The notes below the pieces were generated by a model. It saw nothing but the letters and a program-made list of their open reading frames with translations. It did no database searches and had not been told where the DNA came from. From positions 1-64,000 of the forward strand of contig NZ_JAANHS010000013.1 in the NCBI RefSeq assembly GCF_011174775.1: a DNA stretch of 64,000 nt, read 5' to 3'. The DNA is from Rhodobacter calidifons (GTDB taxonomy: Bacteria; Pseudomonadota; Alphaproteobacteria; Rhodobacterales; Rhodobacteraceae). Below are positions 1 to 64,000 of this stretch, piece by piece; the stretch's first letter is position 1, and the number at the start of each line of letters is the position of its first letter. The position numbers were made by a program, and so were the translations under genes.

Positions 1-198
1 GCACCGGCCGCTGCCGGCCCGGCCACGGCCGCGCTGTACGAAAAGAAGGCCGCGCGCAAGGCGGTGCTGGACGAGGCTGCGGCCAGGCTGCGCGCCATAT
101 CGGAGCCGACGCCGACCGGCGCCGCCCCGGCGCCGGCCGCCAAGGCCCCCGGTCGCCGCCGCAGGAAGGCCGACCCGCAGGATGGTGACGCCGCATGA
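1..198 (+). CDS. tatB: TatB, C-terminal end (5' cut by window edge)
   Basis: The first frame is open from the window edge and encodes 65 residues of an Ala/Pro-rich, basic tail ending in an RRRRK stretch and an acidic end. Its TGA overlaps the tatC ATG by four bases (ATGA). TatB has one N-terminal membrane helix, which is outside the window, and a long, poorly conserved cytoplasmic tail. In the Tat translocase TatB works with TatC to recognise twin-arginine substrates. The call rests on position directly before tatC and on composition, because no conserved domain is visible. Confidence 0.6.
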   Translation, partial: APAAAGPATAALYEKKAARKAVLDEAAARLRAISEPTPTGAAPAPAAKAPGRRRRKADPQDGDAA

Positions 199-1094
199 GC
201 GCGAAGGACGACATCGACGACAGCTCGGCCCCCCTGGTGGAGCATCTGGCGGAACTGCGCAACCGGCTGATCTGGTCGGTTTCGGCCTTCATCGTGGCGA
301 TGCTGGCCTGTTTCGTGGTGGCCGATCCGATCCTCGATTTCCTGCTGGGTCCCATCGAACGCGCGATGCGCGATCTGGGCAACCCGAACCCGGTGATGCA
401 ATACACCGCACCGCAGGAATATTTCTTCACGCTGGTCCATATCTCGGTGGTGGCCGGGCTGATGGTCAGCTTTCCGGTGATCGCCTACCAGCTGTGGCGC
501 TTTGTGGCGCCGGGGCTTTACCGCAACGAGAAGCAGGCCTTCCTGCCCTTCCTGATCGCCTCTCCGGTGCTGTTCCTGCTGGGGGCGACCTTCGCGCATT
601 ACGTGGTGACGCCCATCGCGATGCGGTTCTTTCTGGGCTTCGCCGACAGCGCCTCGATCCTGTCGGTGCTGGCGCCCCTGGTCACCGATACGCCGCCGGA
701 TGTTCCGGCAGCCGCACCGAGCTCTGGCATCGAGATCATCTTCCAGGGCAAGGTGAACGAGACCCTGGACATCAGCCTGAAGCTGATCATCGCCTTCGGC
801 CTGTGCTTCCAGCTGCCGGTCCTGCTGACGCTGATGGGCAAGGCGGGGCTTGCCTCGTCGCGCGGTCTGGCGGGGATGCGCAAATATGCCATCGTCCTGA
901 TCCTGATCGTCGCGGCCCTGGTCACGCCGCCCGACGTGATGAGCCAGCTGATCCTCTTCTTCGCCGTCTATCCGCTCTATGAGGTCTCGATCTTCCTGAT
1001 CCGCCGGATCGAGAAGAAGCGCGAGGCCGAGCTGCGTGCCGAGGGCCTGTGGGACGAGGACGAGGACAGCGACGAGACGGAGAAGCCGGCGTGA
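195..1094 (+). CDS. tatC: Twin-arginine translocase subunit TatC
   Basis: The 299-residue polytopic membrane protein opens with the TatC signature (LVEHLAELRNRL near residues 14-25). It has about six hydrophobic segments and a highly charged C-terminus rich in Glu and Asp. TatC is the core receptor for folded proteins with an RR signal peptide and acts in the inner membrane. An insertion near residues 160-180 (TPPDVPAAAPSSG) lies in a periplasmic loop, as is common in alphaproteobacteria. It overlaps tatB by four bases, and the next gene starts inside its stop (GTGA), so the three are probably co-transcribed. A likely Tat substrate in this window is the BMP lipoprotein-like binding protein at 21460-22473. 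Confidence 0.95.
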   Translation: MSAKDDIDDSSAPLVEHLAELRNRLIWSVSAFIVAMLACFVVADPILDFLLGPIERAMRDLGNPNPVMQYTAPQEYFFTLVHISVVAGLMVSFPVIAYQLWRFVAPGLYRNEKQAFLPFLIASPVLFLLGATFAHYVVTPIAMRFFLGFADSASILSVLAPLVTDTPPDVPAAAPSSGIEIIFQGKVNETLDISLKLIIAFGLCFQLPVLLTLMGKAGLASSRGLAGMRKYAIVLILIVAALVTPPDVMSQLILFFAVYPLYEVSIFLIRRIEKKREAELRAEGLWDEDEDSDETEKPA

Positions 1095-1930
1095 ACGACC
1101 CCCTGGACCGGATCGCGGCGGCGCTGGAACGGCTGGCCCCGGCGCCGATGCCCGCACCGGACTTCACGGCCGAGGCCTTCGTCTGGCATACGGGGCCCGA
1201 CCGGCTGGAACCCGTCGCGCAGGTGGCGCGGGTGGACCTGTCGCTGCTGGTGGGCGTGAACCGGGCGCGGGACACGCTGCTGGAGAACACCCGGCATTTC
1301 GCCGCCGGGCTGCCCGCGAACAACGCGCTGCTCTGGGGCGCGCGGGGGATGGGGAAGTCGAGCCTGGTCAAGGCGGTCCATGCCGCCGTGCGGGCGGAAG
1401 GCCATGACCTGAAGATCGTCGAACTCAGCCGCGAGGATCTGCCCTCGGTCCAGCGCCTGCTGGCGCATCTGCGCGCCGCGCCGCACCGGTTCCTTCTGTT
1501 CTGCGACGACCTTTCCTTCAGCCACGATGACCAGCATTACAAATCGCTGAAGGCGGTGCTGGACGGCGGCATCGAGGGCCGACCGGAGAATGTGCTGTTC
1601 TACGCGACCAGCAATCGCCGCCATCTGATGCCGCGCGACATGATCGAGAACGAACGCTCCACCGCGATCAACCCGTCCGAGGCGGTAGAGGAGAAGGTCT
1701 CGCTGTCGGACCGTTTCGGGCTGTGGCTGGGGTTCCATCCGTGCAGCCAGGACGACTATCTGGAGATGATCCGCGGCTATTGCGCGGCGCATGGGGTCCA
1801 GATCCCCGAAGAGCGCCTGCGCGCCGAAGCGGTGGAATGGCAGGCCACGCGCGGGGCGCGGTCGGGCCGGGTCGCCTGGCAGTTCTTCTGCGACCTTGCC
1901 GCCCGCGAAGGGGTGCGCCTGCGGGCCTGA
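1091..1930 (+). CDS. AAA-type ATPase, DUF815 family
   Basis: The 279-residue protein has a Walker A motif GARGMGKSS near residue 83 and an acidic Walker B-like segment (RFLLFCDDLSF). Later come a sensor-like ATSNRRHLMPR stretch and a small C-terminal helical domain. This is the DUF815 family of AAA ATPases, widespread in proteobacteria but of unknown cellular role. I chose the GTG at 1091 because it overlaps the tatC stop (GTGA); an upstream in-frame ATG at 1049 would overlap tatC by 46 bases. Coupling to tatC suggests membrane or export-related use, but that is inference. Confidence 0.85.
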   Translation: MNDPLDRIAAALERLAPAPMPAPDFTAEAFVWHTGPDRLEPVAQVARVDLSLLVGVNRARDTLLENTRHFAAGLPANNALLWGARGMGKSSLVKAVHAAVRAEGHDLKIVELSREDLPSVQRLLAHLRAAPHRFLLFCDDLSFSHDDQHYKSLKAVLDGGIEGRPENVLFYATSNRRHLMPRDMIENERSTAINPSEAVEEKVSLSDRFGLWLGFHPCSQDDYLEMIRGYCAAHGVQIPEERLRAEAVEWQATRGARSGRVAWQFFCDLAAREGVRLRA

Positions 1931-1943
1931 CCGCGCGGACAGG

Positions 1944-2009
1944 CCGATTTCCTTCGGAAATCGGTCCGGAGCCCGCAGGGGCTCCGGTGCGGAGTTTTTC
2001 AAACTCCGC
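1944..2009. repeat. Three consecutive perfect hairpins at a convergent junction
   Basis: Between the DUF815 gene (+) and nlpD (-) lie three separate perfect inverted repeats. They are CCGATTTCC/GGAAATCGG (1944-1964), CCGGAGCCC/GGGCTCCGG (1966-1987) and GCGGAGTTT/AAACTCCGC (1989-2009). Loops are three or four bases. At least one could act as a bidirectional terminator, although no clear U-run follows on either strand. A similar back-to-back palindrome pair sits after acpP (38061-38104). Confidence 0.75.
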
Positions 2010-2014
2010 CTTCC

Positions 2015-3202
2015 CTACTGAAGGTAGCCCACCGGATCGAAGCTCTGCTTCGAGGTGTTGCGCACCTCGAAATGCACGAAGGGCGGATCGCCGGGTGCCA
2101 CCTTGCCGATCGTCTGGCCGCGCTTGACCGTGTCGCCCTTCTTCACCGTCATGCCGTTCAACCCGACATAGACCGTCAGCAGGTCGCCCGGATGGCGGAT
2201 GATGACGATACCCTTGCCGGTGGTATCCGACGAGATCACCGTCACCGTCCCCGCCTCGGCCGCCACGACAGGGCTGCCGGCTGCGGCGGCGATGTCGATG
2301 CCCTGGTTCTTCTTCGCGTCATAGCCGCGGATAATCTTGCCCGAGGCCGGCATCGCCATCTTCGAGGGTGTGGATTTCGCCGCACCGAGGTCCGGCGACG
2401 GCGGCGTGCCCTTGGGCTTGGTGCCTGTCGGCTCGGTCTTCTCGTCGGGCAGGGGTTTCTTCGCCGACGGCGGCTCGGGCGTGGGGCTGCCCGCCCCCGG
2501 AGGCGTGGGCACCGGTTCGGGGTTCGGCGCCGGACCGGTCGCGACCGGAATGATCAGCGTCTGACCTTCCCGCACCGCCATGTCCGGGCCAAGCTGGTTC
2601 CAGTCGGCCAGCGCCTTGGCCGAGACATTGTAGGTCCGCGCGATGGTGAAGGCGGTCTCGCCCCGCGCGACGCGGTGGGTCAGCGGCTGACCCGCGACCG
2701 GCTTCGAGGCCGCGGGCGAAGCCCCGCCTGCCGGTCGTGTCGCCGGGGCGGCAGTGTCCAGCGCCGTCGTCGCGATCGCGGTCACGTCGATTGCGCCAGC
2801 GGTGCCGCCTCCGGCCATGGGGGCGCTGCCGCCGATCACGACCGGCTGCGGACTGGCCGCCACGCGCCTCGGCAGCAACAGCATCTCGCCTTCGCGCAGG
2901 GGATCGGTCGCGCGCAGCGCGTTGGTCCGCGCCAGTTCCTCGGGGTTCATGCCCAGCCGGCCCGCCATGGTGGCGACGGTCTCGCCGCGCCGCGCCGTGG
3001 CCATCTGATAGCCGGGATAAGAGATGATCCCGTTCGCGTCCGGTGTCGGCGCCGCCGCAGTCGCCTGGCGTGCCGCTTCCGAGGTATCGCCGGCGCCCCG
3101 CCGCAGATCCCAGTCCAGCGCCCCGGTGTCGATGCAGCCCGACAGGGCCAGCGCGCCCGCGCCCATAAGGATGCCCGCCCGAAATCTTGTGGTTCTTGCC
3201 AT
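2015..3202 (-). CDS. nlpD: NlpD/EnvC-like lipoprotein: two LysM domains and a degenerate LytM (M23) domain
   Basis: The 395-residue protein has a lipoprotein signal with lipobox LSGC (Cys23). LysM domains lie at about 62-112 and 175-218, a Pro-rich linker at 220-270 and an M23-type domain at 275-395. The zinc-peptidase positions are mostly lost: the usual H-x-G-x-D is NQGID, the usual His-containing strand reads VYVGL, and only the final HFEVR is kept. Degenerate LytM proteins of the NlpD/EnvC type do not cut peptidoglycan but activate periplasmic amidases at division. The order surE-pcm-nlpD is a classic proteobacterial arrangement. It is attached to the outer membrane or cell surface by the lipid anchor. 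Confidence 0.85.
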   Translation of the reverse strand: MARTTRFRAGILMGAGALALSGCIDTGALDWDLRRGAGDTSEAARQATAAAPTPDANGIISYPGYQMATARRGETVATMAGRLGMNPEELARTNALRATDPLREGEMLLLPRRVAASPQPVVIGGSAPMAGGGTAGAIDVTAIATTALDTAAPATRPAGGASPAASKPVAGQPLTHRVARGETAFTIARTYNVSAKALADWNQLGPDMAVREGQTLIIPVATGPAPNPEPVPTPPGAGSPTPEPPSAKKPLPDEKTEPTGTKPKGTPPSPDLGAAKSTPSKMAMPASGKIIRGYDAKKNQGIDIAAAAGSPVVAAEAGTVTVISSDTTGKGIVIIRHPGDLLTVYVGLNGMTVKKGDTVKRGQTIGKVAPGDPPFVHFEVRNTSKQSFDPVGYLQ

Positions 3203-3259
3203 CTGGTCCCGCCTGATCTTCCGTCGCCCGGGTTTGCCCCGGTTCTGTGGCCCCGCAGT

Positions 3260-3931
3260 CTACTCGGAGCCCATCCCCTCTACCAGTGGAACAAAGCGCA
3301 CTGGGCGAAGTTCCTCGTAATCAAACCCGCGTGAGGTCCGCGTGACCTTGATCAGCGCCTGCACCGTATCGGACTGGCCGACCGGCACCACCATGATGCC
3401 GCCGGGCTTCAGCTGCTCCAGCAGCGGCCCGGGCGGATCCTCGGCCGCGGCGGTCACGATGATCCGGTCGAAGGGCGCCTGATCTGGCAGCCCGTGCGAG
3501 CCGTCGGCCGGGATCGCGGTGATGTTCACCAGGTCCAGCCGGCGGAACAGCTCGGCCGCCTCGCGCACCAGCCGTCGGTAGCGATCCACCGTATAGACCC
3601 GCCGCGCCAGCTGCGACAGGATCGCCGCCTGATAGCCGGACCCCGTGCCCACCTCCAGCACCGTGTCGCGCGGGCTGACCTGCAAGGCCTGCGTCATCAG
3701 CCCTACCACCGAGGGCTGGCTGATCGTCTGGCCGCAGGCGATGGGCAGCGGCATGTCCTCGTAGGCGCGGTCGGCAAAGATGTTGCGCACGAAGAGGCCG
3801 CGGTCGATCTTCTCCATCGCGGTCAGGACGCGGGTGTCGGTCACCCCGCGCGAGCGGAGGGCAAAGAGAAAGCGCATCTTGCGTTCGGCAAGCTCTTCGG
3901 AGGTCGGATGGTCCTCCGCTCCGTCGCTCAT
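3260..3931 (-). CDS. pcm: Protein-L-isoaspartate O-methyltransferase
   Basis: This 223-residue cytoplasmic SAM-dependent methyltransferase repairs isoaspartyl residues in aged proteins. Visible hallmarks are the N-terminal helix with [18 protein letters not shown], the substrate-site [12 protein letters not shown], motif [16 protein letters not shown] and the C-terminal [12 protein letters not shown] strand. The length matches the family. Its start overlaps the surE stop by four bases, so translation is probably coupled. Confidence 0.95.
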
Positions 3932-4713
3932 GCGAGCCGGGCCTCGAGGTCAGACAGCAGATCATGCGCCGTCAGGTCGGCGCGCATCGGCGTGACCGAG
4001 ATGAAGCCATCCAGGTTCACCGCCGCATCGGTGCCGGGCAGGGTGGGCGTGTGCTGGTGCCCGCCCTTGATCCACAGGAACCGCCGGCCCGAGGGCGAGA
4101 TATGCGGATCGACCGAGAAGGCGGTGTCGCGCCGGAAACCCTGGGCGGCCACCTTCATCCCCCGTGTCATTGCCGCAGGCAGGGGCGGGAAGTTCACGTT
4201 GTAGAAGACCCGGTAATCGGCTTCGGTCCAGAGCCCCTTGTCCAGCAGCGCCCTGACCACGCTCGCGCCATGCACCCGGGCGCTTTCGAACGGATCGGCC
4301 AGACGCGCATTCTCCGGCCCGAAGAACTGCGACAGCGCGATGGCGGGCACCCCCTGCAAGGCCGCCTCCATCGCCCCGCCGATGGTGCCGGAGTAAAGCA
4401 CGTTCTCGGCCGCGTTGTTGCCCCGGTTCACGCCCGACAGCACGAGGTCGGGTTTCGCCCCGTCCAGCACGTCGTAGATCGCCGCCAGCACGCAATCGGC
4501 CGGGCTGCCTTCGGCGGCAAAGCGGCGCGGAGCAAGCTCGGCGATCATCATCGGGTGGGTGTAGCTGATGCAATGCCCGACGCCCGATTGTTCGAAGGCC
4601 GGGGCGACGGTCCAGACCTCTCCGTCCGGCCCGGCAATCTGGGTGGCGATCTCGGTCAGAACCTCCAGCCCGGGCGCGTTGATGCCGTCGTCATTGGTGA
4701 TCAGGATGCGCAT
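3928..4713 (-). CDS. surE: 5'/3'-nucleotidase SurE
   Basis: The 261-residue protein begins [11 protein letters not shown], the metal-binding NDDG signature of SurE. It also has the PADCV and [25 protein letters not shown] motifs that form the nucleotide-phosphatase site. SurE removes phosphate from nucleoside 5'- and 3'-monophosphates and short polyphosphate. It is the first gene of surE-pcm-nlpD; the ATG has a purine-rich stretch (AAGGAA) about ten bases upstream. Confidence 0.96.
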
Positions 4714-4781
4714 GGTCTGGGGGGTTCCTTCCGGTCTGCCCCTGATTAGACGAGGCCCGCGCGGCCTTCAAGGCAAAGGCG

Positions 4782-4850
4782 GCTGGTCGTGCGACGTCGT
4801 CTTCTCCTCGCGCGCGGCCCGGCGAGGACAAGCGACCACGCACGACGAGC
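4782..4850 (-). terminator. Long imperfect stem-loop after iolB
   Basis: Two nested arm pairs each have a single mismatch: GCTGGTCGTGCG (4782-4793) with CGCACGACGAGC (4839-4850), and CTTCTCCTCGC (4801-4811) with GCGAGGACAAG (4822-4832). It lies in the gap between the end of the iol operon and surE. It probably ends or stabilises the iol transcript. No T-run follows on the minus strand, so simple intrinsic termination is not shown. Confidence 0.5.
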
Positions 4851-4862
4851 GGACGACATCAG

Positions 4863-5669
4863 TCAGGCGTCGCGCTGGGCGATCCAGTCGTGATCGGGGT
4901 CGTTCTGGAACCGCCACTTGCGGATCGGCCCGGCCATGACGTTCAGGTAATACATCTCATAGCCATAGGGCGCCCCGCAGGGGTGATGCCCTTTCGGCAC
5001 CAGCACGACATCGTGGTTCTTTACCGCCATCGTCTGATCCAGCGCCCCGTCCTCGGTATAGACCCGCTGGATGCCGAAGCCCTGGGCCGGGTTCAGCCGG
5101 TGATAATAGGTTTCCTCCAGATAGGTCATCCGGGGAAAGTCGTCCTCGTCGTGCCGGTGGGACGGATAGGACGACCAGTGCCCGGCGGGCGTGAAGACCT
5201 CGGTCACCAGCAGGCTGTCGGCCACCTCGCGGCCCTCCATCGCGATGTTGTTCACATGGCGCGTGTTCGTGCCCTTGCCACGCGGGGTCAGTTCGATCCC
5301 CTCCGGCCCCAGCCGCCGCGCCGGGTGGCCGCCCCTGCCGGGCGCCTTGCAGACGGCAAGCGTGCAGGGGGTGGTCGCCACCGCCCGCCAGCTCTGGCCG
5401 TTCGGAACGTAAAGACAATGCGGCGGGGTCTTCTCGAACACATCCATCCGCGCGCCCATCTCGCCCCAGTCCTGGCCCGCCGCCTGAACCGTCGCCTTGC
5501 CCTCGACCAGGACCAGGATCACCTCGGTCTCGCCGGTTGCTTCCTCGGCCACATCGCCCGGCTCCAGCCGGTAGAGCGTGAAGCCGACATAACCCCAGCC
5601 CGCATTGGCCGGGGTGATCTCGTGCACCTTGCCGCGGGTGCCGGTCGGGTGGCGGAGGAGGTCGGGCAT
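4863..5669 (-). CDS. iolB: 5-deoxy-glucuronate isomerase
   Basis: The 268-residue double-cupin protein is of the IolB/KduI type. Visible family features are SSYPSHRHDEDDFP (metal-binding His residues), the following EETYYHRLNPAQGFGIQRVY and the C-terminal KGHHPCGAPYGYEMYYLNVMAGP. IolB converts 5-deoxy-D-glucuronate to 2-deoxy-5-keto-D-gluconate, the substrate of IolC, in myo-inositol catabolism. It is the last gene of the iolRCDEB cluster and starts ten bases after iolE ends. Confidence 0.95.
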   Translation of the reverse strand: MPDLLRHPTGTRGKVHEITPANAGWGYVGFTLYRLEPGDVAEEATGETEVILVLVEGKATVQAAGQDWGEMGARMDVFEKTPPHCLYVPNGQSWRAVATTPCTLAVCKAPGRGGHPARRLGPEGIELTPRGKGTNTRHVNNIAMEGREVADSLLVTEVFTPAGHWSSYPSHRHDEDDFPRMTYLEETYYHRLNPAQGFGIQRVYTEDGALDQTMAVKNHDVVLVPKGHHPCGAPYGYEMYYLNVMAGPIRKWRFQNDPDHDWIAQRDA

Positions 5670-5679
5670 GGCGTTCCCC

Positions 5680-6591
5680 TTACGTCGGGCGCGAATGGTC
5701 GATGGTCAGCCCGGCCTGGGCGCAGACCTTCAGGATGTGCTCGTAGCCCATCTTGGAATACTCGTAGGGCGGGGCCTTGGCCGGGTCCTGCTCGGCCTCG
5801 ACCACGATCCAGCCGTGGTAATCCATCGCCTTCAGCTTGTCGGCCACCGCCTGAAAGTCGATGCAACCGTCGCCCGGCACGGTGAAGGCCCCGGCGATCA
5901 CTGCATCCAGAAAGCTGCGGTTATTCGCCCGCACCTCCGCCACCACATCGGGCCGGATGTCCTTGAAATGGACATGATGCACCCGGTCCGCCCAGCGGTT
6001 CAGCACCCGCATCACATCGGCCCCGCCGAACAGCAGGTGCCCGGTGTCGAACAGCAGCTTCACCTCCGGCGTGGAGCCCTCCATCAGCGCGTTCACGTCG
6101 TCTTCGCTTTCGATGAACGACCCCATGTGGTGGTGGTAGGCCAGCGTCACGCCCTGATCCGCCATCCATTTCGCCAGTTCCGACAGCTTCGCCCCATAGG
6201 CCCGCACGTCGGCGGCGGCGAATTTCGGGCGGTTGTTCACCGGCACGGCGATGTTGCCCTGCACGGTGTTGGAACATTCCGCATAGACGATGCAGGGGGC
6301 CTTCAGCGCCGCGAACTGCTGGACCTGCTGGCGCACCGCCTCGATTTCCGTCTTCACGTCGTTGACGAGAAGATTGCCGGAACACCAGCCGCCGCACAGG
6401 AACAGCCCGTTCGCGGTCAGATAGGACCGCAACCCCTCGGTGTCCGCCGGCATCCGCCGCCCGCGTTCGACGCCGGTATAGCCGATCTCGCGCGCCTCGC
6501 GCAGGGCCTGCTCCATCGTGTAGGCGGCGGTCAGGTCCGGCAGGTCGTCGTTCTGCCAGCTGATGGGGGAAATCCCGATCCTTACGGTCAT
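5680..6591 (-). CDS. iolE: Inosose dehydratase (2-keto-myo-inositol dehydratase)
   Basis: This 303-residue TIM-barrel protein of the xylose-isomerase-like family starts MTVRIGISPISWQNDD, typical of IolE. It has metal-binding segments in YHHHMGSFIES, LLFDTGHL, VHHVHFKDI and GWIVVEAEQDP. IolE dehydrates 2-keto-myo-inositol to the diketone cleaved by IolD. Gaps of seven bases to iolD and ten to iolB support one transcript. Confidence 0.96.
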   Translation of the reverse strand: MTVRIGISPISWQNDDLPDLTAAYTMEQALREAREIGYTGVERGRRMPADTEGLRSYLTANGLFLCGGWCSGNLLVNDVKTEIEAVRQQVQQFAALKAPCIVYAECSNTVQGNIAVPVNNRPKFAAADVRAYGAKLSELAKWMADQGVTLAYHHHMGSFIESEDDVNALMEGSTPEVKLLFDTGHLLFGGADVMRVLNRWADRVHHVHFKDIRPDVVAEVRANNRSFLDAVIAGAFTVPGDGCIDFQAVADKLKAMDYHGWIVVEAEQDPAKAPPYEYSKMGYEHILKVCAQAGLTIDHSRPT

Positions 6592-6598
6592 ATTGTCC

Positions 6599-8425
6599 TC
6601 AGTTCACAAGCCTTTGGGCGCGGGCCGCCGCTTCATGTTCCTTGCGGGCCGCCAGCACTTCCTTGCGGGTAGAGACCTCGGGCACGCCGACCTCCCACCA
6701 CGACCCGCCCGCGCCGGTGCCCGGACCGGGATCGGTGTCGATCACGATGACCGTGGGGATGCTGGCGCCGCGGGCATCGGCCAGAGCCGCCTCCAGCTCG
6801 GCGATCCCGCCCGCCTTCACCACCTTCGCCCCCATCGACCCGGCATGGGCGACAAAGTCGATCCGGCTCGCGTTCACATGCCAGGCATCGTCCAGCAGGT
6901 TATTGAACGGCGCGCCGCCGGTGTGCTTCTGCAAGCGGTTGATGCAGCCGAAACCGCGGTTGTCGGTCAGGACCACGGTGAAGGGCACGCCCATCATCAC
7001 CGCCGTCGCCAGTTCGCTGTTGGCCATCATGTAGGACCCGTCGCCCACCATGCAGATCACCTCGCGGTCGGGCAGCGCCATCTTGATCCCCAGAGCCCCC
7101 GCGATTTCATAGCCCATGCAGGAAAAGCCGTATTCCATGTGATAGCCACCCTCCGACCCGCGCCAGAGCGTGTGCAGCACCCCCGGCATCGAGCCCGCTG
7201 CCCCCATCACCAGCGTCTGCGGCGTGGCCGCGCGGTTCACCGCCCCCACCACCTGCGCATCCGAGGGCAAAAGGTTGCGGTTCGGCGCCGCCATCACCGC
7301 GTCGGTCGCCTTGAACCAGGCCTCCCGCGCCGCGAAATCGGGGTCGGCAAAGCGGTGAGCGCCCAAAGCCGCCGACAGCTTCTCCAGCGCGACCCTGGCA
7401 TCGGCGACCAGGGGCTGCGCGCCGCGCTTGGTCGCGTCATGCGGCTGCACGTTGACCGACAGGATCCGGCGCCCCGGTCGTTTGAAGATCGTCCAGCTGC
7501 CGGTGGTGAAATCCTGCAACCGCGTGCCCACGGCAAGCACCACATCCGCCTCGGCCGCCAGCTTGTTGCCGCAGTCCGAGCCGGTGACGCCCGGCGTGCC
7601 GAAGTTCAGCCGCTCCTCCCACGAGGCGATGCCCTTGCCCGCCTGGGTTTCCACGAAGGGGATGTTGTGGGTGCGGGCAAAGTCGCGCAATGTTGCCTCG
7701 GCACCGGAATAGATCACCCCGCCGCCCGCCACGATCAGCGGGTTCTGCGCGGCTTTCAGGGTTGCCACCGCAGCCTCCAGCTCGCGCTGGTCGGGTTCCG
7801 GGCGGCGGATGTGCCAGACGCGCGGCTGGAAGAATTCCACCGGGTAATCAAAGGCTTCGGCCTGGGTGTCCTGGCAGAAGGCCAGACAGACCGGCCCGCA
7901 GGTCGCGGGGTCGGTCATCACCTGCAAGGCGCGGGGCAGGGCGGTCAGCACGTGCTCCGGCCGGCTGATCCGGTCGAAATAGCGCACCACGGGGCGGAAG
8001 CAGTCGTTCGCGCTGACGATCCCGTCGCCGAAATCCTCGACCTGTTGCAGCACCGGGTCGGGGGCGCGGCTGGCAAAGACATCGCCGGGGATGAACAGGA
8101 CCGGAATCCGGTTCACATGCGCCAGCGCCGCCGCCGTGACAAGGTTCGTCGCCCCCGGCCCGATCGAGGTCGTCACCGCCATCGCCTTGCGGCGCCGCGA
8201 TGCCTTGGCATAGGCGATGGCCGTATGCGCCATGGTCTGCTCATTGTGCCCGCGCCAGGTGGGCAGCGCGTCGCGGTGGGCATGCAGCGCCTCGCCCAGG
8301 CCGGCCACGTTGCCGTGGCCGAAGATCGCCCAGACGCCCTCGATGAAACGGCTGCCGTCCTCGGCCTGTTGCAGCGACAGCCAGCGCACCAGGGCCTGGG
8401 CAGCAGTCAGGCGGATCGTGGTCAT
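6599..8425 (-). CDS. iolD: 3D-(3,5/4)-trihydroxycyclohexane-1,2-dione hydrolase, ThDP-dependent
   Basis: The 608-residue thiamine-diphosphate enzyme is of the acetolactate-synthase fold. It has an N-terminal ThDP-binding half (EGVWAIFGHGNVAGLGEAL), a central domain and a C-terminal cofactor domain with GDGSYMMANSELATAVMMGVPFTVVLTDNRGFGCI. IolD opens the cyclohexanedione ring to 5-deoxy-glucuronate. The ATG overlaps the iolC stop by four bases (ATGA), which fixes the start; the frame runs open far upstream through iolC without a better start. Confidence 0.96.
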   Translation of the reverse strand: MTTIRLTAAQALVRWLSLQQAEDGSRFIEGVWAIFGHGNVAGLGEALHAHRDALPTWRGHNEQTMAHTAIAYAKASRRRKAMAVTTSIGPGATNLVTAAALAHVNRIPVLFIPGDVFASRAPDPVLQQVEDFGDGIVSANDCFRPVVRYFDRISRPEHVLTALPRALQVMTDPATCGPVCLAFCQDTQAEAFDYPVEFFQPRVWHIRRPEPDQRELEAAVATLKAAQNPLIVAGGGVIYSGAEATLRDFARTHNIPFVETQAGKGIASWEERLNFGTPGVTGSDCGNKLAAEADVVLAVGTRLQDFTTGSWTIFKRPGRRILSVNVQPHDATKRGAQPLVADARVALEKLSAALGAHRFADPDFAAREAWFKATDAVMAAPNRNLLPSDAQVVGAVNRAATPQTLVMGAAGSMPGVLHTLWRGSEGGYHMEYGFSCMGYEIAGALGIKMALPDREVICMVGDGSYMMANSELATAVMMGVPFTVVLTDNRGFGCINRLQKHTGGAPFNNLLDDAWHVNASRIDFVAHAGSMGAKVVKAGGIAELEAALADARGASIPTVIVIDTDPGPGTGAGGSWWEVGVPEVSTRKEVLAARKEHEAAARAQRLVN

Positions 8426-10332
8426 TTCTTCCCTCCCTCGCGCGCCGCGTCCCACAGGGCGCACAGCCGCGCATATCTCTCTACCATCACCGAGACCGCC
8501 GCCCCATCGGTGATCTCGCCCTTGAACCAGGCGCGCGCCGCGTCGGCAAAGATCGTGCGGCCCACGGCAAAGCCTTTCACCAGCGGTTGCCGCGCCGCAA
8601 GCCGGAACGAGGCGGCCAGGTCGGCCTCGGCGGCATCGAGGCCAAGGACCACGACGCCGCGCACATGGGGGTCGTTCCGTTCGATGGCGGCGCAGGCGTT
8701 CTCCCAGGCCTTCGCGGTTGCGAAAGGCTCCAGCTTCCACCAGTCGGGATAGATGCCCAGATCGTAGAACCGCTGGATCACCTGCGCGCTGGTCTCGTCC
8801 GTCACCGGGCCGACCTTCGAGGGGATGATCTCCAGAAGCAGCTCCAGCCGGTTGCGGCGCGCGGCATGGAACAGGCGACGGACGGTGTCCTCCTGCGCGG
8901 CCTTCATCTCGGCGCTGTCGTCGGGGTGATAGAAGCACAGCACCTTCACCACATGCTCCAGCGGCCATTCCTGAAGGCCGCCGAAATCCGGCCCAAGCTC
9001 GGGTTCCAGCGTCAGCGGGCGCGAGCCCGGCCATTCCACCGGCCGCCCGATCCACAGACCCGTGCCGGCAGCGCGATAGAGCGCCTCGCGCCCCAGACGG
9101 CTGTCGCAGAGGATGCCATGGCCCGGCTTGCCGTCCGCCACAGTCAGCGCGGCTTGCAGGCACAAGGCCTTGAACGCGCCGATCCTTTCCGGCGTCGCGC
9201 CCTCCATCTCCTCCAGCTGCATCCGGTGGTCGAAGGCGAAGACGCGCATCGTGGACCAGTCGCCATGCCGGTTCGTGGCCCAGTGGATCTGCTCCAGCGC
9301 CGCATCCTTGCGCAGGGCCTTTTCCACCACGCCGCGGCGCAGGAAGAACTGCAATTCCTCCCAGCTGGGATAGGCCGGGGTGCAGCCGTGGCGGCTGACC
9401 GCGAAGGCCCCGCAGGCATTGGCGTATGTCAGGGCGACCGGCCAGGGCTCGCCATCCAGCCAGCCTTTCAACAGGCCCGACATGAACCCGTCGCCTGCGC
9501 CCAGGACGTTGAAGACCTCGATCGGGAAACCGGGGCCGGTCTCGCCCGCGTCCAGACTGTCGGGGATCGCGCCGGTGAAGGCCACGGCCCCCATCGGCCC
9601 GCGCTTGCAGACCAGCGTCGCCTGCGACACCGCCCGCACCGCGCGCAGGGCCGCGATGGTGTCGGTCGTGCCGCCGGCGATGTGGAACTCTTCCTCGGTG
9701 CCGACGATCAGGTCGAACAGATGCAGCGTCGATTGCAGCTTGGCGGTGACGGCGGCGCTTTCGATGAACCGGCTTTCCCCGTCGCCATGCCCGGCCAGCC
9801 CCCAGAGGTTCGGGCGGTAGTCGATGTCCAGCGCCGTCTGCAACCCGTGCTTCCGCGCCAGCGTCAGCGCCTTCAGCACCGCCGCCTCGGTGCGCGGATG
9901 GCTGAGGTGCGTGCCGGTGGCCACGACCGACCGCGCCTCGGCGATGAAGCCTTCGTCGATGTCGTCCTCGCACAGCGCCATGTCGGCGCAGTTCTCCCGG
10001 TAGAAGATCAGCGGGAACTGCCTGTCGTCGCGGATGCCCAGCAGGACCAGCGCCGTCAGCCGTTCAGGGTCCGTCTTCACGCCCCGCACGTCCACGCCCT
10101 CGCGCGCCAGTTCCTCGCGGATGAACCGGCCCATGTGCTCATCGCCGACCCGGGTAATCAGTGCCGAACGCAAGCCCAGTCGCGCGGTCCCTGCCGCCAT
10201 GTTGGTAGGGGACCCGCCGATGTATTTCTGGAACGACCCCATGTCCTCCAGCCGCCCGCCCACCTGCGCGCCGTAAAGGTCCACCGAGGACCGGCCGATG
10301 GTGATGACGTCAAGGGTCTTGGACTGGGACAT
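8422..10332 (-). CDS. iolC: Bifunctional 5-dehydro-2-deoxygluconokinase / DUF2090 aldolase-like protein
   Basis: The 636-residue protein has two parts. Residues 1 to about 325 form a PfkB sugar kinase with an N-terminal GGSPTNMA motif and the ATP-site motif NVLGAGDGFMSGLLKG. Residues about 335-636 form a DUF2090 domain with a class I aldolase-like fold. IolC phosphorylates 2-deoxy-5-keto-gluconate. The DUF2090 half is thought to cleave the resulting phosphate, taking the place of a separate IolJ. This fusion is usual in alphaproteobacteria. The ATG has GGAG about nine bases upstream, and an operator lies 39 bases upstream. Confidence 0.93.
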   Translation of the reverse strand: MSQSKTLDVITIGRSSVDLYGAQVGGRLEDMGSFQKYIGGSPTNMAAGTARLGLRSALITRVGDEHMGRFIREELAREGVDVRGVKTDPERLTALVLLGIRDDRQFPLIFYRENCADMALCEDDIDEGFIAEARSVVATGTHLSHPRTEAAVLKALTLARKHGLQTALDIDYRPNLWGLAGHGDGESRFIESAAVTAKLQSTLHLFDLIVGTEEEFHIAGGTTDTIAALRAVRAVSQATLVCKRGPMGAVAFTGAIPDSLDAGETGPGFPIEVFNVLGAGDGFMSGLLKGWLDGEPWPVALTYANACGAFAVSRHGCTPAYPSWEELQFFLRRGVVEKALRKDAALEQIHWATNRHGDWSTMRVFAFDHRMQLEEMEGATPERIGAFKALCLQAALTVADGKPGHGILCDSRLGREALYRAAGTGLWIGRPVEWPGSRPLTLEPELGPDFGGLQEWPLEHVVKVLCFYHPDDSAEMKAAQEDTVRRLFHAARRNRLELLLEIIPSKVGPVTDETSAQVIQRFYDLGIYPDWWKLEPFATAKAWENACAAIERNDPHVRGVVVLGLDAAEADLAASFRLAARQPLVKGFAVGRTIFADAARAWFKGEITDGAAVSVMVERYARLCALWDAAREGGKK

Positions 10333-10370
10333 GACGGGCAGCTCCGGCGGGGGCCGAGTCGCCCCTGATG

Positions 10371-10388
10371 ATGGAATGTTTATTCCAT
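10371..10388. promoter_or_regulatory. IolR-type operator upstream of iolC
   Basis: ATGGAATGTTTATTCCAT is a perfect inverted repeat with seven-base arms and a four-base centre. It contains the pattern GGAA-N6-TTCC, reported as the recognition motif of the RpiR-family regulator IolR in Sinorhizobium meliloti. It lies 39 bases upstream of iolC in the gap after iolR. Confidence 0.75.
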
Positions 10389-10408
10389 TTCTCCGGGTCG
10401 GGAAAGCG

Positions 10409-11245
10409 CTAAGTGTCGCGCCGCGCGGCCACGGCGACGGCCAGCGACAGGGCCAGCGCGATGGTGGCGGACAGGGACCGGAAGGCGCCGAAGTCGATCT
10501 CGGTCACTGTCAGCACGATATCCGCGACCGGGGCAAGCCGCGTCGCGGGCGGATCTGTCAGCAGGACCACCGGCATCCCCGCCGCCCGCGCATCCGCGGC
10601 CAGGGCCAGCGTTTCCTCGGAATAGGGCGCGAAGGTGATCGCCAGCAGCGCATCGCCCGGCCGCAGCAGCGACCGCTGGCCCAGACCTGCGACTCCATCG
10701 TGCAACACCGCCGCAACGCCCAGCTTGTCGAAGACATAGCTCAGATAGCTTGCCACCGGAAACGACCGCCGGAAGCCTGCAAGATGGATCGTCCGCGCCC
10801 GCGCAAGCAGGTCAACCGCTTGAGTCAACGAAGTTTCATCCAGATCCCGCGCCAGAGCCTCCATCGACTGGCGCCCGGCCTCGACGAATTCGGCCACCAG
10901 GGTCGAGGCGTGGCCCGCCCCTCCCGCTTTCAGGTTGGCAAGCCGCGTCGCATAGTCCGGCATGCCGCGCGACAGGGCCTCGCGGAACAGGCGCTGCATC
11001 TCGGCATAGCCGGAAAACCCCATGATCTGGCAGAACCGCATCATTGCCGAAGGCGGCACCTCGGCCGCCTGGGCGACCTGTGCCACCGTGGACAGCGCGA
11101 TGCTGTCCAGATTGCGCGCGACATGATCGGCGCATTGCTGCAACCGGCGCGGCAACCGGCCGTTCAGCTCTCGCAGCCGGTCCCGGAACGCCGCGACCGT
11201 CCGGGGCGGGTCGCGCGGGACGATGGGGTGCAGGTCGGTCGGCAT
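10409..11245 (-). CDS. iolR: MurR/RpiR-family regulator of inositol catabolism
   Basis: The 278-residue protein has an N-terminal RpiR helix-turn-helix (ALSTVAQVAQAAEVPPSAMMRFCQIMGFSGYAEMQ). The C-terminal SIS sugar-isomerase domain (about 125-260) would bind a phosphorylated sugar intermediate. I start at 11245 (MPTDLH) because GAGAG lies just upstream and an operator lies 39 bases further out. The longer frame to 11335 would run through that operator. By position directly ahead of iolCDEB it is the pathway repressor, as in rhizobia. It is likely autoregulated through the operator at 11284-11299. Confidence 0.85.
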   Translation of the reverse strand: MPTDLHPIVPRDPPRTVAAFRDRLRELNGRLPRRLQQCADHVARNLDSIALSTVAQVAQAAEVPPSAMMRFCQIMGFSGYAEMQRLFREALSRGMPDYATRLANLKAGGAGHASTLVAEFVEAGRQSMEALARDLDETSLTQAVDLLARARTIHLAGFRRSFPVASYLSYVFDKLGVAAVLHDGVAGLGQRSLLRPGDALLAITFAPYSEETLALAADARAAGMPVVLLTDPPATRLAPVADIVLTVTEIDFGAFRSLSATIALALSLAVAVAARRDT

Positions 11246-11283
11246 GGCGGCTCTCGGTGGTGCGGCAGGGCCAACATAGCACA

Positions 11284-11299
11284 TGGAACGAACGTTCCA
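11284..11299. promoter_or_regulatory. IolR-type operator upstream of iolR
   Basis: TGGAACGAACGTTCCA is a seven-base inverted repeat around AA. It again contains GGAA-N6-TTCC, matching the site before iolC in pattern but not in the inner bases. It lies 39 bases upstream of the chosen iolR start. Confidence 0.75.
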
Positions 11300-11340
11300 A
11301 GCATCCATGTTGCGATCCGGCCCCTCCCGCCGCAAATGCA

Positions 11341-11371
11341 GAAGGCCCCGGTCGCCAGGACCGGGGCCTTC
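11341..11371 (-). terminator. Strong hairpin terminator after the LysM gene at 11400-12494
   Basis: Perfect 13-base arms GAAGGCCCCGGTC (11341-11353) and GACCGGGGCCTTC (11359-11371) enclose a five-base loop. On the minus strand the second arm ends CTTC and then TGCATTT, so the U-tract is weak. It separates the kinase/LysM cluster from the iol cluster. Confidence 0.7.
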
Positions 11372-11399
11372 GGATGCAGGCGGGAGGAACCCGACAGGT

Positions 11400-12494
11400 T
11401 TACTGGGTCATCTTGTTGTATTCCGCCAGCCCGGTGGCCAGGATGTCATACCATTCGCCGGATTCGCGCATCTCGGTGATGCCGCGGTTCAGCATGGCGA
11501 TATAGACCCGGCCGCGCGGATTGCTCTTCGAGGTCAGGAAGTGGTACGAGATGAAGGTGGCCAGGGCCGGGTTGGTCGCGATCTGGTCGGTCACACCAAG
11601 TTCCTTGAAGTTGGCCACCGAGGTTTCGGTCTCGATCGAATAGATGTCCACCTCGCCCTTCAGCAGCATGTTGGCGCAGTCGATCGGGTTCTTCGGCGCG
11701 ACATATTCCACGATGGGCGGAGTCAGGCCCTGCACTTCCAGGTCGCCCAGCGGCCAGGCCTCGGGACGGCAGATCCTGGCGCCGGCATATTCCGCGAAGG
11801 ACCGCGCATTGGCATATTTGCTGTCGGGCAGGGTGTTGAAGGTATAGGCGGCCTCGTAGATCGGCAGCGAGAAGTCGAACTCGGTGCACATCCGCGCCGA
11901 GAACTCGCCCAGCATGTCCAGCTTCGAACAATCCGGCGCTTCCCAGGCGATCGACACGTCGAAGGCGCCCGAGGGCAGCAGCACGTCGATATGCGACATC
12001 CAGTGATCGACATAGGCGACGGTATAGTCCCGGTCGTTGCCGCCGCGCTGCATCGCGGTGGCGGCCATGCGCACGAAGATGCCGCCGCCGGGCAAGGATT
12101 CGTCGGTGAAGGGCTTCCAGTTGTTCGAGGTGACGAACTTCAGCGGCGGCTCGTAGACGTTGGACTTCTTGGCGGTGGCCGCCTTCTTCTGCGTTTCCGA
12201 TTCGATGACTGCACTCAACTGCTGGTCGGGCGTCAGACGGCCGTCCTCGCAGGGCAGGATCAGTTGCAGCCCGGCCGGCAGGCTGTTCGGGTTCGCGGCC
12301 AGCGCGTCGCGGTTGGCGTTGAAGATCATCTGGTAGTCGAAGGTGCCGTAGGCGGCCTGGGCGATCGAGCCCAGCGTGTCGCCGACCTGAACGGTATAGG
12401 TGGTGCAGGCTTGCTGCGCCGAAGCGACGAAGGGCAACGCAATCATCGCAGCCGCGAGGATCGGAAGCCGGTGCAGTTGCGAAGTGGTCTTCAT
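11400..12494 (-). CDS. Secreted LysM plus family-3 solute-binding-like protein (paralog 1)
   Basis: The 364-residue protein has a Sec signal peptide (about 1-26, cleavage after ASA). A LysM domain (31-81) starts CTTYTVQVGDTLGSIAQAAYG and ends LPAGLQLILPC. The rest, from about 115, resembles periplasmic ABC-transporter binding proteins of family 3. I use the ATG at 12494 because GAGGAA lies eight bases upstream; the frame continues to 12584 without a better start. It shares LLPSGAFD, ICRPE, SNPR and ESGEWYDI with the gene at 12692-13801. No permease or ATPase is adjacent, so transport is unlikely. It may sense a ligand near peptidoglycan, but that is inference. Confidence 0.8.
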   Translation of the reverse strand: MKTTSQLHRLPILAAAMIALPFVASAQQACTTYTVQVGDTLGSIAQAAYGTFDYQMIFNANRDALAANPNSLPAGLQLILPCEDGRLTPDQQLSAVIESETQKKAATAKKSNVYEPPLKFVTSNNWKPFTDESLPGGGIFVRMAATAMQRGGNDRDYTVAYVDHWMSHIDVLLPSGAFDVSIAWEAPDCSKLDMLGEFSARMCTEFDFSLPIYEAAYTFNTLPDSKYANARSFAEYAGARICRPEAWPLGDLEVQGLTPPIVEYVAPKNPIDCANMLLKGEVDIYSIETETSVANFKELGVTDQIATNPALATFISYHFLTSKSNPRGRVYIAMLNRGITEMRESGEWYDILATGLAEYNKMTQ

Positions 12495-12691
12495 GGCAGG
12501 GTTCCTCATCGTGTCTCTAGGGGGCTGATACCGTGCTGCTACAGAAACAATACCAAATCTGTTGCAGCTTAGGATTGCAGACATGGCGCGAATAAGGCGA
12601 AGGCATGGTCAATTGGCGCAAGTGCGGAAACACCGGGGCGCGACCATCCGGGGGTGACGCTTTCGGCCTGGCGGGCTTCGGTCCGCATGGT

Positions 12692-13801
12692 CTATTCCGC
12701 CTGGCGCTGCTTGCTCAGCGCGGTGGAGACGATGTCGTACCATTCGCCGGATTCGTACATCTCGATCACCCCGGCATCCAGCTTGCCCAGCATGGCCACG
12801 GCGCGGGGGTTCGACTTGTGCGCGATCACATGCAGGCTGAGGATCGTCGAAAGATGCGGGTTCTGGCCGATGGTCGAGATCAGCCCCAGCTTCGCGATCG
12901 TGGCGTCGCCGACCTCGGAATCGACTGAAACCAGGTCCACCTCGCCCGCAGCCAGAGCGCGGAAACATTCCTTCACATTCTCGCCGCGCACCAGCGTCAC
13001 CGTGCTTGCGGTCAGGCCGGCGGCCTCCAGCACGCCCGCGGTAAAGCCCTCGGGCCGGCAGATCCGCTTGCGCTCGAACTCGGCATAGCTGGTGGCGCCC
13101 AGCAGGCCGCTGTCGCGGGTGGCGAAATAGGCATCGACGATCTCGTAGAACGGGCCGGAAAAGGCAAAGTCGTTGCAGCGCACCTGGTCGCCGGGCGACA
13201 GCATGCCGCTCTCGCAGTCGGGGCGGATCCAGGGAAAGCTCAGGTCATAGGCGCCCGAGGGCAGAAGCGCGTCGATATGCGCCTGCCAGTCCGAGACGAA
13301 GCTCAGGTTGTACGGGATGGCGGGGTCGGCGCGGAAGATCGCCATCTCGACCAGCTGGGTCATCATGCCGCCGCCCGGCAGGGACTTGTCGGCAAAGGGC
13401 GCGTAGCCGTTGCCGGTCACGAAGGCGATCGGCCGTTCGGCCGGGGCAGGGGCGGCGGGAAGGGTTTCGGGCGTCGCGCTGACCGGGATGACGCTTTCGG
13501 GCTGGGCCTCGAACGGGGCTTCGGCTGGGGCTGCGGCCGGGGCTTCGGCCGCCGTTTCGGCGCAGGGGATGACCAGCATGGCCCCGATCTCGATCAGATC
13601 GGCCTTGGCGCCGATCACCTTGATGTTGGCGTCATAGATCCGCCGGTAGAGATCGCTGTCGCCATAGGCCTTGTTGGCGATCCGGCGCAGGTTGTCACCG
13701 GGTTGCACCTTGTAGGTCGTGCAGGCCTCTTGCGCCTGCGCCGCGCCGCCGCAAAGCAGCAGGGCCGTGCCGCAAAGCAGAAGAATGCGCGAGACTTTCA
13801 T
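12692..13801 (-). CDS. Secreted LysM plus family-3 solute-binding-like protein (paralog 2)
   Basis: The 369-residue protein has a signal peptide at 1-23 (cleavage after AQA) and a LysM domain at 27-80 (CTTYKVQPGDNLRRIANKAYGDSD). An Ala/Glu/Pro linker (81-125) follows, then a solute-binding-like domain to the end. AAGGA lies just ahead of the chosen ATG at 13801; the frame runs upstream to 14155 but that part has unlike, Arg-rich composition. Paired with the paralog at 11400-12494, it lies 197 bases upstream of it on the same strand and downstream of the membrane kinase gene. Both share a Cys pair flanking the LysM domain, probably a disulfide. Confidence 0.8.
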   Translation of the reverse strand: MKVSRILLLCGTALLLCGGAAQAQEACTTYKVQPGDNLRRIANKAYGDSDLYRRIYDANIKVIGAKADLIEIGAMLVIPCAETAAEAPAAAPAEAPFEAQPESVIPVSATPETLPAAPAPAERPIAFVTGNGYAPFADKSLPGGGMMTQLVEMAIFRADPAIPYNLSFVSDWQAHIDALLPSGAYDLSFPWIRPDCESGMLSPGDQVRCNDFAFSGPFYEIVDAYFATRDSGLLGATSYAEFERKRICRPEGFTAGVLEAAGLTASTVTLVRGENVKECFRALAAGEVDLVSVDSEVGDATIAKLGLISTIGQNPHLSTILSLHVIAHKSNPRAVAMLGKLDAGVIEMYESGEWYDIVSTALSKQRQAE

Positions 13802-13896
13802 GTTCCTTGCTCCTTGTTCCGTCGGACCCTTCTGCGTCCGCGCGGCGATTGTCGTCCTGACCTGCATCGCTCCGGGGCATTCGTCAGCCATCGGCT

Positions 13897-14106
13897 TCAG
13901 CCCTGCCGACCGGCCGGACCTGCGCCGTCCCGGGCGGCGGCCTGCGCGCGACGGGCCGCCTGGCCAAGCGCCAGCACCAGCGGGTCCAGCGACGGCGGTC
14001 GCGACTCGCTCCTGGCGCCAGGGCGGGCGGGGGCAAGACGCTCGGCCGCCTGCTGCGGGGCAGAGCCGGCCGAATGGGGCATCGGTTGGCCGCCTGCCAT
14101 GGTCAT
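13897..14106 (-). CDS. Small Ala/Pro/Arg-rich ORF coupled to the kinase gene (uncertain)
   Basis: A 69-codon frame starts at an ATG overlapping the kinase stop (ATGA), with GAGG five bases ahead. The product is rich in Ala, Pro, Arg and Gly with a helical, Arg/Ala-rich middle. No domain or membrane segment is visible. It occupies most of the otherwise 301-base gap between the kinase gene and the LysM paralog at 12692. The start overlap supports it; the low-complexity composition is a reason for doubt. Confidence 0.35.
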   Translation of the reverse strand: MTMAGGQPMPHSAGSAPQQAAERLAPARPGARSESRPPSLDPLVLALGQAARRAQAAARDGAGPAGRQG

Positions 14107-16364
14107 GGAGCCTCGGCTGCCGCCAGCTGCAGGGTGGCCGCGTCCACCTTGCCATTGCGGATGATCGAGAATTCGGTCTGCATCGCCCCGCGCGCCACCA
14201 GGTCGCGCAGGATGGTTTCTAGCGCATCCGGCGTGCTGAGCGGGATGCCGGTGGTCTTGTCCCGGAACAGGATGTCGCCCTGGCGCAGCGTGGTAAGCTG
14301 GGGCCGGGTGACGCCGGTGACTGTGGTGGTCCAGGCGCCGTCGATCACGGCGGTGCGGACGCTGACACCGTTCACCAGACCGACAAGGCGCACGGCGCCG
14401 ACGGTCAGCAGGCCGGTCTGCCGTTTCAGGTCCGACCCGGCATATTCCACCACAAGCCGCGCCTTGCCGTCCGGATCGACCTGCATCGCATTCAGGATGG
14501 CCGCGGTCAGCGCAGTGCCGGTCGGGGTCGGCGTTCCGTTCACGCCGTAGATGAGCAGGCCGCGTTGCAGCCAGTTGCCGACCTCGGCCAGATTGGCGTC
14601 TGGAGACACGCGCAGCACGACGGGGGTCGGCTTGCCGCCCATGATCCGGTCATCGGCGGTGAAGGGAAGTTCGGCGTCCCAGGCCGCAAAGGCGATCTGA
14701 TTCGCGGCAGGAGTGCCTTTGACTTCAACCGCGGGCGCGGCGGCAGGCTCGGCCGCCGGCTCGGGCGCGGCGGCGGCGGTTTCGGTGACAGCCGGTTCGG
14801 TTGCGATGGCTTCTGCCGTGGCGGTTCCGACGGCCGCTTCTGGGGCGGCTTCCGCGGCGGGTTCCGCCGTCGCCGCAGCCGTTTCCGCCGCGGGGGCCGG
14901 ATCGGACGCAACCTGCGCCGCCTCGGCCACGGTCGAGGATTCGGGCGCTGGTGCCGGCTCGATCGCCGGTGCCGCCGATGTCGTCAGGCCAGGCGCGCTG
15001 ACGGTCGCTGCGGCGGTCTCCACCGCTGGCGCGACTGCGGTTTCTGTCGCAGGTTCCGATGCCGTCGCCGTGGCAGTATCGGGGGCGGTACCGCGGGTCG
15101 GGGTGCCTGCAGTGCTGCCTTGCACGACAGCCGCGGTGCCGGTTGCCGCACCGGCCTCGCGGGCTGCACCCGGGGCCTGCGGGCCGCCCCCGAGGAAGGC
15201 ATAGACCCCACCTGCCAGGGCCACGACGAGAACCCCGCCGGCCAGCATGGGCAGCGGGCTTTTTCGGGCGGGCGCGACCGCCGCCGGCGCCGCGGAGGCG
15301 GCTGGCTGCGGCTGCGAGACCGGCCGCGCGGGCGCGACCGGCTGGGCCGCGACCTGCGCTTCCTCGCGCTGGAAGTCATTGACCAGGCGATGCACCGCGT
15401 CCTCGGTGCCCGGCTCGGGTTCGGCCGCCGCCGGCTGCCTGCTGAACATCGCCAGCCAGGCGTCGGCCGTCTGCAACCGCTGCTTCGGCAGCGTGCACAG
15501 GGCGCGGTCGATCGCCTCGAGGAAGCCGGCGGGATAGCCCGGGAAGCGGCCGGCCAGCGGGGTGTAGGGATCGGGCCGGTCCTCGGCCAGCGCCCCCAGC
15601 CGGGCCTGCCCGTTGACCGGGGCCTCGCCGGAAATCAGGTGGTAGAGCGTGGCCCCCAGCGCGTAGAGGTCGCTCCACGGTCCCTGTTCGGACCCGGCGA
15701 TGTAGAATTCCTGCGGGCTGTAGCCATCCTTCACCACCCGCAGCGCCGACATGGCGCGATTGGTCTGGCTGGCCTTCTCGCGCGCGGCGCCGAAGTCGAT
15801 CAGGATCGGCTCGCCCTTCTTGTCGATCAGCACGTTGTCGGGCGAGATGTCGCGGTGCAGCATGTCATTCTGGTGGATGAAGCCCACCGCCTTGAGCAGC
15901 TTTTCGGTCAGCACCACGATCTCGGCCGGTGTGGGGCGCTTGCCTTCGCCGTCGATGATCTGTTGCAGGTCCAGCCCGTCGATGTAGTCCAGCGCCATGT
16001 AGGCGGTGCCGTTGTCCTCGAACACCTGGTGGACCGAGACGATGTTGGGATGCACGATCTTGGCCAGGCTGCGCGCCTCGCGCACGAAAAGCTGGACGAT
16101 CGCCCGCAGTTCTGCCGTATGTGCCCGCGACCGGGCCGCGACCATGACCTTCGACCGGCGGCAGACCGAAGAGGGGAAACACTCCTTGATCACCACATCG
16201 CGGTCCAGGCTGTCCTTGGCCAGATAGGTGATGCCGAAACCGCCCGAGTTGATGTATCGGGTGATCGTGTACTGACCCTTCAGCAGCTTGGCCCCTGGCT
16301 GCAGTTCGTCGATCAGGTCATCGACCTCATCGCTCGCGGGTTCTGCCGCCGTTTGCTGCGCCAT
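14103..16364 (-). CDS. Transmembrane serine/threonine protein kinase with PDZ-like periplasmic tail
   Basis: The 753-residue protein has a Hanks-type kinase domain at about 30-305. It shows the glycine loop SGGFGI (40-45), Lys60, HRDISPDN (170-177) and DFG (190-192); the catalytic Asp172 and Asn177 are present, so it should be active. One membrane helix lies at about 371-390. A long Ala/Pro/Thr/Glu linker (395-550) follows, then a C-terminal domain (555-753) with two segments resembling PDZ repeats (about 590-650 and 670-750). The kinase would be cytoplasmic and the tail periplasmic. It heads a minus-strand cluster with the two secreted LysM proteins, suggesting an envelope-sensing system. 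PDZ assignment is by eye and moderate. Confidence 0.88.
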   Translation of the reverse strand: MAQQTAAEPASDEVDDLIDELQPGAKLLKGQYTITRYINSGGFGITYLAKDSLDRDVVIKECFPSSVCRRSKVMVAARSRAHTAELRAIVQLFVREARSLAKIVHPNIVSVHQVFEDNGTAYMALDYIDGLDLQQIIDGEGKRPTPAEIVVLTEKLLKAVGFIHQNDMLHRDISPDNVLIDKKGEPILIDFGAAREKASQTNRAMSALRVVKDGYSPQEFYIAGSEQGPWSDLYALGATLYHLISGEAPVNGQARLGALAEDRPDPYTPLAGRFPGYPAGFLEAIDRALCTLPKQRLQTADAWLAMFSRQPAAAEPEPGTEDAVHRLVNDFQREEAQVAAQPVAPARPVSQPQPAASAAPAAVAPARKSPLPMLAGGVLVVALAGGVYAFLGGGPQAPGAAREAGAATGTAAVVQGSTAGTPTRGTAPDTATATASEPATETAVAPAVETAAATVSAPGLTTSAAPAIEPAPAPESSTVAEAAQVASDPAPAAETAAATAEPAAEAAPEAAVGTATAEAIATEPAVTETAAAAPEPAAEPAAAPAVEVKGTPAANQIAFAAWDAELPFTADDRIMGGKPTPVVLRVSPDANLAEVGNWLQRGLLIYGVNGTPTPTGTALTAAILNAMQVDPDGKARLVVEYAGSDLKRQTGLLTVGAVRLVGLVNGVSVRTAVIDGAWTTTVTGVTRPQLTTLRQGDILFRDKTTGIPLSTPDALETILRDLVARGAMQTEFSIIRNGKVDAATLQLAAAEAP

Positions 16365-16687
16365 CTCGCATTTCCTTCTGCCACGGGTGCCTGATTTCCG
16401 GCGCCTTGGACCTCCTGGATGCTATGTCCCTATCGACAGACCCCGGCGCACGAACAATCGTCCACACAAACGCACCAATTCACTTCAACCGTCATGGTTG
16501 TGGATGACGGCGAAAATGGGGCGATCCAGAGGAGTTTTGAAGGATGGGGATACTCAACCTTTGCGAGAAGGGTGTCCACGCGACCCGTGCCGCGGGCAAT
16601 GCCGGCCTGCTATCGGCCCTGTTGTTTCGCAACGGGAACGAATTTTGCGCGGCGCCTCTGATGGGGCGGCGCGCGCCGCCCGCCGGC
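16365..16687. other. Intergenic region between kinase gene and codA
   Basis: This 323-base stretch holds no supported gene. It contains the presumed kinase promoter, which I could not pin down, and a small nested inverted repeat at 16489-16510 (CCGTCAT/ATGACGG). At 16664-16681 is a perfect GC palindrome whose half-site is GGGCGGCGC. The palindrome lies just past the codA stop and may end that transcript, though no T-run follows. Confidence 0.6.
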
Positions 16688-17956
16688 TCAGTTCAGCCTG
16701 CGGCGCAGCGTTTCGGGCCGTCCCGCCAGGCGCATCCGGGCGTCGTTGCGCTGGCGGCTGGCCACCAGCCGGCCCTTCGACACCACGGCCAGCCGGTCCG
16801 GTCGCAGGCGCAAGGCTTCGACCGGGGTGCCTGCGTCCAGGACGACGAGACTGGCCAGGCAGCCGGGGTGCAGCCCATAGTCCGGCAGGCCCATGATCTG
16901 CGCATTGGTCTCGGTCACCATGGTGAAACAGCGCGCCATTTCAAGGGGATGGGTCATCTGCGCGACATGCAGGCCCATGAAGGCCACATCCAGCATGTCC
17001 GCCGTGCCAAGCGAATACCAGGGGTCCAGCACGCAGTCCTGTCCCCAGCCTACGGGGATGCCCAGGGCCTGCATCTCCTTCACCCGCGTCAGCCCCCGCC
17101 GCTTGGGGTAGCTGTCATGGCGGCCCTGCAACGTGATGTTGATCAAGGGGTTCGGGATCGCCGTCATCCCGCTTTCGGCGATCAGCGGCAAAAGCTTGGA
17201 CACATAGTAATTGTCCATCGAATGCATGCTGGTCAGATGGCTGCCCGCCGCCCGGCCCCCCAGCCCGTGCCGCGTCACCTCGCGCGCCATGGTTTCCACA
17301 TGGCGGCTCATCGGGTCGTCGGTCTCGTCGCAATGCACGTCCCACATCAGCCCGCGCTCGGCGGCGATCCGCGCCAGATCGCGCAGCGACTCGGCGCCTT
17401 CCTCCATCGTGCGCTCGAAATGCGGGATGCCGCCCACCACGTCGCAGCCCATGTCCAGCGCGCGCAGAAGGTTCTGCCGCCCGGTCTTCGTCCGGTAAAG
17501 CCCGTCCTGCGGGAAGGCCACCAGTTGCAGGTCCAGATAGGGCGCCACCCGACGCTTCACCTCCAGCATCGCCTCGACCCCGCGCAGATGGTCGGGCGTG
17601 GTATCGACATGGGTGCGGATCGCGAGTAACCCCATGCTGACCGCCCAGTCGCAGTAGCGCAGCGCGCGCTCCACCATCTCCTCCACCGTGGCGATCTCGC
17701 GCAGCTCTCCCCACAGCGCGATGCCTTCCAGCAGCGTCCCGCTCGCATTCACCCGCGGCAGGCCGTAGCTCAGCGTCGCGTCCATATGGAAATGCGGATC
17801 GACGAAGGGCGGGGACACCAGGTCTCCGGTCGCGTCGATCACGCGCGCCGCCTCGGCCTCCAGCTTGCCCACCGCCGCGATCCGGTCGCCCCTGATGCCG
17901 ATATCGGCCACCGTCCCGTCGGGCAGGGTGCCGCCCTTCACCAGCAGATCGAACAT
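16688..17956 (-). CDS. codA: Cytosine deaminase (CodA-type amidohydrolase)
   Basis: The 422-residue amidohydrolase has the CodA metal site: HFH (His55, His57), HCDE (His208, catalytic Glu211) and Asp307 in GWGQDCVLDPWY. The long stretch from VKRRVAPYLDLQLVAFPQ to NPLINITLQGRHDSYPKRRGLTRVKEM follows E. coli CodA closely. It deaminates cytosine to uracil, though related members act on isoguanine or other pyrimidines and purines. It starts directly after the permease stop and is the last gene of a nucleoside/base ABC transporter operon, which supports salvage of imported bases. Confidence 0.88.
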   Translation of the reverse strand: MFDLLVKGGTLPDGTVADIGIRGDRIAAVGKLEAEAARVIDATGDLVSPPFVDPHFHMDATLSYGLPRVNASGTLLEGIALWGELREIATVEEMVERALRYCDWAVSMGLLAIRTHVDTTPDHLRGVEAMLEVKRRVAPYLDLQLVAFPQDGLYRTKTGRQNLLRALDMGCDVVGGIPHFERTMEEGAESLRDLARIAAERGLMWDVHCDETDDPMSRHVETMAREVTRHGLGGRAAGSHLTSMHSMDNYYVSKLLPLIAESGMTAIPNPLINITLQGRHDSYPKRRGLTRVKEMQALGIPVGWGQDCVLDPWYSLGTADMLDVAFMGLHVAQMTHPLEMARCFTMVTETNAQIMGLPDYGLHPGCLASLVVLDAGTPVEALRLRPDRLAVVSKGRLVASRQRNDARMRLAGRPETLRRRLN

Positions 17957-18901
17957 CTACCGTTCTCCCTTGTTGTAGGGCACCATCAGCGCCGCCGGCA
18001 CCTCGGCCCGCCGCGACATCAGGATCAGTGCCAGGATCGACAGCAGGAAGGGCAGGGCCAGGAACAGCTGATAGGGCAGCACCGCCCCCAGCGCCGTCTG
18101 CTGCAACCGGATCTGAAGCGCGTCGAAGGCCGCGAACAGGATCGCCCCCAGCACCGCCTTGCCGGGCTTCCAGGCGCCGAAGACGACCAGCGCGATGCAG
18201 ATCCAGCCCCGCCCGTTCACCATCTCGAAGAAGAAGCTGGAGAAGGCCGACAGCGTCAGGAACGCGCCCCCCACCGCCATCAGCCCCGATCCCACGATCA
18301 CCGCCCCCATCCGCAGGCCGGTGACCGACAGCCCCTGCGCCTCGACCGCCGCCGGGTTCTCGCCCACCGCCCGCACCGCCAGCCCCAAAGGTGTGCGATA
18401 AAGCGTGAAGGCCACCAGCCCCGCCACCGCAAAGGCGAACCAGGTCAGCGCGGTCTGCGACAGCGCCGCCCCCAGCCAGGGCAGGTCGGACAGGCCGGGA
18501 ATGTAAAGCGGCTGGAAGGGTGTGATCTTCGGCGGGCTGGTCACCTGCGGCAGCATAAGCCGATAGGCGAAAGAGGCCGAGGCCGTGGCCAGCAGCGTCA
18601 CCCCCAACCCCACCACATGCTGCGACAGGCCGAAGGGCACGGTCAGCACCGAATGCAAGAGCCCGAACAGCATCCCCGCCGCCATCGCCACCGCGACCCC
18701 GCCCCAAAGCGGCATCCCCTGATAGACCGCCATCCAGCCGGTGAAGGCGCCGATGACCATGATCCCCTCGATCCCGAGGTTCAGCACGCCCGCGCGTTCG
18801 CAGATGAGTTCCCCCATGGTGGCCAGGATCAGCGGAGAGGCGATGCGGATCACCGCCGCCCAGAAACTGGCCGAAATGAGGATATCGACAATCTCGCTCA
18901 T
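17957..18901 (-). CDS. ABC transporter permease, nucleoside/simple-sugar type (second subunit)
   Basis: The 314-residue membrane protein of the BPD_transp_2 family (as in BmpA-NupABC systems) has the family stretch GELICERAGVLNLGIEGIMVIGA and about eight hydrophobic helices. Its ATG overlaps the preceding permease stop by four bases, which fixes the start; the frame stays open upstream to 19693 as a shadow of that permease gene. With the companion permease it forms the membrane channel. Confidence 0.93.
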   Translation of the reverse strand: MSEIVDILISASFWAAVIRIASPLILATMGELICERAGVLNLGIEGIMVIGAFTGWMAVYQGMPLWGGVAVAMAAGMLFGLLHSVLTVPFGLSQHVVGLGVTLLATASASFAYRLMLPQVTSPPKITPFQPLYIPGLSDLPWLGAALSQTALTWFAFAVAGLVAFTLYRTPLGLAVRAVGENPAAVEAQGLSVTGLRMGAVIVGSGLMAVGGAFLTLSAFSSFFFEMVNGRGWICIALVVFGAWKPGKAVLGAILFAAFDALQIRLQQTALGAVLPYQLFLALPFLLSILALILMSRRAEVPAALMVPYNKGER

Positions 18902-19941
18902 CCCCGCACCACCCGCACCCTGGTGAGAAGGATCGCCAGCACCATGAACAGCAGTGCCGTCGCCAGCAGCATGTCGGCGATATAGGTCGGCACCCCCGCC
19001 GCCCGGCTCATCGCGTCCGACCCGACGAAAATCCCCGCCACGAAGATCGCCGTCACCACCACGCCCAGGGGATGCAAGAGCGCCAGCATCGCCACGATGA
19101 TCCCCGTGTAGCCGAAGCCAGGCGACAGGTCCGACGACAGATGCCCCTTCAGCCCGGCCACCTCGGACCACCCGGCCAGCGCGGCCAGCCCCCCGGACAA
19201 AAGGGCGGTTTTCACCAGCACCGCGTTGACCGGCATGCCTGCGAACCGCGCGGCCTCCGGGTTCTGCCCAACGGCGCGGATTTCGAAGCCCAGCGTGGTA
19301 CGGGTCTGGATCACCCAGACCGCGACCGCCGCGATGATCGCCAGCGCAAAGCCCCAGTGCAGCCGCAAGCCCTCCACGATGCGCGGCAGGCGGGCCTCGG
19401 GGATCAGGGCAGGGGACTTCGGCCAGCCCATGCCCATCGGGTCCTTCATCGGGCCTTCCAGCAGGTAGCTGACGAAGAGAAGCATGATGAAGTTCAGCAG
19501 CAGGGTCGTCACCACCTCGTCCACCCCCAGCCGGGTTTTCAGCAGCACCGGCCCCAGCAGCAGCGCCGCCCCCGCCAGCATCGCGGCCCCCGCCGAGACG
19601 GGCAGGACCAGCGGGCTTCCCAGCGCGCCGGTGCCCAGCACCACGGCCATGATTGCGCCCGCGTAAAGCTGCGCCTCCGCACCGATGTTCCACAGCTTTG
19701 CCCGGAAGGCCACGGCCACCGCCAGCCCGGTGAAGATCAGCGGCGTCGCGCGATTCAGGGTTTCGAGAATCGCCAGCTTCGACCCCAGCGCCCCCCGCGC
19801 GATCTGGCCCAGCACCGCGAAAGGGTTCGCCCCCGCGATCAGCGCCAGCAGCATGGCGACTCCCAGCGTGGCGAGCAGCGCCAGCGCCGGCAGCCCAATC
19901 TTGCGCGCCGCCGAGGGGTTGGGGATCGCCTCAAGCCGCAT
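18898..19941 (-). CDS. ABC transporter permease, nucleoside/simple-sugar type (first subunit)
   Basis: The 347-residue polytopic protein has FRAKLWNIGAEAQLYAGAIMA, the signature of the larger permease of BMP-type importers. This is followed by GVDEVVTTLLLNFIMLLFVSYLLEGP. It overlaps the ATPase gene by eleven bases and the next permease gene by four. Confidence 0.93.
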   Translation of the reverse strand: MRLEAIPNPSAARKIGLPALALLATLGVAMLLALIAGANPFAVLGQIARGALGSKLAILETLNRATPLIFTGLAVAVAFRAKLWNIGAEAQLYAGAIMAVVLGTGALGSPLVLPVSAGAAMLAGAALLLGPVLLKTRLGVDEVVTTLLLNFIMLLFVSYLLEGPMKDPMGMGWPKSPALIPEARLPRIVEGLRLHWGFALAIIAAVAVWVIQTRTTLGFEIRAVGQNPEAARFAGMPVNAVLVKTALLSGGLAALAGWSEVAGLKGHLSSDLSPGFGYTGIIVAMLALLHPLGVVVTAIFVAGIFVGSDAMSRAAGVPTYIADMLLATALLFMVLAILLTRVRVVRG

Positions 19942-21463
19942 GCGCTTCCTCGAACTTCTGCCCTGCCATCCACAGGCCCAATTCCGCCGCCGTCATCGTC
20001 CCACGCGCAAAGGCCGGGGAAAGACGGCCTTGAGAAATCACATGAACGACGTCAGACAAGCTCATGATTTCATCCAGGTCTTCCGAAATCAGCAACACCG
20101 CCGCCCCCCGGTCGCGCGCCGCGATCAGCTGCGCCTGCACATAGGCAATCGCGCCCACATCCAGCCCCCGCACCGGCTGGTTGGCCAGGATGATCTCCGG
20201 CCCCGGCGCCAGTGCGCGGCCCAGGATCAGCTTCTGCATGTTCCCGCCCGAGAGCAGCCTGATCCGCGTCTCCGGCCCCGGACAGCGCACGTCATAGCCC
20301 TTGATGATCCCTTCCGCAAAGGCCCGCGCCGCCCGCCAGTCCATCCAGCCGCGCCGCGAGAATCGCGTGCGATACCCCTCCAGCACCGCATTCTCGGTCA
20401 GGTCAAAGTCCGCAATCGACCCCTGATGGTGCCGGTCCTCCGGGATCCGCGCCACGCCGCGCGCCAAGGCCTCGCGCGGGGTCCAGGTCTCCGGCTCCTG
20501 CCCATGCAGCCACAGGTGCCCCGCGGCGGGCAGGGCCAGCCCGCCCACGATCTCGGCCAGCGCCGCCTGCCCGTTGCCCGAGACCCCGGCAAGCCCGGTG
20601 ATCTGCCCCGCCCGCAGCTCCAGCGTCACCGCCTTCAGTCCCGGCGCCGCGCCGCGGTCGGGCGTCGAGACTTGGTCCAGCCGCATCAGCACCGCCCCCG
20701 GCACCCGCGCCTCGGCGCGCGGCAGGGACAGTTCCCCCCCGACCATCAGCGCCGCCAGCGCGGCCTTGTCGGTCGCATGGGTATCCACTTCGCCCACCAC
20801 CCGGCCATGGCGCAGCACCACGCAACGGTCGGCAATCGCCATCACCTCGTGCAGCTTGTGGCTGATGAAGATCACCGACAGCCCCCGCGCCGTCGCCTTC
20901 CGCAAAGTGGCAAACAGCGCCTCCGCCTCCTGCGGGGTCAACACCGCCGTCGGCTCGTCCAGGATCAGGATCCGCGCGTCGCGGTAAAGCGCCTTCAGGA
21001 TTTCCACCCGCTGGCGTTCGCCCACCGACAGGCGGCCCACCCTGGCATCGGGATCGACCGCCAGCCCGAAGTCCCGCGACAGCCGCGCCACCTTCTCCCG
21101 CGCGCCCGCACGCGACCGAGACCACAGCCCCTCGGTCCCCAGACGGATGTTCTCCAGCACCGTCAGGTTGCCCGCCAGGCTGAAATGCTGGTGCACCATC
21201 CCCACCCCCGCCGCCAGCGCCGCGCGCGGGTTGCCGGGGGGCAGGGGGCGGCCGAACACCTCGACCGACCCCGCATCGGCCACATAGTGACCGAAAAGGA
21301 TGTTCATCAGCGTGGTCTTGCCCGCGCCGTTTTCCCCAAGCAGCGCCACCACCTCGCCGCGCCGCAGGGTCAGCGACACGGCGTCGTTGGCCGTCAGCGC
21401 GCCGAAGCGCCTGGTGATCCGGTCAAGGCGAAGAACGACTTCCGCCCCGCTGTCCCGGCTCAC
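19931..21463 (-). CDS. ABC transporter ATPase with two nucleotide-binding domains
   Basis: The 510-residue protein is a tandem ATPase of the sugar/nucleoside importer class. The first half has Walker A GENGAGKTT, a signature LSVGERQRVEI and Walker B LILDEPTAV. The second half has lost Walker A (GVSGNGQAAL), keeps LSGGNMQKLIL and has a weak Walker B (IILANQPVRGLD). One degenerate site is usual for this class. I start at the GTG at 21463 because it overlaps the binding-protein stop (GTGA); the longer frame to 21700 is a shadow of the bmp gene. Confidence 0.92.
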   Translation of the reverse strand: MSRDSGAEVVLRLDRITRRFGALTANDAVSLTLRRGEVVALLGENGAGKTTLMNILFGHYVADAGSVEVFGRPLPPGNPRAALAAGVGMVHQHFSLAGNLTVLENIRLGTEGLWSRSRAGAREKVARLSRDFGLAVDPDARVGRLSVGERQRVEILKALYRDARILILDEPTAVLTPQEAEALFATLRKATARGLSVIFISHKLHEVMAIADRCVVLRHGRVVGEVDTHATDKAALAALMVGGELSLPRAEARVPGAVLMRLDQVSTPDRGAAPGLKAVTLELRAGQITGLAGVSGNGQAALAEIVGGLALPAAGHLWLHGQEPETWTPREALARGVARIPEDRHHQGSIADFDLTENAVLEGYRTRFSRRGWMDWRAARAFAEGIIKGYDVRCPGPETRIRLLSGGNMQKLILGRALAPGPEIILANQPVRGLDVGAIAYVQAQLIAARDRGAAVLLISEDLDEIMSLSDVVHVISQGRLSPAFARGTMTAAELGLWMAGQKFEEAHAA

Positions 21464-22473
21464 GACGATTTCGGCTCGCTGTCGTCGATGGTCACGGTAA
21501 AGCTGCCGTCGCGGATCGCCTTTTCCTTCTCGGCCACCAGAGCCTTGATCTCGGCGGGAACCTTGTCCTCGAAGGTGCCCAGCGGTGCCAGCGAACAGCC
21601 GCCCTCGCGCATGAAGGAATAGGTGCCGTAATTCGCCGCCTTGAACGTCCCGGCCTGCACCGCAGCGACGGCGGCGTTCAGCGTGGGCTCGAAATGCCAC
21701 AGGGCCGAGGTGACGACCGTCTCCGGGTAATCCGGTTGCGTGTCGATCACGTTGCCGATGGCCAGAACGCCCCGCTCCTTGGCCGCGTCCGACACGCCGA
21801 AACGTTCAGCATACATCAGGTCCGCGCCCCCGTCGATCATGGCAAAGGCGGTCTCCTTGGCCTTGGGCGGATCGAACCAGGACCCGATGAAGCTGACCTG
21901 GAATTTCGTCTCCGGCTTCACCTCGCGAACGCCGGCCATGAAGGCGTTCATCAGCCGGTTGACCTCCGGTATCGGGAAGCCGCCGACCATGCCGATATTG
22001 CCCTTGGTCATGCCGCCCGCGACGATGCCCGAGAGATAAGCCGCGTCCTGGATGTAGTTGTCGAAGACCGCGAGGTTGGGGTTCGCGGCCTCGTCCGGCA
22101 TGAAGGACGACCCCAGCAGGAAGGCCACATCCGGGTATTCCGCGCAGACCTCGCGCGCCTCGGCCTCGGCGCCGAAGATCTCGCCCACGATCAGCTTGAC
22201 CCCCGCCTCGCAATATTCGCGCATCACGCGGGGATAGTCGGTGTTCGCCACATTTTCGGTGTAGGTGTAATCCACCGTCCCCGCCGCCTTCAGCGCCTCG
22301 GCGGCGATGTGGATGCGGCTGACCCATTGCTGTTCCACCGGCACCGTGTAGATGCCCGCCATCCTGATCGGCTCTTGTGCCAGGCCAGCGCGCGGCAGGT
22401 TCGCCGCCACCGTTGCCGCCGCCCCACCCAGAAGCAGCCCGCGCCGCGATACCGTGAAGGTTCCCGTTGTCAT
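21460..22473 (-). CDS. BMP-family nucleoside-binding periplasmic protein
   Basis: The 337-residue protein has a twin-arginine signal (SRRGLLLGG, residues 9-17) with Ala-rich cleavage region near 32. Export is therefore probably by Tat, whose genes are at the window's left end. The mature part is of the basic-membrane-protein family: REVCAEYPDVAFLLGSSF, NYIQDAAYLSGIVAGGMTKG and GADLMYAERFG. Members bind nucleosides or purine bases. It is the first gene of the five-gene operon ending in codA. Confidence 0.92.
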   Translation of the reverse strand: MTTGTFTVSRRGLLLGGAAATVAANLPRAGLAQEPIRMAGIYTVPVEQQWVSRIHIAAEALKAAGTVDYTYTENVANTDYPRVMREYCEAGVKLIVGEIFGAEAEAREVCAEYPDVAFLLGSSFMPDEAANPNLAVFDNYIQDAAYLSGIVAGGMTKGNIGMVGGFPIPEVNRLMNAFMAGVREVKPETKFQVSFIGSWFDPPKAKETAFAMIDGGADLMYAERFGVSDAAKERGVLAIGNVIDTQPDYPETVVTSALWHFEPTLNAAVAAVQAGTFKAANYGTYSFMREGGCSLAPLGTFEDKVPAEIKALVAEKEKAIRDGSFTVTIDDSEPKSS

Positions 22474-22510
22474 CTGATGCCTATCCCTGTTGCTGGTCTT
22501 CGGTTGGAAT

Positions 22511-22528
22511 TTTTACCAAGAGGTAAAA
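22511..22528. promoter_or_regulatory. Inverted repeat between bmp and gntR
   Basis: TTTTACCAAGAGGTAAAA has perfect seven-base arms around AAGA. It lies 38 bases ahead of the bmp gene (-) and about 200 bases ahead of the divergent GntR gene (+). The GGTAA/TTACC arms fit the kind of site bound by FCD-type GntR proteins, so it is a candidate operator for the neighbouring regulator. Confidence 0.6.
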
Positions 22529-22724
22529 CTCTTTCCCGATTCGTTACAAGCGGCAGTTTCCCCGGTCAAATCGCGCGGCGCGCCTGCGACCGCGCCGGTA
22601 GAAATTGCCGGAAAATATGGCATTTCATGGCCTTGCCGGTCAATGCGAAAGCATTGTCTGAAGTCGGGACGGGCATCGACGCCGCGCCCGCCGCATGGCA
22701 GGGTCGCCAGGAAGGAGGTTCGCC

Positions 22725-23390
22725 ATGTCCATTCCCTTCGCCGGTCCGCAGATCCCGACCCTCGTCCAGCACATCCTGGACCGGATCGACCTTGGCCAGC
22801 TGAACCCGGGCGACCTTCTGGACGAGGCCGAACTTTCGGCGACCTACGGCGTCTCCCGCACGCCGGTGCGCGAGGCGATCCTTTATCTCGAAGCCCTCGG
22901 CCTCGTCCGCCGCCTGCCGCGCAAGGGGGCCGCGATCTTCCGGCCCACGCTGGAGGAATTTCTTGCCATCATCGAGGTCCATGCCAAGCTGGAAGGCCAG
23001 GCCGCGGGCCTTGCTGCCCGCCGCCTGTCGCGGCAGGGGGCCGAGGATCTGGAAGCCGCCGTCCGCGCCTGCGAGGCGCAGGCCGCCGCCAATCCGACCG
23101 GCGACCCGGACGGCTATTACCAGTTGAACCTGCGGTTTCATGCCTGCGTGGCCACCGCCTCGGGCAATGGCGTGCTGCTGGAAAGCCTGAAGACCAACGC
23201 CCGCCGCCTGCTGGCCTACTACCGCGCCCGCTACCGCTTTCAGGGTGCGATCCCGAAATCCGCCGCCGAACACCGGGCCATCGCGCGCCTCATCACCGAC
23301 CGCGATTCGGCGGGGGCCGAGGCGATGATGCAGGCCCATGTCCAGTTCGATCAGGTGACGGCGATGGACCTTCTGGCCGCGCTCTCCTAG
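22725..23390 (+). CDS. GntR-family regulator (FadR/FCD subfamily)
   Basis: The 221-residue protein has an N-terminal winged helix (LDEAELSATYGVSRTPVREAILYLEALGLV) and an FCD ligand domain from about 85 with HAKLEGQAAGLAARRLS. A strong AAGGAGG lies seven bases ahead of the ATG at 22725, which I prefer to the in-frame ATG at 22695. It is divergent from the bmp-ABC-codA operon and probably controls it. Its 3' end overlaps that of the converging amidotransferase gene within a CTAG. Confidence 0.9.
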   Translation: MSIPFAGPQIPTLVQHILDRIDLGQLNPGDLLDEAELSATYGVSRTPVREAILYLEALGLVRRLPRKGAAIFRPTLEEFLAIIEVHAKLEGQAAGLAARRLSRQGAEDLEAAVRACEAQAAANPTGDPDGYYQLNLRFHACVATASGNGVLLESLKTNARRLLAYYRARYRFQGAIPKSAAEHRAIARLITDRDSAGAEAMMQAHVQFDQVTAMDLLAALS

Positions 23391-24094
23391 CCCTTCGCCT
23401 GTTCGAAGAACCGCGCGATCCATTCGGCAAAGCGCGGCCCTTCGGTTCTCTGCGAGAGTGAGTCCCTTGCGGCCCGCCCCACCTCATCCGGGAGCTTCGG
23501 TGCAAATTCCTCGACCAGCGCGGCCAGGAAATCCAGCGTCATCTCAGGGTGATACTGCGTGGCAAAGACCCGGTTGCCGATCCGGTAGCACGCCGCTGGA
23601 CACCCCGGCGTGACCCCCACCACCTCCGCGCCGGGGGGCAGCGCCGTCACCTGCTCGCCATGCGCCGCCGCCAGCCGGAACGATGCCACGGGCTCCATCC
23701 AGGGGGCAGGGCAGGTGACCCGGGTCTCCGCCGTCCCCAGCACGAAGGCCCCCGGATTAGGCCCCACCGTTCCCCCCAGCGCCTTGGCGATCGCCTGATG
23801 CCCGAAACAGGCCCCGGCCAGCGGAACCCCCGCCGCAAAACCGTCGCGGATCAGCTGCATCAGCCGGTCGATCCAGGCCTCCCCGTCATGCACCGAGGCC
23901 GGGCTGCCCCCGATCAGCGCCCCGTCAAACCCTTGCAGATCATCGGGAAACTCACCTTTCGGCAGATCGAAGGCCGTGACCCGCCACCCCGGCCGCACCC
24001 CCTGCAACAGGGCCTTGAACTTCTCCACATCGCGCGGATGGCGGGCGGCGAAATCGCTGTCATCGGTGTTCGTGGCCAGCACCGCGATATGCAT
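23387..24094 (-). CDS. Class I glutamine amidotransferase-like protein
   Basis: The 235-residue protein has the class I triad: Cys in LAGACFGHQ, and His and Glu in TQYHPEMT. An oxyanion-type IGGSPAS stretch is also present. It is a stand-alone GuaA-type amidotransferase domain. Related proteins hydrolyse gamma-glutamyl amides in polyamine and aniline routes. It is divergent from the P450-ligase-ferredoxin operon with 62 AT-rich bases between, suggesting shared control and a role in removing or transferring a gamma-glutamyl group. I start at 24094; the frame runs further upstream with poor composition. Confidence 0.82.
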   Translation of the reverse strand: MHIAVLATNTDDSDFAARHPRDVEKFKALLQGVRPGWRVTAFDLPKGEFPDDLQGFDGALIGGSPASVHDGEAWIDRLMQLIRDGFAAGVPLAGACFGHQAIAKALGGTVGPNPGAFVLGTAETRVTCPAPWMEPVASFRLAAAHGEQVTALPPGAEVVGVTPGCPAACYRIGNRVFATQYHPEMTLDFLAALVEEFAPKLPDEVGRAARDSLSQRTEGPRFAEWIARFFEQAKG

Positions 24095-24156
24095 GAGATT
24101 TCCCTTTACATATTTAACATGCGTATCATTATGCAAATCGCAGGAGGGAGCAACCC
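24095..24156. promoter_or_regulatory. Divergent promoter region of the P450 operon and amidotransferase gene
   Basis: This is an AT-rich spot in a GC-rich area. An imperfect inverted repeat, GCGTATCATTATGC, lies at 24121-24134, and a strong GGAGGGAG is centred about ten bases before the P450 ATG. No exact -35/-10 pair is clear. It probably holds both promoters and a regulator site. Confidence 0.5.
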
Positions 24157-25413
24157 ATGACAGTCTGGACACCCACCGACGACGGTTACGCCGACCTGAC
24201 CAGCCACGACACTTTCCTGAACGGCGCCCCCCACAACACCTTCGCACGCCTCCGCCGCGAGGACCCCTGCCACTGGACCCCATACCCGCAAGGCCAGGGC
24301 TTCTGGTCCCTGACCCGGCACGAGGACATCCTGCGCCTGAACGGCCAGCCCGACCTCCTGTCCTCCGCCCGCGGCATCCGTATGGAGGATCAGAGCTACG
24401 AGGAATACCTCGCCCGCCGCACCTTCCAGGAAACCGACCCGCCGGACCACATGCTGACCCGGGTGAAGGTCGCCAAGGCCTTCTCGAAACCCGTCATCGC
24501 CACCTTCGAACAGGCGATCCGCGACCTCTGCACCACGATCCTCGACGCGGCCCTGCCCAGGGAAACCTTCGACGCCACGAGGGAAATCGCGCGCGAACTG
24601 CCGATGCGGATGCTCGGCCGCATCGTGGGCCTGCCGGACGAAGACCTCCCCTGGCTGGTCGAGAAGGGCGACGCGCTGATCGCCAACACCGACCCCGACT
24701 TCACGCCCCACGTCCTTGACAAACTCACCACCGACGAATTCCGCATGATGCCCTTCAACTCTCCGGCAGGCGCGGAACTCTTCGTCTACGCCAAGGACCT
24801 GATGGCCCGCAAAGCGGCCATCGGCGACACGAACGGCGTCCTCCACATGATCCTGCAACCCGGCCACGACGGCCAGGTCATGCCCGAACACGAATTCCGC
24901 AACTTCTTCTGCCTGATCGTCGCCGCCGGGAACGACACCACGCGCTACTCCATCGCCGCCGGGATCCAGGCGCTCGCCCACCAGCCCGAGCTTCTCCCCC
25001 TCATCCAGTCCGGCGCCGTCGATGACACCATGGCCGACGAGATCATCCGCTGGGCCAGCCCCACCTCCTACTTCCGCCGCACCGCCACCCGCGACTTCGA
25101 CCTGCACGGCAAGACCATCCGCGCGGGCGACAAGGTGCTCTACTGGTTCGCCTCCGCCAACCGCGACGAGGCCGTGTTCGACCACCCCTTCCGCGTCAAC
25201 CTCGCCCGCAACCCGAACCGGCACCTCGCCTTCGGGCAGGGTGGGCCGCACCTCTGCCTCGGCATGTGGCTCGCCCGCCTCGAAGTCCGCGTCCTGTTCC
25301 AGGAACTCGCCAAACGCATCACATCCATCGAACCGGCCGGAGAGCAGAAATTCCTGCGCTCGAACTTCGTCGCCGGATTGAAAAGCCTGCCCGTCCGCGT
25401 GACGCTGCAATAA
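24157..25413 (+). CDS. Cytochrome P450
   Basis: The 418-residue soluble P450 has AGNDTT in the I helix (257-262), EIIR in the K helix (295-298) and the heme loop FGQGGPHLCLG with Cys367 as thiolate ligand. It lacks a membrane anchor, as expected of a bacterial class I P450 needing a ferredoxin. A ferredoxin gene lies two genes downstream. The substrate is unknown; neighbours (glutamine-synthetase-like ligase, amidotransferase) suggest a gamma-glutamylated amine. Confidence 0.95.
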   Translation: MTVWTPTDDGYADLTSHDTFLNGAPHNTFARLRREDPCHWTPYPQGQGFWSLTRHEDILRLNGQPDLLSSARGIRMEDQSYEEYLARRTFQETDPPDHMLTRVKVAKAFSKPVIATFEQAIRDLCTTILDAALPRETFDATREIARELPMRMLGRIVGLPDEDLPWLVEKGDALIANTDPDFTPHVLDKLTTDEFRMMPFNSPAGAELFVYAKDLMARKAAIGDTNGVLHMILQPGHDGQVMPEHEFRNFFCLIVAAGNDTTRYSIAAGIQALAHQPELLPLIQSGAVDDTMADEIIRWASPTSYFRRTATRDFDLHGKTIRAGDKVLYWFASANRDEAVFDHPFRVNLARNPNRHLAFGQGGPHLCLGMWLARLEVRVLFQELAKRITSIEPAGEQKFLRSNFVAGLKSLPVRVTLQ

Positions 25414-25429
25414 ACAGGGGGAGACCGAA

Positions 25430-26722
25430 ATGCCCGACCGCCTGCGCGCGATGTTCTGCGACCACCTCAGCCTGATGCGCGGCAAATACCTGCCCGCGGC
25501 CAAGCTGAAATCCGACGGCACCCGCATGGCGCGGCCCACCTTTTCCGTCCACTGGGACAAGGACCTCATCCTCGACGCGCCCCACACCAGGTGCCGCGAA
25601 GGCATCCCGGACATGGAGCTGCGCTGGGAGGCCTCCGACATCCGCGACGGCTGGGAGCCTGACACCAAGGTCGTCACCGGCGACCTCTACGACAGCGAGG
25701 GCGAACGCATCCCCCTCTGCCCCCGCTCTGCCCTGAAACGCGCCGTTGCCGCCTGGGAAGCCAGGGGCCTCACCCCCAAGGTCGGCGTCGAACTGGAAGC
25801 CTTCGCCTTCGAGATCGCCGAGGACGGCTCCATCGCCCCCATGCACGCCCCCGGCGGCATCGTCTACGGCACCGGCCCCTTCGCCGACCCCGCCGGTTTC
25901 ACCGATGCGATCTGGCTAAGGGCCGAGGAAGCAGGCTTCCGCCTCGACCTCATCACCGCCGAATACGACACGCCGCAGTTCGAATTCACCCTCGCCTACG
26001 ACACCGCCGTCAAGGCCGTGGACGAGATGGTCCTCTTCCGCCAGATGGCCCGCGAAGTGGCCCTCGAACACGGCATCCTGTTGACCTTCCTGCCGAAACC
26101 GATCCTGGAAAAGGGCGGCTCGGGCCTGCATTTCAACCTCTCCTTCGCCGCCAAGGCGGGCAAGAACGCCCTGATGACCGGCCCCAAGGGCGGCCCCGAC
26201 CACATGAACGACCTTGCGAAAGGCGTCGTCGCGGGCTGGCTTCATCACCACAAGGGCCTTGCCGGGCTGCTGGCCCCCACGGTCGGCAGCTACCTGCGCC
26301 TGCAACCCGCCTCGATGTCGGGCTACTGGTGCAACTGGGGCGGCGACCATCGCGGCGTCACGGTTCGGGTGTCGGAAGAGGGCGGCCCCAAGACCCGCCT
26401 CGAACACCGCATGGCCGACGCCAGCTGCAACCCCTACACCGCGCTTGCGGCCCTGTTGCAGGCCGGGCTTCTCGGCGTCGAAAAGGCCTACAATCTCCCC
26501 GCGCCCGAGGCCGGCGACGGCTTCGACCGCACCGACGCAGGCTATGGCGTGGCAGGCTCACTGTCCGAGGCGATGGACGATCTTGAGGCCGACAAGGCCC
26601 TCGCCGCCGCTCTCGGCCCGGAGCTTGTCGAACACCACCTCTTCATGAAGCGGATCGAGGTGACCAAGACCGAGGGCCTCGAAGGCGCAGCCTTGCGCAA
26701 CTATTACATCTGGTATGTCTGA
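25430..26722 (+). CDS. Glutamine-synthetase-family ligase (probable gamma-glutamyl-amine synthetase)
   Basis: The 430-residue protein is of the glutamine synthetase fold. It has the N-terminal beta-grasp part, VGVELEAFAFE (metal Glu), GSGLHFNLSF (the family's H-x-N ATP/Glu site), RLQPASMSGYWCNWGGDHRG and RLEHRMADASCNPYTALAALL. It differs from housekeeping GlnA and resembles the side branch of PuuA, GMAS and anilide synthetases, which join glutamate to amines. It sits between P450 and ferredoxin with gaps of 16 and 10 bases, so it very likely belongs to one pathway with them. Confidence 0.85.
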   Translation: MPDRLRAMFCDHLSLMRGKYLPAAKLKSDGTRMARPTFSVHWDKDLILDAPHTRCREGIPDMELRWEASDIRDGWEPDTKVVTGDLYDSEGERIPLCPRSALKRAVAAWEARGLTPKVGVELEAFAFEIAEDGSIAPMHAPGGIVYGTGPFADPAGFTDAIWLRAEEAGFRLDLITAEYDTPQFEFTLAYDTAVKAVDEMVLFRQMAREVALEHGILLTFLPKPILEKGGSGLHFNLSFAAKAGKNALMTGPKGGPDHMNDLAKGVVAGWLHHHKGLAGLLAPTVGSYLRLQPASMSGYWCNWGGDHRGVTVRVSEEGGPKTRLEHRMADASCNPYTALAALLQAGLLGVEKAYNLPAPEAGDGFDRTDAGYGVAGSLSEAMDDLEADKALAAALGPELVEHHLFMKRIEVTKTEGLEGAALRNYYIWYV

Positions 26723-26732
26723 GGGTCCGCCA

Positions 26733-27059
26733 ATGACTTTGACACGGAAAGCCACCTGGAAACTGGCCGATGGCCGCGCGATCACGCTCGACGTGCCCGA
26801 GGGCCAAAGCCTGATGGAGGCCGCCACCCGGCACGGCGTCCCCGGCATCATCGGCGAATGCGGCGGCTCGATGTCCTGCGCCACCTGCCATGTCGTCGTC
26901 GCCCCCGACTGGGCCGAACGGGCAGGGACCCCCAGCGCCTTCGAGGAAGACATGCTCGACATCACCGAGGCCGGCCGCCAACCCACCTCGCGCCTCTCCT
27001 GCCAGATCAGGATGACTGCCGCGTTGGACGGGATCGTCCTGTCGGTGCCCGAGGCTTGA
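26733..27059 (+). CDS. 2Fe-2S ferredoxin, adrenodoxin type
   Basis: The 108-residue protein has cluster cysteines Cys43, Cys49, Cys52 and Cys90 in the C-x5-C-x2-C...C pattern of vertebrate-type/putidaredoxin-like ferredoxins. The start at 26733 has GAGGG seven bases ahead. An in-frame ATG at 26715 inside the ligase gene is possible but lacks a ribosome site. It most likely carries electrons to the P450 at 24157; no ferredoxin reductase gene is in the window. Confidence 0.93.
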   Translation: MTLTRKATWKLADGRAITLDVPEGQSLMEAATRHGVPGIIGECGGSMSCATCHVVVAPDWAERAGTPSAFEEDMLDITEAGRQPTSRLSCQIRMTAALDGIVLSVPEA

Positions 27060-27070
27060 GGAAAACGAAA

Positions 27071-27101
27071 TTTCTGCAAGATTCCCGATTCTTTGCAGAA
27101 A
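27071..27101. promoter_or_regulatory. Inverted repeat ahead of the inositol-phosphatase-family gene
   Basis: Perfect nine-base arms TTTCTGCAA and TTGCAGAAA are separated by 13 bases that contain GATTC twice. It lies 52-82 bases before the 27154 start. It may be an operator or a weak terminator after the ferredoxin gene; no T-run follows on the plus strand, which favours an operator. Confidence 0.5.
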
Positions 27102-27153
27102 AATCGTGACTCTGGTGGTGTAAGGCTTCCGTCCCCGTCTCCATGAGAAGCCG

Positions 27154-27912
27154 ATGATCCTGGACACCCTCACCCCGATCCTGACCGATGCCGCCGCCCA
27201 GTCGCTGGCCTTCTTCAACAGCCTCGCCGCCCGCCGGATCGACGCGAAATCCCCCGGCGATCTCGTCTCCGACGCCGACCGCGCCGTGGAGCAGACCCTC
27301 CGCCAGCGCCTGACCGAAGCCTTCCCCGACTGCACCATCCTGGGCGAGGAATACGGCGGTGCGCCCACCGACCGCTTCTGGGCCATCGACCCGATCGACG
27401 GCACCGCGAATTTCCTCTCCGGCCTGCCGTTCTGGACCGTCTCCCTCGGCCTGATGGACCACGGCCAGCCCGTCGCGGGCGGGATCATCGCCCCCGCGCT
27501 GGGCCTCTCCGCCATCGGCGCCCCCGGCCAGCCCCTGCGCCTGACCGGCTTCACCCCCGGCTCCCGCCCTGCCGACCCGCCCTGCATCGGCCTCGGTCGC
27601 AACCCCCGCTGGCCCGCCGCCGACCGCCACGCGGTGGAGGCCGCCGCCGATGCCCGGAACCTCGGCGTGCGCCTCCTCGGCTCCTGCGCGCTCTCGCTGA
27701 TGCTCGTCGCCACCGGCCGCCTGAAAGGCTATGTCGAGGCAAACGTCGGCGGCCTCTGGGACTGCGCCCGCGGCCTCGCCCTCTGCCGCGCCGCAGGCCT
27801 GCCGACCGCGTTCAAGCTCCACGAGGACGGCACCGTCGATATCCTCGCAGGCTTGGTTTTCGGCATCGCCCAGGCCGCCGGATGGCGCGGCGAAATCCTT
27901 GACGACAGGTAA
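27154..27912 (+). CDS. Inositol-monophosphatase-family phosphatase
   Basis: The 252-residue protein has the metal-binding motifs of the family: GEEYGG, WAIDPIDGTANFLSGLPFW and GLWDCARGLALC. Members remove phosphate from inositol, histidinol, PAP or sugars. Typical length is 250-270, so it is complete. It follows the ferredoxin gene after 94 bases with a possible operator, so it may be a separate unit. The substrate cannot be told from the sequence; a HisN-like or inositol role are both possible. Confidence 0.88.
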   Translation: MILDTLTPILTDAAAQSLAFFNSLAARRIDAKSPGDLVSDADRAVEQTLRQRLTEAFPDCTILGEEYGGAPTDRFWAIDPIDGTANFLSGLPFWTVSLGLMDHGQPVAGGIIAPALGLSAIGAPGQPLRLTGFTPGSRPADPPCIGLGRNPRWPAADRHAVEAAADARNLGVRLLGSCALSLMLVATGRLKGYVEANVGGLWDCARGLALCRAAGLPTAFKLHEDGTVDILAGLVFGIAQAAGWRGEILDDR

Positions 27913-27969
27913 ACGCCCGCAGCCAAGCCCTTGATTTCAAACCGCACGAAAAAGCGCCGCGCGCGGCGC
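27912..27969. repeat. Dispersed intergenic repeat, copy A
   Basis: This ~58-base element is also found at 39172-39230. Shared parts are AACGCCC, then CAAGCC with C or T before TTGATTTC, then AAAAA and a 16-base GC palindrome (27954-27969, half-site GCGCCGCG). Read on the minus strand, the palindrome is followed by TTTTT and looks like a terminator, but no minus-strand gene lies nearby. Confidence 0.7.
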
Positions 27970-28029
27970 TTGCAGCCGCCGCGCCCCGCTGGCACTCTCG
28001 CCCCGGAAGGCCGGAGGGGACCACAGAAC

Positions 28030-30000
28030 ATGACCCGCAACACCACCCATGGGGGCTACTTCCTCTACCATTCCATCGGCATCTACCCCGGAAAAGAGGA
28101 AGACCTGGCCCGCGCCATGGCCGAGTTCTCCGAAATCTGGGCCGCCCCGAACGACAAGCAGTGGGGGTATGTCCTGCGCAAGCGGCAGGACTTCATCGAC
28201 CGCTGGCGGCGGCTGATCGGGGTGCCGAAGGGCAGCCTGACCACGGTGGACAACGTGACCGAGGGCCTCCAGAAGATCCTCCGCGCCCTGCCCGAAGGCT
28301 ATCTCAAGGGCAAGCGCGTCCTCGCCGCCGCCGACTGCTTCCCCTCGCTCCACTTCCTCCTTCAGGGCCTCGCCCCGAAGATGGGCTTCACCGTGACCAC
28401 CGTCCCCCTCTCCGCAGGCCGCGCCTGGGTGGAGACCGAGGATTTTCTGGCCCACTGGACCCCCGACGTGGGCCTCGCCCTTCTGACCTGGGTCACCTCG
28501 ATCGGCTCGTCGAAGATGGACTACCCCGCGCTGGTCGCCCATGGTCGCGCGATGGGCAGCCTGATGGTCGCCGACATCACCCAAGGCGCGGGCCTGATGC
28601 CCTTCGACGCCCTGAACCCGCGCGTCGATTTCGTCGTCTCGACCAGCCTGAAATGGCTCTGCGGCACCCCCGGCGCGGGCATCCTTTACGCCGACAAGGA
28701 CCTTATCCCGAGCCTGACGCCAGAGGGCCGCGGCTGGTTTTCCCAGAACAATCCCTTCTCCTGGGACCTGGACAAGTTCGACTACGCCCCCGACATCCGC
28801 CGCTTCGACACCGGCACGCCGGGCTCGGTCGCGGCCCTGGCCTCGCTGCCGGCGCTGGAGTGGTTCTCCAGACAGGACCAGACCGAGGTCGCCGCCCACA
28901 ACCGCCGCCTGGTGGACCGGGTGATCGAACGGGCCGACCGTCTGGGCCTCCCCCTCCATTCCCCGCGCGACGCGGACAAACGGGGTGGCGCGGTGATGAT
29001 CCGCATGCCCGACAAGGCCGAGGCCGCGGCCTGCGTCGGCGCCCTGGGGGTCGAGGGCTATTCGGTCGATTGCCGCGGCCCGATCCTGCGCATGTCGCCC
29101 GGTTTCGTGACCGAGGAACGCGCGGTGGACGCCGTCTTCGATCTGGTCGAAGAGGTGATGGCCCGCCGCAAACGGCGCTTCGCGGGGCAGGGGGAGCGGA
29201 GCGGAAACCCGACCGAAACCCTTGCCGCGCTTGCGTCGGGCCTCGCTTCGGGCAGCGTGACAGTCGTGGACCTGACCGCCGAGCTTGGCCCGAACACACC
29301 GATCCTGCGCCTGCCCGAGGATCTGGCGCGGAACACGCCGAAAGTCGCGATCCACCGGATCAGCGAATACGACAAGGACGGCCCGTTCTGGGCCTGGAAC
29401 TGGCTGGAACTGGGCGAACATTCCGGCACCCATTTCGACGCGCCGCACCACTGGCTGTCGGGCAAGGACCACCCGGACGGCTTCACCGACACCCTCGATG
29501 TCCAGCGCCTGATCGCACCCGCCAACGTGATCGACTGCTCGAAGGAAGCCGCCGCCGACCCGGATTTCCTGCTGACCGCCGACCATGTGAAGGCCTGGGA
29601 GGCACAGCATGGGCAGATCGGCCCCGGCGAATGGGTGCTGATGCGCACCGACTGGGACAGGCGATCCCATGACGAGGAACTGTTCCTGAACGAGGACCCG
29701 GACCCCCACGAGGACGGATCCCATTCTCCCGGCCCCTCGACCGACTGCATCGACTATCTCCTGGGCAAGGGCATCGTCGGCTGGGGCACGCAGTGCATCG
29801 GGACGGATGCGGGGATGGCCGGCAAGTTCAGCCCGCCCTTCCCGGCGCACAACTTCCTGCACCGGGACAACTGCTTTGGCCTGGCCAGCCTGTGCAACCT
29901 CGACCAGCTGCCGCCCAAGGGCGCGCTGCTGATCGTGACGCCGCTGAAGATCAGGAACGGGACGGGCTCTCCCATCCGGGCGCTGGCGCTGGTGGCCTGA
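28030..30000 (+). CDS. Kynureninase-like PLP enzyme fused to a KynB-type cyclase/formamidase domain
   Basis: The 656-residue protein has two parts. Residues 1 to about 375 form a class V PLP fold: TVDNVTEGL phosphate site, Asp182 in ADITQGAG and Schiff-base Lys208 in STSLKWLCGTPGAG. Kynureninase is the closest match I recognise. Residues about 410-656 form a cyclase-superfamily domain with HSGTHFDAPHHW (464-475), the metal motif of bacterial kynurenine formamidase KynB. Such a fusion would hydrolyse N-formylkynurenine and then cleave kynurenine to anthranilate and alanine, or act on analogues. GGAGGGG lies about ten bases ahead of the ATG at 28030; the frame is open further upstream. An HpaR-type regulator gene follows. 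Confidence 0.82.
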   Translation: MTRNTTHGGYFLYHSIGIYPGKEEDLARAMAEFSEIWAAPNDKQWGYVLRKRQDFIDRWRRLIGVPKGSLTTVDNVTEGLQKILRALPEGYLKGKRVLAAADCFPSLHFLLQGLAPKMGFTVTTVPLSAGRAWVETEDFLAHWTPDVGLALLTWVTSIGSSKMDYPALVAHGRAMGSLMVADITQGAGLMPFDALNPRVDFVVSTSLKWLCGTPGAGILYADKDLIPSLTPEGRGWFSQNNPFSWDLDKFDYAPDIRRFDTGTPGSVAALASLPALEWFSRQDQTEVAAHNRRLVDRVIERADRLGLPLHSPRDADKRGGAVMIRMPDKAEAAACVGALGVEGYSVDCRGPILRMSPGFVTEERAVDAVFDLVEEVMARRKRRFAGQGERSGNPTETLAALASGLASGSVTVVDLTAELGPNTPILRLPEDLARNTPKVAIHRISEYDKDGPFWAWNWLELGEHSGTHFDAPHHWLSGKDHPDGFTDTLDVQRLIAPANVIDCSKEAAADPDFLLTADHVKAWEAQHGQIGPGEWVLMRTDWDRRSHDEELFLNEDPDPHEDGSHSPGPSTDCIDYLLGKGIVGWGTQCIGTDAGMAGKFSPPFPAHNFLHRDNCFGLASLCNLDQLPPKGALLIVTPLKIRNGTGSPIRALALVA

Positions 30001-30054
30001 CCCGGCGCGAAACCTTGGATTGAGGCCGCGCGCGAAACGCGCCATAAGCGGAAG

Positions 30055-30534
30055 ATGACCGACACGACCAGCTTCCGCCAGACCCGCCGCTCGTTGCCCA
30101 TCGCGCTTTTGCGGGCGCGGGAAACGGTGATGGGGCCGTTCCGCGACATGCTGGCCAGTTCCGGCGTCAACGAACAGAAGTGGCGCGTCCTGCGCGTGTT
30201 GCAGGAACGCGGGCCGCTGGAGCTGAGCCAGGTCGCCGCCGAGGCGGTGCTCCTGCTGTCCAGTCTGACGCGGATGGTCGGGCCGATGGTCGAGGAAGGC
30301 CTGATCTCGCGGATGACCCCGCCCGAGGATCGCCGCAAGTCGGTGATCGCGATCACGCCGGCGGGGCTTGCGCTGGTCAACGCCCATGCGGCGGCAAGTG
30401 CCGCGATTCTGGGCCGGATCGAAGCCGAATTCGGGCGCGAGCGGCTGGAAACGCTGCTCGACCTGCTGGAGGACCTCCAGAAGCTGGACCTGCGCGGGAC
30501 AGCGCCGCAGAGCGGGCACCGGACCCGCCGCTAG
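30055..30534 (+). CDS. hpaR: MarR-family regulator, HpaR type
   Basis: The 159-residue winged-helix protein opens with RRSLPIALLRARETVM and has NEQKWRVLRVL, LLLSSLTRMVGPMVEEGLI and EDRRKSVIAITPAG. This N-terminal pattern is typical of HpaR, the repressor of homoprotocatechuate degradation, and of its aromatic-responsive relatives. It lies 54 bases after the kynureninase-cyclase gene and is likely its regulator. The gene symbol reflects family likeness only, because no hpa genes are in the window. Confidence 0.82.
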   Translation: MTDTTSFRQTRRSLPIALLRARETVMGPFRDMLASSGVNEQKWRVLRVLQERGPLELSQVAAEAVLLLSSLTRMVGPMVEEGLISRMTPPEDRRKSVIAITPAGLALVNAHAAASAAILGRIEAEFGRERLETLLDLLEDLQKLDLRGTAPQSGHRTRR

Positions 30535-30550
30535 GCCGGGGTGCCCCGGC
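30535..30550 (+). terminator. GC hairpin after hpaR
   Basis: GCCGGGG and CCCCGGC flank TG directly after the hpaR stop. There is no T-run, so it may be a 3'-end stabiliser or Rho-linked end rather than a classic terminator. Confidence 0.45.
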
Positions 30551-30586
30551 CCGCAGTTCAGCGGCCGCCTCCTTACTGAAAAAGTT

Positions 30587-30598
30587 TGGAAGCTTCCA
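30587..30598. promoter_or_regulatory. LacI-type operator-like palindrome
   Basis: TGGAAGCTTCCA is a perfect 12-base palindrome. The half-site TTTGGAA repeats about 14 bases downstream. It lies ahead of the DUF993 remnant and the LacI gene, so it may be the leftover operator of that locus. Confidence 0.5.
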
Positions 30599-30698
30599 TC
30601 ATGCGTTTGGAATGCGCCAAATGCGGGGGAATCATGCGCTGGGCACTTGTCGGGGCAAGCACGATCGCGGCCGAGCACATAGTCGGCGAGCTGCGAAC

Positions 30699-30917
30699 GG
30701 CACCTGGTTCTACAGGGCCGGCATCGCCTTCCTGTCCTGGCTGAAAGGCCACCAGACCGATTTCATCATGCCCGCAGGCTTCCAGTCGTCCCGCGACATC
30801 ACCCATTATGCCCAGGTCTTCCGCCTTGCCGATGCCGCGGGCTTGCTTTCCGACCCCGATCTGGCAGAAGCACGGATGCAGACGCTTCTCGCACTCCACG
30901 GGATCGACCAGGACTGA
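30699..30917 (+). pseudogene. C-terminal remnant of a DUF993 (dihydrodipicolinate-synthase-like) gene
   Basis: The third frame reads YRAGIAFLSWLKGHQTDF through SSRDITHYAQVFRLADAAGL to LALHGIDQD and then TGA. This matches my memory of the C-terminus of DUF993 proteins (about 380 residues), found in sugar-catabolic operons next to LacI regulators and Gfo/Idh oxidoreductases. Only about 72 codons remain; upstream the frame turns into unrelated Arg-rich sequence and no start is present. The stop overlaps the LacI ATG by one base, an original operon junction. Hence a deletion has removed the rest of the gene. Confidence 0.65.
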
Positions 30918-31807
30918 TGGGCAAACGGCCGACGATCATCGATGTGGCGACGCTGGCGGGCGTTTCCAGATCGACCGTCAGCCTGGTGCTGCAACACAGC
31001 CCGCTGGTGCGCGAGGAAACCCGCGAAGAGGTCCGTCGCGCCATGGCCCGGCCGGGCCATGTCTGCAACCGCGCCGCCGCCAATCTGCGTCGCGCCAATG
31101 CGGGCCTGATCGGCCTGGTCATCAACGATCTGCGCACCCCGTTCTTCACCGAATTCGCCACCTCGCTGCAAATGGCGCTTTCGGCGCGTGGCCATGCGAC
31201 CGTCCTTGCCAATACCGACGAAGACCCCGCGCGACAGGCCCGGGTGGCGGGGGCGATGCCGGAACACGGGGTCTCTGCCCTGATCGTGTCGCCCGCCCAA
31301 GGCGAAGACAGCGCCTTCGAGGCCATCCTGCGCGCCAGGGTGCCGGTGCTTCAGGTCCTGCGCCAGGTCGTCCCCTCCGCCCGCGTTCCCTTCGCCGCGC
31401 CCGACTGCCCGACCGGGTCGCGCCTGGCCACCGAACACCTTCTGGCCCGCGGCGCGCGGCACATCGCCTCTGTCGGCGGCCTGGAAGGCCGGGCCGTGAC
31501 GCAACTGCGCATGTCGGGCCATGTCGAAACCCTCGCCGCAAGGGGCCTGACCCCCCTCCACCTTCCCGGCCGCCCCTGCCGCCCCGGACAGGGCCGCGCG
31601 GTCGGCCCGGGCCTCAGGATCGCCGGCTTCGACGACATCGAGGATTGCGCCCAGGTCTTTCCTGCGCTGTCCCCGGTCCGCTGCGACATCGCGGGGTTCG
31701 GGCGGCAGATGGCGGAAACGGTGCTCGACTGGCTGGAAAACGACCGCCGCCCGCCTGCAAGAACCGTTACACCCGTCACATTGATCCCCCGCGCGTCGAG
31801 CCTTTGA
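30917..31807 (+). CDS. LacI-family regulator with an internal deletion
   Basis: The 296-residue protein has an intact N-terminal helix-turn-helix (TIIDVATLAGVSRSTVSLVLQHSPLV) and the first part of the sugar-binding core. After LTPLHLPG it jumps within a few residues to RAVGPGLRIAGFDDIEDCAQ. The usual ~45-50 residues containing the conserved NDxxALG region are missing without loss of frame. Family members are normally 330-345 residues. DNA binding may survive, but effector response probably does not. It shares stop/start bases with the DUF993 remnant and the glycerate kinase gene. Confidence 0.8.
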   Translation: MGKRPTIIDVATLAGVSRSTVSLVLQHSPLVREETREEVRRAMARPGHVCNRAAANLRRANAGLIGLVINDLRTPFFTEFATSLQMALSARGHATVLANTDEDPARQARVAGAMPEHGVSALIVSPAQGEDSAFEAILRARVPVLQVLRQVVPSARVPFAAPDCPTGSRLATEHLLARGARHIASVGGLEGRAVTQLRMSGHVETLAARGLTPLHLPGRPCRPGQGRAVGPGLRIAGFDDIEDCAQVFPALSPVRCDIAGFGRQMAETVLDWLENDRRPPARTVTPVTLIPRASSL

Positions 31808-33054
31808 TGATCCCCGACCCCGCCCGCTTCCTGCGCCAGCTCTTCGATCGCGCGGTCGAGGTGGCCGACCCGATGCGCTCTCTGGCCGGTTTCCTGCCCG
31901 AAAGGCCGAAAGGCCGCGTTCTGGTGATCGGGGCCGGCAAGGCTTCGGCCCGCATGGCCGAGGCGGTCGAGGCCGCCTGGGGCCCCTGCGCGGGGCTGGT
32001 CATCACGCGCTACGGCTACGCGCGCCCCTGCCGGGGAATCGAGATCGTGGAAGCCGCCCATCCCGTGCCCGATGCCGCCGGGGTCGCAGCCACCGCGCGC
32101 ATGCTGGCGCTGCTGGAGCACCTGACGGCAGAGGATTTCGTCCTCGCCCTGATTTCCGGCGGGGCCTCCGCGCTCCTCTGCGCCCCCGCCGAGGGGCTGA
32201 CGCTGGCCGACAAGCAGGCGGTGAATGCCGCGCTTCTGGCCTCGGGCGCGCCGATCTCGGCGATGAACACGCTGCGCAAGCATCTCAGCCGGGTGAAGGG
32301 CGGCCAGCTGGCCGCCGCCGCCTATCCCGCGCGGATGCTGGCGCTCATGATTTCCGACGTGCCGGGGGACGATCCCGCCTTCATCGGCTCGGGCCCCACC
32401 GTCGGCGATGCCAGCAGCGTCCGGGACGCCCGCGCGATCATCGAGCGCTGGCAGATCCCGCTGCCCGATGCCGCCCTGGCAGCGCTGGCCCGATCCGGCG
32501 TCGTTCCGCCCGGTGACCCGCGCCTGTCGCGGACCGAGAACGTGATCTACGCCGCCCCCGCCCAGTCGCTTGCCGCCGCGGCCGCGCTGGCCGCGCCGCT
32601 CTGCGCGGTGCGCACCCTGGGCGACCGGCTGGAGGGCGAGGCGCGCGAGGTCGCCCGCGATCAGGCCGCGATGGCGGTCGGCATCGCGGCAGAGCTGAGC
32701 CCCGGCGACCGCCCGGTTCTCTTGCTGTCGGGGGGCGAGCTGACCGTCACCCGCCGCGGCGACGGGATCGGCGGCCCCAATGCCGAGTTCTGCCTGGCGC
32801 TGGCGCTGGCGCTGGACGGCCATCCCCGGATCCACGCCATCGCCTGCGATACCGACGGTGTGGACGGCGCGGCCGAAGTCGCGGGCGCCCTCATCGGCCC
32901 GCAGACGCTGACCCGGGCCTCCGGCGCCGCCGATGCGCTGCGGCGCAACGATGCGCATGGCTATTTTGCCCGCGCCAACGCCCAGGTCGTGACCGGCCCG
33001 ACCCTGACCAATGTCAACGATTTCCGCGCGGTGCTGATCCTGCCGCCGGGCTGA
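31807..33054 (+). CDS. Glycerate 2-kinase, TtuD/GckA type
   Basis: The 415-residue protein of the MOFRL/DUF4147 family has GKASARMAEAVE, SGGASALLCAPAEGLTL, SDVPGDDPAFIGSGPTV, LSGGELTV and CDTDGVDG. These enzymes phosphorylate D-glycerate (or hydroxypyruvate-derived glycerate) to 2-phosphoglycerate with ATP. Its ATG overlaps the LacI stop by one base, so it belonged to the same operon as the decayed DUF993 gene. It appears complete. Confidence 0.92.
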   Translation: MIPDPARFLRQLFDRAVEVADPMRSLAGFLPERPKGRVLVIGAGKASARMAEAVEAAWGPCAGLVITRYGYARPCRGIEIVEAAHPVPDAAGVAATARMLALLEHLTAEDFVLALISGGASALLCAPAEGLTLADKQAVNAALLASGAPISAMNTLRKHLSRVKGGQLAAAAYPARMLALMISDVPGDDPAFIGSGPTVGDASSVRDARAIIERWQIPLPDAALAALARSGVVPPGDPRLSRTENVIYAAPAQSLAAAAALAAPLCAVRTLGDRLEGEAREVARDQAAMAVGIAAELSPGDRPVLLLSGGELTVTRRGDGIGGPNAEFCLALALALDGHPRIHAIACDTDGVDGAAEVAGALIGPQTLTRASGAADALRRNDAHGYFARANAQVVTGPTLTNVNDFRAVLILPPG

Positions 33055-33133
33055 GGTGACGCCTTTCCGCCCGGGAACGCGCCACCGGGCGGCATGACTT
33101 TGCTCAGGCCTGACCACTCTCCCACAAAATGCT

Positions 33134-33151
33134 TGAAACGAAACGGTTTCA
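33134..33151. promoter_or_regulatory. LacI-like operator candidate
   Basis: TGAAAC and GTTTCA flank a six-base centre, and GAAACGGTTTC forms a nested half-palindrome. This resembles sites of LacI-family proteins. It may serve the LacI regulator upstream or the GMC-SDR unit downstream. Confidence 0.4.
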
Positions 33152-33250
33152 GAGCCAGCTTGCCCGAAAAACCCGGCAAGGATGGCGGGCGGGAAAGTGG
33201 ATCATCTGAAAAGGTTTGCACGTGCAACGCGGTGTCGGTGGCGCGCAGCG

Positions 33251-33270
33251 GTGCGGTGCGGTGCGGTGCG
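33251..33270. repeat. GTGCG pentamer repeat
   Basis: Four exact tandem GTGCG units with partial units on both sides lie in a non-coding stretch about 150 bases ahead of the GMC gene. Confidence 0.7.
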
Positions 33271-33421
33271 GTCGGCCTCTGTCGCTGTCTTGCTTCCGTC
33301 CTGCCGCAGCGGCGGCGCTTCCGGGGGGGCAGTCAGCTCGTCTCCGGTTGCAAGGCCTGTGCCATGGGCGGTCTGACGCGATGCGGCCGATGATTTGCCA
33401 TGGCCTGCGGGATCTGTCCTG

Positions 33422-35053
33422 ATGCCGATGCGGTCCTGGATCCCCTCGGTCATTGCCGGGCAGGCGCCGGCCCAGCTTGTGGCCGGCCAGGAATGGGACG
33501 TCATCGTGATCGGCACCGGCATCGGCGGGGGAATCGCCGGGCGGCGGTTGGCCGAAAGCGGACTTTCGGTGCTGTTCATCGAAAAGGGGCCACTTGGCTA
33601 TCGGACCGAAAGCCAGGATCTGCGGCTTGACGTCGAGGACTACAACGCCCGGCAGATGCGGGGCTTCTGGCCGACCAGGGTCGAGGCGCAGATCGACGGC
33701 GGCCGGCCGCAGCGCTTCTTCGCCCCGATCGGCAGCGGGGTCGGCGGCACCTCGGTCTTCTATGCGGCGGCGGCGGAACGGCCCGAACGGCACGATCTGG
33801 AAACCGTGGGTGCGATGGCGCATCCGACCGGCGGCTGGCCGGTCGGCTACGATGCCTTTGTCCCCTATTTCGATCAGGCAGCCCGGCTTCTGTCGGTCCG
33901 CGGCGGGGCGGATCCGGCCTCCGGGCTGCCCGCGCCGCCCTTCGAACCGCCGCCGCTCAGCGCGGCCGAGACGGCCCTGTTCCAGGACCTGCGGGCTCTC
34001 GGCCTGCATCCCTACCGCGCGCACGAGGCGCTGCGCCGCCTGCCCGGCTGTGCGGGCTGCCTGGGCCGCAAATGCCCGCTGCCGTGCAAGATGGACGGCC
34101 GCTCGGCCGGGATCGAGCCGGCGATGGAAACCGGGCGCGCGACGCTGATGGCCAATGCCTCGGTCGAAGAGCTGATCGAAAGCGGCGGCCGGATCACCCA
34201 GGTCCGGGTGCGCCGGGCGGGCCATGACCTGCTGCTGACGGCGCCGGTCGTGGTCCTGGCCGCGGGTGCGCTGCATTCGCCGCGCATCCTTCTGGGCTCG
34301 ACGGGGACGCATCCCGAAGGCTGCGCCAATTCCAGCGGCTGGGTCGGGCGCGGGCTGATGTTCCACCTCAGCGAGATGGTCGCGCTTTGGCCCCGGCGCG
34401 GCCAGCCTGCCTTCGGGGCGACGCGGGCTCTGGCCTTCCGGGATCTCTATGCCCATGGCGGCATGCGGCTGGGACTGGTGCAGTCGATGGGTCTTTCGGC
34501 CGATGCCGGGCATATCGCGGCCCATCTGAAGGACCGGATCGCGAAATCCCGCCTGGCGCGCCTGCCGGGGGTGGGGCGGCTGGCAACCCTGCTGGCCCGG
34601 ATCGGGGGGCTGGTGTTCGGCAAGGCGACGGTTCTGGTCGGCGTGCTGGAAGACCTGCCCTATTTCGACAACCTGGTGCAGCGTCATCCCGAGGATCCGG
34701 ACGTGCCCTTGATCCGATACCGGCTGCACGACGAGCTGCTGGAGCGCCGGGCCGTGTTCCGCCGGGCGATCCGCCGGGTGCTTGGCCGTGGGCGGACGCT
34801 GCTGCTCGGCTTCTCTCCGGCGCTGAACTTCGGTCATCCCTGCGGCACGCTGCGCTTCGGGTCCGATCCGCGGACCTCGGTGCTGGATGCCAACTGCAAG
34901 GCGCATGACCTGGACAACCTCTACGTCGCCGATGCCTCGTTCCTGCCCACGTCGATGGGGGTGAACCCCAGCCTGACGATCGCGGCCAATGCCCTGCGGG
35001 TCGCGGACGTTATCGCGTCCCGCCTTCAGGCAGAAAGGCGGAAAGCGGTGTGA
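33422..35053 (+). CDS. GMC-family FAD oxidoreductase with a four-cysteine loop
   Basis: The 543-residue protein has an N-terminal FAD-binding motif GTGIGGGIAGRRLAESG (about 36-52). It also has GSGVGGTSVFYAAAAERP, VVLAAGALHSPRILL and the C-terminal LYVADASFLPTSMGVNPSLTIAANALR typical of GMC enzymes. A Cys-rich loop, CAGCLGRKCPLPC, places Cys210, 213, 218 and 222 as C-x2-C-x4-C-x3-C. This recalls the 3Fe-4S loop of FAD-dependent glucose dehydrogenase alpha subunits, so it may pass electrons to a cluster. The substrate is probably an alcohol or sugar. The SDR gene overlaps its stop. An in-frame ATG at 33395 is an alternative start. Confidence 0.85.
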   Translation: MPMRSWIPSVIAGQAPAQLVAGQEWDVIVIGTGIGGGIAGRRLAESGLSVLFIEKGPLGYRTESQDLRLDVEDYNARQMRGFWPTRVEAQIDGGRPQRFFAPIGSGVGGTSVFYAAAAERPERHDLETVGAMAHPTGGWPVGYDAFVPYFDQAARLLSVRGGADPASGLPAPPFEPPPLSAAETALFQDLRALGLHPYRAHEALRRLPGCAGCLGRKCPLPCKMDGRSAGIEPAMETGRATLMANASVEELIESGGRITQVRVRRAGHDLLLTAPVVVLAAGALHSPRILLGSTGTHPEGCANSSGWVGRGLMFHLSEMVALWPRRGQPAFGATRALAFRDLYAHGGMRLGLVQSMGLSADAGHIAAHLKDRIAKSRLARLPGVGRLATLLARIGGLVFGKATVLVGVLEDLPYFDNLVQRHPEDPDVPLIRYRLHDELLERRAVFRRAIRRVLGRGRTLLLGFSPALNFGHPCGTLRFGSDPRTSVLDANCKAHDLDNLYVADASFLPTSMGVNPSLTIAANALRVADVIASRLQAERRKAV

Positions 35054-35838
35054 TGCAGGACAGTCCGATCAGGACCGGCGCGCCGGACGCGGTGGCGGTG
35101 GTCACGGGGGCAGGCAGCGCCATCGGTCGCGCGCTTGCGGCGGCGCTTGCCTTGCGCGGCGTGGCCGTGGCGGCCATCTCTGCCGCGCCCCATGACGCCG
35201 ACCCGGCCGCCGACCTGCCCGCCGACCTGCCCGCCATCCTGACCCTCGTCGCCGATGTCCGCGACCCGGCGGCGGTCAGCGAGACCTTCGACCGGATCCG
35301 CGAACGCCTGGGCCCGCCCACGATCCTGATCAACGGGGCCGAGGTCTATCCGCACCGCGACATCCTGGAAGAGACGCCGCAAAGCTTCATGGATACGGTG
35401 CAGCTCAACCTGGGCGGGGCCTTCAACTGCTGCCACGCGGTGCTGCCGCAGATGGTGGCCGCGGGCCGAGGGCGGATCATCAACATCGTGACCTTCGCCG
35501 ACATCCAGCCCGCGCCGCTGGCCGCGGGATATTCGGTGTCCAAGGGTGCCCTGCGCATCCTGACCCGGGCGCTGGTCGCCGATCTGGGCGACCGCTTTCC
35601 CGGTATCGTCATCAACGACTGGATTCCCGGCACCCATACCCCGCGCAGGGGGATTCCGGACGGGGTGGACCCGCGCCTTGCCGCCGAATGGGGCGCCGAC
35701 CTCGCGCTGCTCGACGACCGGTCGATCAACGGTCGCCTCTTCCTGCGCGACTGCGAACATCAGCCGGCCCAGACCCTGCGCGGCCGGCTGAAGGATCGGG
35801 TGCTGGGCCGGGGCAGGGTGCGGGTGCGGCTGAAATAG
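35053..35838 (+). CDS. SDR-family oxidoreductase
   Basis: The 261-residue Rossmann enzyme has the cofactor motif TGAGSAIGRAL, ILINGAE in place of NNAG, and YSVSK with the catalytic Tyr and Lys. The Ser usually 13 residues before Tyr is Thr here (NIVTFAD). The C-terminal 45 residues are basic and unlike standard SDRs. The ATG overlaps the GMC stop; a GTG one codon earlier is possible. It probably works on the same substrate as the GMC enzyme. Confidence 0.85.
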   Translation: MQDSPIRTGAPDAVAVVTGAGSAIGRALAAALALRGVAVAAISAAPHDADPAADLPADLPAILTLVADVRDPAAVSETFDRIRERLGPPTILINGAEVYPHRDILEETPQSFMDTVQLNLGGAFNCCHAVLPQMVAAGRGRIINIVTFADIQPAPLAAGYSVSKGALRILTRALVADLGDRFPGIVINDWIPGTHTPRRGIPDGVDPRLAAEWGADLALLDDRSINGRLFLRDCEHQPAQTLRGRLKDRVLGRGRVRVRLK

Positions 35839-35884
35839 GCCGGCAACCCGGCGCGTCGCGCCCCCCGGTGTGCCCCCAGGGTGA

Positions 35885-35913
35885 TTGCAGAACCGCGCCC
35901 GCCGCGCTATCCC
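35885..35913 (+). promoter_or_regulatory. Promoter of fabD
   Basis: TTGCAG and TATCCC are spaced by 17 bases and lie 26 bases ahead of the fabD ATG. The -35 TTGC matches the likely promoters of acpP and fabF in this window. Confidence 0.55.
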
Positions 35914-35938
35914 GGTCCTGACCGCGACAGGGGGAAAC

Positions 35939-36868
35939 ATGAGCCGCGCATTCGTCTTTCCGGGGCAGGGCGCCCAGACCATCGGCATGGGCAAGGCGCT
36001 TGCCGCGGCCTATCCGGCCGCCAGGGCCGTCTTCGACGAAGTGGACGCAGCACTTGGCGAGAAACTCTCGACGCTGATCTGGGAGGGCGACATCGCCGAG
36101 CTGACCCTGACGCAGAACGCCCAGCCCGCGTTGATGGCCACCTCGATCGCCGCGCTCCGGGCGCTGGAGGCCGAAGGCTTCGGCCTCGATCAGGCCAGCT
36201 TCGTCGCCGGGCATTCCTTAGGCGAATATTCCGCCCTCTGCGCCGCCGGTTCGCTGACCCTGTCCGACACCGCCCGCCTTCTGCGCATCCGCGGCCGCGC
36301 GATGCAAGAGGCCGTGCCCGTGGGCGTCGGCGCGATGGCCGCGCTTCTGGGCCTGGACTTCGAAACCGCGACCGCCGTCGCGCAAGAGGCCGCCCAGGGC
36401 GAGGTCTGCCAGGCCGCCAACGACAACGACCCCGCGCAGGTCGTCGTGTCCGGCCACAAGGGCGCCGTCGAACGCGCGGTCGAGATCGCCAAGGCCAGGG
36501 GCGCGAAACGCGCGCTGCTGCTCCCCGTCTCCGCCCCCTTCCACTGCGCCCTGATGCAGCCCGCCGCCCGGGTGATGACCGAGGCGCTGGCCGCCGTCCC
36601 GATCATGAAGCCCGCCGTCCCGGTGGTGGTCAACGTCCGCGCCGAAGCGGTGATGGAGCCCGACCGCATCAAGGACCTGCTGGTGGCGCAGGTCACGGGG
36701 TCCGTCCGCTGGCGCGAAAGCGTGCTGTGGATGGAAACCGCCGGCGTCACCGAGTTCTGGGAGATCGGCGCCGGCAAGGCGCTGTCGGGCATGATCAAGC
36801 GCATCGCCCCCGCTGCGGCGACCCGCGCCATCGGCACCCCCGAAGACATTGCCGCCCTCAAGGCGTGA
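35939..36868 (+). CDS. fabD: Malonyl-CoA:ACP transacylase
   Basis: The 309-residue enzyme has FVFPGQGAQTIGMG at the start, the nucleophile elbow GHSLGEYSAL (Ser of the acyl-enzyme), QAANDNDPAQVVVSG and VSAPFHCALMQPA with the catalytic His. It loads malonyl groups onto ACP for fatty-acid synthesis. fabG follows after eleven bases and acpP soon after, the standard fab order. Confidence 0.97.
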   Translation: MSRAFVFPGQGAQTIGMGKALAAAYPAARAVFDEVDAALGEKLSTLIWEGDIAELTLTQNAQPALMATSIAALRALEAEGFGLDQASFVAGHSLGEYSALCAAGSLTLSDTARLLRIRGRAMQEAVPVGVGAMAALLGLDFETATAVAQEAAQGEVCQAANDNDPAQVVVSGHKGAVERAVEIAKARGAKRALLLPVSAPFHCALMQPAARVMTEALAAVPIMKPAVPVVVNVRAEAVMEPDRIKDLLVAQVTGSVRWRESVLWMETAGVTEFWEIGAGKALSGMIKRIAPAAATRAIGTPEDIAALKA

Positions 36869-36879
36869 AGGAGAAACCC

Positions 36880-37617
36880 ATGTTCGACCTGACCGGCAAA
36901 TCCGCCCTTGTCACCGGCGCTTCCGGTGGCATCGGCGCCGAGATCGCCCGCGCTTTGCACGCCGCCGGGGCCACCGTCGGCCTTTCGGGCACCCGGGTGG
37001 AACCGCTGGAGGCGCTGGCGGCCGATCTGGGCTCCCGCGCCCATGTCCTGCCCTGCAACCTGTCGAACCCCGAAGAGGTCGAGGGCCTGGTGAAACGCGC
37101 GGCCGAGGCGATGGGGTCGGTGGATATCCTTGTCAACAACGCAGGCATCACCCGCGACGGGCTGGCCATGCGGATGTCGGACGCGGACTGGCAAGCGGTG
37201 ATCGACGTGAACCTGACGGCGCCCTTCCGCCTCTGCCGCGCGGCGATCCGAGGCATGATGAAGGCGCGCTGGGGGCGGATCGTCAACATCTCCTCGGTTG
37301 TGGGGCGCGCGGGCAATGCGGGACAGGCGAACTATGCCGCCTCGAAGGGTGGCCTCGTCGCCATGTCCAAGTCGCTGGCCGAGGAAGTCGCCAGCCGCGG
37401 CATCACGGTGAACTGCGTGGCGCCCGGCTTCATCGAAACCGCGATGACCGAAAAGCTGAACGACCAGCAGCGCGAAACGATCCTCGCCTCGGTCCCCACA
37501 GGCCGGATGGGCACGCCGCAGGAAATCGCCGCTGCCGTCGTCTATCTCGCCTCGCCGGAAGCCGCCTATGTCACCGGTGCGACGCTGCATGTGAACGGCG
37601 GGATGGACATGGTGTGA
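36880..37617 (+). CDS. fabG: 3-oxoacyl-ACP reductase
   Basis: The 245-residue SDR has TGASGGIG, the NNAG loop, NISSVVGRAGNAGQANYAASKGG (Ser, Tyr, Lys) and the C-terminal VTGATLHVNGGMDMV of FabG. It reduces 3-oxoacyl-ACP with NADPH. AAGGAG lies ahead of the ATG. Confidence 0.97.
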   Translation: MFDLTGKSALVTGASGGIGAEIARALHAAGATVGLSGTRVEPLEALAADLGSRAHVLPCNLSNPEEVEGLVKRAAEAMGSVDILVNNAGITRDGLAMRMSDADWQAVIDVNLTAPFRLCRAAIRGMMKARWGRIVNISSVVGRAGNAGQANYAASKGGLVAMSKSLAEEVASRGITVNCVAPGFIETAMTEKLNDQQRETILASVPTGRMGTPQEIAAAVVYLASPEAAYVTGATLHVNGGMDMV

Positions 37618-37646
37618 CGCGTCCCGCGCAAGTCAGGTTAAAGCGT

Positions 37647-37675
37647 TTGCCATAGGCGCGGACCCTTGCTATAGG
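37647..37675 (+). promoter_or_regulatory. Promoter of acpP
   Basis: TTGCCA and TATAGG are separated by 17 bases, the best sigma70-type match in the window. Transcription would start near 37682, giving a leader of about 70 bases. Confidence 0.7.
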
Positions 37676-37713
37676 CGCGCAGGAACGACGCCCGGCGACG
37701 GGCAGAACGAAAG

Positions 37714-37733
37714 GGCCGGACCGGAGTCCGGCC
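37714..37733 (+). other. Hairpin in the acpP leader
   Basis: Perfect eight-base arms GGCCGGAC and GTCCGGCC enclose CGGA, ending 18 bases ahead of the ATG and just before the ribosome site GAGGA. No T-run follows, so it is not a terminator. It could stabilise the leader or tune translation. Confidence 0.6.
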
Positions 37734-37751
37734 GCAGATAGAGGAACGGAC

Positions 37752-37985
37752 ATGAGCGACATCGCTGATCGCGTGAAGAAGATCGTCGTCGAGCATCTGG
37801 GCGTCGAAGCCGACAAGGTGACGGAATCGGCCTCGTTCATCGACGACCTGGGTGCGGATTCGCTCGACACGGTCGAGCTGGTCATGGCTTTCGAGGAAGA
37901 GTTCGGGATCGAGATCCCCGATGACGCCGCCGAGACCATCCAGACCTTCGGCGACGCGGTGAAATTCATCTCGGAAGCCGCCTAA
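37752..37985 (+). CDS. acpP: Acyl carrier protein
   Basis: The 77-residue acidic protein has the phosphopantetheine site [24 protein letters not shown], with Ser in DSL modified by AcpS. It carries acyl chains in fatty-acid synthesis. Own promoter upstream and terminator downstream mark it as a separate, probably highly expressed unit. Confidence 0.98.
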
Positions 37986-38013
37986 GGCGCTTTCGTCCGG
38001 TTTCGGACCGCAG

Positions 38014-38035
38014 GGCACCCTTCGGGGTGCCTTTT
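38014..38035 (+). terminator. Intrinsic terminator of acpP
   Basis: GGCACCC, loop TTCG and GGGTGCC are followed by TTTT, 28 bases after the acpP stop. Confidence 0.9.
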
Positions 38036-38060
38036 GCGTTCAGGGTCGGGCAAGGCGGTG

Positions 38061-38104
38061 CAAATCTTTTCGAAAAGATTTGCAAAATCCTTCGAAGGAT
38101 TTTG
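38061..38104. repeat. Two abutting perfect 22-bp palindromes
   Basis: Half-sites are CAAATCTTTTC (38061-38082) and CAAAATCCTTC (38083-38104), each followed at once by its exact reverse complement. They are AT-rich relative to the surroundings and lie between the acpP terminator and the agmatinase-family gene. The form recalls the hairpin row at 1944-2009. Confidence 0.8.
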
Positions 38105-38207
38105 GCCCGGCCGCGCCGTATCGGCGAAGGTGCGCCGCTGCGCCCGTCGATGGCCTTGCCAGCCTGTCAGCCGACCCGCAGAGTGAAGTCGGGATGAGGA
38201 GGCGCGC

Positions 38208-39155
38208 ATGACCGGCAACAGCGCACTTGGCACCATGTTCGGCGCGTCCGGCGTCGAAACCTTCATGGGCATCCCGCGCAGCCGCGACCTGTCGCGCCTG
38301 ACGGCCAGGATGGCGCTGATCGGGGCGGATGGCTCCACGCCTTACCCCTCGGTCGGTTTCTACTGTGCGGGCGGCCCGGCGGCGATCCGGGCGGCGGGGG
38401 CGGCCTACGCGGCGAACCTCGGGCACATGAATTTCGATCTGGGCGGGCCGGTCTTTCCCGGTGGCGTCGCTGCCGTGGATGCGGGCGACCTGCCGCAGGA
38501 CATCGCGGACCCGGCGGGAAACCGGGCGCGGATCTTCGGGGCGGTCAGCCAGGTGCTGGACCGGGGCGGGGTGCCGATGCTGATCGGTGGCGACGACAGC
38601 CTGCCGATTCCGATGATCGAGGCTTATGGCGCGCGGGGGCGGGGCTGCACGATCCTCCAGATCGACGCGCATATCGACTGGCGCGACGAGGTGCGGGGCG
38701 AACGGCTGGGCCTGTCCTCGACCATGCGGCGGGCCTCCGAGATGGAGCATGTCGAGGCGATCATCCAGGTCGGCCAGCGCGGCATCGGCTCGGCCCGGGT
38801 GCAGGATGTGGCGGATGCAGAGGCCTGGGGCGTGGGCTTCGTCCCGGCCGGAGAAGTCGCGCGTTACGGGATCGCCCGGGCGCTGGACCTGATCTCGGAC
38901 GGGGCCGAGGTGATCATCTGCCTCGACCTCGATGCGCTTGACCCCTCCGTGATGCCTGCCGTGATCGGGCGGACGGCGGGGGGGCTTGGCTACTGGCAGG
39001 TGCTGGAGCTGATCGCGGGCGTGGCAGAAAAGGCGCGGATCGTGGGGTTCGACATGGTGGAATTCATGCCGGACCGCGACATCGACGGGCAGGGTGCGGC
39101 GGTGGCGGCGCAGCTTCTGGCCGCCGTCATGGGCATCGTGGCGCGGCAGGGGTAA
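38208..39155 (+). CDS. Agmatinase/arginase-family ureohydrolase
   Basis: The 315-residue protein has the ureohydrolase metal motifs IDAHIDWRDE and CLDLDALDPSVMP. The first motif reads GGDDS in place of GGDHS, so one Mn ligand is Asp in place of His. Family enzymes release urea from agmatine, guanidinobutyrate or related guanidino compounds. Its own start lies about 100 bases after the double palindrome. It stands between fab genes without obvious functional link. Agmatinase is the most likely label, but substrate is open. Confidence 0.85.
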   Translation: MTGNSALGTMFGASGVETFMGIPRSRDLSRLTARMALIGADGSTPYPSVGFYCAGGPAAIRAAGAAYAANLGHMNFDLGGPVFPGGVAAVDAGDLPQDIADPAGNRARIFGAVSQVLDRGGVPMLIGGDDSLPIPMIEAYGARGRGCTILQIDAHIDWRDEVRGERLGLSSTMRRASEMEHVEAIIQVGQRGIGSARVQDVADAEAWGVGFVPAGEVARYGIARALDLISDGAEVIICLDLDALDPSVMPAVIGRTAGGLGYWQVLELIAGVAEKARIVGFDMVEFMPDRDIDGQGAAVAAQLLAAVMGIVARQG

Positions 39156-39158
39156 GGG

Positions 39159-39173
39159 TTAACCGATCCTGAA
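39159..39173 (+). promoter_or_regulatory. CtrA-box-like site upstream of fabF
   Basis: TTAACCGATCCTGAA fits the CtrA pattern TTAA-N7-TTAA with one mismatch. A closely similar site lies ahead of the GTA genes at 41772-41786. Confidence 0.35.
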
Positions 39174-39230
39174 CGCCCACAGGCAAGCCTTTGATTTCGC
39201 TGCATCCCAAAAAGGCGCCGCGCGCGGCGC
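39172..39230. repeat. Dispersed intergenic repeat, copy B
   Basis: This is the second copy of the element at 27912-27969. AACGCCC, CAAGCC, TTGATTTC, AAAAA and the 16-base GC palindrome (39215-39230) come in the same order and near-equal spacing. It lies in the 171-base gap ahead of fabF. Confidence 0.7.
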
Positions 39231-39263
39231 GCCCCTCGCCCCGCCGATCCGCCCGCCCCAAGG

Positions 39264-39292
39264 TTGCGCGGGGCAGGGGGGCCGTGTATCAC
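39264..39292 (+). promoter_or_regulatory. Promoter of fabF
   Basis: TTGCGC and TATCAC are separated by 17 bases, 35 bases ahead of the fabF ATG. Confidence 0.5.
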
Positions 39293-39326
39293 CCGGGGCA
39301 AAGCCTGATCCGTGAGGGAGAAGAGA

Positions 39327-40586
39327 ATGCGGCGTGTCGTCGTCACCGGTCTTGGAATGGTCACCCCTCTGGCCTGCGGGGTGGAAGAGACCTGGAGCCG
39401 CCTTCTGGCCGGCCAGTCCGGGGCCGGGACGATCACCAGGTTCGACACCTCGAATGTCGTCACCCAATACGCCTGCGAGATCCCGAAGGGCGACGGCAGC
39501 GACGGGACCTTCAACCCCGACGACTGGATGGAGCCGAAAGAGCAGCGCAAGGTCGATGACTTCATCATCTACGGGATGGCCGCAGCCGTGCAGGCGGTGC
39601 GGGACGCCGGGTGGGAGAACCCGTCGGAAGAGGAAAAGCTGCGGACCGGGGTGATGATCGGCTCGGGCATCGGCGGGCTGAACTCGATCGCCGAGACGGC
39701 GGTCATGATCAAGGAGAAGGGGCCCAAGCGGGTCTCGCCCTTCTTCATCCCCGGCGCGCTGATCAACCTGGTCTCGGGGCAGGTGTCGATCCGCTTCGGC
39801 TTCAAGGGGCCGAACCATGCGGTGGTGACGGCCTGCTCGACCGGCGCCCATGCCATCGGCGATGCGGCGCGGCTGATCCAGTGGGGCGATGCCGACGTGA
39901 TGATCGCGGGCGGGACGGAAAGCCCGATCAGCGAGATCGGGATCGCCGGGTTCAACGCCTGCAAGGCCCTGTCCACCAAGCGGGCCGATGAGCCGCAAAA
40001 GGCGTCCCGCCCTTATGACGCCGACCGCGACGGGTTCGTGATGGGCGAGGGCGCGGGCATCGTGGTGCTGGAGGAATACGAGCACGCCAGGGCGCGCGGC
40101 GCGAAGATCTATGCCGAGGTGCTGGGCTATGGCCTGTCTGGCGATGCCTACCACATCACCGCGCCCAGCGAGGACGGCGATGGCGGGTTCCGGTCCATGT
40201 CGGCGGCGCTGAAGCGGGCGGGGCTCGCGCCCTCGGCCATCGACTACATCAACGCGCATGGCACCTCGACCATGGCCGACACGATCGAACTGGGCGCGGT
40301 GGAGCGGCTGTTGGGCGACCACGCGCCGAATGCCACGATGTCCTCGACCAAGTCGTCCATCGGGCATCTTCTGGGGGCGGCGGGCGCGGTGGAGGCGATC
40401 TTCTGCGTGCTGGCGATCCGGGATCAGGTCGCCCCGCCGACGATCAACCTGGACAACCCGGCCGTCCAGCCGAAGCTGGACCTGGCGCCCAACAGGGCGG
40501 TGAAGCGCCGGATCGACGTGGCGCTGTCCAACAGCTTCGGCTTTGGCGGGACGAATGCAAGCCTTGTCCTGGGCAAGGTGCGCTGA
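39327..40586 (+). CDS. fabF: 3-oxoacyl-ACP synthase II
   Basis: The 419-residue condensing enzyme has Cys in TACSTGAHAIGDA, the His motifs INAHGTSTMADTIE and SSIGHLLGAAG, and the C-terminal SNSFGFGGTNASLV. It elongates acyl-ACP chains. GAGGGAGAAGAG lies ahead of the ATG at 39327; a GTG at 39312 is possible but less likely. mltG follows after three bases. Confidence 0.97.
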   Translation: MRRVVVTGLGMVTPLACGVEETWSRLLAGQSGAGTITRFDTSNVVTQYACEIPKGDGSDGTFNPDDWMEPKEQRKVDDFIIYGMAAAVQAVRDAGWENPSEEEKLRTGVMIGSGIGGLNSIAETAVMIKEKGPKRVSPFFIPGALINLVSGQVSIRFGFKGPNHAVVTACSTGAHAIGDAARLIQWGDADVMIAGGTESPISEIGIAGFNACKALSTKRADEPQKASRPYDADRDGFVMGEGAGIVVLEEYEHARARGAKIYAEVLGYGLSGDAYHITAPSEDGDGGFRSMSAALKRAGLAPSAIDYINAHGTSTMADTIELGAVERLLGDHAPNATMSSTKSSIGHLLGAAGAVEAIFCVLAIRDQVAPPTINLDNPAVQPKLDLAPNRAVKRRIDVALSNSFGFGGTNASLVLGKVR

Positions 40587-40589
40587 GCG

Positions 40590-41768
40590 ATGTGGCGGTC
40601 CATCGCCTCGAACGCGCTGACGCTGTTCATCGTGATCCTGATCGGGATGGCGGCGCTGGTGGCCTGGGGGCGGAACGAGTTCTTCGCCGCCGGCCCGCTG
40701 CAACAGCCGATCTGCCTTGAGGTGGAGCGCGGCGCCTCGCTTTCGGCGGTCAGCCGGACGCTGGAACAGCGCGGTGCGATCAGCGATGCCCGGATCTTCC
40801 GGATCGGAGCGGAATATGCCGACCTGGCAGGCGATCTGAAGTTCGGCAGCTACAAGCTGCCAGCCGGCGCCAGCATGGCGCAGGTGCTGGAGGCCATCAC
40901 CACCAGCGGCAGATCGACCTGCGGACGCGACCTGAATTTCCGGATCGGGGTGACGCGTGCGGATGTGGTGCTGAGCGAACTGGATCTGGCGACAAACTCC
41001 TATGCCGAAGTGGTCCGGTTCGATGCCGGTGCCACACCCCTGCCGCCGGAATATCTGGAGGTTTCGGACGACCCGGCGCTGACACTGCGCATCACGGTGG
41101 CAGAGGGCGTGACAAGCTGGCAGATCGTGGATGCCCTGAAGAAGGCGGACTTCCTGCAAGGTGCGCTGGAGACGGTGCCCCCGGAAGGCAGCCTTGCACC
41201 CGGCGGCTACGAGGTCGAACGCGGCACGCAACGCGCGGCGGTGATTGCCAGCATGACCGCCAAGCAGGCCGCGATCCTGGCGGCGGCCTGGGAGGCGCGG
41301 GCGCCGGACCTGCCCTATGACACGCCACAAGAGGCGCTGATCATGGCCTCGATCATCGAGAAGGAGACCGGGGTGCCCGAGGAGCGCGGCAGGGTGGCCA
41401 GTGTCTTTGTCAACCGTCTGCGCCAGGGGATGCGCTTGCAGACCGACCCGACGGTGATCTACGGCATCACCAGGGGCGAAGGGGTGCTCGGGCGCGGCCT
41501 GCGGCAAAGCGAACTGCGCCGCGAGACGCCCTACAATACCTATGTGATCAACGGCTTGCCGCCGACCCCGATTGCCAACCCGGGTGCCGAGGCGATCAGG
41601 GCCGCCGTGAACCCCGACAAGACGGACTATCTGTTCTTCGTGGCCGACGGCACCGGAGGCCACGCCTTCGCAGCGACCCTTGAAGAGCACAACCGGAACG
41701 TCGCGGCCTGGCGCAAGATCGAGGCGGCCCAGGGTGCGACGGAAGAAGGGGGCGTGCAGGGGGAATAG
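40590..41768 (+). CDS. mltG: Endolytic murein transglycosylase MltG
   Basis: The 392-residue membrane-anchored protein has a helix at 7-27, a LysM-like region near 45-95 and a YceG domain. The YceG domain has IMASIIEKETGVPEERGRVASVFVNRL (catalytic Glu) followed by LQTDPTVIYGI, TPYNTYVINGLPPTPIANPG and YLFFVADGTGGHAF. It cuts nascent glycan strands in the periplasm. fabF-mltG ahead of the GTA cluster is a conserved neighbourhood in this family. Confidence 0.95.
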   Translation: MWRSIASNALTLFIVILIGMAALVAWGRNEFFAAGPLQQPICLEVERGASLSAVSRTLEQRGAISDARIFRIGAEYADLAGDLKFGSYKLPAGASMAQVLEAITTSGRSTCGRDLNFRIGVTRADVVLSELDLATNSYAEVVRFDAGATPLPPEYLEVSDDPALTLRITVAEGVTSWQIVDALKKADFLQGALETVPPEGSLAPGGYEVERGTQRAAVIASMTAKQAAILAAAWEARAPDLPYDTPQEALIMASIIEKETGVPEERGRVASVFVNRLRQGMRLQTDPTVIYGITRGEGVLGRGLRQSELRRETPYNTYVINGLPPTPIANPGAEAIRAAVNPDKTDYLFFVADGTGGHAFAATLEEHNRNVAAWRKIEAAQGATEEGGVQGE

Positions 41769-41771
41769 CGG

Positions 41772-41786
41772 TTAACGATCCGTGAA
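41772..41786 (+). promoter_or_regulatory. CtrA-box-like site upstream of the GTA cluster
   Basis: TTAACGATCCGTGAA matches TTAA-N7-TTAA with one mismatch, about 40 bases ahead of the -35 box at 41827. GTA expression depends on CtrA in R. capsulatus, though partly through other factors. Confidence 0.4.
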
Positions 41787-41826
41787 GCCGGCGCGCGCCA
41801 AGTCATTGATATAACGCAGTTTCATC

Positions 41827-41855
41827 TTGACTCTGCGCGCGGTCTGATGTAGAGA
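41827..41855 (+). promoter_or_regulatory. Probable GTA operon promoter
   Basis: TTGACT and TAGAGA are separated by 17 bases. The predicted start near 41862-41863 coincides with an ATG, so the first transcript may be leaderless. Confidence 0.5.
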
Positions 41856-41862
41856 TCGTGGC

Positions 41863-41961
41863 ATGCTTGAAGAAGTGTCGAAGCGGCCCGGGGTGCCCCC
41901 CGTCGGCCGCTTTTCCATTTCTCTCGTGCGGGGCAGCATGAGGGGTGTCGGGACCAGATGA
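41863..41961 (+). CDS. Possible 32-residue leader peptide ahead of GTA g1
   Basis: An ATG at the predicted transcription start opens a 32-codon frame whose TGA overlaps the g1 ATG (ATGA). The peptide begins MLEEVSKRPGVPPVGR and has no known domain. A terminator-like hairpin lies inside it (41881-41914). It could couple translation or attenuate transcription; it could also be chance. Too short for usual gene callers. Confidence 0.4.
   Translation: MLEEVSKRPGVPPVGRFSISLVRGSMRGVGTR
41881..41914 (+). terminator. Terminator-like hairpin between promoter and g1
   Basis: AAGCGGCC pairs with GGCCGCTT, and inside it CGGGG pairs with CCCCG with loop TGCC and a two-base bulge. TTTT follows from 41911. 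It may end fabF-mltG readthrough or act as an attenuator of the GTA transcript. Confidence 0.7.
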
Positions 41962-42287
41962 CAGTGCGGTTCACGGGGGACGGGCCCACTCCGGAAGAAG
42001 TTCTGGGGAGCGCGGAACGGCTTTACGGCATGGCGGTGATGGAGCTGGAGCGCACCATCGACGCGATCCGTGCCGGGGAATTCAACGAGGTTAAGGCAGC
42101 ACAGACGGCGATCCGCGAGCTTCGCGCGACAGCGCTTGCCGTGTTGCAGGAAAGGGGAAAAGTTGACCAACTTCGCAAGCAGATCGCCGGCCATGTCGGA
42201 GCCGGAGGAGCGCTCGACCTTGACGAGGCCCGAGCTGAAATCGGGCGCCGCCTGGCTTGCCTCCGCAGCGCCGGAGGAGGTGGATGA
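41958..42287 (+). CDS. GTA g1, small terminase (TerS)
   Basis: The 109-residue, mostly helical protein has the early stretch PEEVLGSAERLYGMAVMELERTIDAI and a Gly-rich end. It matches RcGTA g1, the small terminase that helps package host DNA. It overlaps g2 by 95 bases in another frame, as is usual in GTA clusters. Confidence 0.85.
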   Translation: MTVRFTGDGPTPEEVLGSAERLYGMAVMELERTIDAIRAGEFNEVKAAQTAIRELRATALAVLQERGKVDQLRKQIAGHVGAGGALDLDEARAEIGRRLACLRSAGGGG

Positions 42288-43575
42288 GTTTTTGGGTGGC
42301 CTGAGCCGGAATGCGCTTCTGGCGCTGCCCTGGGTGTTCGAGTTCTGGGCGTTGCCGCATCAGTTGCCGCCACGGGGGGCCTGGAAGACCTGGGTCATCA
42401 TGGGCGGGCGCGGCGCGGGCAAGACGCGGGCGGGCGCGGAATGGGTGCGGGCGCAGGTCGAGGGTGCGGGGCCTGCAGACCCCGGGAAATGTCGGCGGGT
42501 TGCGCTGGTGGGCGAGACGATCGACCAGGTGCGCGACGTGATGGTGCTGGGGGAGAGCGGGATTGTCGCTTGCTCTCCGCCCGACCGGAAGCCGGAGTGG
42601 CTGGCATCGAAGAACCAGCTTCTGTGGCCGAACGGGGCGGTGGCGCAGGTGTTCTCGGCGCATGAGCCCGAGGCGATGCGGGGGCCGCAGTTCGATGCGG
42701 CCTGGGCGGACGAGCTGGGCAAGTTGAAGAAGGGGGCGGAGGCCTGGGATCAGTTGCAGTTCGCGCTGCGGCTGGGGCGGAACCCGCAGCAGGTGGTGAC
42801 GACGACGCCGCGCAATGTGGCGGTGCTGAAGGCGATCCTGAAGAACCCCTCGACCGTCATCACCCATGCGCCGACCGAGGCGAACCGGGCCTATCTGGCA
42901 GAAAGTTTCCTGGCGGAAGTGCAGGCGCGCTATGGCGGGACGAAGTTCGGCCGGCAGGAGCTGGAGGGCGTGCTGATCGAGGAGGCGGACGGGGCGCTGT
43001 GGACGCACCAGATGCTGGAGGCGGCGCGGGTGGACGAGGTGCCGGCGTTCAACCGGGTTGTGGTGGCGGTGGACCCTCCGGTCACGTCGATGAAGTCGAG
43101 CGACGAGTGCGGGATCATCGTGGTCGGCGCCGATACGCGGGGCGAACCGAAGGACTGGCGGGCGGTGGTGCTGGAGGATGCCTCGGTCAAGGGGGCGACG
43201 CCGGAGGGCTGGGCGCGGGCGGCGCTGGCGGCGATGGAGCGGCACGGGGCGGACCGGCTGGTGGCCGAGGTGAACCAGGGCGGCGATCTGGTGGAGCAGA
43301 TGGTGCGGATGATCGACCCGCTGGTGCCGTTCCGGGCGGTCCATGCGACGCGGGCGAAATGGCTGCGGGCCGAGCCGGTGGCCGCGCTTTATGAGCAGGG
43401 GCGCGTCAAGCATGTGCGGGGGCTGGGCGCGCTGGAAGAGCAGATGGGCATGATCACGGCGGTGGGCTGGCAGGGGGCGGGGTCTCCGGACCGGCTGGAT
43501 GCGCTGGTCTGGGCGTTGACCGACCTGATGATCACCCCGTTGCAGGCCGGGCGTCCGAGCGTTCGGTCGCTTTAG
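42193..43575 (+). CDS. GTA g2, large terminase (TerL)
   Basis: The 460-residue protein has a Walker A GGRGAGKTRAG (71-81), a Walker B-like FDAAWADELGK and nuclease-domain acidic residues (VVAVDPP, AEVNQGGDL and DRLDALVWALTDL). It is the packaging motor that cuts and pumps random genomic fragments. The start at 42193 inside g1 gives the family's N-terminus; the frame extends further up without likeness. Confidence 0.95.
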   Translation: MSEPEERSTLTRPELKSGAAWLASAAPEEVDEFLGGLSRNALLALPWVFEFWALPHQLPPRGAWKTWVIMGGRGAGKTRAGAEWVRAQVEGAGPADPGKCRRVALVGETIDQVRDVMVLGESGIVACSPPDRKPEWLASKNQLLWPNGAVAQVFSAHEPEAMRGPQFDAAWADELGKLKKGAEAWDQLQFALRLGRNPQQVVTTTPRNVAVLKAILKNPSTVITHAPTEANRAYLAESFLAEVQARYGGTKFGRQELEGVLIEEADGALWTHQMLEAARVDEVPAFNRVVVAVDPPVTSMKSSDECGIIVVGADTRGEPKDWRAVVLEDASVKGATPEGWARAALAAMERHGADRLVAEVNQGGDLVEQMVRMIDPLVPFRAVHATRAKWLRAEPVAALYEQGRVKHVRGLGALEEQMGMITAVGWQGAGSPDRLDALVWALTDLMITPLQAGRPSVRSL

Positions 43576-43664
43576 CGGATCCAGAGGAATTGCGGGTCAT
43601 ATGGCCGGGCGCATCAGGCGGCCCGGACGGTCGGGCACGGCCCGGGGCATGAAGGAGTGCGAGG

Positions 43665-44840
43665 ATGGTCTTCGATTTTCTGCGGAAGGCGCCGGTGGCG
43701 GTTCCGGAACGCAAGGCTTCGGCCGTGGGTCGGGTGATCGCCTGGGGAAGCGCGGGCCGCGTGGCCTGGAGCCCTCGGGACACGGTCAGCCTGACGCGGA
43801 CGGGGTTTCAGGGCAATCCGGTGGGGTTCCGCGTCGTGCGGCTGATCGCCGAGGCGGCGGCGGCGCTGCCTCTGGTGTGCCAGACACATGAGCAAAGGTT
43901 CGAAAGCCATCCGGTGCTGGACCTGATCTCGCGTCCCAATGGCGCGCAGGGGCGGGCGGAGTTTCTGGAGGCGGTCTATGGCTATCTGCTGTTGTCCGGG
44001 AACGCCTATGTCGAGGCGGTGCCGGGCGTCGGCGCGATGCCGGGCGAGCTGCATGTGCTGCGGTCGGACCGGATGAACCTGGTCCCCGGCGCGGATGGCT
44101 GGCCGGTGGCCTATGACTACACCGTCAGCGGGCGGACGCATCGCTATGACGTGACGGGCGAGATGAGCCCGATCTGTCACCTCAAGACCTTCCATCCGCA
44201 GGACGACCATTACGGCTTTTCGCCGATGCAGGCGGCGGCGGTGGCGGTGGATGTGCACAACAGCGCTTCCAGCTGGTCGAAGGCGTTGCTGGACAACGCC
44301 GCGCGGCCTTCGGGGGCGATCGTCTACAAGGGGGCGGACGGGGCGGCGAGCCTGTCGTCCGACCAGTACGAGCGGCTGGTGGCCGAGATGGAGGCGCATC
44401 ATCAGGGCGCGCGCAACGCTGGCCGTCCGATGCTGCTGGAGGGGGGCCTCGACTGGAAGCCGATGGGGTTCAGCCCATCCGACATGGAGTTCCAGAAGAC
44501 CAAGGAAGCCGCCGCGCGGGAGATCGCGATTGCCTTCGGCGTGCCGCCGATGCTGCTGGGCATCCCGGGCGACGCGACCTATGCCAATTATCAGGAGGCC
44601 AACCGCGCCTTCTTCCGGCTGACCGTGTTGCCGCTGGCGACCAAGGTCCTGGCGGACCTGGCGCATTGGCTGTCACGGTTCGCCGGCGAGGAGGTGGACC
44701 TGAAACCCGATCTGGATCAGGTCCCCGCGCTGGCCTCGGAGCGCGACCAGCAATGGGCGCGGGTGGCGGCGGCCGATTTTCTGACGGTGGCGGAAAAGCG
44801 GATGCTGCTGGGTCTGCCGAAGCTGACGGAGGCGGAATGA
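43665..44840 (+). CDS. GTA g3, HK97-type portal protein
   Basis: The 391-residue portal has GFQGNPVGFRVVRLIAEAAAALPL, SGNAYVEAVP and the conserved KTFHPQDDHYGFSPMQAA. It also has AFGVPPMLLGIPGDATYANYQEANRAFFR. It forms the ring through which DNA enters the head. An 89-base gap after g2 holds no gene. Confidence 0.95.
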   Translation: MVFDFLRKAPVAVPERKASAVGRVIAWGSAGRVAWSPRDTVSLTRTGFQGNPVGFRVVRLIAEAAAALPLVCQTHEQRFESHPVLDLISRPNGAQGRAEFLEAVYGYLLLSGNAYVEAVPGVGAMPGELHVLRSDRMNLVPGADGWPVAYDYTVSGRTHRYDVTGEMSPICHLKTFHPQDDHYGFSPMQAAAVAVDVHNSASSWSKALLDNAARPSGAIVYKGADGAASLSSDQYERLVAEMEAHHQGARNAGRPMLLEGGLDWKPMGFSPSDMEFQKTKEAAAREIAIAFGVPPMLLGIPGDATYANYQEANRAFFRLTVLPLATKVLADLAHWLSRFAGEEVDLKPDLDQVPALASERDQQWARVAAADFLTVAEKRMLLGLPKLTEAE

Positions 44841-45082
44841 CCGCGCGACGGAGCGAGGGCGGATCGCGCTTTGTCTACGACAGTTTCGATGCGGCCGCGG
44901 CGCGGATCGAGGCGAACGAGCGCGTGGCGAACGAACGCTGGGCGGCGCTGGAGTATCGGCTGGGGCTGATCGAGGCCACGCTGGAGCGGCTGGAGAAACG
45001 GATCTGGGTCGGCGTCTACGGTGTGGCGGCGTTCATGTTGGCGCAGATGGCCGAGACGGTCATCAGGGCAGGGATGAGGTGA
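44837..45082 (+). CDS. GTA g3.5, small membrane/coiled-coil protein
   Basis: The 81-residue protein has a helical, charged N-terminal part (EANERVANERWAALEYRLGLIEATLERLEKR) and a hydrophobic segment near 56-75. It corresponds by place to the small gene between portal and protease in RcGTA, whose role is unknown. The ATG overlaps the portal stop. Confidence 0.75.
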   Translation: MTARRSEGGSRFVYDSFDAAAARIEANERVANERWAALEYRLGLIEATLERLEKRIWVGVYGVAAFMLAQMAETVIRAGMR

Positions 45083-45086
45083 GGCG

Positions 45087-45638
45087 ATGAGCGAATACGG
45101 AGCGCCGGAGCGGAAGTTCCAGCAGAGTGACGCGGGCCTGGTGGTGACGGAGGGCCATTTGGTGGAGGGCTATGCGTCCCTTTTCGGTAAGACCGACCAG
45201 GGTGGCGACATCGTGCAGAAGGGCGCCTATGCCGCGAGCCTGAAGCGGCTGGCGGCGCGGGGCGGGCGGGTCAAGATGCTGTGGCAGCACGATCCGGGCC
45301 AGCCCATCGGCGTCTGGGACGAAGTGCGCGAGGATGCCACCGGCCTCTGGGTCAAGGGGCGCATCCTGACCGAGGTGGAGCGGGGCCGCGAGGTGGCGGC
45401 CCTGGTTCAGGCCGGGGCGATCGACGGGCTCTCCATCGGCTATCGCACGGTCAAGGCGGAACGCGACCGCAAGGGCAGGCGCCTGTTGTCGGAGTTGGAG
45501 CTTTGGGAAGTGTCGCTGGTGACCTTCCCGATGCTTCCCGAGGCGCGGGTCGCGGCCAAGGCAGATGACCTGGACGACGGTTGGCGCCATATCGCGACGG
45601 TCTTCGAAGCCGCGCGCCGCAGTCTGGCCGGGCAATAG
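45087..45638 (+). CDS. GTA g4, prohead protease (HK97 family)
   Basis: The 183-residue protease has the His motif MLWQHDPGQPIG and the Ser motif AIDGLSIGYRT, typical of U35 prohead proteases. It cleaves the capsid N-terminus and scaffold during maturation. Confidence 0.93.
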   Translation: MSEYGAPERKFQQSDAGLVVTEGHLVEGYASLFGKTDQGGDIVQKGAYAASLKRLAARGGRVKMLWQHDPGQPIGVWDEVREDATGLWVKGRILTEVERGREVAALVQAGAIDGLSIGYRTVKAERDRKGRRLLSELELWEVSLVTFPMLPEARVAAKADDLDDGWRHIATVFEAARRSLAGQ

Positions 45639-45675
45639 CGCGGGCCGTCCCAACTGACAGAAGAAGGATGAAGAG

Positions 45676-46872
45676 ATGACCGAGACGAAGGCTCGGGCCG
45701 GGGAAGGCTTGCCCCAGGCCCAGACGGCAGCCGCCGAGGCGAAGGCGGCCATGACCGGGTTCCTGACAGAGTTCAACCGCTTTCAGGACGAAGTGAAATC
45801 CAAGCTGAAACATCAGGAAGAGCGACTGACCATGCTGAACGCAAAGACGATGTCCTATGGCCGCCCGGCGCTTTCGGCCCGCGCGGAAACCGAGGCCCCG
45901 CATCAGAAGGCGTTCAACGCCTATCTGCGCACGGGCGACGATGACGGCCTGCGCGGCCTGGCGCTGGAAGGCAAGGCGATGAGCACCACGATTGCCGCCG
46001 ACGGTGGCTATCTGGTCGATCCGCAGACCGCCGACCGCATCCGGTCGATGCTGTTCGCGACTTCGAGCCTGCGCTCGGTGGCCAATGTCGTGCAGGTGGA
46101 GGCCAGCTCGTTCGACGTGATCGTCGACCGGTCGGAAGTGGGCTCGGGCTGGGCCACCGAAACGGCGGCCACCACCGAGACCGCGACGCCGATCATCGAG
46201 CGCATCTCGATCAAGCTGCACGAACTGGCGGCGATGCCGAAAGCGAGCCAGCGGCTGCTGGACGACAGCGCCTTCGACGTCGAAGGCTGGCTGGCCGAGA
46301 AGATCGCGACCCGCTTCATCCGGGCGGAGGCCGCGGCCTTCATCAGCGGCGACGGAGTGGACAAGCCGCGCGGCATCCTGGACCCGACCAAGGTGGCCAA
46401 TGCGTCCTGGACCTGGGGCAACATCGGCTATGTGCCCACGGGTGCCGCATCGGACTTTGCCACCACCAATCCGGCCGACTGCATCGTCAACCTAGTCTAT
46501 GCGCTGGGCGCGGATTATCGCGCGAACGGAACCTTCGTGATGAATTCGAAGACCGTGGGTGCAGTGCGCAAGATGAAGGACGGCGACGGCCGGTTCCTGT
46601 GGTCGGATGGCCTGGCGGCGGGCGAGCCCTCGCGGCTGATGGGCTATCCGGTGCTGGTCTGCGAGGACATGCCCGACGTGGGCGCGAACGCCTTCCCCAT
46701 CGCCTTCGGCGATTTCCGCGCCGCCTATACCGTGGCAGAGCGGCCTGACCTGCGGATCCTGCGCGACCCGTTCTCGGCCAAGCCGAATGTCCTGTTCTAT
46801 GCCAACAAGCGCGTGGGCGGCGACATCACCGATTATGCGGCGATCAAGCTGCTGCGCGTCGCGGTGTCCTGA
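45676..46872 (+). CDS. GTA g5, major capsid protein
   Basis: The 398-residue HK97-fold capsid protein has an N-terminal helical prodomain (about 1-100, removed by g4). The core has MSTTIAADGGYLVDPQTADRI, SGDGVDKPRGIL, RLMGYPVLVCEDMPDVGANAFPIAFGDFRAAYTVAER and a C-terminal KRVGGDITDYAAIKLLRVA. It builds the GTA head. Confidence 0.96.
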   Translation: MTETKARAGEGLPQAQTAAAEAKAAMTGFLTEFNRFQDEVKSKLKHQEERLTMLNAKTMSYGRPALSARAETEAPHQKAFNAYLRTGDDDGLRGLALEGKAMSTTIAADGGYLVDPQTADRIRSMLFATSSLRSVANVVQVEASSFDVIVDRSEVGSGWATETAATTETATPIIERISIKLHELAAMPKASQRLLDDSAFDVEGWLAEKIATRFIRAEAAAFISGDGVDKPRGILDPTKVANASWTWGNIGYVPTGAASDFATTNPADCIVNLVYALGADYRANGTFVMNSKTVGAVRKMKDGDGRFLWSDGLAAGEPSRLMGYPVLVCEDMPDVGANAFPIAFGDFRAAYTVAERPDLRILRDPFSAKPNVLFYANKRVGGDITDYAAIKLLRVAVS

Positions 46873-46879
46873 TGACATC

Positions 46880-46907
46880 GGCCCGGTCCCCGTCCTGGGG
46901 CCGGGCC
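46880..46907 (+). terminator. Hairpin after the major capsid gene
   Basis: GGCCCGG and CCGGGCC with inner CCCC/GGGG and one bulged T form a strong hairpin starting seven bases after the g5 stop. There is no T-run. It could lower downstream expression or protect the capsid mRNA end. Confidence 0.6.
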
Positions 46908-46953
46908 GCACCTGCCCAAATGCAATGTCCCGGCCGCTGGCGGAGATAAGAAC

Positions 46954-47550
46954 ATGATGTTGACCGAAGAGACCCCGGTGCCCTCGGGCGCACTGCCGGT
47001 GGAAGAGTTGAAGGACCATCTGCGGATGGGATCGGGCTTTGCCGATGACGGGATGCAGGACGGGCTGATCGAGACCTACCTTCGCGCGGCCCTGGCGGCG
47101 ATCGAAGGTCGGATCGGGAAGATGCTGTTCCAGCGCCGGTTCCTGTGGGTGCTGGAGTGCTGGCGAGACGAGGAACAGGCGCTGCCGGTCGCGCCTGTCA
47201 GCGCGATCGTCAGCGTCACGCTGGTCGATGCGGCAGGCGGTGAGGTCCTGGTGCCTGCCACGGCATACCGGCTTGTCCCGGACCTGCACCGGCCTCGTCT
47301 GGCGGGGAAGGGCACAAGCCTGCCGACGATCCCGAGCGAGGGGTTGGCGAAAATCGTTTTCGACGCCGGATTCGGCGCGGCCTGGACGGATATCCCGGTC
47401 GACCTGCGGCAGGCGGTGCTGCTTCTGGCCGGAGAATTCTACGAGCATCGTCATGACGATGGCGCGCAGGCCGCAGGGCTGCCCTTCGGCGTCGTGACGC
47501 TGATCGAGCGCTGGCGGACGGTGCGCATCCTCGGCGGGGGCAGGAAATGA
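46954..47550 (+). CDS. GTA g6, head-tail adaptor
   Basis: The 198-residue protein corresponds to the adaptor under the portal. Visible features are LPVEELKDHLRM at the start, the helical YLRAALAAIEGRIGKMLF and DIPVDLRQAVLLLAGEFYEHR. It overlaps g7 by four bases. Confidence 0.88.
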   Translation: MMLTEETPVPSGALPVEELKDHLRMGSGFADDGMQDGLIETYLRAALAAIEGRIGKMLFQRRFLWVLECWRDEEQALPVAPVSAIVSVTLVDAAGGEVLVPATAYRLVPDLHRPRLAGKGTSLPTIPSEGLAKIVFDAGFGAAWTDIPVDLRQAVLLLAGEFYEHRHDDGAQAAGLPFGVVTLIERWRTVRILGGGRK

Positions 47551-47885
47551 ACGCGCCGCACCTGAATCGCGCCCTGGTGCTGGAAGGGGTGGTGCGCAGC
47601 CCGGACGGCGCCGGGGGCTTCACGACGACCTGGACGGCGCTGGGCAGGCTGTGGGCCGAAGTGCTGCCGGGATCGGGCAGCGACACGCAGGGCGAGGAGC
47701 GGATGCTGTCGGCGGTGCCCTACCGGATCACCGTGCGCGCCGCGCCCGTCGGGTCGGACTCGCGGCCCCGGGCCGGACAGCGGTTCCGCGAGGGGACACG
47801 GTTGTTCCTGATCCAGGCCGTGACCGAGCGCGACCCGTTCGGTCGTTATCTGACCTGTTTCTCGCGCGAGGAGGTGCCGAAATGA
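47547..47885 (+). CDS. GTA g7, head completion (stopper) protein
   Basis: The 112-residue beta-rich protein of the head-tail joining family (SPP1 gp16-like) has LVLEGVVRSPDGAGGFTTTW, YRITVRAAP and RFREGTRLFLIQAVTERDP. It seals the head. Overlaps of four bases on both sides show coupling. Confidence 0.88.
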   Translation: MNAPHLNRALVLEGVVRSPDGAGGFTTTWTALGRLWAEVLPGSGSDTQGEERMLSAVPYRITVRAAPVGSDSRPRAGQRFREGTRLFLIQAVTERDPFGRYLTCFSREEVPK

Positions 47886-48277
47886 GCTATGGTGCAGCCC
47901 CCGCCCTGCAAACGGCGGTCTATCAGCTGTTGTCGGCGGCGCCGGCCCTGGCCGGGGTGGCCATCTTTGACGCCGTGCCTCCGAACGTCACGGGAACCTT
48001 TGTGCTGATCGGCCCCGAGGAGACGCGCGACCAGTCCGACAAGTCGGGCGCCGGAGCGGAACATCAGCTGGTCATCAGCGTGATTACGGATGCGACGGGA
48101 TTCCTGTCGATCAAGACCATCGCTGCCGACATCTCGGACGCGTTGATCGGGGCGCCGCTGACCCTGAGCCGTGGGCAGCTGGTCAGTCTGTTCTTCCTGC
48201 GCGCAAGCGCCCGCCGGATCGAGGAGGGCGAGACGCGGCGGATCGATCTGACCTTCCGGGCGCGGGTCGCATTGTAA
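47882..48277 (+). CDS. GTA g8, tail terminator (DUF3168)
   Basis: The 131-residue protein has ALQTAVYQLLSAAPALAGVAIFDAVP and FVLIGPEETRDQSDKSGAGAEHQLVISVIT, the DUF3168 pattern. It caps the tail tube. The ATG overlaps the g7 stop. Confidence 0.88.
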   Translation: MSYGAAPALQTAVYQLLSAAPALAGVAIFDAVPPNVTGTFVLIGPEETRDQSDKSGAGAEHQLVISVITDATGFLSIKTIAADISDALIGAPLTLSRGQLVSLFFLRASARRIEEGETRRIDLTFRARVAL

Positions 48278-48300
48278 CCCGCCAGCCCCCACCCCCAGAC

Positions 48301-48324
48301 CCTCCCCTCCCGGGGGAGGGGAGG
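48301..48324. repeat. C/G-rich palindromic repeat between g8 and g9
   Basis: Perfect eleven-base arms with left arm CCTCCCCTCCC surround GG. The C-rich run just before it is of a kind I associate with repetitive intergenic elements in proteobacterial genomes. It is the only gap of note inside the tail genes. Confidence 0.65.
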
Positions 48325-48363
48325 CGCGAGGCGCCACGCAACATTGCAGGACGGAGAGCGAAC

Positions 48364-48777
48364 ATGGCTGTGCAAAGCGGCAAGGATCTGCTGATCAAGA
48401 TCGACCAGACGGGGGACGGCCAGTTCGTCACCATCGCCGGGCTTCGGGCGACGCGGATCAGCTTCAACGCGGAATCGGTGGATGTCACCAGCCTGGAAAG
48501 CCAGGGCGGCTGGCGGGAGCTGCTGGCCGGCGCCGGCGTGAAGTCGGCGGCCATCTCGGGCTCGGGCGTGTTCCGGGACGAGGCCACGGACGAGCGGGCG
48601 CGTCAGGTGTTCTTCAACGGCGAGATCCCGGATTTCCAGGTGGTGATCCCGGATTTCGGCGTGATCGAGGGGCCGTTCCAGATCACCTCGATCGAATATT
48701 CGGGCAGCCACAACGACGAGGCCAGCTACGAGATGGCGATGGCCTCGGCGGGCGCCCTTACCTTCACGGCGCTTTGA
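48364..48777 (+). CDS. GTA g9, major tail (tube) protein
   Basis: The 137-residue protein of the TP901-1-like tail tube family opens with GKDLLIKIDQTGDGQFVTIAGLR. It has VDVTSLESQGGWRELLAGAGVKSAAISGSGVF and ends YEMAMASAGALTFTAL. Confidence 0.93.
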   Translation: MAVQSGKDLLIKIDQTGDGQFVTIAGLRATRISFNAESVDVTSLESQGGWRELLAGAGVKSAAISGSGVFRDEATDERARQVFFNGEIPDFQVVIPDFGVIEGPFQITSIEYSGSHNDEASYEMAMASAGALTFTAL

Positions 48778-48778
48778 G

Positions 48779-49099
48779 ATGGCAAATCCCTGGGCGGGCG
48801 AAGTGGCGATCGTCCTCGACGGTCAGCGCCATGTGGCAAAGCTGACGCTGGGGGCGCTGGCCGAGCTGGAAGAGGCGATGGAGACGGGATCCCTGCTCGA
48901 CCTTGTGCAAAGGTTCGAGGAGCGGCGGTTTTCAACCCGCGATGTGCTGGCGCTGATCGTGGCCGGTCTGCGCGGCGGCGGCTGGCAGGGGACGGCGGCG
49001 GATCTTCTGCGCGTGGAGATCGGCGGCGGGCCGGTCGAGGCGGCGCGCGCCGCGGCCGAACTTCTGGCGCGGGCCTTTGCGCTGCCGGGCGAGACATGA
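48779..49099 (+). CDS. GTA g10, tail assembly chaperone
   Basis: The 106-residue protein opens MANPWAGEVAIVLDG and has KLTLGALAELEEAM and STRDVLALIVAGLRGGG. This is the GTA family of GAM-type tail chaperones (GTA_gp10). Confidence 0.88.
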   Translation: MANPWAGEVAIVLDGQRHVAKLTLGALAELEEAMETGSLLDLVQRFEERRFSTRDVLALIVAGLRGGGWQGTAADLLRVEIGGGPVEAARAAAELLARAFALPGET

Positions 49100-49347
49100 G
49101 CCGGTCTGGTTCCGGTATCGACTGGCGGGGACTCATGCAGGCGGGCCTGCATGGGCGGGGGCTGGAGCCGTCGGTGTTCTGGCGGCTTACCCCGGTGGAA
49201 CTGAAGATCATGCTGGGGCGGGAGGGTCTGGTCCCGCCCCTGACACGCGCGCGGCTGGCAGAACTGGCGGCAGCGTTCCCCGATGTGCGGAAGGATCAGG
49301 GCGATGGCGGAAATCGGAACGATGAAGGAGCAGCTTCAGGCGCTTGA
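49096..49347 (+). CDS. GTA g10.1, tail assembly chaperone partner
   Basis: The 83-residue protein has MQAGLHGRGLEPSVFWRLTPVELKIMLG, the pattern of the small rcc01693-type tail chaperone. It overlaps g10 by four bases and g11 by 44. Confidence 0.82.
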   Translation: MSRSGSGIDWRGLMQAGLHGRGLEPSVFWRLTPVELKIMLGREGLVPPLTRARLAELAAAFPDVRKDQGDGGNRNDEGAASGA

Positions 49348-49954
49348 GGCGCAGCTGGGCTCTTCGGTGTCGATGGTGGCGGCATTCGACGGCGAGCTTG
49401 CCCGGATGCGGGAGACGATGATCTTTACCGGGCGGGAAGTGAACACGCTGTCAAGCGGCATCAGCGGCGGGCTGCGGAAGGCGTTCGACGGGCTTGTGTT
49501 CGATGGCATGAAGCTGAACGACGCCTTGAAGACCGTGGCGAACACCATCGTGGACACGGTCTATTCCATCGCGATGAAGCCGGTGACCAACGCGTTGGGC
49601 GGGTTTCTCGCGCAGGGCGTCGCCGGCCTGATGGGGGGCGGCATGCCCTTCGCCAAGGGGGGCACGTTCAGCCAGGGCAAGGTGATGCCTTTTGCCAAGG
49701 GCGGCATCGTCGGTGCCCCCACGACATTCCCGATGCGAAGGGGAACCGGATTGATGGGCGAGGCGGGACCCGAGGCCATCATGCCTCTGGCGCGGGGGCC
49801 GGACGGCAGGCTGGGCGTGCAGGCGGCGGGCGGGCGGGCGGTGAGCGTCGTCATGAACATCACGACGCCCGACGTTCAGGGCTTTCAGCGCAGCCAGGCC
49901 CAGGTGGCCGCCCAGGTCAGCCGCGCCCTGGCGCGCGGACAACGTAACCGGTGA
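49304..49954 (+). CDS. GTA g11, tail tape measure protein
   Basis: The 216-residue protein has an N-terminal coiled coil and an amphipathic middle (KTVANTIVDTVYSIAMKPV). It has the Gly-rich FAKGG repeats and MGEAGPEAIMPLARGPDGRLGV of phage tape measures. Its shortness fits the short GTA tail. Confidence 0.92.
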   Translation: MAEIGTMKEQLQALEAQLGSSVSMVAAFDGELARMRETMIFTGREVNTLSSGISGGLRKAFDGLVFDGMKLNDALKTVANTIVDTVYSIAMKPVTNALGGFLAQGVAGLMGGGMPFAKGGTFSQGKVMPFAKGGIVGAPTTFPMRRGTGLMGEAGPEAIMPLARGPDGRLGVQAAGGRAVSVVMNITTPDVQGFQRSQAQVAAQVSRALARGQRNR

Positions 49955-49963
49955 GGAAGAGAC

Positions 49964-50596
49964 ATGGCCTTTCACGAGATACGTTTCCCGGCGAACCTGA
50001 GCTTCGGCTCGGTCGGAGGGCCGGAACGCCGCACCGAGATCGTCACGCTGGCCAATGGCTTTGAAGAGCGGAACACGCCCTGGCAACATTCGCGCCGGCG
50101 CTATGACGCCGGGGTCGGTCTGAGGTCGCTGAATGATGTCGAGACCCTGATTTCGTTCTTCGAGGCGCGCGCCGGGCAGTTGCACGGGTTTCGCTGGAAG
50201 GATTGGTCCGACTACAAGTCCTGCGCTCCGCTTTCCACGCCGGCGCCGGACGACCAGCTTGTCGGCATCGGCGATGGTGTGACCAGGGTATTCCAGCTGA
50301 GAAAGACCTATGTGTCGGGCTTGCAGAACTATGTCCGGCCCATCCTGAAACCTGTCGCTGGAACGGTACTGGTCGCGATCGAGGGTGACCAGAAGATCGA
50401 GGGGCTGGAGTTTTCCGTCGATCCGGCGACAGGAGAGATCACGTTCACTCTGCCACCCGACCTTGGCACACGGATCACGGCCGGCTTCGAGTTCGATGTG
50501 CCGGTGCGCTTTGATACCGATGCGATCCAGACGTCGGTCGCCTCGTTCCAGGCGGGCGATGTGCCTACGGTTCCAGTGGTGGAGATCCGGATATGA
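49964..50596 (+). CDS. GTA g12, distal tail protein (DUF2460)
   Basis: The 210-residue protein opens with AFHEIRFPANLSFGSVGGPERRTEIVTL and has RNTPWQHSRRRYDAGVGLRSL and FEARAGQLHGFRWKDWSDYKS, the DUF2460 signature. Confidence 0.93.
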   Translation: MAFHEIRFPANLSFGSVGGPERRTEIVTLANGFEERNTPWQHSRRRYDAGVGLRSLNDVETLISFFEARAGQLHGFRWKDWSDYKSCAPLSTPAPDDQLVGIGDGVTRVFQLRKTYVSGLQNYVRPILKPVAGTVLVAIEGDQKIEGLEFSVDPATGEITFTLPPDLGTRITAGFEFDVPVRFDTDAIQTSVASFQAGDVPTVPVVEIRI

Positions 50597-51489
50597 CGCG
50601 GGAAACCTTGCTGGCGCATCTGGCGAGCGGTTCGACGACGGTCTGTCGGGCCTGGACGGTCCGGCGGCGTGACGGGACTGTGCTGGGCTTCACCGACCAT
50701 GACCGGGATGTCGTCATCGAGGGGGTGGTCTGCCGGGCCGATTCCGGACTGACGGCGCGAGTTCTGCATCAGACCACCGGCCTGTCCGTCGATAACACGG
50801 AAGCCTACGGGGCGCTGAGCTCTGCTTCGATCTCCGAGGCCGATCTGCTGGCCGGCCGTTTCGACGGGGCGGAAGTCCGGGCCTTTCTGGTCAACTGGGA
50901 TGCCCCCGGCGACCATATCGAACAGTTCCGGGGCCACATTGGCGAGGTCAGCAGGTCCGGCGGCGCCTTCAAGGCCGAGCTGCGTGGGCTGAGCGAACGG
51001 CTGAACCGGCCATTCGGCATGGCCTACACGCCCGGCTGTTCGGCGGTTCTGGGTGACAGCCGCTGCCGGTTTGACCTGAACCAGCCGGGCTTCACGGCGG
51101 AAGCGACCGTGCACCAGGTCGATGACGGAGCCGGCTATGTCCTGGCGGGCGTCAGCGGGTTTGACGATCACTGGTTCGAGGGGGGCCGGTTGGAGATCCT
51201 GGCAGGAGCCGCGGCCGGGCTGTTCGGTGTCGTGAAGAACGACCGTCAGGAAAACGGTCTGCGGCGGATCGATCTTTGGCAGTCGATCGGCGCCGAGGTT
51301 ATTGCAGGAGAGCGGGTCAGGCTGCGTGCGGGATGCGACAAGAGGCCGGCGACCTGTCGCGAAAAGTTCTCCAACTTCCTGAATTATCGCGGGTTTCCGC
51401 ATATTCCCGGTGAGGACTGGCTGGCGTCCTATCCAGTCCCTGACCGCGAGTCCGGCAGCGTCCGGAGAGCGGGAGGAAGCGGCACATGA
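50593..51489 (+). CDS. GTA g13, tail hub protein (DUF2163)
   Basis: The 298-residue protein has a DUF2163 N-terminal part and the C-terminal NYRGFPHIPGEDWLASYP. Cysteines in PGCSAVLGDSRC and AGCDKRPATC form two pairs. In related tail hubs (lambda gpL, RcGTA hub) such cysteines hold an iron-sulfur cluster. It overlaps g12 and g14 by four bases each. Confidence 0.92.
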   Translation: MTRETLLAHLASGSTTVCRAWTVRRRDGTVLGFTDHDRDVVIEGVVCRADSGLTARVLHQTTGLSVDNTEAYGALSSASISEADLLAGRFDGAEVRAFLVNWDAPGDHIEQFRGHIGEVSRSGGAFKAELRGLSERLNRPFGMAYTPGCSAVLGDSRCRFDLNQPGFTAEATVHQVDDGAGYVLAGVSGFDDHWFEGGRLEILAGAAAGLFGVVKNDRQENGLRRIDLWQSIGAEVIAGERVRLRAGCDKRPATCREKFSNFLNYRGFPHIPGEDWLASYPVPDRESGSVRRAGGSGT

Positions 51490-51929
51490 CCGTTGCGGAG
51501 GCCGTTCTTGCCGAGGCCAGGCTCTGGCTTGGCACGCCTTACCAGCATCAGGCCAGCATTCGGGCGGTCGGGGCCGATTGTCTTGGCTTGCTGCGTGGAA
51601 TCTGGCGGAAGGTTTACGGCGAGGAGCCGGAACCTGTTCCCGCCTATACCGAGGATTGGGCTGAGCCCGATCACAGGGAAGTGCTGCTCTTTGCCGCCCA
51701 CAGGTGGCTTCAGGCAAAGCACTTGGCGGATGCGGCGGCGGGTGACGTTCTGCTGTTCCGGATGCGGGAGGGCAGCATCGCCAAGCATCTGGGCATCCAG
51801 TCGCATGTCGGGGCGCATCCGAGGTTCATCCATTCCTACACGGGCCATGGCGTCATCGAAAGCTCGCTTTCCATGCCCTGGCAGCGCCGTATCGCGGCGC
51901 GTTTCTGCTTTCCAGAAGGAGCCAAGTGA
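51486..51929 (+). CDS. GTA g14, NlpC/P60 cell-wall peptidase
   Basis: The 147-residue peptidase has catalytic Cys in VGADCLGLLRG and a His in AKHLGIQSHVG. It is thought to open the recipient's peptidoglycan during DNA entry. Confidence 0.9.
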   Translation: MTVAEAVLAEARLWLGTPYQHQASIRAVGADCLGLLRGIWRKVYGEEPEPVPAYTEDWAEPDHREVLLFAAHRWLQAKHLADAAAGDVLLFRMREGSIAKHLGIQSHVGAHPRFIHSYTGHGVIESSLSMPWQRRIAARFCFPEGAK

Positions 51930-54900
51930 ATGGCAACGCTGCTACTTTCCGCCGCAGGGGCCGCAGTCGGTGCCGGTCTTGGCGGGTCCGTCCTGGGGCT
52001 TTCCGGGGCCGTCATCGGCCGGGCCATCGGCGCGACGATCGGACGTGCCATCGATCAGCGCGTCCTCGGGGCCGGATCGGAACCCGTCGATGTCGGTCGC
52101 ATCGAGCGGCTGCGCCTGACCGGGGCCGGGGAAGGGGCACCTATCGGGCGGATCTGGGGTCGGATGCGGGTTGCAGGTCAGGTGATCTGGGCCACCGAAT
52201 TCGTCGAGACTGTCCGGCGTCGTCGGACCGGGAAGGGCGCCCCCAAGCCGAAGGTGAACGAGTACAGCTACTCTGTCAGCCTTGCCATCGGCCTGTGCGA
52301 AGGAGAAATCCTGCGTGTCGGCCGGATCTGGGCGGACGGGAACGAGATATCGGCGCAGGACCTGAACCTGCGCGTCTACACCGGCAGCGAGACGCAGTTG
52401 CCCGATCCCCTGATCGAGGCCGTCGAGGGCAACGGCCGGGCGCCTGCCTATCGCGGGCTGGCCTATGTCGTCATCGAAGACCTGGAACTGGCCTCTTACG
52501 GCAACCGGGTGCCGCAGTTCAGCTTCGAGGTTGTGCGGGCCGCTCAGGGGCCTGCTGTCGGGCCGGGTGAGACTCTTCAAGGGGCGATCCGGGGGGTTGC
52601 GCTGATCCCGGGCACCGGCGAATACGGATTGGCCACGACGCCGGTCCATTATGCCGAGGGCCCTGGCCGCAATCGCAGCGCGAACGTCCATTCGCCGTCG
52701 GGCAAGACGGACTTTGCGACAAGCTTCGAGCAGTTGCAGCAGGAATTGCCCCGCGCGGATGCGGTGTCGCTGGTCGTGTCCTGGTTCGGTGACGACCTGC
52801 GTTGCGGCACCTGCACAATTCGACCCAAGGTCGAACAGAAACAGCGGGATGGTGTGGGCATGCCGTGGCGAGCGGGCGGGATCTCGCGCAGCCAGGCAAT
52901 GGTGGTCCCGAAGGTCGAGGGTGCGTCGATCTACGGCGGCACGCCATCGGATGCCTCGGTGATCGAGGCCATCCGCGCGATGCGAGACGCCGGCAAGGAT
53001 GTGATGTTCTATCCGTTCATCCTGATGGACCAGATTTCTGGCAATACCCTGCCCGACCCGTGGACCGGCGCAGCGACGCAGCCGGCTCTGCCATGGCGTG
53101 GCAGGGTCACGCTGTCGATGGCCCCCGGGCGACCGGGATCGCCGGATCGTACGGCGGCCGCAGAAGCCGAGGTCGCGGCTTTCTTCGGAGCGGCGCAGCC
53201 TTCGCACTTTGCAGTCAACGGCACCACGATCACCTATTCGGGCCCGAACGAATGGGGCCTTCGCCGGTTCATTCTGCATTACGCGCACCTCTGCGCTGCG
53301 GCGGGCGGGGTTGAATCCTTCTGCATCGGATCCGAAATGCGCGGCCTGACGCAGATCCGCGGGGCTGGTGACACGTTCCCGGCCGTCCAGGCCTTCCGAG
53401 CCCTTGCCGCCGATGTCAGGTCGATCCTCGGGGCCGGGGTGAAGATCAGCTATGCGGCAGACTGGTCCGAGTATTTCGGCCACAGCGCCGACGGCAATCT
53501 CTACTTTCACCTGGATCCGCTGTGGGCGGACCCGAACATCGATTTCATCGGCATCGACAACTACATGCCGGTATCGGATTGGCGCGATGGAGAGGATCAT
53601 GCGGACGCGGCCTTCGGCTCGATTTACAACCCTCTGTATCTGAGGGCGAATATCGCCGGTGGAGAGGGTTTCGACTGGTACTATGACGGCGAGGAAGGCG
53701 CACAGGTTCAACGTCGGCTGCCCATAACCGACGGCGCCTATGGCGAGCCCTGGGTCTTCCGCTACAAGGACATCCGGTCCTGGTGGTCGAACGCCCACCA
53801 CGAGCGCATCGATGGTGTCCGTTCCCCGACCCCGACGGCCTGGGTGCCGCAGTCCAAGCCGATCCGGTTTACCGAATATGGCTGCGCGGCCATCGACAAG
53901 GGCAGCAATCAGCCGAACAAGTTCATTGACGCCAAGTCATCGGAGTCGGCCCTGCCTGCCTGGTCGAACGGGCGCCGCGACGACCTGATCCAGATGCAGT
54001 ATCTGATCGCCACGGCATCGTTCTGGGCAGAGGCAGCGAACAACCCGGTATCCCCCCTCTACTCCGGGCCGATGGTCGACATGCAGCACGCCTATGCCTG
54101 GGCCTGGGATGCCCGGCCGTTCCCCGAGTTTCCCGGCCAGAGCGACATCTGGAGCGATGGCGGGAACTATGCGCGCGGTCACTGGCTGAACGGCCGGGCA
54201 TCGAACCAGCCGCTTGCGTCAGTCGTCCGCGAGATCTGCAAGTCATCTGACGTGGAAGCGATCAATGTGCAGTCGCTTTTCGGTCTGGTGCGTGGTTTTC
54301 AGCAGGCGGATGTGACGACAGGACGCGCAACGCTCCAGCCCTTGATGCTTGCCCATGGGTTCGATGCCTTCGAGCGCGAAGGCCAGATCGTCTTTCGCAA
54401 CCGGACGGCGCGCATCCAGGACTGGGTCACCGATGAGGATCTGGCGCTGTCACCCGATGTGGACAACGCAATCGAGAAGACAAGGCTAGTGGATTTCGAG
54501 ACTGCCGGTCAGATCCGGCTGGGCTATGTCGACGCGCAATCGAGCTATGAAGTGCGCACCGTCGAAACGCGGTTCCCGGAAGATGAAACCGCAACGGTAT
54601 CGCAAACCGACCTGCCGCTGGCCCTGACCCGGCTGGAAGCTCTGGCAGCGGTTGAACGTTGGATGGCGGAAGCAAGGGTCGCCCGAGACACGCTTCGCTT
54701 CGCGCTGCCGAAATCGCGGATCGGTATCGGCGCGGGGGATGTCATCGGCTACGCGGGGCGTCGGTTCCGAGTGGACCGGGTTGAGCAGGCGGAAGGTCAG
54801 ATCCTCGAGGCGGTCCGCGTCGAGCCGGGCGCCTTCCTGCCATCCAATCGCTTCGATGAGGTGATCTCCGTTCGACCCTACTCTGCTCCGGTCCCCGTGC

Positions 54901-55823
54901 TTCCGGTCTTCCTTGATCTGCCCCTGCTGACGGGTGAGGAAGTGCCGCACGCCCCGCATGTGGCCGTGGCAGCCCAGCCCTGGCCAGGATCCGTGGCGGT
55001 CTGGTCGTCGAATGAGGATGCGGGCTACGAGATCAACCGCCTGCTGCCTGCTTCGGCAATCGTTGGTGTGACAGAGACACCCCTGTCTGCCCACCGCCCC
55101 GGGATCTGGGACAATGGCCCCCCGCTGAGGGTAAAGCTTGTCGGGGGCGAACTTTCATCCGCCTCTGCACCTTCGGTGCTGAACGGAGCGAACGCCTTGG
55201 CGATCGGCGACGGCAGCGCCGCAAGGTGGGAGATCCTCCAGTTCCGGGAGGCGCAGCTTGTCGCCCCCGACACCTACGAGCTTTCGTACCGTCTGCGGGG
55301 ACAGCTTGGGACTGACGGAGTGATGCCTGAGGTCTGGCCCGTGGGAAGTATTGTCGTGCTTCTGGATCTGGCAGTGTCGCAGATCGATCTGGCGGCCTCG
55401 GCACGCGGGCTGGCGCGGTTCTATCGCATCGGACAGGCGTCGCGCGGCTATGACGACCCCAATGTCGTGCTGCGGGTGGAAGGCTTTGACGGCATCGGTC
55501 TGAGGCCGTATCCCGTCGCGCACCTTCGACATCTGGTTCAGGGCGGCGATGTCCGGTGCAACTGGAAGCGACGGACCCGGATCGACGGCGACAGCTGGCA
55601 GTCCGCCGAGGTTCCGCTGGGTGAAGAAGCAGAGGCCTACCAAGTTCGGATCCTGCAGGGCGCAGCTGTGATGGCCGAGTATTCCGTGACTTCGCCCGCC
55701 TTCGATTACACCGCCGCGATGCGGGCAGCGGATGGCGTGGCCGGCGCTTTCGAACTGGCCGTCGCACAGGTATCGCAGCGGTTCGGCCCTGGACCGTTCC
55801 GAAGCTCAAGCGTCACCCTGTAG
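51930..55823 (+). CDS. GTA g15, megatron / host-specificity protein
   Basis: The 1297-residue protein starts with a Gly/Ala-rich segment (GLGGSVLGLSGAVIGRAIGATIGRAIDQ). A GTA TIM-barrel-like domain lies near 390-690 (ISYAADWSEYFGHSADGNLYFHLDPLWADPNIDFIGIDNYMP). A phage tail protein domain (about 690-1000) and a C-terminal beta-rich part follow. It forms the tail tip that contacts and enters the recipient. It starts one base after the g14 stop and is complete. Confidence 0.95.
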   Translation: MATLLLSAAGAAVGAGLGGSVLGLSGAVIGRAIGATIGRAIDQRVLGAGSEPVDVGRIERLRLTGAGEGAPIGRIWGRMRVAGQVIWATEFVETVRRRRTGKGAPKPKVNEYSYSVSLAIGLCEGEILRVGRIWADGNEISAQDLNLRVYTGSETQLPDPLIEAVEGNGRAPAYRGLAYVVIEDLELASYGNRVPQFSFEVVRAAQGPAVGPGETLQGAIRGVALIPGTGEYGLATTPVHYAEGPGRNRSANVHSPSGKTDFATSFEQLQQELPRADAVSLVVSWFGDDLRCGTCTIRPKVEQKQRDGVGMPWRAGGISRSQAMVVPKVEGASIYGGTPSDASVIEAIRAMRDAGKDVMFYPFILMDQISGNTLPDPWTGAATQPALPWRGRVTLSMAPGRPGSPDRTAAAEAEVAAFFGAAQPSHFAVNGTTITYSGPNEWGLRRFILHYAHLCAAAGGVESFCIGSEMRGLTQIRGAGDTFPAVQAFRALAADVRSILGAGVKISYAADWSEYFGHSADGNLYFHLDPLWADPNIDFIGIDNYMPVSDWRDGEDHADAAFGSIYNPLYLRANIAGGEGFDWYYDGEEGAQVQRRLPITDGAYGEPWVFRYKDIRSWWSNAHHERIDGVRSPTPTAWVPQSKPIRFTEYGCAAIDKGSNQPNKFIDAKSSESALPAWSNGRRDDLIQMQYLIATASFWAEAANNPVSPLYSGPMVDMQHAYAWAWDARPFPEFPGQSDIWSDGGNYARGHWLNGRASNQPLASVVREICKSSDVEAINVQSLFGLVRGFQQADVTTGRATLQPLMLAHGFDAFEREGQIVFRNRTARIQDWVTDEDLALSPDVDNAIEKTRLVDFETAGQIRLGYVDAQSSYEVRTVETRFPEDETATVSQTDLPLALTRLEALAAVERWMAEARVARDTLRFALPKSRIGIGAGDVIGYAGRRFRVDRVEQAEGQILEAVRVEPGAFLPSNRFDEVISVRPYSAPVPVLPVFLDLPLLTGEEVPHAPHVAVAAQPWPGSVAVWSSNEDAGYEINRLLPASAIVGVTETPLSAHRPGIWDNGPPLRVKLVGGELSSASAPSVLNGANALAIGDGSAARWEILQFREAQLVAPDTYELSYRLRGQLGTDGVMPEVWPVGSIVVLLDLAVSQIDLAASARGLARFYRIGQASRGYDDPNVVLRVEGFDGIGLRPYPVAHLRHLVQGGDVRCNWKRRTRIDGDSWQSAEVPLGEEAEAYQVRILQGAAVMAEYSVTSPAFDYTAAMRAADGVAGAFELAVAQVSQRFGPGPFRSSSVTL

Positions 55824-56010
55824 CAGGCCTTCGTACATGGCTTTGGTCCATGAAGCCGCAAAAAGGGTGGCGAATGCAGCGCAGGCAAGGCAGGATCGAC
55901 CCTGAAATCGGTCCAGTTTCATCACGCTGCGTGATCTGCGACACGACAGAAATGCGTGTCGCCACACAGGTCCGATGTGGTATGCAGATGCCATATCGGA
56001 GGCTATCCCC

Positions 56011-56817
56011 ATGCTTGAAACCAAATCCAGAGTGACCGCCGTCGATCCGGTTTGGCGACGTGTCTGCGAAGAGGCGGTAGAGGCCATTCGCAACGAACCG
56101 CTGCTGGGCGGGCTGATCCACTCCGGCCTCCTGCACCATTCCTCCCTCGAACGAGCGCTTGCCTACCGCTTTTCCCTGAAGCTTGCCTCCGGCGAAATGA
56201 GCGAGCAGATCCTGCGGGAAATTGCCGATCAGGCCTACGACAGTGATCCGGAAATCGGCGCGGCGGCGCGATCCGACCTGATGGCGGTCTACGAGCGCGA
56301 TCCGGCCTGCCACCGCTTTCTCCAGCCCATCCTCTTCTTCAAGGGTTACCAGGCCGTCCAGGCCTACCGGATCGGGCATTGGCTCTGGCAGACCGGTCGA
56401 TCGGATCTGGCCTATTTCGTCCAGATGCGGGTCTCCGAGGTCTTCGGGGTGGACATCCATCCGGCAGCCCGGATCGGCAAGGGGATCATGATCGACCATG
56501 CCCATTCCATCGTCATCGGTGAAACGGCCGTGGTCGGCGACAATGTCTCCATGCTTCATTCCGTCACTCTGGGCGGTACCGGCAAGGAAGATGGGGACCG
56601 GCACCCCAAGATCGGCGATGGCGTGCTGATCGGGGCAGGGGCAAAGGTTCTCGGCAATATCCATGTCGGTCAGTGCTCACGCATCGCCGCGGGGTCGGTC
56701 GTTCTGGAAGACGTTCCGCGCAACACGACGGTCGCCGGGGTTCCGGCCCGGGTCGTCGGAAAGGCCGGCTGCGCGCAACCTGCGCTGACGATGGACCAGA
56801 TCCTGAAGACCGAATGA
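56011..56817 (+). CDS. cysE: Serine O-acetyltransferase
   Basis: The 268-residue hexapeptide-repeat enzyme has an N-terminal helical domain and HPAARIGKGIMIDHAHSIVIGETAVVGDNVSMLHSVTLGGTGKEDGDRHPKIG. Its C-terminal GAKVLGNIHVGQCSRIAAGSVVL follows the same pattern. It makes O-acetylserine for cysteine synthesis. GGAGG lies eight bases ahead of the ATG at 56011. cysE next to the GTA cluster is a known neighbourhood in this group. Confidence 0.97.
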   Translation: MLETKSRVTAVDPVWRRVCEEAVEAIRNEPLLGGLIHSGLLHHSSLERALAYRFSLKLASGEMSEQILREIADQAYDSDPEIGAAARSDLMAVYERDPACHRFLQPILFFKGYQAVQAYRIGHWLWQTGRSDLAYFVQMRVSEVFGVDIHPAARIGKGIMIDHAHSIVIGETAVVGDNVSMLHSVTLGGTGKEDGDRHPKIGDGVLIGAGAKVLGNIHVGQCSRIAAGSVVLEDVPRNTTVAGVPARVVGKAGCAQPALTMDQILKTE

Positions 56818-56827
56818 CCAGACCTGC

Positions 56828-57469
56828 ATGATCCCCGTCCTCCGTGCCTTCGCCGCCCGGGTGACGGGCCTGGCGATCTCGACCTTCGCGCGGTTCATGA
56901 CCGCACCCCGCGCCATCTGGCAGGGGATCGAGCCGGTGCCGCGCCAGCGGGTGTATTATGCCAACCACACCTCGAATGGCGACTTCGTCCTCCTCTGGAC
57001 CGCGCTTCCCACGCCCCTCCGCCGCCAGACGCGCCCGGTTGCCGCGCTCGATTACTGGCTGACCTCACCCCTCCGGGCCTTCATCGGGCGCGAGGTCTTC
57101 AACGCCGTCCTCATCGACCGCCGCCCCGAGGCGCGGACCGAGGATCCGGTCGCCCAGATGGCTGCCGCCCTGGATCAAGGCGCCTCGCTCATCATCTTTC
57201 CCGAAGGCCAGCGCAACAGCTCGGACGCGGACCTGCTGCCGTTCAAGTCGGGCCTTTACCACCTTGCCAAGGTTCGTCCCGGCATAGATCTTGTCCCGGT
57301 CTGGATTGCCAATCTGAACCGCGTGATGCCAAAGGGTGAGATTATCCCCGTGCCGCTGATCTGCACCCTGACCTTCGGCGCGCCGCTTCGCATTGATCCC
57401 GAGGAAACCAAGGACGCCTTCCTCGCCCGCGCCACCGAGGCGCTACTTGCCCTGAAGGCCGCGGCATGA
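56828..57469 (+). CDS. PlsC-like 1-acylglycerol-3-phosphate acyltransferase
   Basis: The 213-residue membrane-associated acyltransferase has the catalytic HX4D in NHTSNGD (His47, Asp52) and the acceptor motif IIFPEGQRN. It lies ten bases after cysE and overlaps the cdsA-like gene by four bases. Together with the next two genes it forms a small phospholipid-making operon, so it probably acylates lysophosphatidate or a related acceptor. Confidence 0.87.
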   Translation: MIPVLRAFAARVTGLAISTFARFMTAPRAIWQGIEPVPRQRVYYANHTSNGDFVLLWTALPTPLRRQTRPVAALDYWLTSPLRAFIGREVFNAVLIDRRPEARTEDPVAQMAAALDQGASLIIFPEGQRNSSDADLLPFKSGLYHLAKVRPGIDLVPVWIANLNRVMPKGEIIPVPLICTLTFGAPLRIDPEETKDAFLARATEALLALKAAA

Positions 57470-58410
57470 CCTCGCCGCATCTCCTCTGGCTTCTCGCCGG
57501 CGTCGGCACCATCCTCGTCCTTGCGTCCATCATCGGCGAGGTGCTGCGTGCCCGCCTCTCCCCCGCAGGCGAAAGCCCTGTCATCGAAAACCTGAACGCC
57601 CGGATCAATGCCTGGTGGGTCATGGTGATCTGCCTGGCGCTCGCCTTCATCGCGGGCAAGCCGGGCGTTGTCCTCCTCTTCGCGCTCTGCTCCTTCGCGG
57701 CGCTCCGCGAATTCCTGACGCTCACCACCCACAACCGCGCCGATCACTGGTCGCTCGTGGCCTGCTTTTTCCTGATCCTGCCGCTGCAATACTGGTTCCT
57801 GGCGACCGACTGGTACGGGATGTATTCGATCTTCATCCCGGTCTACGCCTTCCTTCTCCTGCCCGTCGCATCGGCGCTTCGCGGCTCCACCCAGAACTTC
57901 CTGGTCCGCGTCTCGGAAACCCAGTGGGCGCTGATGATCTGCATCTACTGTGCCAGCCACGTCCCGGCGCTCCTCTACCTGCAGATCCCCGGGTTTGAGG
58001 GCCGCAATGTCATCCTGATCGCCTATCTGATCTTCGTCGTGCAGCTTTCGGACGTGCTGCAATACGTCTGGGGCAAGCTCATCGGACGCACCAGGGTCGC
58101 GCCCAACCTCTCGCCCTCGAAAACCTGGGAGGGCCTCATCGGAGGCGCCCTCTCGGCCACCGCCATCGGCACCGCGCTCTACTGGATGACCCCGTTCTCG
58201 CCGCTTGAAGCCGCAGGCATGTGCCTCCTCATCACGCTCATGGGCTTCTCCGGCGGCCTCGTCATGTCGGCGATCAAGCGCGACCGGGGGATCAAGGACT
58301 GGGGCCACCTCATCGCCGGACACGGCGGCTTCCTCGACCGGCTCGACAGCGTGATCTTCGCCGCCCCCATCTTCTTCCACGTCACCCGCTGGTTCTGGTC
58401 AACGACATGA
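57466..58410 (+). CDS. Phosphatidate cytidylyltransferase family protein
   Basis: The 314-residue protein has about eight membrane helices and NLSPSKTWEGLIGGA. The CdsA signature region SAIKRDRGIKDWGHLIAGHGGFLDRLDS is present. CdsA makes CDP-diacylglycerol. It overlaps both neighbours by four bases. As a second copy in an operon with a divergent CDP-alcohol enzyme, it may feed a special lipid; whether it is the only CdsA cannot be told here. Confidence 0.9.
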   Translation: MTSPHLLWLLAGVGTILVLASIIGEVLRARLSPAGESPVIENLNARINAWWVMVICLALAFIAGKPGVVLLFALCSFAALREFLTLTTHNRADHWSLVACFFLILPLQYWFLATDWYGMYSIFIPVYAFLLLPVASALRGSTQNFLVRVSETQWALMICIYCASHVPALLYLQIPGFEGRNVILIAYLIFVVQLSDVLQYVWGKLIGRTRVAPNLSPSKTWEGLIGGALSATAIGTALYWMTPFSPLEAAGMCLLITLMGFSGGLVMSAIKRDRGIKDWGHLIAGHGGFLDRLDSVIFAAPIFFHVTRWFWSTT

Positions 58411-59030
58411 GCGACCAGAACCGCCGCCCCCTCACGTCGCGCAACTCCCGCTGGGCCGCCGGCCTCGCCTCCCGGGCTGTGGCCAAAGGCATCAGCCCGA
58501 ACCGGATCAGCCAGGCCTCGATCGGTTTCGCGGTCCTTGGCTTCCTCCTCTACTGGTTCTCCACGCTGGGCGGCCTGCTTCAGTTCTCCGCGCTCCTCCT
58601 CGCCGCCGCCGCCGTCCAGGCCCGTCTCGTCTGCAATCTGATCGACGGCATGGTCGCCATCGAAGGCGGCCGGGGTGCCAAGGACGGCCCCTTCTGGAAC
58701 GAGGCCCCCGACCGCGCCTCCGACCTCCTCTTCTTCGCCGGCGCGGGCCTCGCCGCCGGACAACCCGCCCTCGGCCTCCTCGCCGCCGCGCTGGCCATCG
58801 CCACCGCCTACATCCGCGAACTTGGCCGCGCCGAGGGCTTCCCGCCCGACTTCTCCGGCCCTCTGGCCAAGCCGCAGCGCATGGCCGTCCTCACCGCAGG
58901 CACCATCCTCGCTGCACTCCATGCGACGGAATGGACCCTGACCCTCACGCTCTGGATCATCGCCCTTGGCACTGCCGCCACGATCCTGCGCCGGTCATGG
59001 ACCCTCATCGAAAAGCTGAAGTCCCGTTAG
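58407..59030 (+). CDS. Divergent CDP-alcohol phosphotransferase family protein
   Basis: The 207-residue membrane protein has about five helices. The signature region reads NLIDGMVAIEGG followed by GPFWNEAPDRASD. Compared with D-xx-DG-xx-AR-x8-G-xxx-D-xxx-D, the first Asp is Asn, Arg is Ile and the third Asp is Asn; DG, A, G and the last Asp remain. Such changes may alter metal binding or mark a distinct subfamily. It would join CDP-diacylglycerol to an alcohol if active. Confidence 0.75.
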   Translation: MSDQNRRPLTSRNSRWAAGLASRAVAKGISPNRISQASIGFAVLGFLLYWFSTLGGLLQFSALLLAAAAVQARLVCNLIDGMVAIEGGRGAKDGPFWNEAPDRASDLLFFAGAGLAAGQPALGLLAAALAIATAYIRELGRAEGFPPDFSGPLAKPQRMAVLTAGTILAALHATEWTLTLTLWIIALGTAATILRRSWTLIEKLKSR

Positions 59031-59032
59031 AA

Positions 59033-59056
59033 AATGGGGGACCGAAGCCCCCCATT
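59033..59056. terminator. Bidirectional terminator between the lipid operon and pdhC
   Basis: AATGGGGG and CCCCCATT enclose eight bases. On the minus strand TTTTC follows, serving pdhC; the same stem lies two bases after the plus-strand stop. Confidence 0.75.
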
Positions 59057-59084
59057 CATCTGTCCACAAGTATCCCACGGGGGT

Positions 59085-59105
59085 GCGGGGGTGTGAAACC
59101 CCCGC
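59085..59105. repeat. GC hairpin ahead of the terminator of pdhC
   Basis: GCGGGGGT and ACCCCCGC with loop GTGAA lie ten bases past the pdhC stop. This probably adds to the 3'-end structure of the pdh mRNA. Confidence 0.6.
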
Positions 59106-59114
59106 TCCGCCGGT

Positions 59115-60506
59115 TCAAGCCAGCATCACCACCGGGTTTTCCAGCGCCTCGATCACGGCCTTCAGGAACTCGGCCCCCAGGGCCCCGTCGATCACCCGGT
59201 GATCCACCGACAGCGTCATCGACATGACCGTCGCCACCCCGATCGTGCCGTCGCCCATGACCACCGGCTTCCTGATCCCCGCGCCAACGGCAAGGATCGA
59301 CCCATGTGGCGGATTGATGACGGCGTCGAAGTTCTCGATCCCCATCATCCCGAGGTTGCTGATCGCAAAGGACCCGCCCTGATACTCGTGCGGCGCCAGC
59401 TTCCTGGTCTTGGCGCGCGCCGCGAGGTCCTTCATCTCTGCCGACAGGGCACTCAGCGACTTCTTCTCCGCATCGCGCAGCACCGGCGTGAACAGCCCGC
59501 CCTCCACGGCCACGGCCACCGCCACATCCGACGGCTTCAGCCGCAGGATCCGGTCGCCCGCCCAAACGGCATTGGCATTCGGCACCGCCTGCAAGGCCAT
59601 CGCGCAGGCCTTGATGATGAAGTCGTTGACCGACAGCTTCACCCCGCGCCCTTCCAGCTGCCTGTTCAGCTGCTCGCGGAACGCCATCAGCGCATCCAGC
59701 CGAACCTCGCGGCGCAGGTAGAAATGCGGAATGGTCTGCTTGGCCTCGGTCAGCCGCGCCGCAATCGTCCGGCGCATGCCATCCAGCGGCACTTCCTCGT
59801 AGGCTCGGTCGGCATACATCTTCAGCACCGTCTCGGCCGCCGGTCCCGCGGGCATCGCCGCCGCAGCCGAAGCCGGTGCCGAGGCAGGGGCGGGGGCAGG
59901 GGCAGAGGCAGGGGCAGGGGCAGAGGCAGGGGCAGGGGCAGAGGCAGGGGCAGGGGTCGCAGCCGCAGCCTTCGGAGCCTCGGCCACCACCGCCGCCGCC
60001 GGCTTTGCCGCCGCAGGCGATGCATCCTCGACATCCGCCCGCACGATCCGCCCATGCGGACCCGACCCCTTGATGGCGGTCAGGTCCAACCCCTTCTCCC
60101 TGGCAATCCGCCGCGCCAGGGGCGAGGCGAACACGCGAGCGCCGCCCGACGCCGGGGCCGCAATCGGCCGCTCATCGCTCGCTTTCGCATCTCTCTTCGC
60201 GGGTTCTGCCGCCGGGGCAGGGGCCGCCGAAGAGGGAGCGCTTGCGACCGATGAGGCATCCTCGCCATCCTCCAGCAGCACCGCAATCGGCGTGTTCACC
60301 TTCACGCCACCCGTGCCTTCGGCGACCAGAATCCTGCCGATCACCCCCTCATCGACGGCCTCGAACTCCATCGTCGCCTTGTCGGTCTCGATCTCGGCCA
60401 GGATCTGGCCCGACTTCACCGCATCGCCTTCCTTCACCAGCCATTTGGCCAGCGTCCCCTCTTCCATCGTGGGGGACAGGGCCGGCATCAGAATTTCGGT
60501 CGCCAT
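59115..60506 (-). CDS. pdhC: Pyruvate dehydrogenase E2, dihydrolipoamide acetyltransferase
   Basis: The 463-residue protein has a lipoyl domain at 1-80 with the lipoylated Lys in [13 protein letters not shown]. An E3/E1-binding domain follows at about 126-165 ([30 protein letters not shown]). After an Ala/Pro linker comes the catalytic domain with [14 protein letters not shown] (His and Asp). It passes the acetyl group to CoA. The linker at about 185-215 comes from an 18-base tandem repeat. It lies ten bases after pdhB. Confidence 0.97.
59881..59956. repeat. 18-bp tandem repeat coding the pdhC linker
   Basis: About four units related to GGGGCAGGGGCAGAGGCA lie in phase with codons, encoding Ala/Pro/Ser hexads of the flexible linker. 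Length variation between strains is likely. Confidence 0.8.
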
Positions 60507-60516
60507 GGCTTCACCT

Positions 60517-61905
<1,389 letters not shown>

Positions 61906-61918
61906 GATTTCCCCTCCC

Positions 61919-62905
61919 TCAGGCGTAAATGTCGGTCCACAGCTCGTTCAGCGGCGGCTCCGGGCTTTCCTTGGCGAATTCCGCACTTTCGTTCACGATC
62001 GCCTTGATCTCCTTGTCGATGGCCTTCAGCTCCTCATCCGAGGCCAGCCCCCCCTGCGTCAGCAGATCCCGCACATGCTCGATGCAGTCCTTCTCGGTCT
62101 TGATCTTCTCGACCTCCTCGCGCGTCCGGTACTTGGCCGGGTCCGACATGGAATGCCCCCGATAGCGGTAAGTCATCATCTCCAGGATATACGGGCCCTT
62201 GCCCGCCCGGCAGTGCGCCACGGCCTTCTCGCCCGCGGCCTTGACCGCCAGCACGTCCATTCCGTCCACCTGCTCGCCCGGGATACCATAGGCAAGGCCC
62301 CGGCCATAGAGCGTCGTGGATTTCGTGGACCGCTTCACGCTGGTCCCCATCGCATACTGGTTGTTCTCGATCACGAAGATCACCGGCAGGTCCCACAGCT
62401 CGGCCATGTTGTAGGTCTCATAGACCTGGCCCTGGTTGGCCGCCCCGTCGCCGAAATAGGTGAAGGTCACGTTGTCATTGCCCAGATACTTGTCCGCAAA
62501 AGCCAACCCGGCCCCCAGCGGCACCTGAGCGCCGACAATCCCGTGCCCGCCATAGAAATGTTTCTCTTTCGAGAACATGTGCATCGAGCCGCCCTTGCCC
62601 TTGGAATAGCCCCCGATGCGCCCGGTCAGTTCCGCCATCACGCCCTTCGGGTCCATCCCGCAGGCCAGCATGTGCCCGTGGTCGCGGTAGCTGGTGATAC
62701 GCTTGTCGCCCGCCTTGGCCACGGCTTCCAGGCCCACGACCACCGCTTCCTGCCCGATGTAGAGGTGGCAGAAGCCGCCGATCAGGCCCATGCCGTAAAG
62801 CTGCCCCGCCTTCTCCTCGAACCGCCGGATCAAGAGCATCTCGCGGTAATATTTCAGCAGGTCTTCCTTCGAGACATTCGGTCTCGTCTCGGGCTTCTTC
62901 GCCAT
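61919..62905 (-). CDS. pdhA: Pyruvate dehydrogenase E1 alpha subunit
   Basis: The 328-residue protein has ThDP motif [31 protein letters not shown] and the phosphorylation-loop region [15 protein letters not shown]. It decarboxylates pyruvate together with PdhB. It is first in pdhABC, with promoter and operator upstream and GGGAGGAG ahead of the ATG. Confidence 0.97.
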
Positions 62906-62939
62906 CGGGCTCCTCCCTGGGGCTTTGCAGGTGCAGAAA

Positions 62940-62959
62940 ATGGTTTAGCGTTAAACCAT
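62940..62959. promoter_or_regulatory. Palindromic operator at the pdhA start site
   Basis: Perfect eight-base arms ATGGTTTA and TAAACCAT surround GCGT. It overlaps the end of the -10 box and the predicted start, 34 bases ahead of the pdhA ATG, the usual place for a repressor. Confidence 0.7.
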
Positions 62960-62988
62960 CCATACAGCATCGGTGTTTCTTGGGTCAA
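62959..62988 (-). promoter_or_regulatory. Promoter of pdhABC
   Basis: On the minus strand TTGACC (62988-62983) and TATGGA (62964-62959) are separated by 18 bases. Transcription would begin near 62952, inside the operator. Confidence 0.65.
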
Positions 62989-63062
62989 AAGGATTCTCCG
63001 CCGCGGTGCGGGGTTGCGCGGCATGGCACCTATGCGTGCAGATCAAGCCTCGACGGGGCGCC

Positions 63063-63365
63063 TCAGCGGATGGCGATCTCGTCGGCGCGCATGTAGCCCA
63101 GCACGTCGCGCGCCTGCTGGTCCAAAAGGTCGAGGTCCAGATAGGTGTCCGACAGCCGGTGCGTCAGGTTTTCCATCCGGGCCAGCTCGGCCGACAGCCG
63201 GTCACGTTCGATCCGCAGGCTCTCGGCCTCGGCATGGATCGCGACGCGGGCGAACATGCCGTAATCGCCCTGCACGGCAGCAAAGGTGAAATAGACCCCA
63301 AGGGCCGAGACAAAGCCCAGATAGGCCAGTCCGCCAAGACCCCGTTGCGTGTGTGCTGCCGACAT
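63063..63365 (-). CDS. ftsB: Septum formation initiator, FtsB/DivIC family
   Basis: The 100-residue protein has one membrane helix (about 12-31) followed by a coiled coil (about 40-80) and a short acidic end (QQARDVLGYMRADEIAI). FtsB-type proteins join FtsL and FtsQ in the divisome. In alphaproteobacteria the gene commonly lies ahead of pdhA, as here. Confidence 0.88.
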   Translation of the reverse strand: MSAAHTQRGLGGLAYLGFVSALGVYFTFAAVQGDYGMFARVAIHAEAESLRIERDRLSAELARMENLTHRLSDTYLDLDLLDQQARDVLGYMRADEIAIR

Positions 63366-63448
63366 CTGCCTTCTCCGACCCCTCTGCCGGGGGCTTCCAG
63401 CGAATCATGGCACAGGCGGATTCGCTTGTGAATCCCGAAAATGCTAAA

Positions 63449-63466
63449 CGTTCAAAGGCTTGAACG
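63449..63466. promoter_or_regulatory. Inverted repeat between aldolase terminator and ftsB
   Basis: CGTTCAA and TTGAACG surround AGGC. It could be an operator for ftsB or a second hairpin at the end of the aldolase transcript. Confidence 0.45.
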
Positions 63467-63488
63467 AAAAGGGGGCCCGAAGGCCCCC
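63467..63488 (-). terminator. Intrinsic terminator of the aldolase gene
   Basis: On the minus strand GGGGGCC, loop TTCG and GGCCCCC are followed by TTTT, 24 bases after the stop. Confidence 0.88.
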
Positions 63489-63511
63489 GCTGGACGCACG
63501 CCGCGCCCGCC

Positions 63512-64000
63512 TCAGGTGATCGAGGCCGCGTAGATACTGTCCACGGCATCTTTCAGCACCGCATCGAACTCGGCATCCGATTGCTGCGCCGACAGGCCTT
63601 CGGACAGCGCGCGGCTGAAGCTGGCGATGATCCCGTGGTTCTGCGCCAGGATCCGATTCGCCTCGTCGCGACTGTAGCCGCCCGACAGCGCCACCACCTT
63701 CAGCACCTTCGGATGCTTCACCAGCGGCTGGTAGAAATCCGGCACCGTGGGCAGCGACAGCTTCAGCATCACCTGGCCCTCAAGCCCTTCCAGATGCTTC
63801 AGGATCTCCTCTTGCAGGATCGCCTCGGCCTCGGCCTTGTCGGGGATCGAGATCGTGACCTCCGGCTCCAGGATCGGCATCAGCCCATGCGCCGCGACCT
63901 GCCGACCGATCTCGAACTGCTGCGCCACGATGGCCGCGATCCCCTTGCGGTTCGCGGCATGGATGACCGACCGCTCCTTGGTGCCGAAGATCCCGGCTTT
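63512..64000 (-). CDS. fda: Class I fructose-bisphosphate aldolase, C-terminal part (5' end outside window)
   Basis: The frame is open from the window edge and gives 162 residues. It reads KAGIFGTKERSVIHAANRKG, VAQQFEIGRQVAAHGLMPILEPEV, VMLKLSLPTV and VVALSGGYSRDEANRILAQN. This is the small, Staphylococcus-type class I aldolase (about 296 residues), which splits fructose-1,6-bisphosphate through a Schiff base. The GTG near 63928 is an internal Val, not a start. Confidence 0.92.
   Translation of the reverse strand, partial: KAGIFGTKERSVIHAANRKGIAAIVAQQFEIGRQVAAHGLMPILEPEVTISIPDKAEAEAILQEEILKHLEGLEGQVMLKLSLPTVPDFYQPLVKHPKVLKVVALSGGYSRDEANRILAQNHGIIASFSRALSEGLSAQQSDAEFDAVLKDAVDSIYAASIT

Follow-up and report, generated by a model that had tools for sequence, protein, structure and literature searches.

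A conserved cytochrome P450 cassette of aquatic bacteria that probably oxidises glutamate-tagged amines

Many related aquatic bacteria share a conserved set of genes whose products, judged from sequence, probably attach glutamate to an amine, oxidise the tagged amine with a cytochrome P450 and then remove the tag. We analysed this set in a 64,000-nucleotide stretch of Rhodobacter calidifons DNA (hereafter the window), in which genes for a class I amidotransferase (GATase)-like hydrolase, a P450, a glutamine synthetase (GS)-like ligase and a 2Fe-2S ferredoxin lie together. The novelty lies in the probable substrate class: genes linked to the cassette point to aromatic amines from tyrosine-like amino acids, with tyramine- and dopamine-type amines as the best inference.

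Results

Organization of the cassette

The cassette and its surroundings comprise the following features, with coordinates given within the window:

22695..23390, + strand: GntR/FCD-family regulator, predicted to be the probable local regulator (Pfam GntR and FCD)
23387..24094, - strand: class I GATase-like hydrolase (PF00117, 61.2 bits), putative remover of the gamma-glutamyl group
24095..24156: putative divergent promoter/operator region of 62 bp, bearing the conserved element CTTTACATATTTA at 24104-24116
24157..25413, + strand: cytochrome P450 (PF00067, 56.8 bits), proposed oxidant of the gamma-glutamyl-amine
25430..26722, + strand: predicted GS-like gamma-glutamyl-amide ligase (PF00120, 250 bits)
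26733..27059, + strand: 2Fe-2S ferredoxin (PF00111), likely electron donor of the P450
27931-30000: kynureninase/kynurenine-formamidase-like fusion, downstream of the cassette
30055..30534, + strand: HpaR-type MarR regulator, a neighbour outside the cassette (TIGR02337 HpaR, 124.7 bits, cut-off 121.2)

The Pfam matches confirm the gene identities given in an earlier note on this DNA, which described a GATase gene diverging from those of a P450, a GS-like ligase and a 2Fe-2S ferredoxin. The operon gaps that it put at 10-16 bases measure 16 bp between P450 and GS and 10 bp between GS and ferredoxin; the divergent starts of GATase and P450 are separated by 62 bp, and the GntR/FCD regulator and GATase genes stand tail to tail. 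A longer in-frame start of the ferredoxin gene is possible at 26715. The GATase carries the motifs GACFGHQ and HPE, the P450 carries AGNDTT, EIIR and the haem loop FGQGGPHLCLG, and the ferredoxin carries CGGSMSCATC. The best solved relative of the P450 is CYP125MRCA (1.2e-93). No ferredoxin reductase gene is present in the window's cassette; the ferredoxin is 61% identical to that of locus L104 (see below), where a ferredoxin-reductase-like gene follows.

Within the divergent GATase-P450 region, TTTACATATTTA recurs exactly in 53 of 79 such regions. A fuller two-part motif that we built is found in 45 of the 79, the window not included, and in none of 50 letter shuffles. Across the window's own genome, one site lies within one mismatch of the pattern, and a reversed-pattern control also gave one.

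Conservation of the gene neighbourhood

Gene order was compared in two sets of loci. A search with the P450 gave 169 related stretches, the best 80 of which form the first set; it leans to close relatives because it was picked by P450 similarity, and adjacency was scored in it only at loci whose contig extends that far. Among these best 80 of 169, a divergent GATase gene and a co-directional GS gene each adjoin the P450 gene in 77/77 testable loci, ferredoxin lies 3' of GS in 65/77, and a GntR regulator is present in 57/73.

The second set consisted of 28 loci that we chose from the searched genomes and one plasmid, and may overlap in species with the first. Here GS adjoins P450 in 25 of the 28, the remainder being two contig ends and one true absence (L121, with P450 and GATase present and GS absent). 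GATase is found in 19/28, and of the nine loci without it three (L108, L112 and L128) are truncated at contig ends; ferredoxin is found in 8/28, including one 7 kb off and one on the opposite strand. No GATase adjoins the cassette in L103-L106, L120 or the Novosphingobium locus L085. The second-set counts thus make P450 and GS the core, with GATase and ferredoxin varying outside the window's lineage. Conserved order across related loci speaks against chance adjacency, and the genes adjoin one another in dozens of genomes, which disposes of the earlier concern that the four might be neighbours in this genome only.

The P450 occurs in 50 of 248 genomes sampled over the genera of the window's family, and, in a sample of 385 genomes from the class, in 10 that belong to six other families. 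At an Embleya locus, a Pfam scan of nine proteins found GS and no further pathway gene; its aldehyde-dehydrogenase-like matches are about 8-11 kb distant.

The ligase differs from GlnA

In a phylogenetic tree, the window ligase falls into a 23-row clade with 100/100 support, apart from GlnA, PuuA, IpuC and NpaA1 (the last a fragment; TdnQ and AtdA1 are not in the tree), and so does not group with true GlnA, an outcome on which the earlier reading depended. E. coli GlnA pairs with L139, a GlnA relative elsewhere in the window's own genome. PuuA, IpuC, NpaA1 and the window clade all stand apart from GlnA, in a clade order that is poorly supported (open forks, long branches). Tyr179 and Glu327 (E. 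coli GlnA numbering), ammonium-site residues of that enzyme, are replaced in 23/23 clade members by hydrophobic residues, Val and Met or Leu, respectively; both positions are altered in PuuA, IpuC and NpaA1 too. E129, E131, E212, E220, H269, R321, R339, R344, E357 and R359, catalytic residues of GlnA, are retained in 23/23. The D50 position falls in an alignment gap in the window ligase, and likewise in L139. In combining the GS fold and intact catalytic residues with an altered ammonium site, the window ligase agrees with the GoaS type, the name given to GS-like gamma-glutamyl-amide ligases in an excerpt of PMC11335346.

In view of the separate clade and the changed ammonium-site residues, a true GlnA was set aside, and the protein is likely to be a gamma-glutamyl-amide ligase serving a P450. 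That it should be a nitrogen-assimilating glutamine synthetase, with the P450 unrelated to glutamylation, is scarcely credible: its top-scoring solved relatives do bear the name glutamine synthetase, but besides its clade and the Y179/E327 changes, the genome has a separate GlnA relative in L139, and the pairing of ligase and P450 is constant across loci.

Relation to known amine pathways

Glutamylation, P450 oxidation and deglutamylation, as the earlier note proposed, remain the likeliest logic, given the residue changes in the ligase and the precedent of the Ipu isopropylamine pathway (Paenarthrobacter aurescens TC1, Pseudomonas sp. KIE171). Its further statement that no described pathway has this make-up does not survive that precedent, in which the logic is the same although the parts belong to other subfamilies. 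An amidotransferase, a P450, a ferredoxin, a ferredoxin reductase and IpuC are encoded in one stretch in P. aurescens TC1, so that the same kinds of genes occur together, with the same proposed order of steps. According to an excerpt of PMC6776027, IpuC produces gamma-glutamyl-isopropylamide, which the P450 system then converts to gamma-glutamyl-L-alaninol; the amidotransferase step is there termed postulated. Ligase, P450, ferredoxin and amidotransferase are co-encoded in both systems, whereas the window cassette is without a reductase. The enzymes themselves differ: the ligases are 30% identical and fall into different clades, and the P450s are 25% identical. The pTC1 amidotransferase that adjoins the P450 (10065) has a PuuD-like CRGMQ motif and no BLAST match to the window GATase at E 1e-3, whereas another about 3 kb off (10062) matches it at 26% (8e-14); the pTC1 ferredoxin (68 aa) has no match to that of the window. 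On the tree and these BLAST comparisons the enzymes are not orthologous, and membership in the Ipu pathway was rejected.

The earlier note drew an analogy with aniline degradation. In aniline and 1-naphthylamine clusters the oxidant is a Rieske dioxygenase, not a P450, and no such dioxygenase was found among eight proteins scanned at 21460-30000; the tree also separates the window ligase from the NpaA1 fragment. What carries over is the tagging of an aromatic amine by a GS-like ligase before oxidation (TdnQ, AtdA1, NpaA1; excerpt of PMC11335346). Ipu is the nearer analogy. E. coli PuuA and PuuD likewise pair a GS-like gamma-glutamyl-amine ligase with a gamma-glutamyl hydrolase, but their stretch, unlike the window, has no P450; PuuA is 28% identical to the window ligase and in a separate clade, and PuuD gives no BLAST match to the window GATase at E 1e-3. 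By description, the PipA/MorA systems for piperidine and morpholine are also similar, with P450, ferredoxin, reductase and a GS gene nearby, the GS being read as part of nitrogen metabolism (excerpt of PMC9477822). Methylofuran biosynthesis was set aside, MyfA and MyfB being predicted ATP-grasp proteins (excerpt of PMC8141765). A search of the open-licence literature by title and start of abstract found no publication on the cassette, which is weak evidence.

Association with aromatic amine catabolism

The earlier note was silent on any link to tyrosine/phenylacetate-type aromatic catabolism. We counted co-occurrence in 248 genomes of the window's family, with pcaG as the control. With shared ancestry ignored in the Fisher values, the homoprotocatechuate dioxygenase HpaD is found in 43/50 genomes with the P450 against 39/198 without (2.8e-18; two matches of 44-45% identity, G039 and G143, included), a DOPA/tyrosine-decarboxylase relative in 45/50 against 71/198 (1.5e-12; a count that may mix specificities because matches down to 50% identity were taken in), and HmgA in 47/50 against 120/198 (1.3e-6). 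pcaG shows no association (28/50 against 114/198, p 0.87). Since the co-occurrence spares pcaG, it does not reflect general catabolic richness.

HpaD and the decarboxylase are in part also physically linked to the P450. Of the 43 genomes having both HpaD and P450, 9 have the two no more than 30 kb apart; for decarboxylase and P450 this holds in 9 of 32 genomes (74 of 117 decarboxylase places used), and decarboxylase and HpaD are separated by at most 3 kb in 29/50. Decarboxylase, P450, ligase and ferredoxin form one run in three genomes of another family. At L104, nine genes on one strand encode an aldehyde dehydrogenase, a LigB-type extradiol dioxygenase, FAH, an acetoacetate-decarboxylase-family protein and an aromatic amino acid decarboxylase (1.6e-218 to a solved DOPA decarboxylase), followed by P450, GS, ferredoxin and a ferredoxin-reductase-like protein; L106, from the same family as L103-L105, has no decarboxylase match. 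hpa genes and cassette share one run in L118 and L120. A class III aminotransferase cluster is represented in 35 of the best 80 of 169 loci, and the nearest solved relative of one member is an omega-transaminase. Of 58 full-length related loci, 23 lack any counted aromatic gene within 9 kb, in a tally that leaves out aldehyde dehydrogenase matches as ambiguous. Inspection by eye of nine loci, the majority of which have no such neighbour, showed no neighbour common to them. The genes of L104, of the aminotransferase tally and of these nine loci come from our own simple ORF caller, which misses genes.

In several genomes, then, the genes for meta-cleavage of homoprotocatechuate by the Hpa enzymes are linked to the cassette; the pathway is also present in the window's own genome, where HpaD and HpaE score over cut-off on contig C3; a decarboxylase relative (61%) lies on C57, with no hpa neighbours in the stretch taken, and HpaB was not found at E<=1e-30. 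The Hpa pathway is classically fed by the HpaBC hydroxylase. HpaB was found in 12 of 80 HpaD genomes (G039 and G143 being dropped from this comparison), 6/43 with the P450 and 6/37 without, and 31 of the 80 have neither HpaB nor P450. We set aside the reading that the P450 simply replaces HpaB, since HpaD genomes do not show the complementarity that this would predict.

Discussion

That the cassette encodes some pathway of gamma-glutamyl-amine formation and P450 oxidation appears highly probable, and we lean towards an aromatic amine as its substrate. The best explanation of the sequences would be a gamma-glutamyl-amide monooxygenase module that acts on an aromatic amine, and we give it an even chance; ring hydroxylation of a tyramine-type amine is proposed more tentatively, with slightly less than even confidence. 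In the scheme that we infer, for the reactions and their order as for the amine and the site of its oxidation, an arylethylamine would arise by decarboxylation of an aromatic amino acid or by uptake, and the GS-like ligase would join glutamate to this primary amine, our best guess being tyramine or a closely related amine. The P450, receiving electrons from a reductase encoded elsewhere by way of the 2Fe-2S ferredoxin, would oxidise the tagged amine, most simply by 3-hydroxylation of the ring, from gamma-glutamyl-tyramine to gamma-glutamyl-dopamine. The GATase-like hydrolase would then release glutamate and the oxidised amine, which a transaminase and an aldehyde dehydrogenase could convert to homoprotocatechuate (3,4-dihydroxyphenylacetate) for degradation by the Hpa meta-cleavage enzymes.

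With the same tagging, the P450 might instead attack the carbon next to nitrogen, such that a gamma-glutamyl-arylethylamide would yield L-glutamine and an arylacetaldehyde. We consider this unlikely, and marginally more so the stronger proposal that ligase and P450 act as a masked amine oxidase, deaminating without amine oxidase or transaminase and passing the amine nitrogen straight to glutamine; the two would keep the nitrogen as glutamine, and the GATase may be a glutaminase or dispensable. The six loci without GATase at the cassette fit such chemistry, as do the aldehyde dehydrogenase gene directly 3' of GS in Novosphingobium and the L104 run, where the scanned genes include one for an aldehyde dehydrogenase but none for a transaminase or an amine oxidase. 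The L104 decarboxylase is, moreover, nearest to DOPA decarboxylase, whose product already carries the catechol ring; if it acts on DOPA, ring hydroxylation would be unneeded. Conversely, the Ipu precedent yields a hydroxylated amide (excerpt of PMC6776027), the window's lineage retains the GATase at every testable locus, and the L104 aldehyde dehydrogenase is HpaE-like (below cut-off) and, owing to this resemblance, may serve ring cleavage only.

It is rather improbable that the pathway is Ipu-like and serves an aliphatic or heterocyclic amine (of the isopropylamine, morpholine or piperidine type), the aromatic neighbours reflecting mere clustering of catabolic genes. The identical logic of Ipu speaks for it, as do the Gulosibacter PipA/MorA-like P450s with ferredoxin, ferredoxin reductase and glutamine synthetase at consecutive or near locus tags (excerpt of PMC9477822) and the 23 loci without a counted aromatic gene nearby; co-occurrence of the P450 with hpaD, decarboxylase and hmgA, not with pcaG, argues against it, together with the divergence of P450, ligase clade and ferredoxin from their Ipu counterparts. 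A tryptophan-derived amine (kynuramine, anthranilate or similar) is suggested by the kynureninase/kynurenine-formamidase-like fusion 3' of the cassette in the window, and equally in L004-L007, L013 and L051, but seems very doubtful: the fusion match is strong in just 6/80 loci, with four more weak, partial and of 29-34%, and L005, L006, L013 and L051 also have hpa genes downstream.

If glutamate tagging and P450 oxidation of an aromatic amine is the correct reading, common aquatic bacteria would possess, in this cassette, a P450-based route for aromatic biogenic amines of the tyramine/dopamine type. The strategy of tagging, oxidising and untagging would then have been assembled from different enzyme subfamilies in different lineages, and tagging with glutamate may be a handle that amine-oxidising P450s use generally. 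Orphan P450s and proteins annotated as 'glutamine synthetase family' would thereby gain a testable function.

Organization and conservation of the cassette

Gene calls and their coordinates agree with the earlier note's placing of four adjoining genes, and all four encoded proteins carry the expected motifs.

23387-24094, minus strand: class I amidotransferase (GATase), divergent from the P450
24157-25413, plus strand: P450, its start 62 bp from the GATase start
25430-26722, plus strand: glutamine synthetase (GS)-like ligase, 16 bp after the P450
26733-27059, plus strand: 2Fe-2S ferredoxin, 10 bp after the ligase
22695-23390: GntR/FCD regulator, tail to tail with the GATase

A search with the P450 against one genome per species gave 169 related stretches, the best 80 of which come mostly from Rhodobacterales, with a few others such as Oricola and Ahrensia. 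The co-occurrence of the genes proved conserved: in profile searches of these best 80 of 169 loci, counting only those with room, the GATase lies divergent beside the P450 in 77/77, a GS follows the P450 in 77/77 and a ferredoxin follows the GS in 65/77, with GntR upstream in 57/73. Among 28 further loci, picked from searched genomes and one plasmid, the P450 has an adjoining GS in 25; two of the remaining three end with their contig and one (L121) truly lacks GS. Because GATase (19/28, several times co-directional with the P450) and ferredoxin (8/28) are less constant in this set, the P450–GS pair forms the core. The element TTTACATATTTA (window 24104-24116) is found exactly in the divergent region of 53/79 loci; at ≤1 mismatch the window site is the sole one in its genome, a reversed control pattern also giving one.

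Several neighbouring genes were recorded separately. In Ruegeria sp. TM1040 (L084:16430-17176) an FkbM-family methyltransferase, with a relative in L064, follows GS where many loci carry ferredoxin. In the window, the cassette adjoins a fusion protein (27931-30000) that joins a kynureninase-like part (PF00266) to a cyclase/kynurenine-formamidase-like one (PF04199) and has strong matches in six near relatives. Minus-strand genes at 16688-22473 read as parts of an ABC transporter and an amidohydrolase, 21460-22473 encoding a binding protein of the BMP/PnrA type. A run of genes at 42000-56000 looks, by eye, like those for phage heads and tails and may be a gene transfer agent.

The ligase forms its own clade

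A 38-row maximum-likelihood tree, which has some long branches and poor support for how the amide-ligase clades are ordered, places the window ligase within a 23-row clade (support 100/100). The suggested placement in the GS family sets it apart from E. coli GlnA and also from PuuA and IpuC; NpaA1 and the genome's own GlnA relative (L139) likewise fall outside. In alignment with GlnA, catalytic residues are retained in 23/23 members (D50, in a gap, was left out), whereas all 23 have V in place of Y179 and either M or L in place of E327; both positions are likewise altered in PuuA, IpuC and NpaA1. Y179 and E327 belong to the ammonium site of GlnA. The pattern fits, but does not prove, an organic-amine ligase with a hydrophobic pocket.

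Linkage to aromatic catabolism

Neighbours of the 80 P450 loci include genes for homoprotocatechuate (hpa), homogentisate (hmgA/fahA) and paa functions and a PF00282 decarboxylase, whose nearest solved structures are DOPA and tyrosine decarboxylases; at least one counted aromatic gene occurs in 35/58 full-length loci and none in 23/58. Across 248 genomes of the family, in tests that ignore shared ancestry, HpaD is present in 43/50 genomes with the P450 versus 39/198 without, the decarboxylase (matches down to 50% identity) in 45/50 versus 71/198 and HmgA in 47/50 versus 120/198; the control pcaG shows no association (28/50 versus 114/198, p 0.87). Physical linkage adds to this evidence on the amine class: HpaD lies ≤30 kb from the P450 in 9/43 genomes, the decarboxylase ≤30 kb from the P450 in 9/32 examined and ≤3 kb from HpaD in 29/50.

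Gene runs elsewhere bring these functions together. Two loci (L118 and L120) hold the cassette in a single run with HpaF, an HpaE-like aldehyde dehydrogenase, HpaD, HpaG and HpaH. Locus L104, from another alphaproteobacterial family, has nine genes on one strand: aldehyde dehydrogenase, LigB-type extradiol dioxygenase, FAH, acetoacetate-decarboxylase-family protein, aromatic amino acid decarboxylase, P450, GS, ferredoxin and ferredoxin-reductase-like protein. Its dioxygenase and aldehyde dehydrogenase match TIGR02298 and TIGR02299, both below cut-off. In the same family, the decarboxylase adjoins the P450 in L103 and L105, and L106 showed no decarboxylase match. Novosphingobium has the order P450-GS-aldehyde dehydrogenase, with a LigB-type dioxygenase nearby. 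The R. calidifons genome itself carries HpaF-E-D-G-H on another contig, HpaD and HpaE exceeding the curated cut-off, and HpaR at window 30055-30534; HpaB gave no match in this genome at E≤1e-30.

A proposed pathway and its alternative

The most economical reading is that the ligase would tag a tyramine-type amine, the P450 would hydroxylate the ring of the tagged form and the GATase would remove the tag, the freed amine then being deaminated and passed to the Hpa enzymes. Two observations count against this reading. HpaB and the P450 are not complementary across genomes, and the L104 decarboxylase, which matches DOPA decarboxylase (PDB 7xin) at 1.6e-218, may act on DOPA, the product of which needs no ring hydroxylation. 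The P450 might instead release glutamine and an aldehyde from the tagged amine; this would account for runs that have no GATase or transaminase, and we know of no precedent for such a reaction.

The earlier note's scheme of tagging, oxidation and untagging is known chemistry. The note knew of no described pathway with this make-up, a view contradicted by the Ipu system: plasmid pTC1 of Paenarthrobacter aurescens TC1 carries an amidotransferase, P450, ferredoxin, ferredoxin reductase and IpuC together, and PMC6776027 describes gamma-glutamyl-isopropylamide as the product of IpuC, its conversion to gamma-glutamyl-L-alaninol by the P450 system and, as a postulated step, release of L-alaninol by the amidotransferase. 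In a parallel case, aromatic amines are tagged by NpaA1 and AtdA1 (PMC11335346). The pTC1 and window systems differ in sequence: the P450s are 25% identical, the ligases 30% and in different clades, and neither the amidotransferase adjoining the pTC1 P450 nor the pTC1 ferredoxin has a BLAST match to its window counterpart at E 1e-3. The window GATase does have a match (26%, 8e-14) in another amidotransferase of pTC1, 10062.

Similar gene groups occur on other plasmids. In Sagittula stellata (L090:4920-8227), GS-like, GATase and P450 genes stand one after another, with genes of ring-hydroxylating dioxygenase type nearby, the ligase being of a separate lineage; in Mesorhizobium loti (L089:8974-16376), P450, 2Fe-2S protein, permease, GS-like and gamma-glutamyl-hydrolase-like genes lie near each other.

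The strategy is thus a known one; literature searches of open-licence papers found no description of this assembly, its ligase clade or a tie to tyrosine-type aromatics, and on that footing it is the assembly of the cassette, with its own ligase clade and its link to tyrosine-type aromatic catabolism, that appears to be new.
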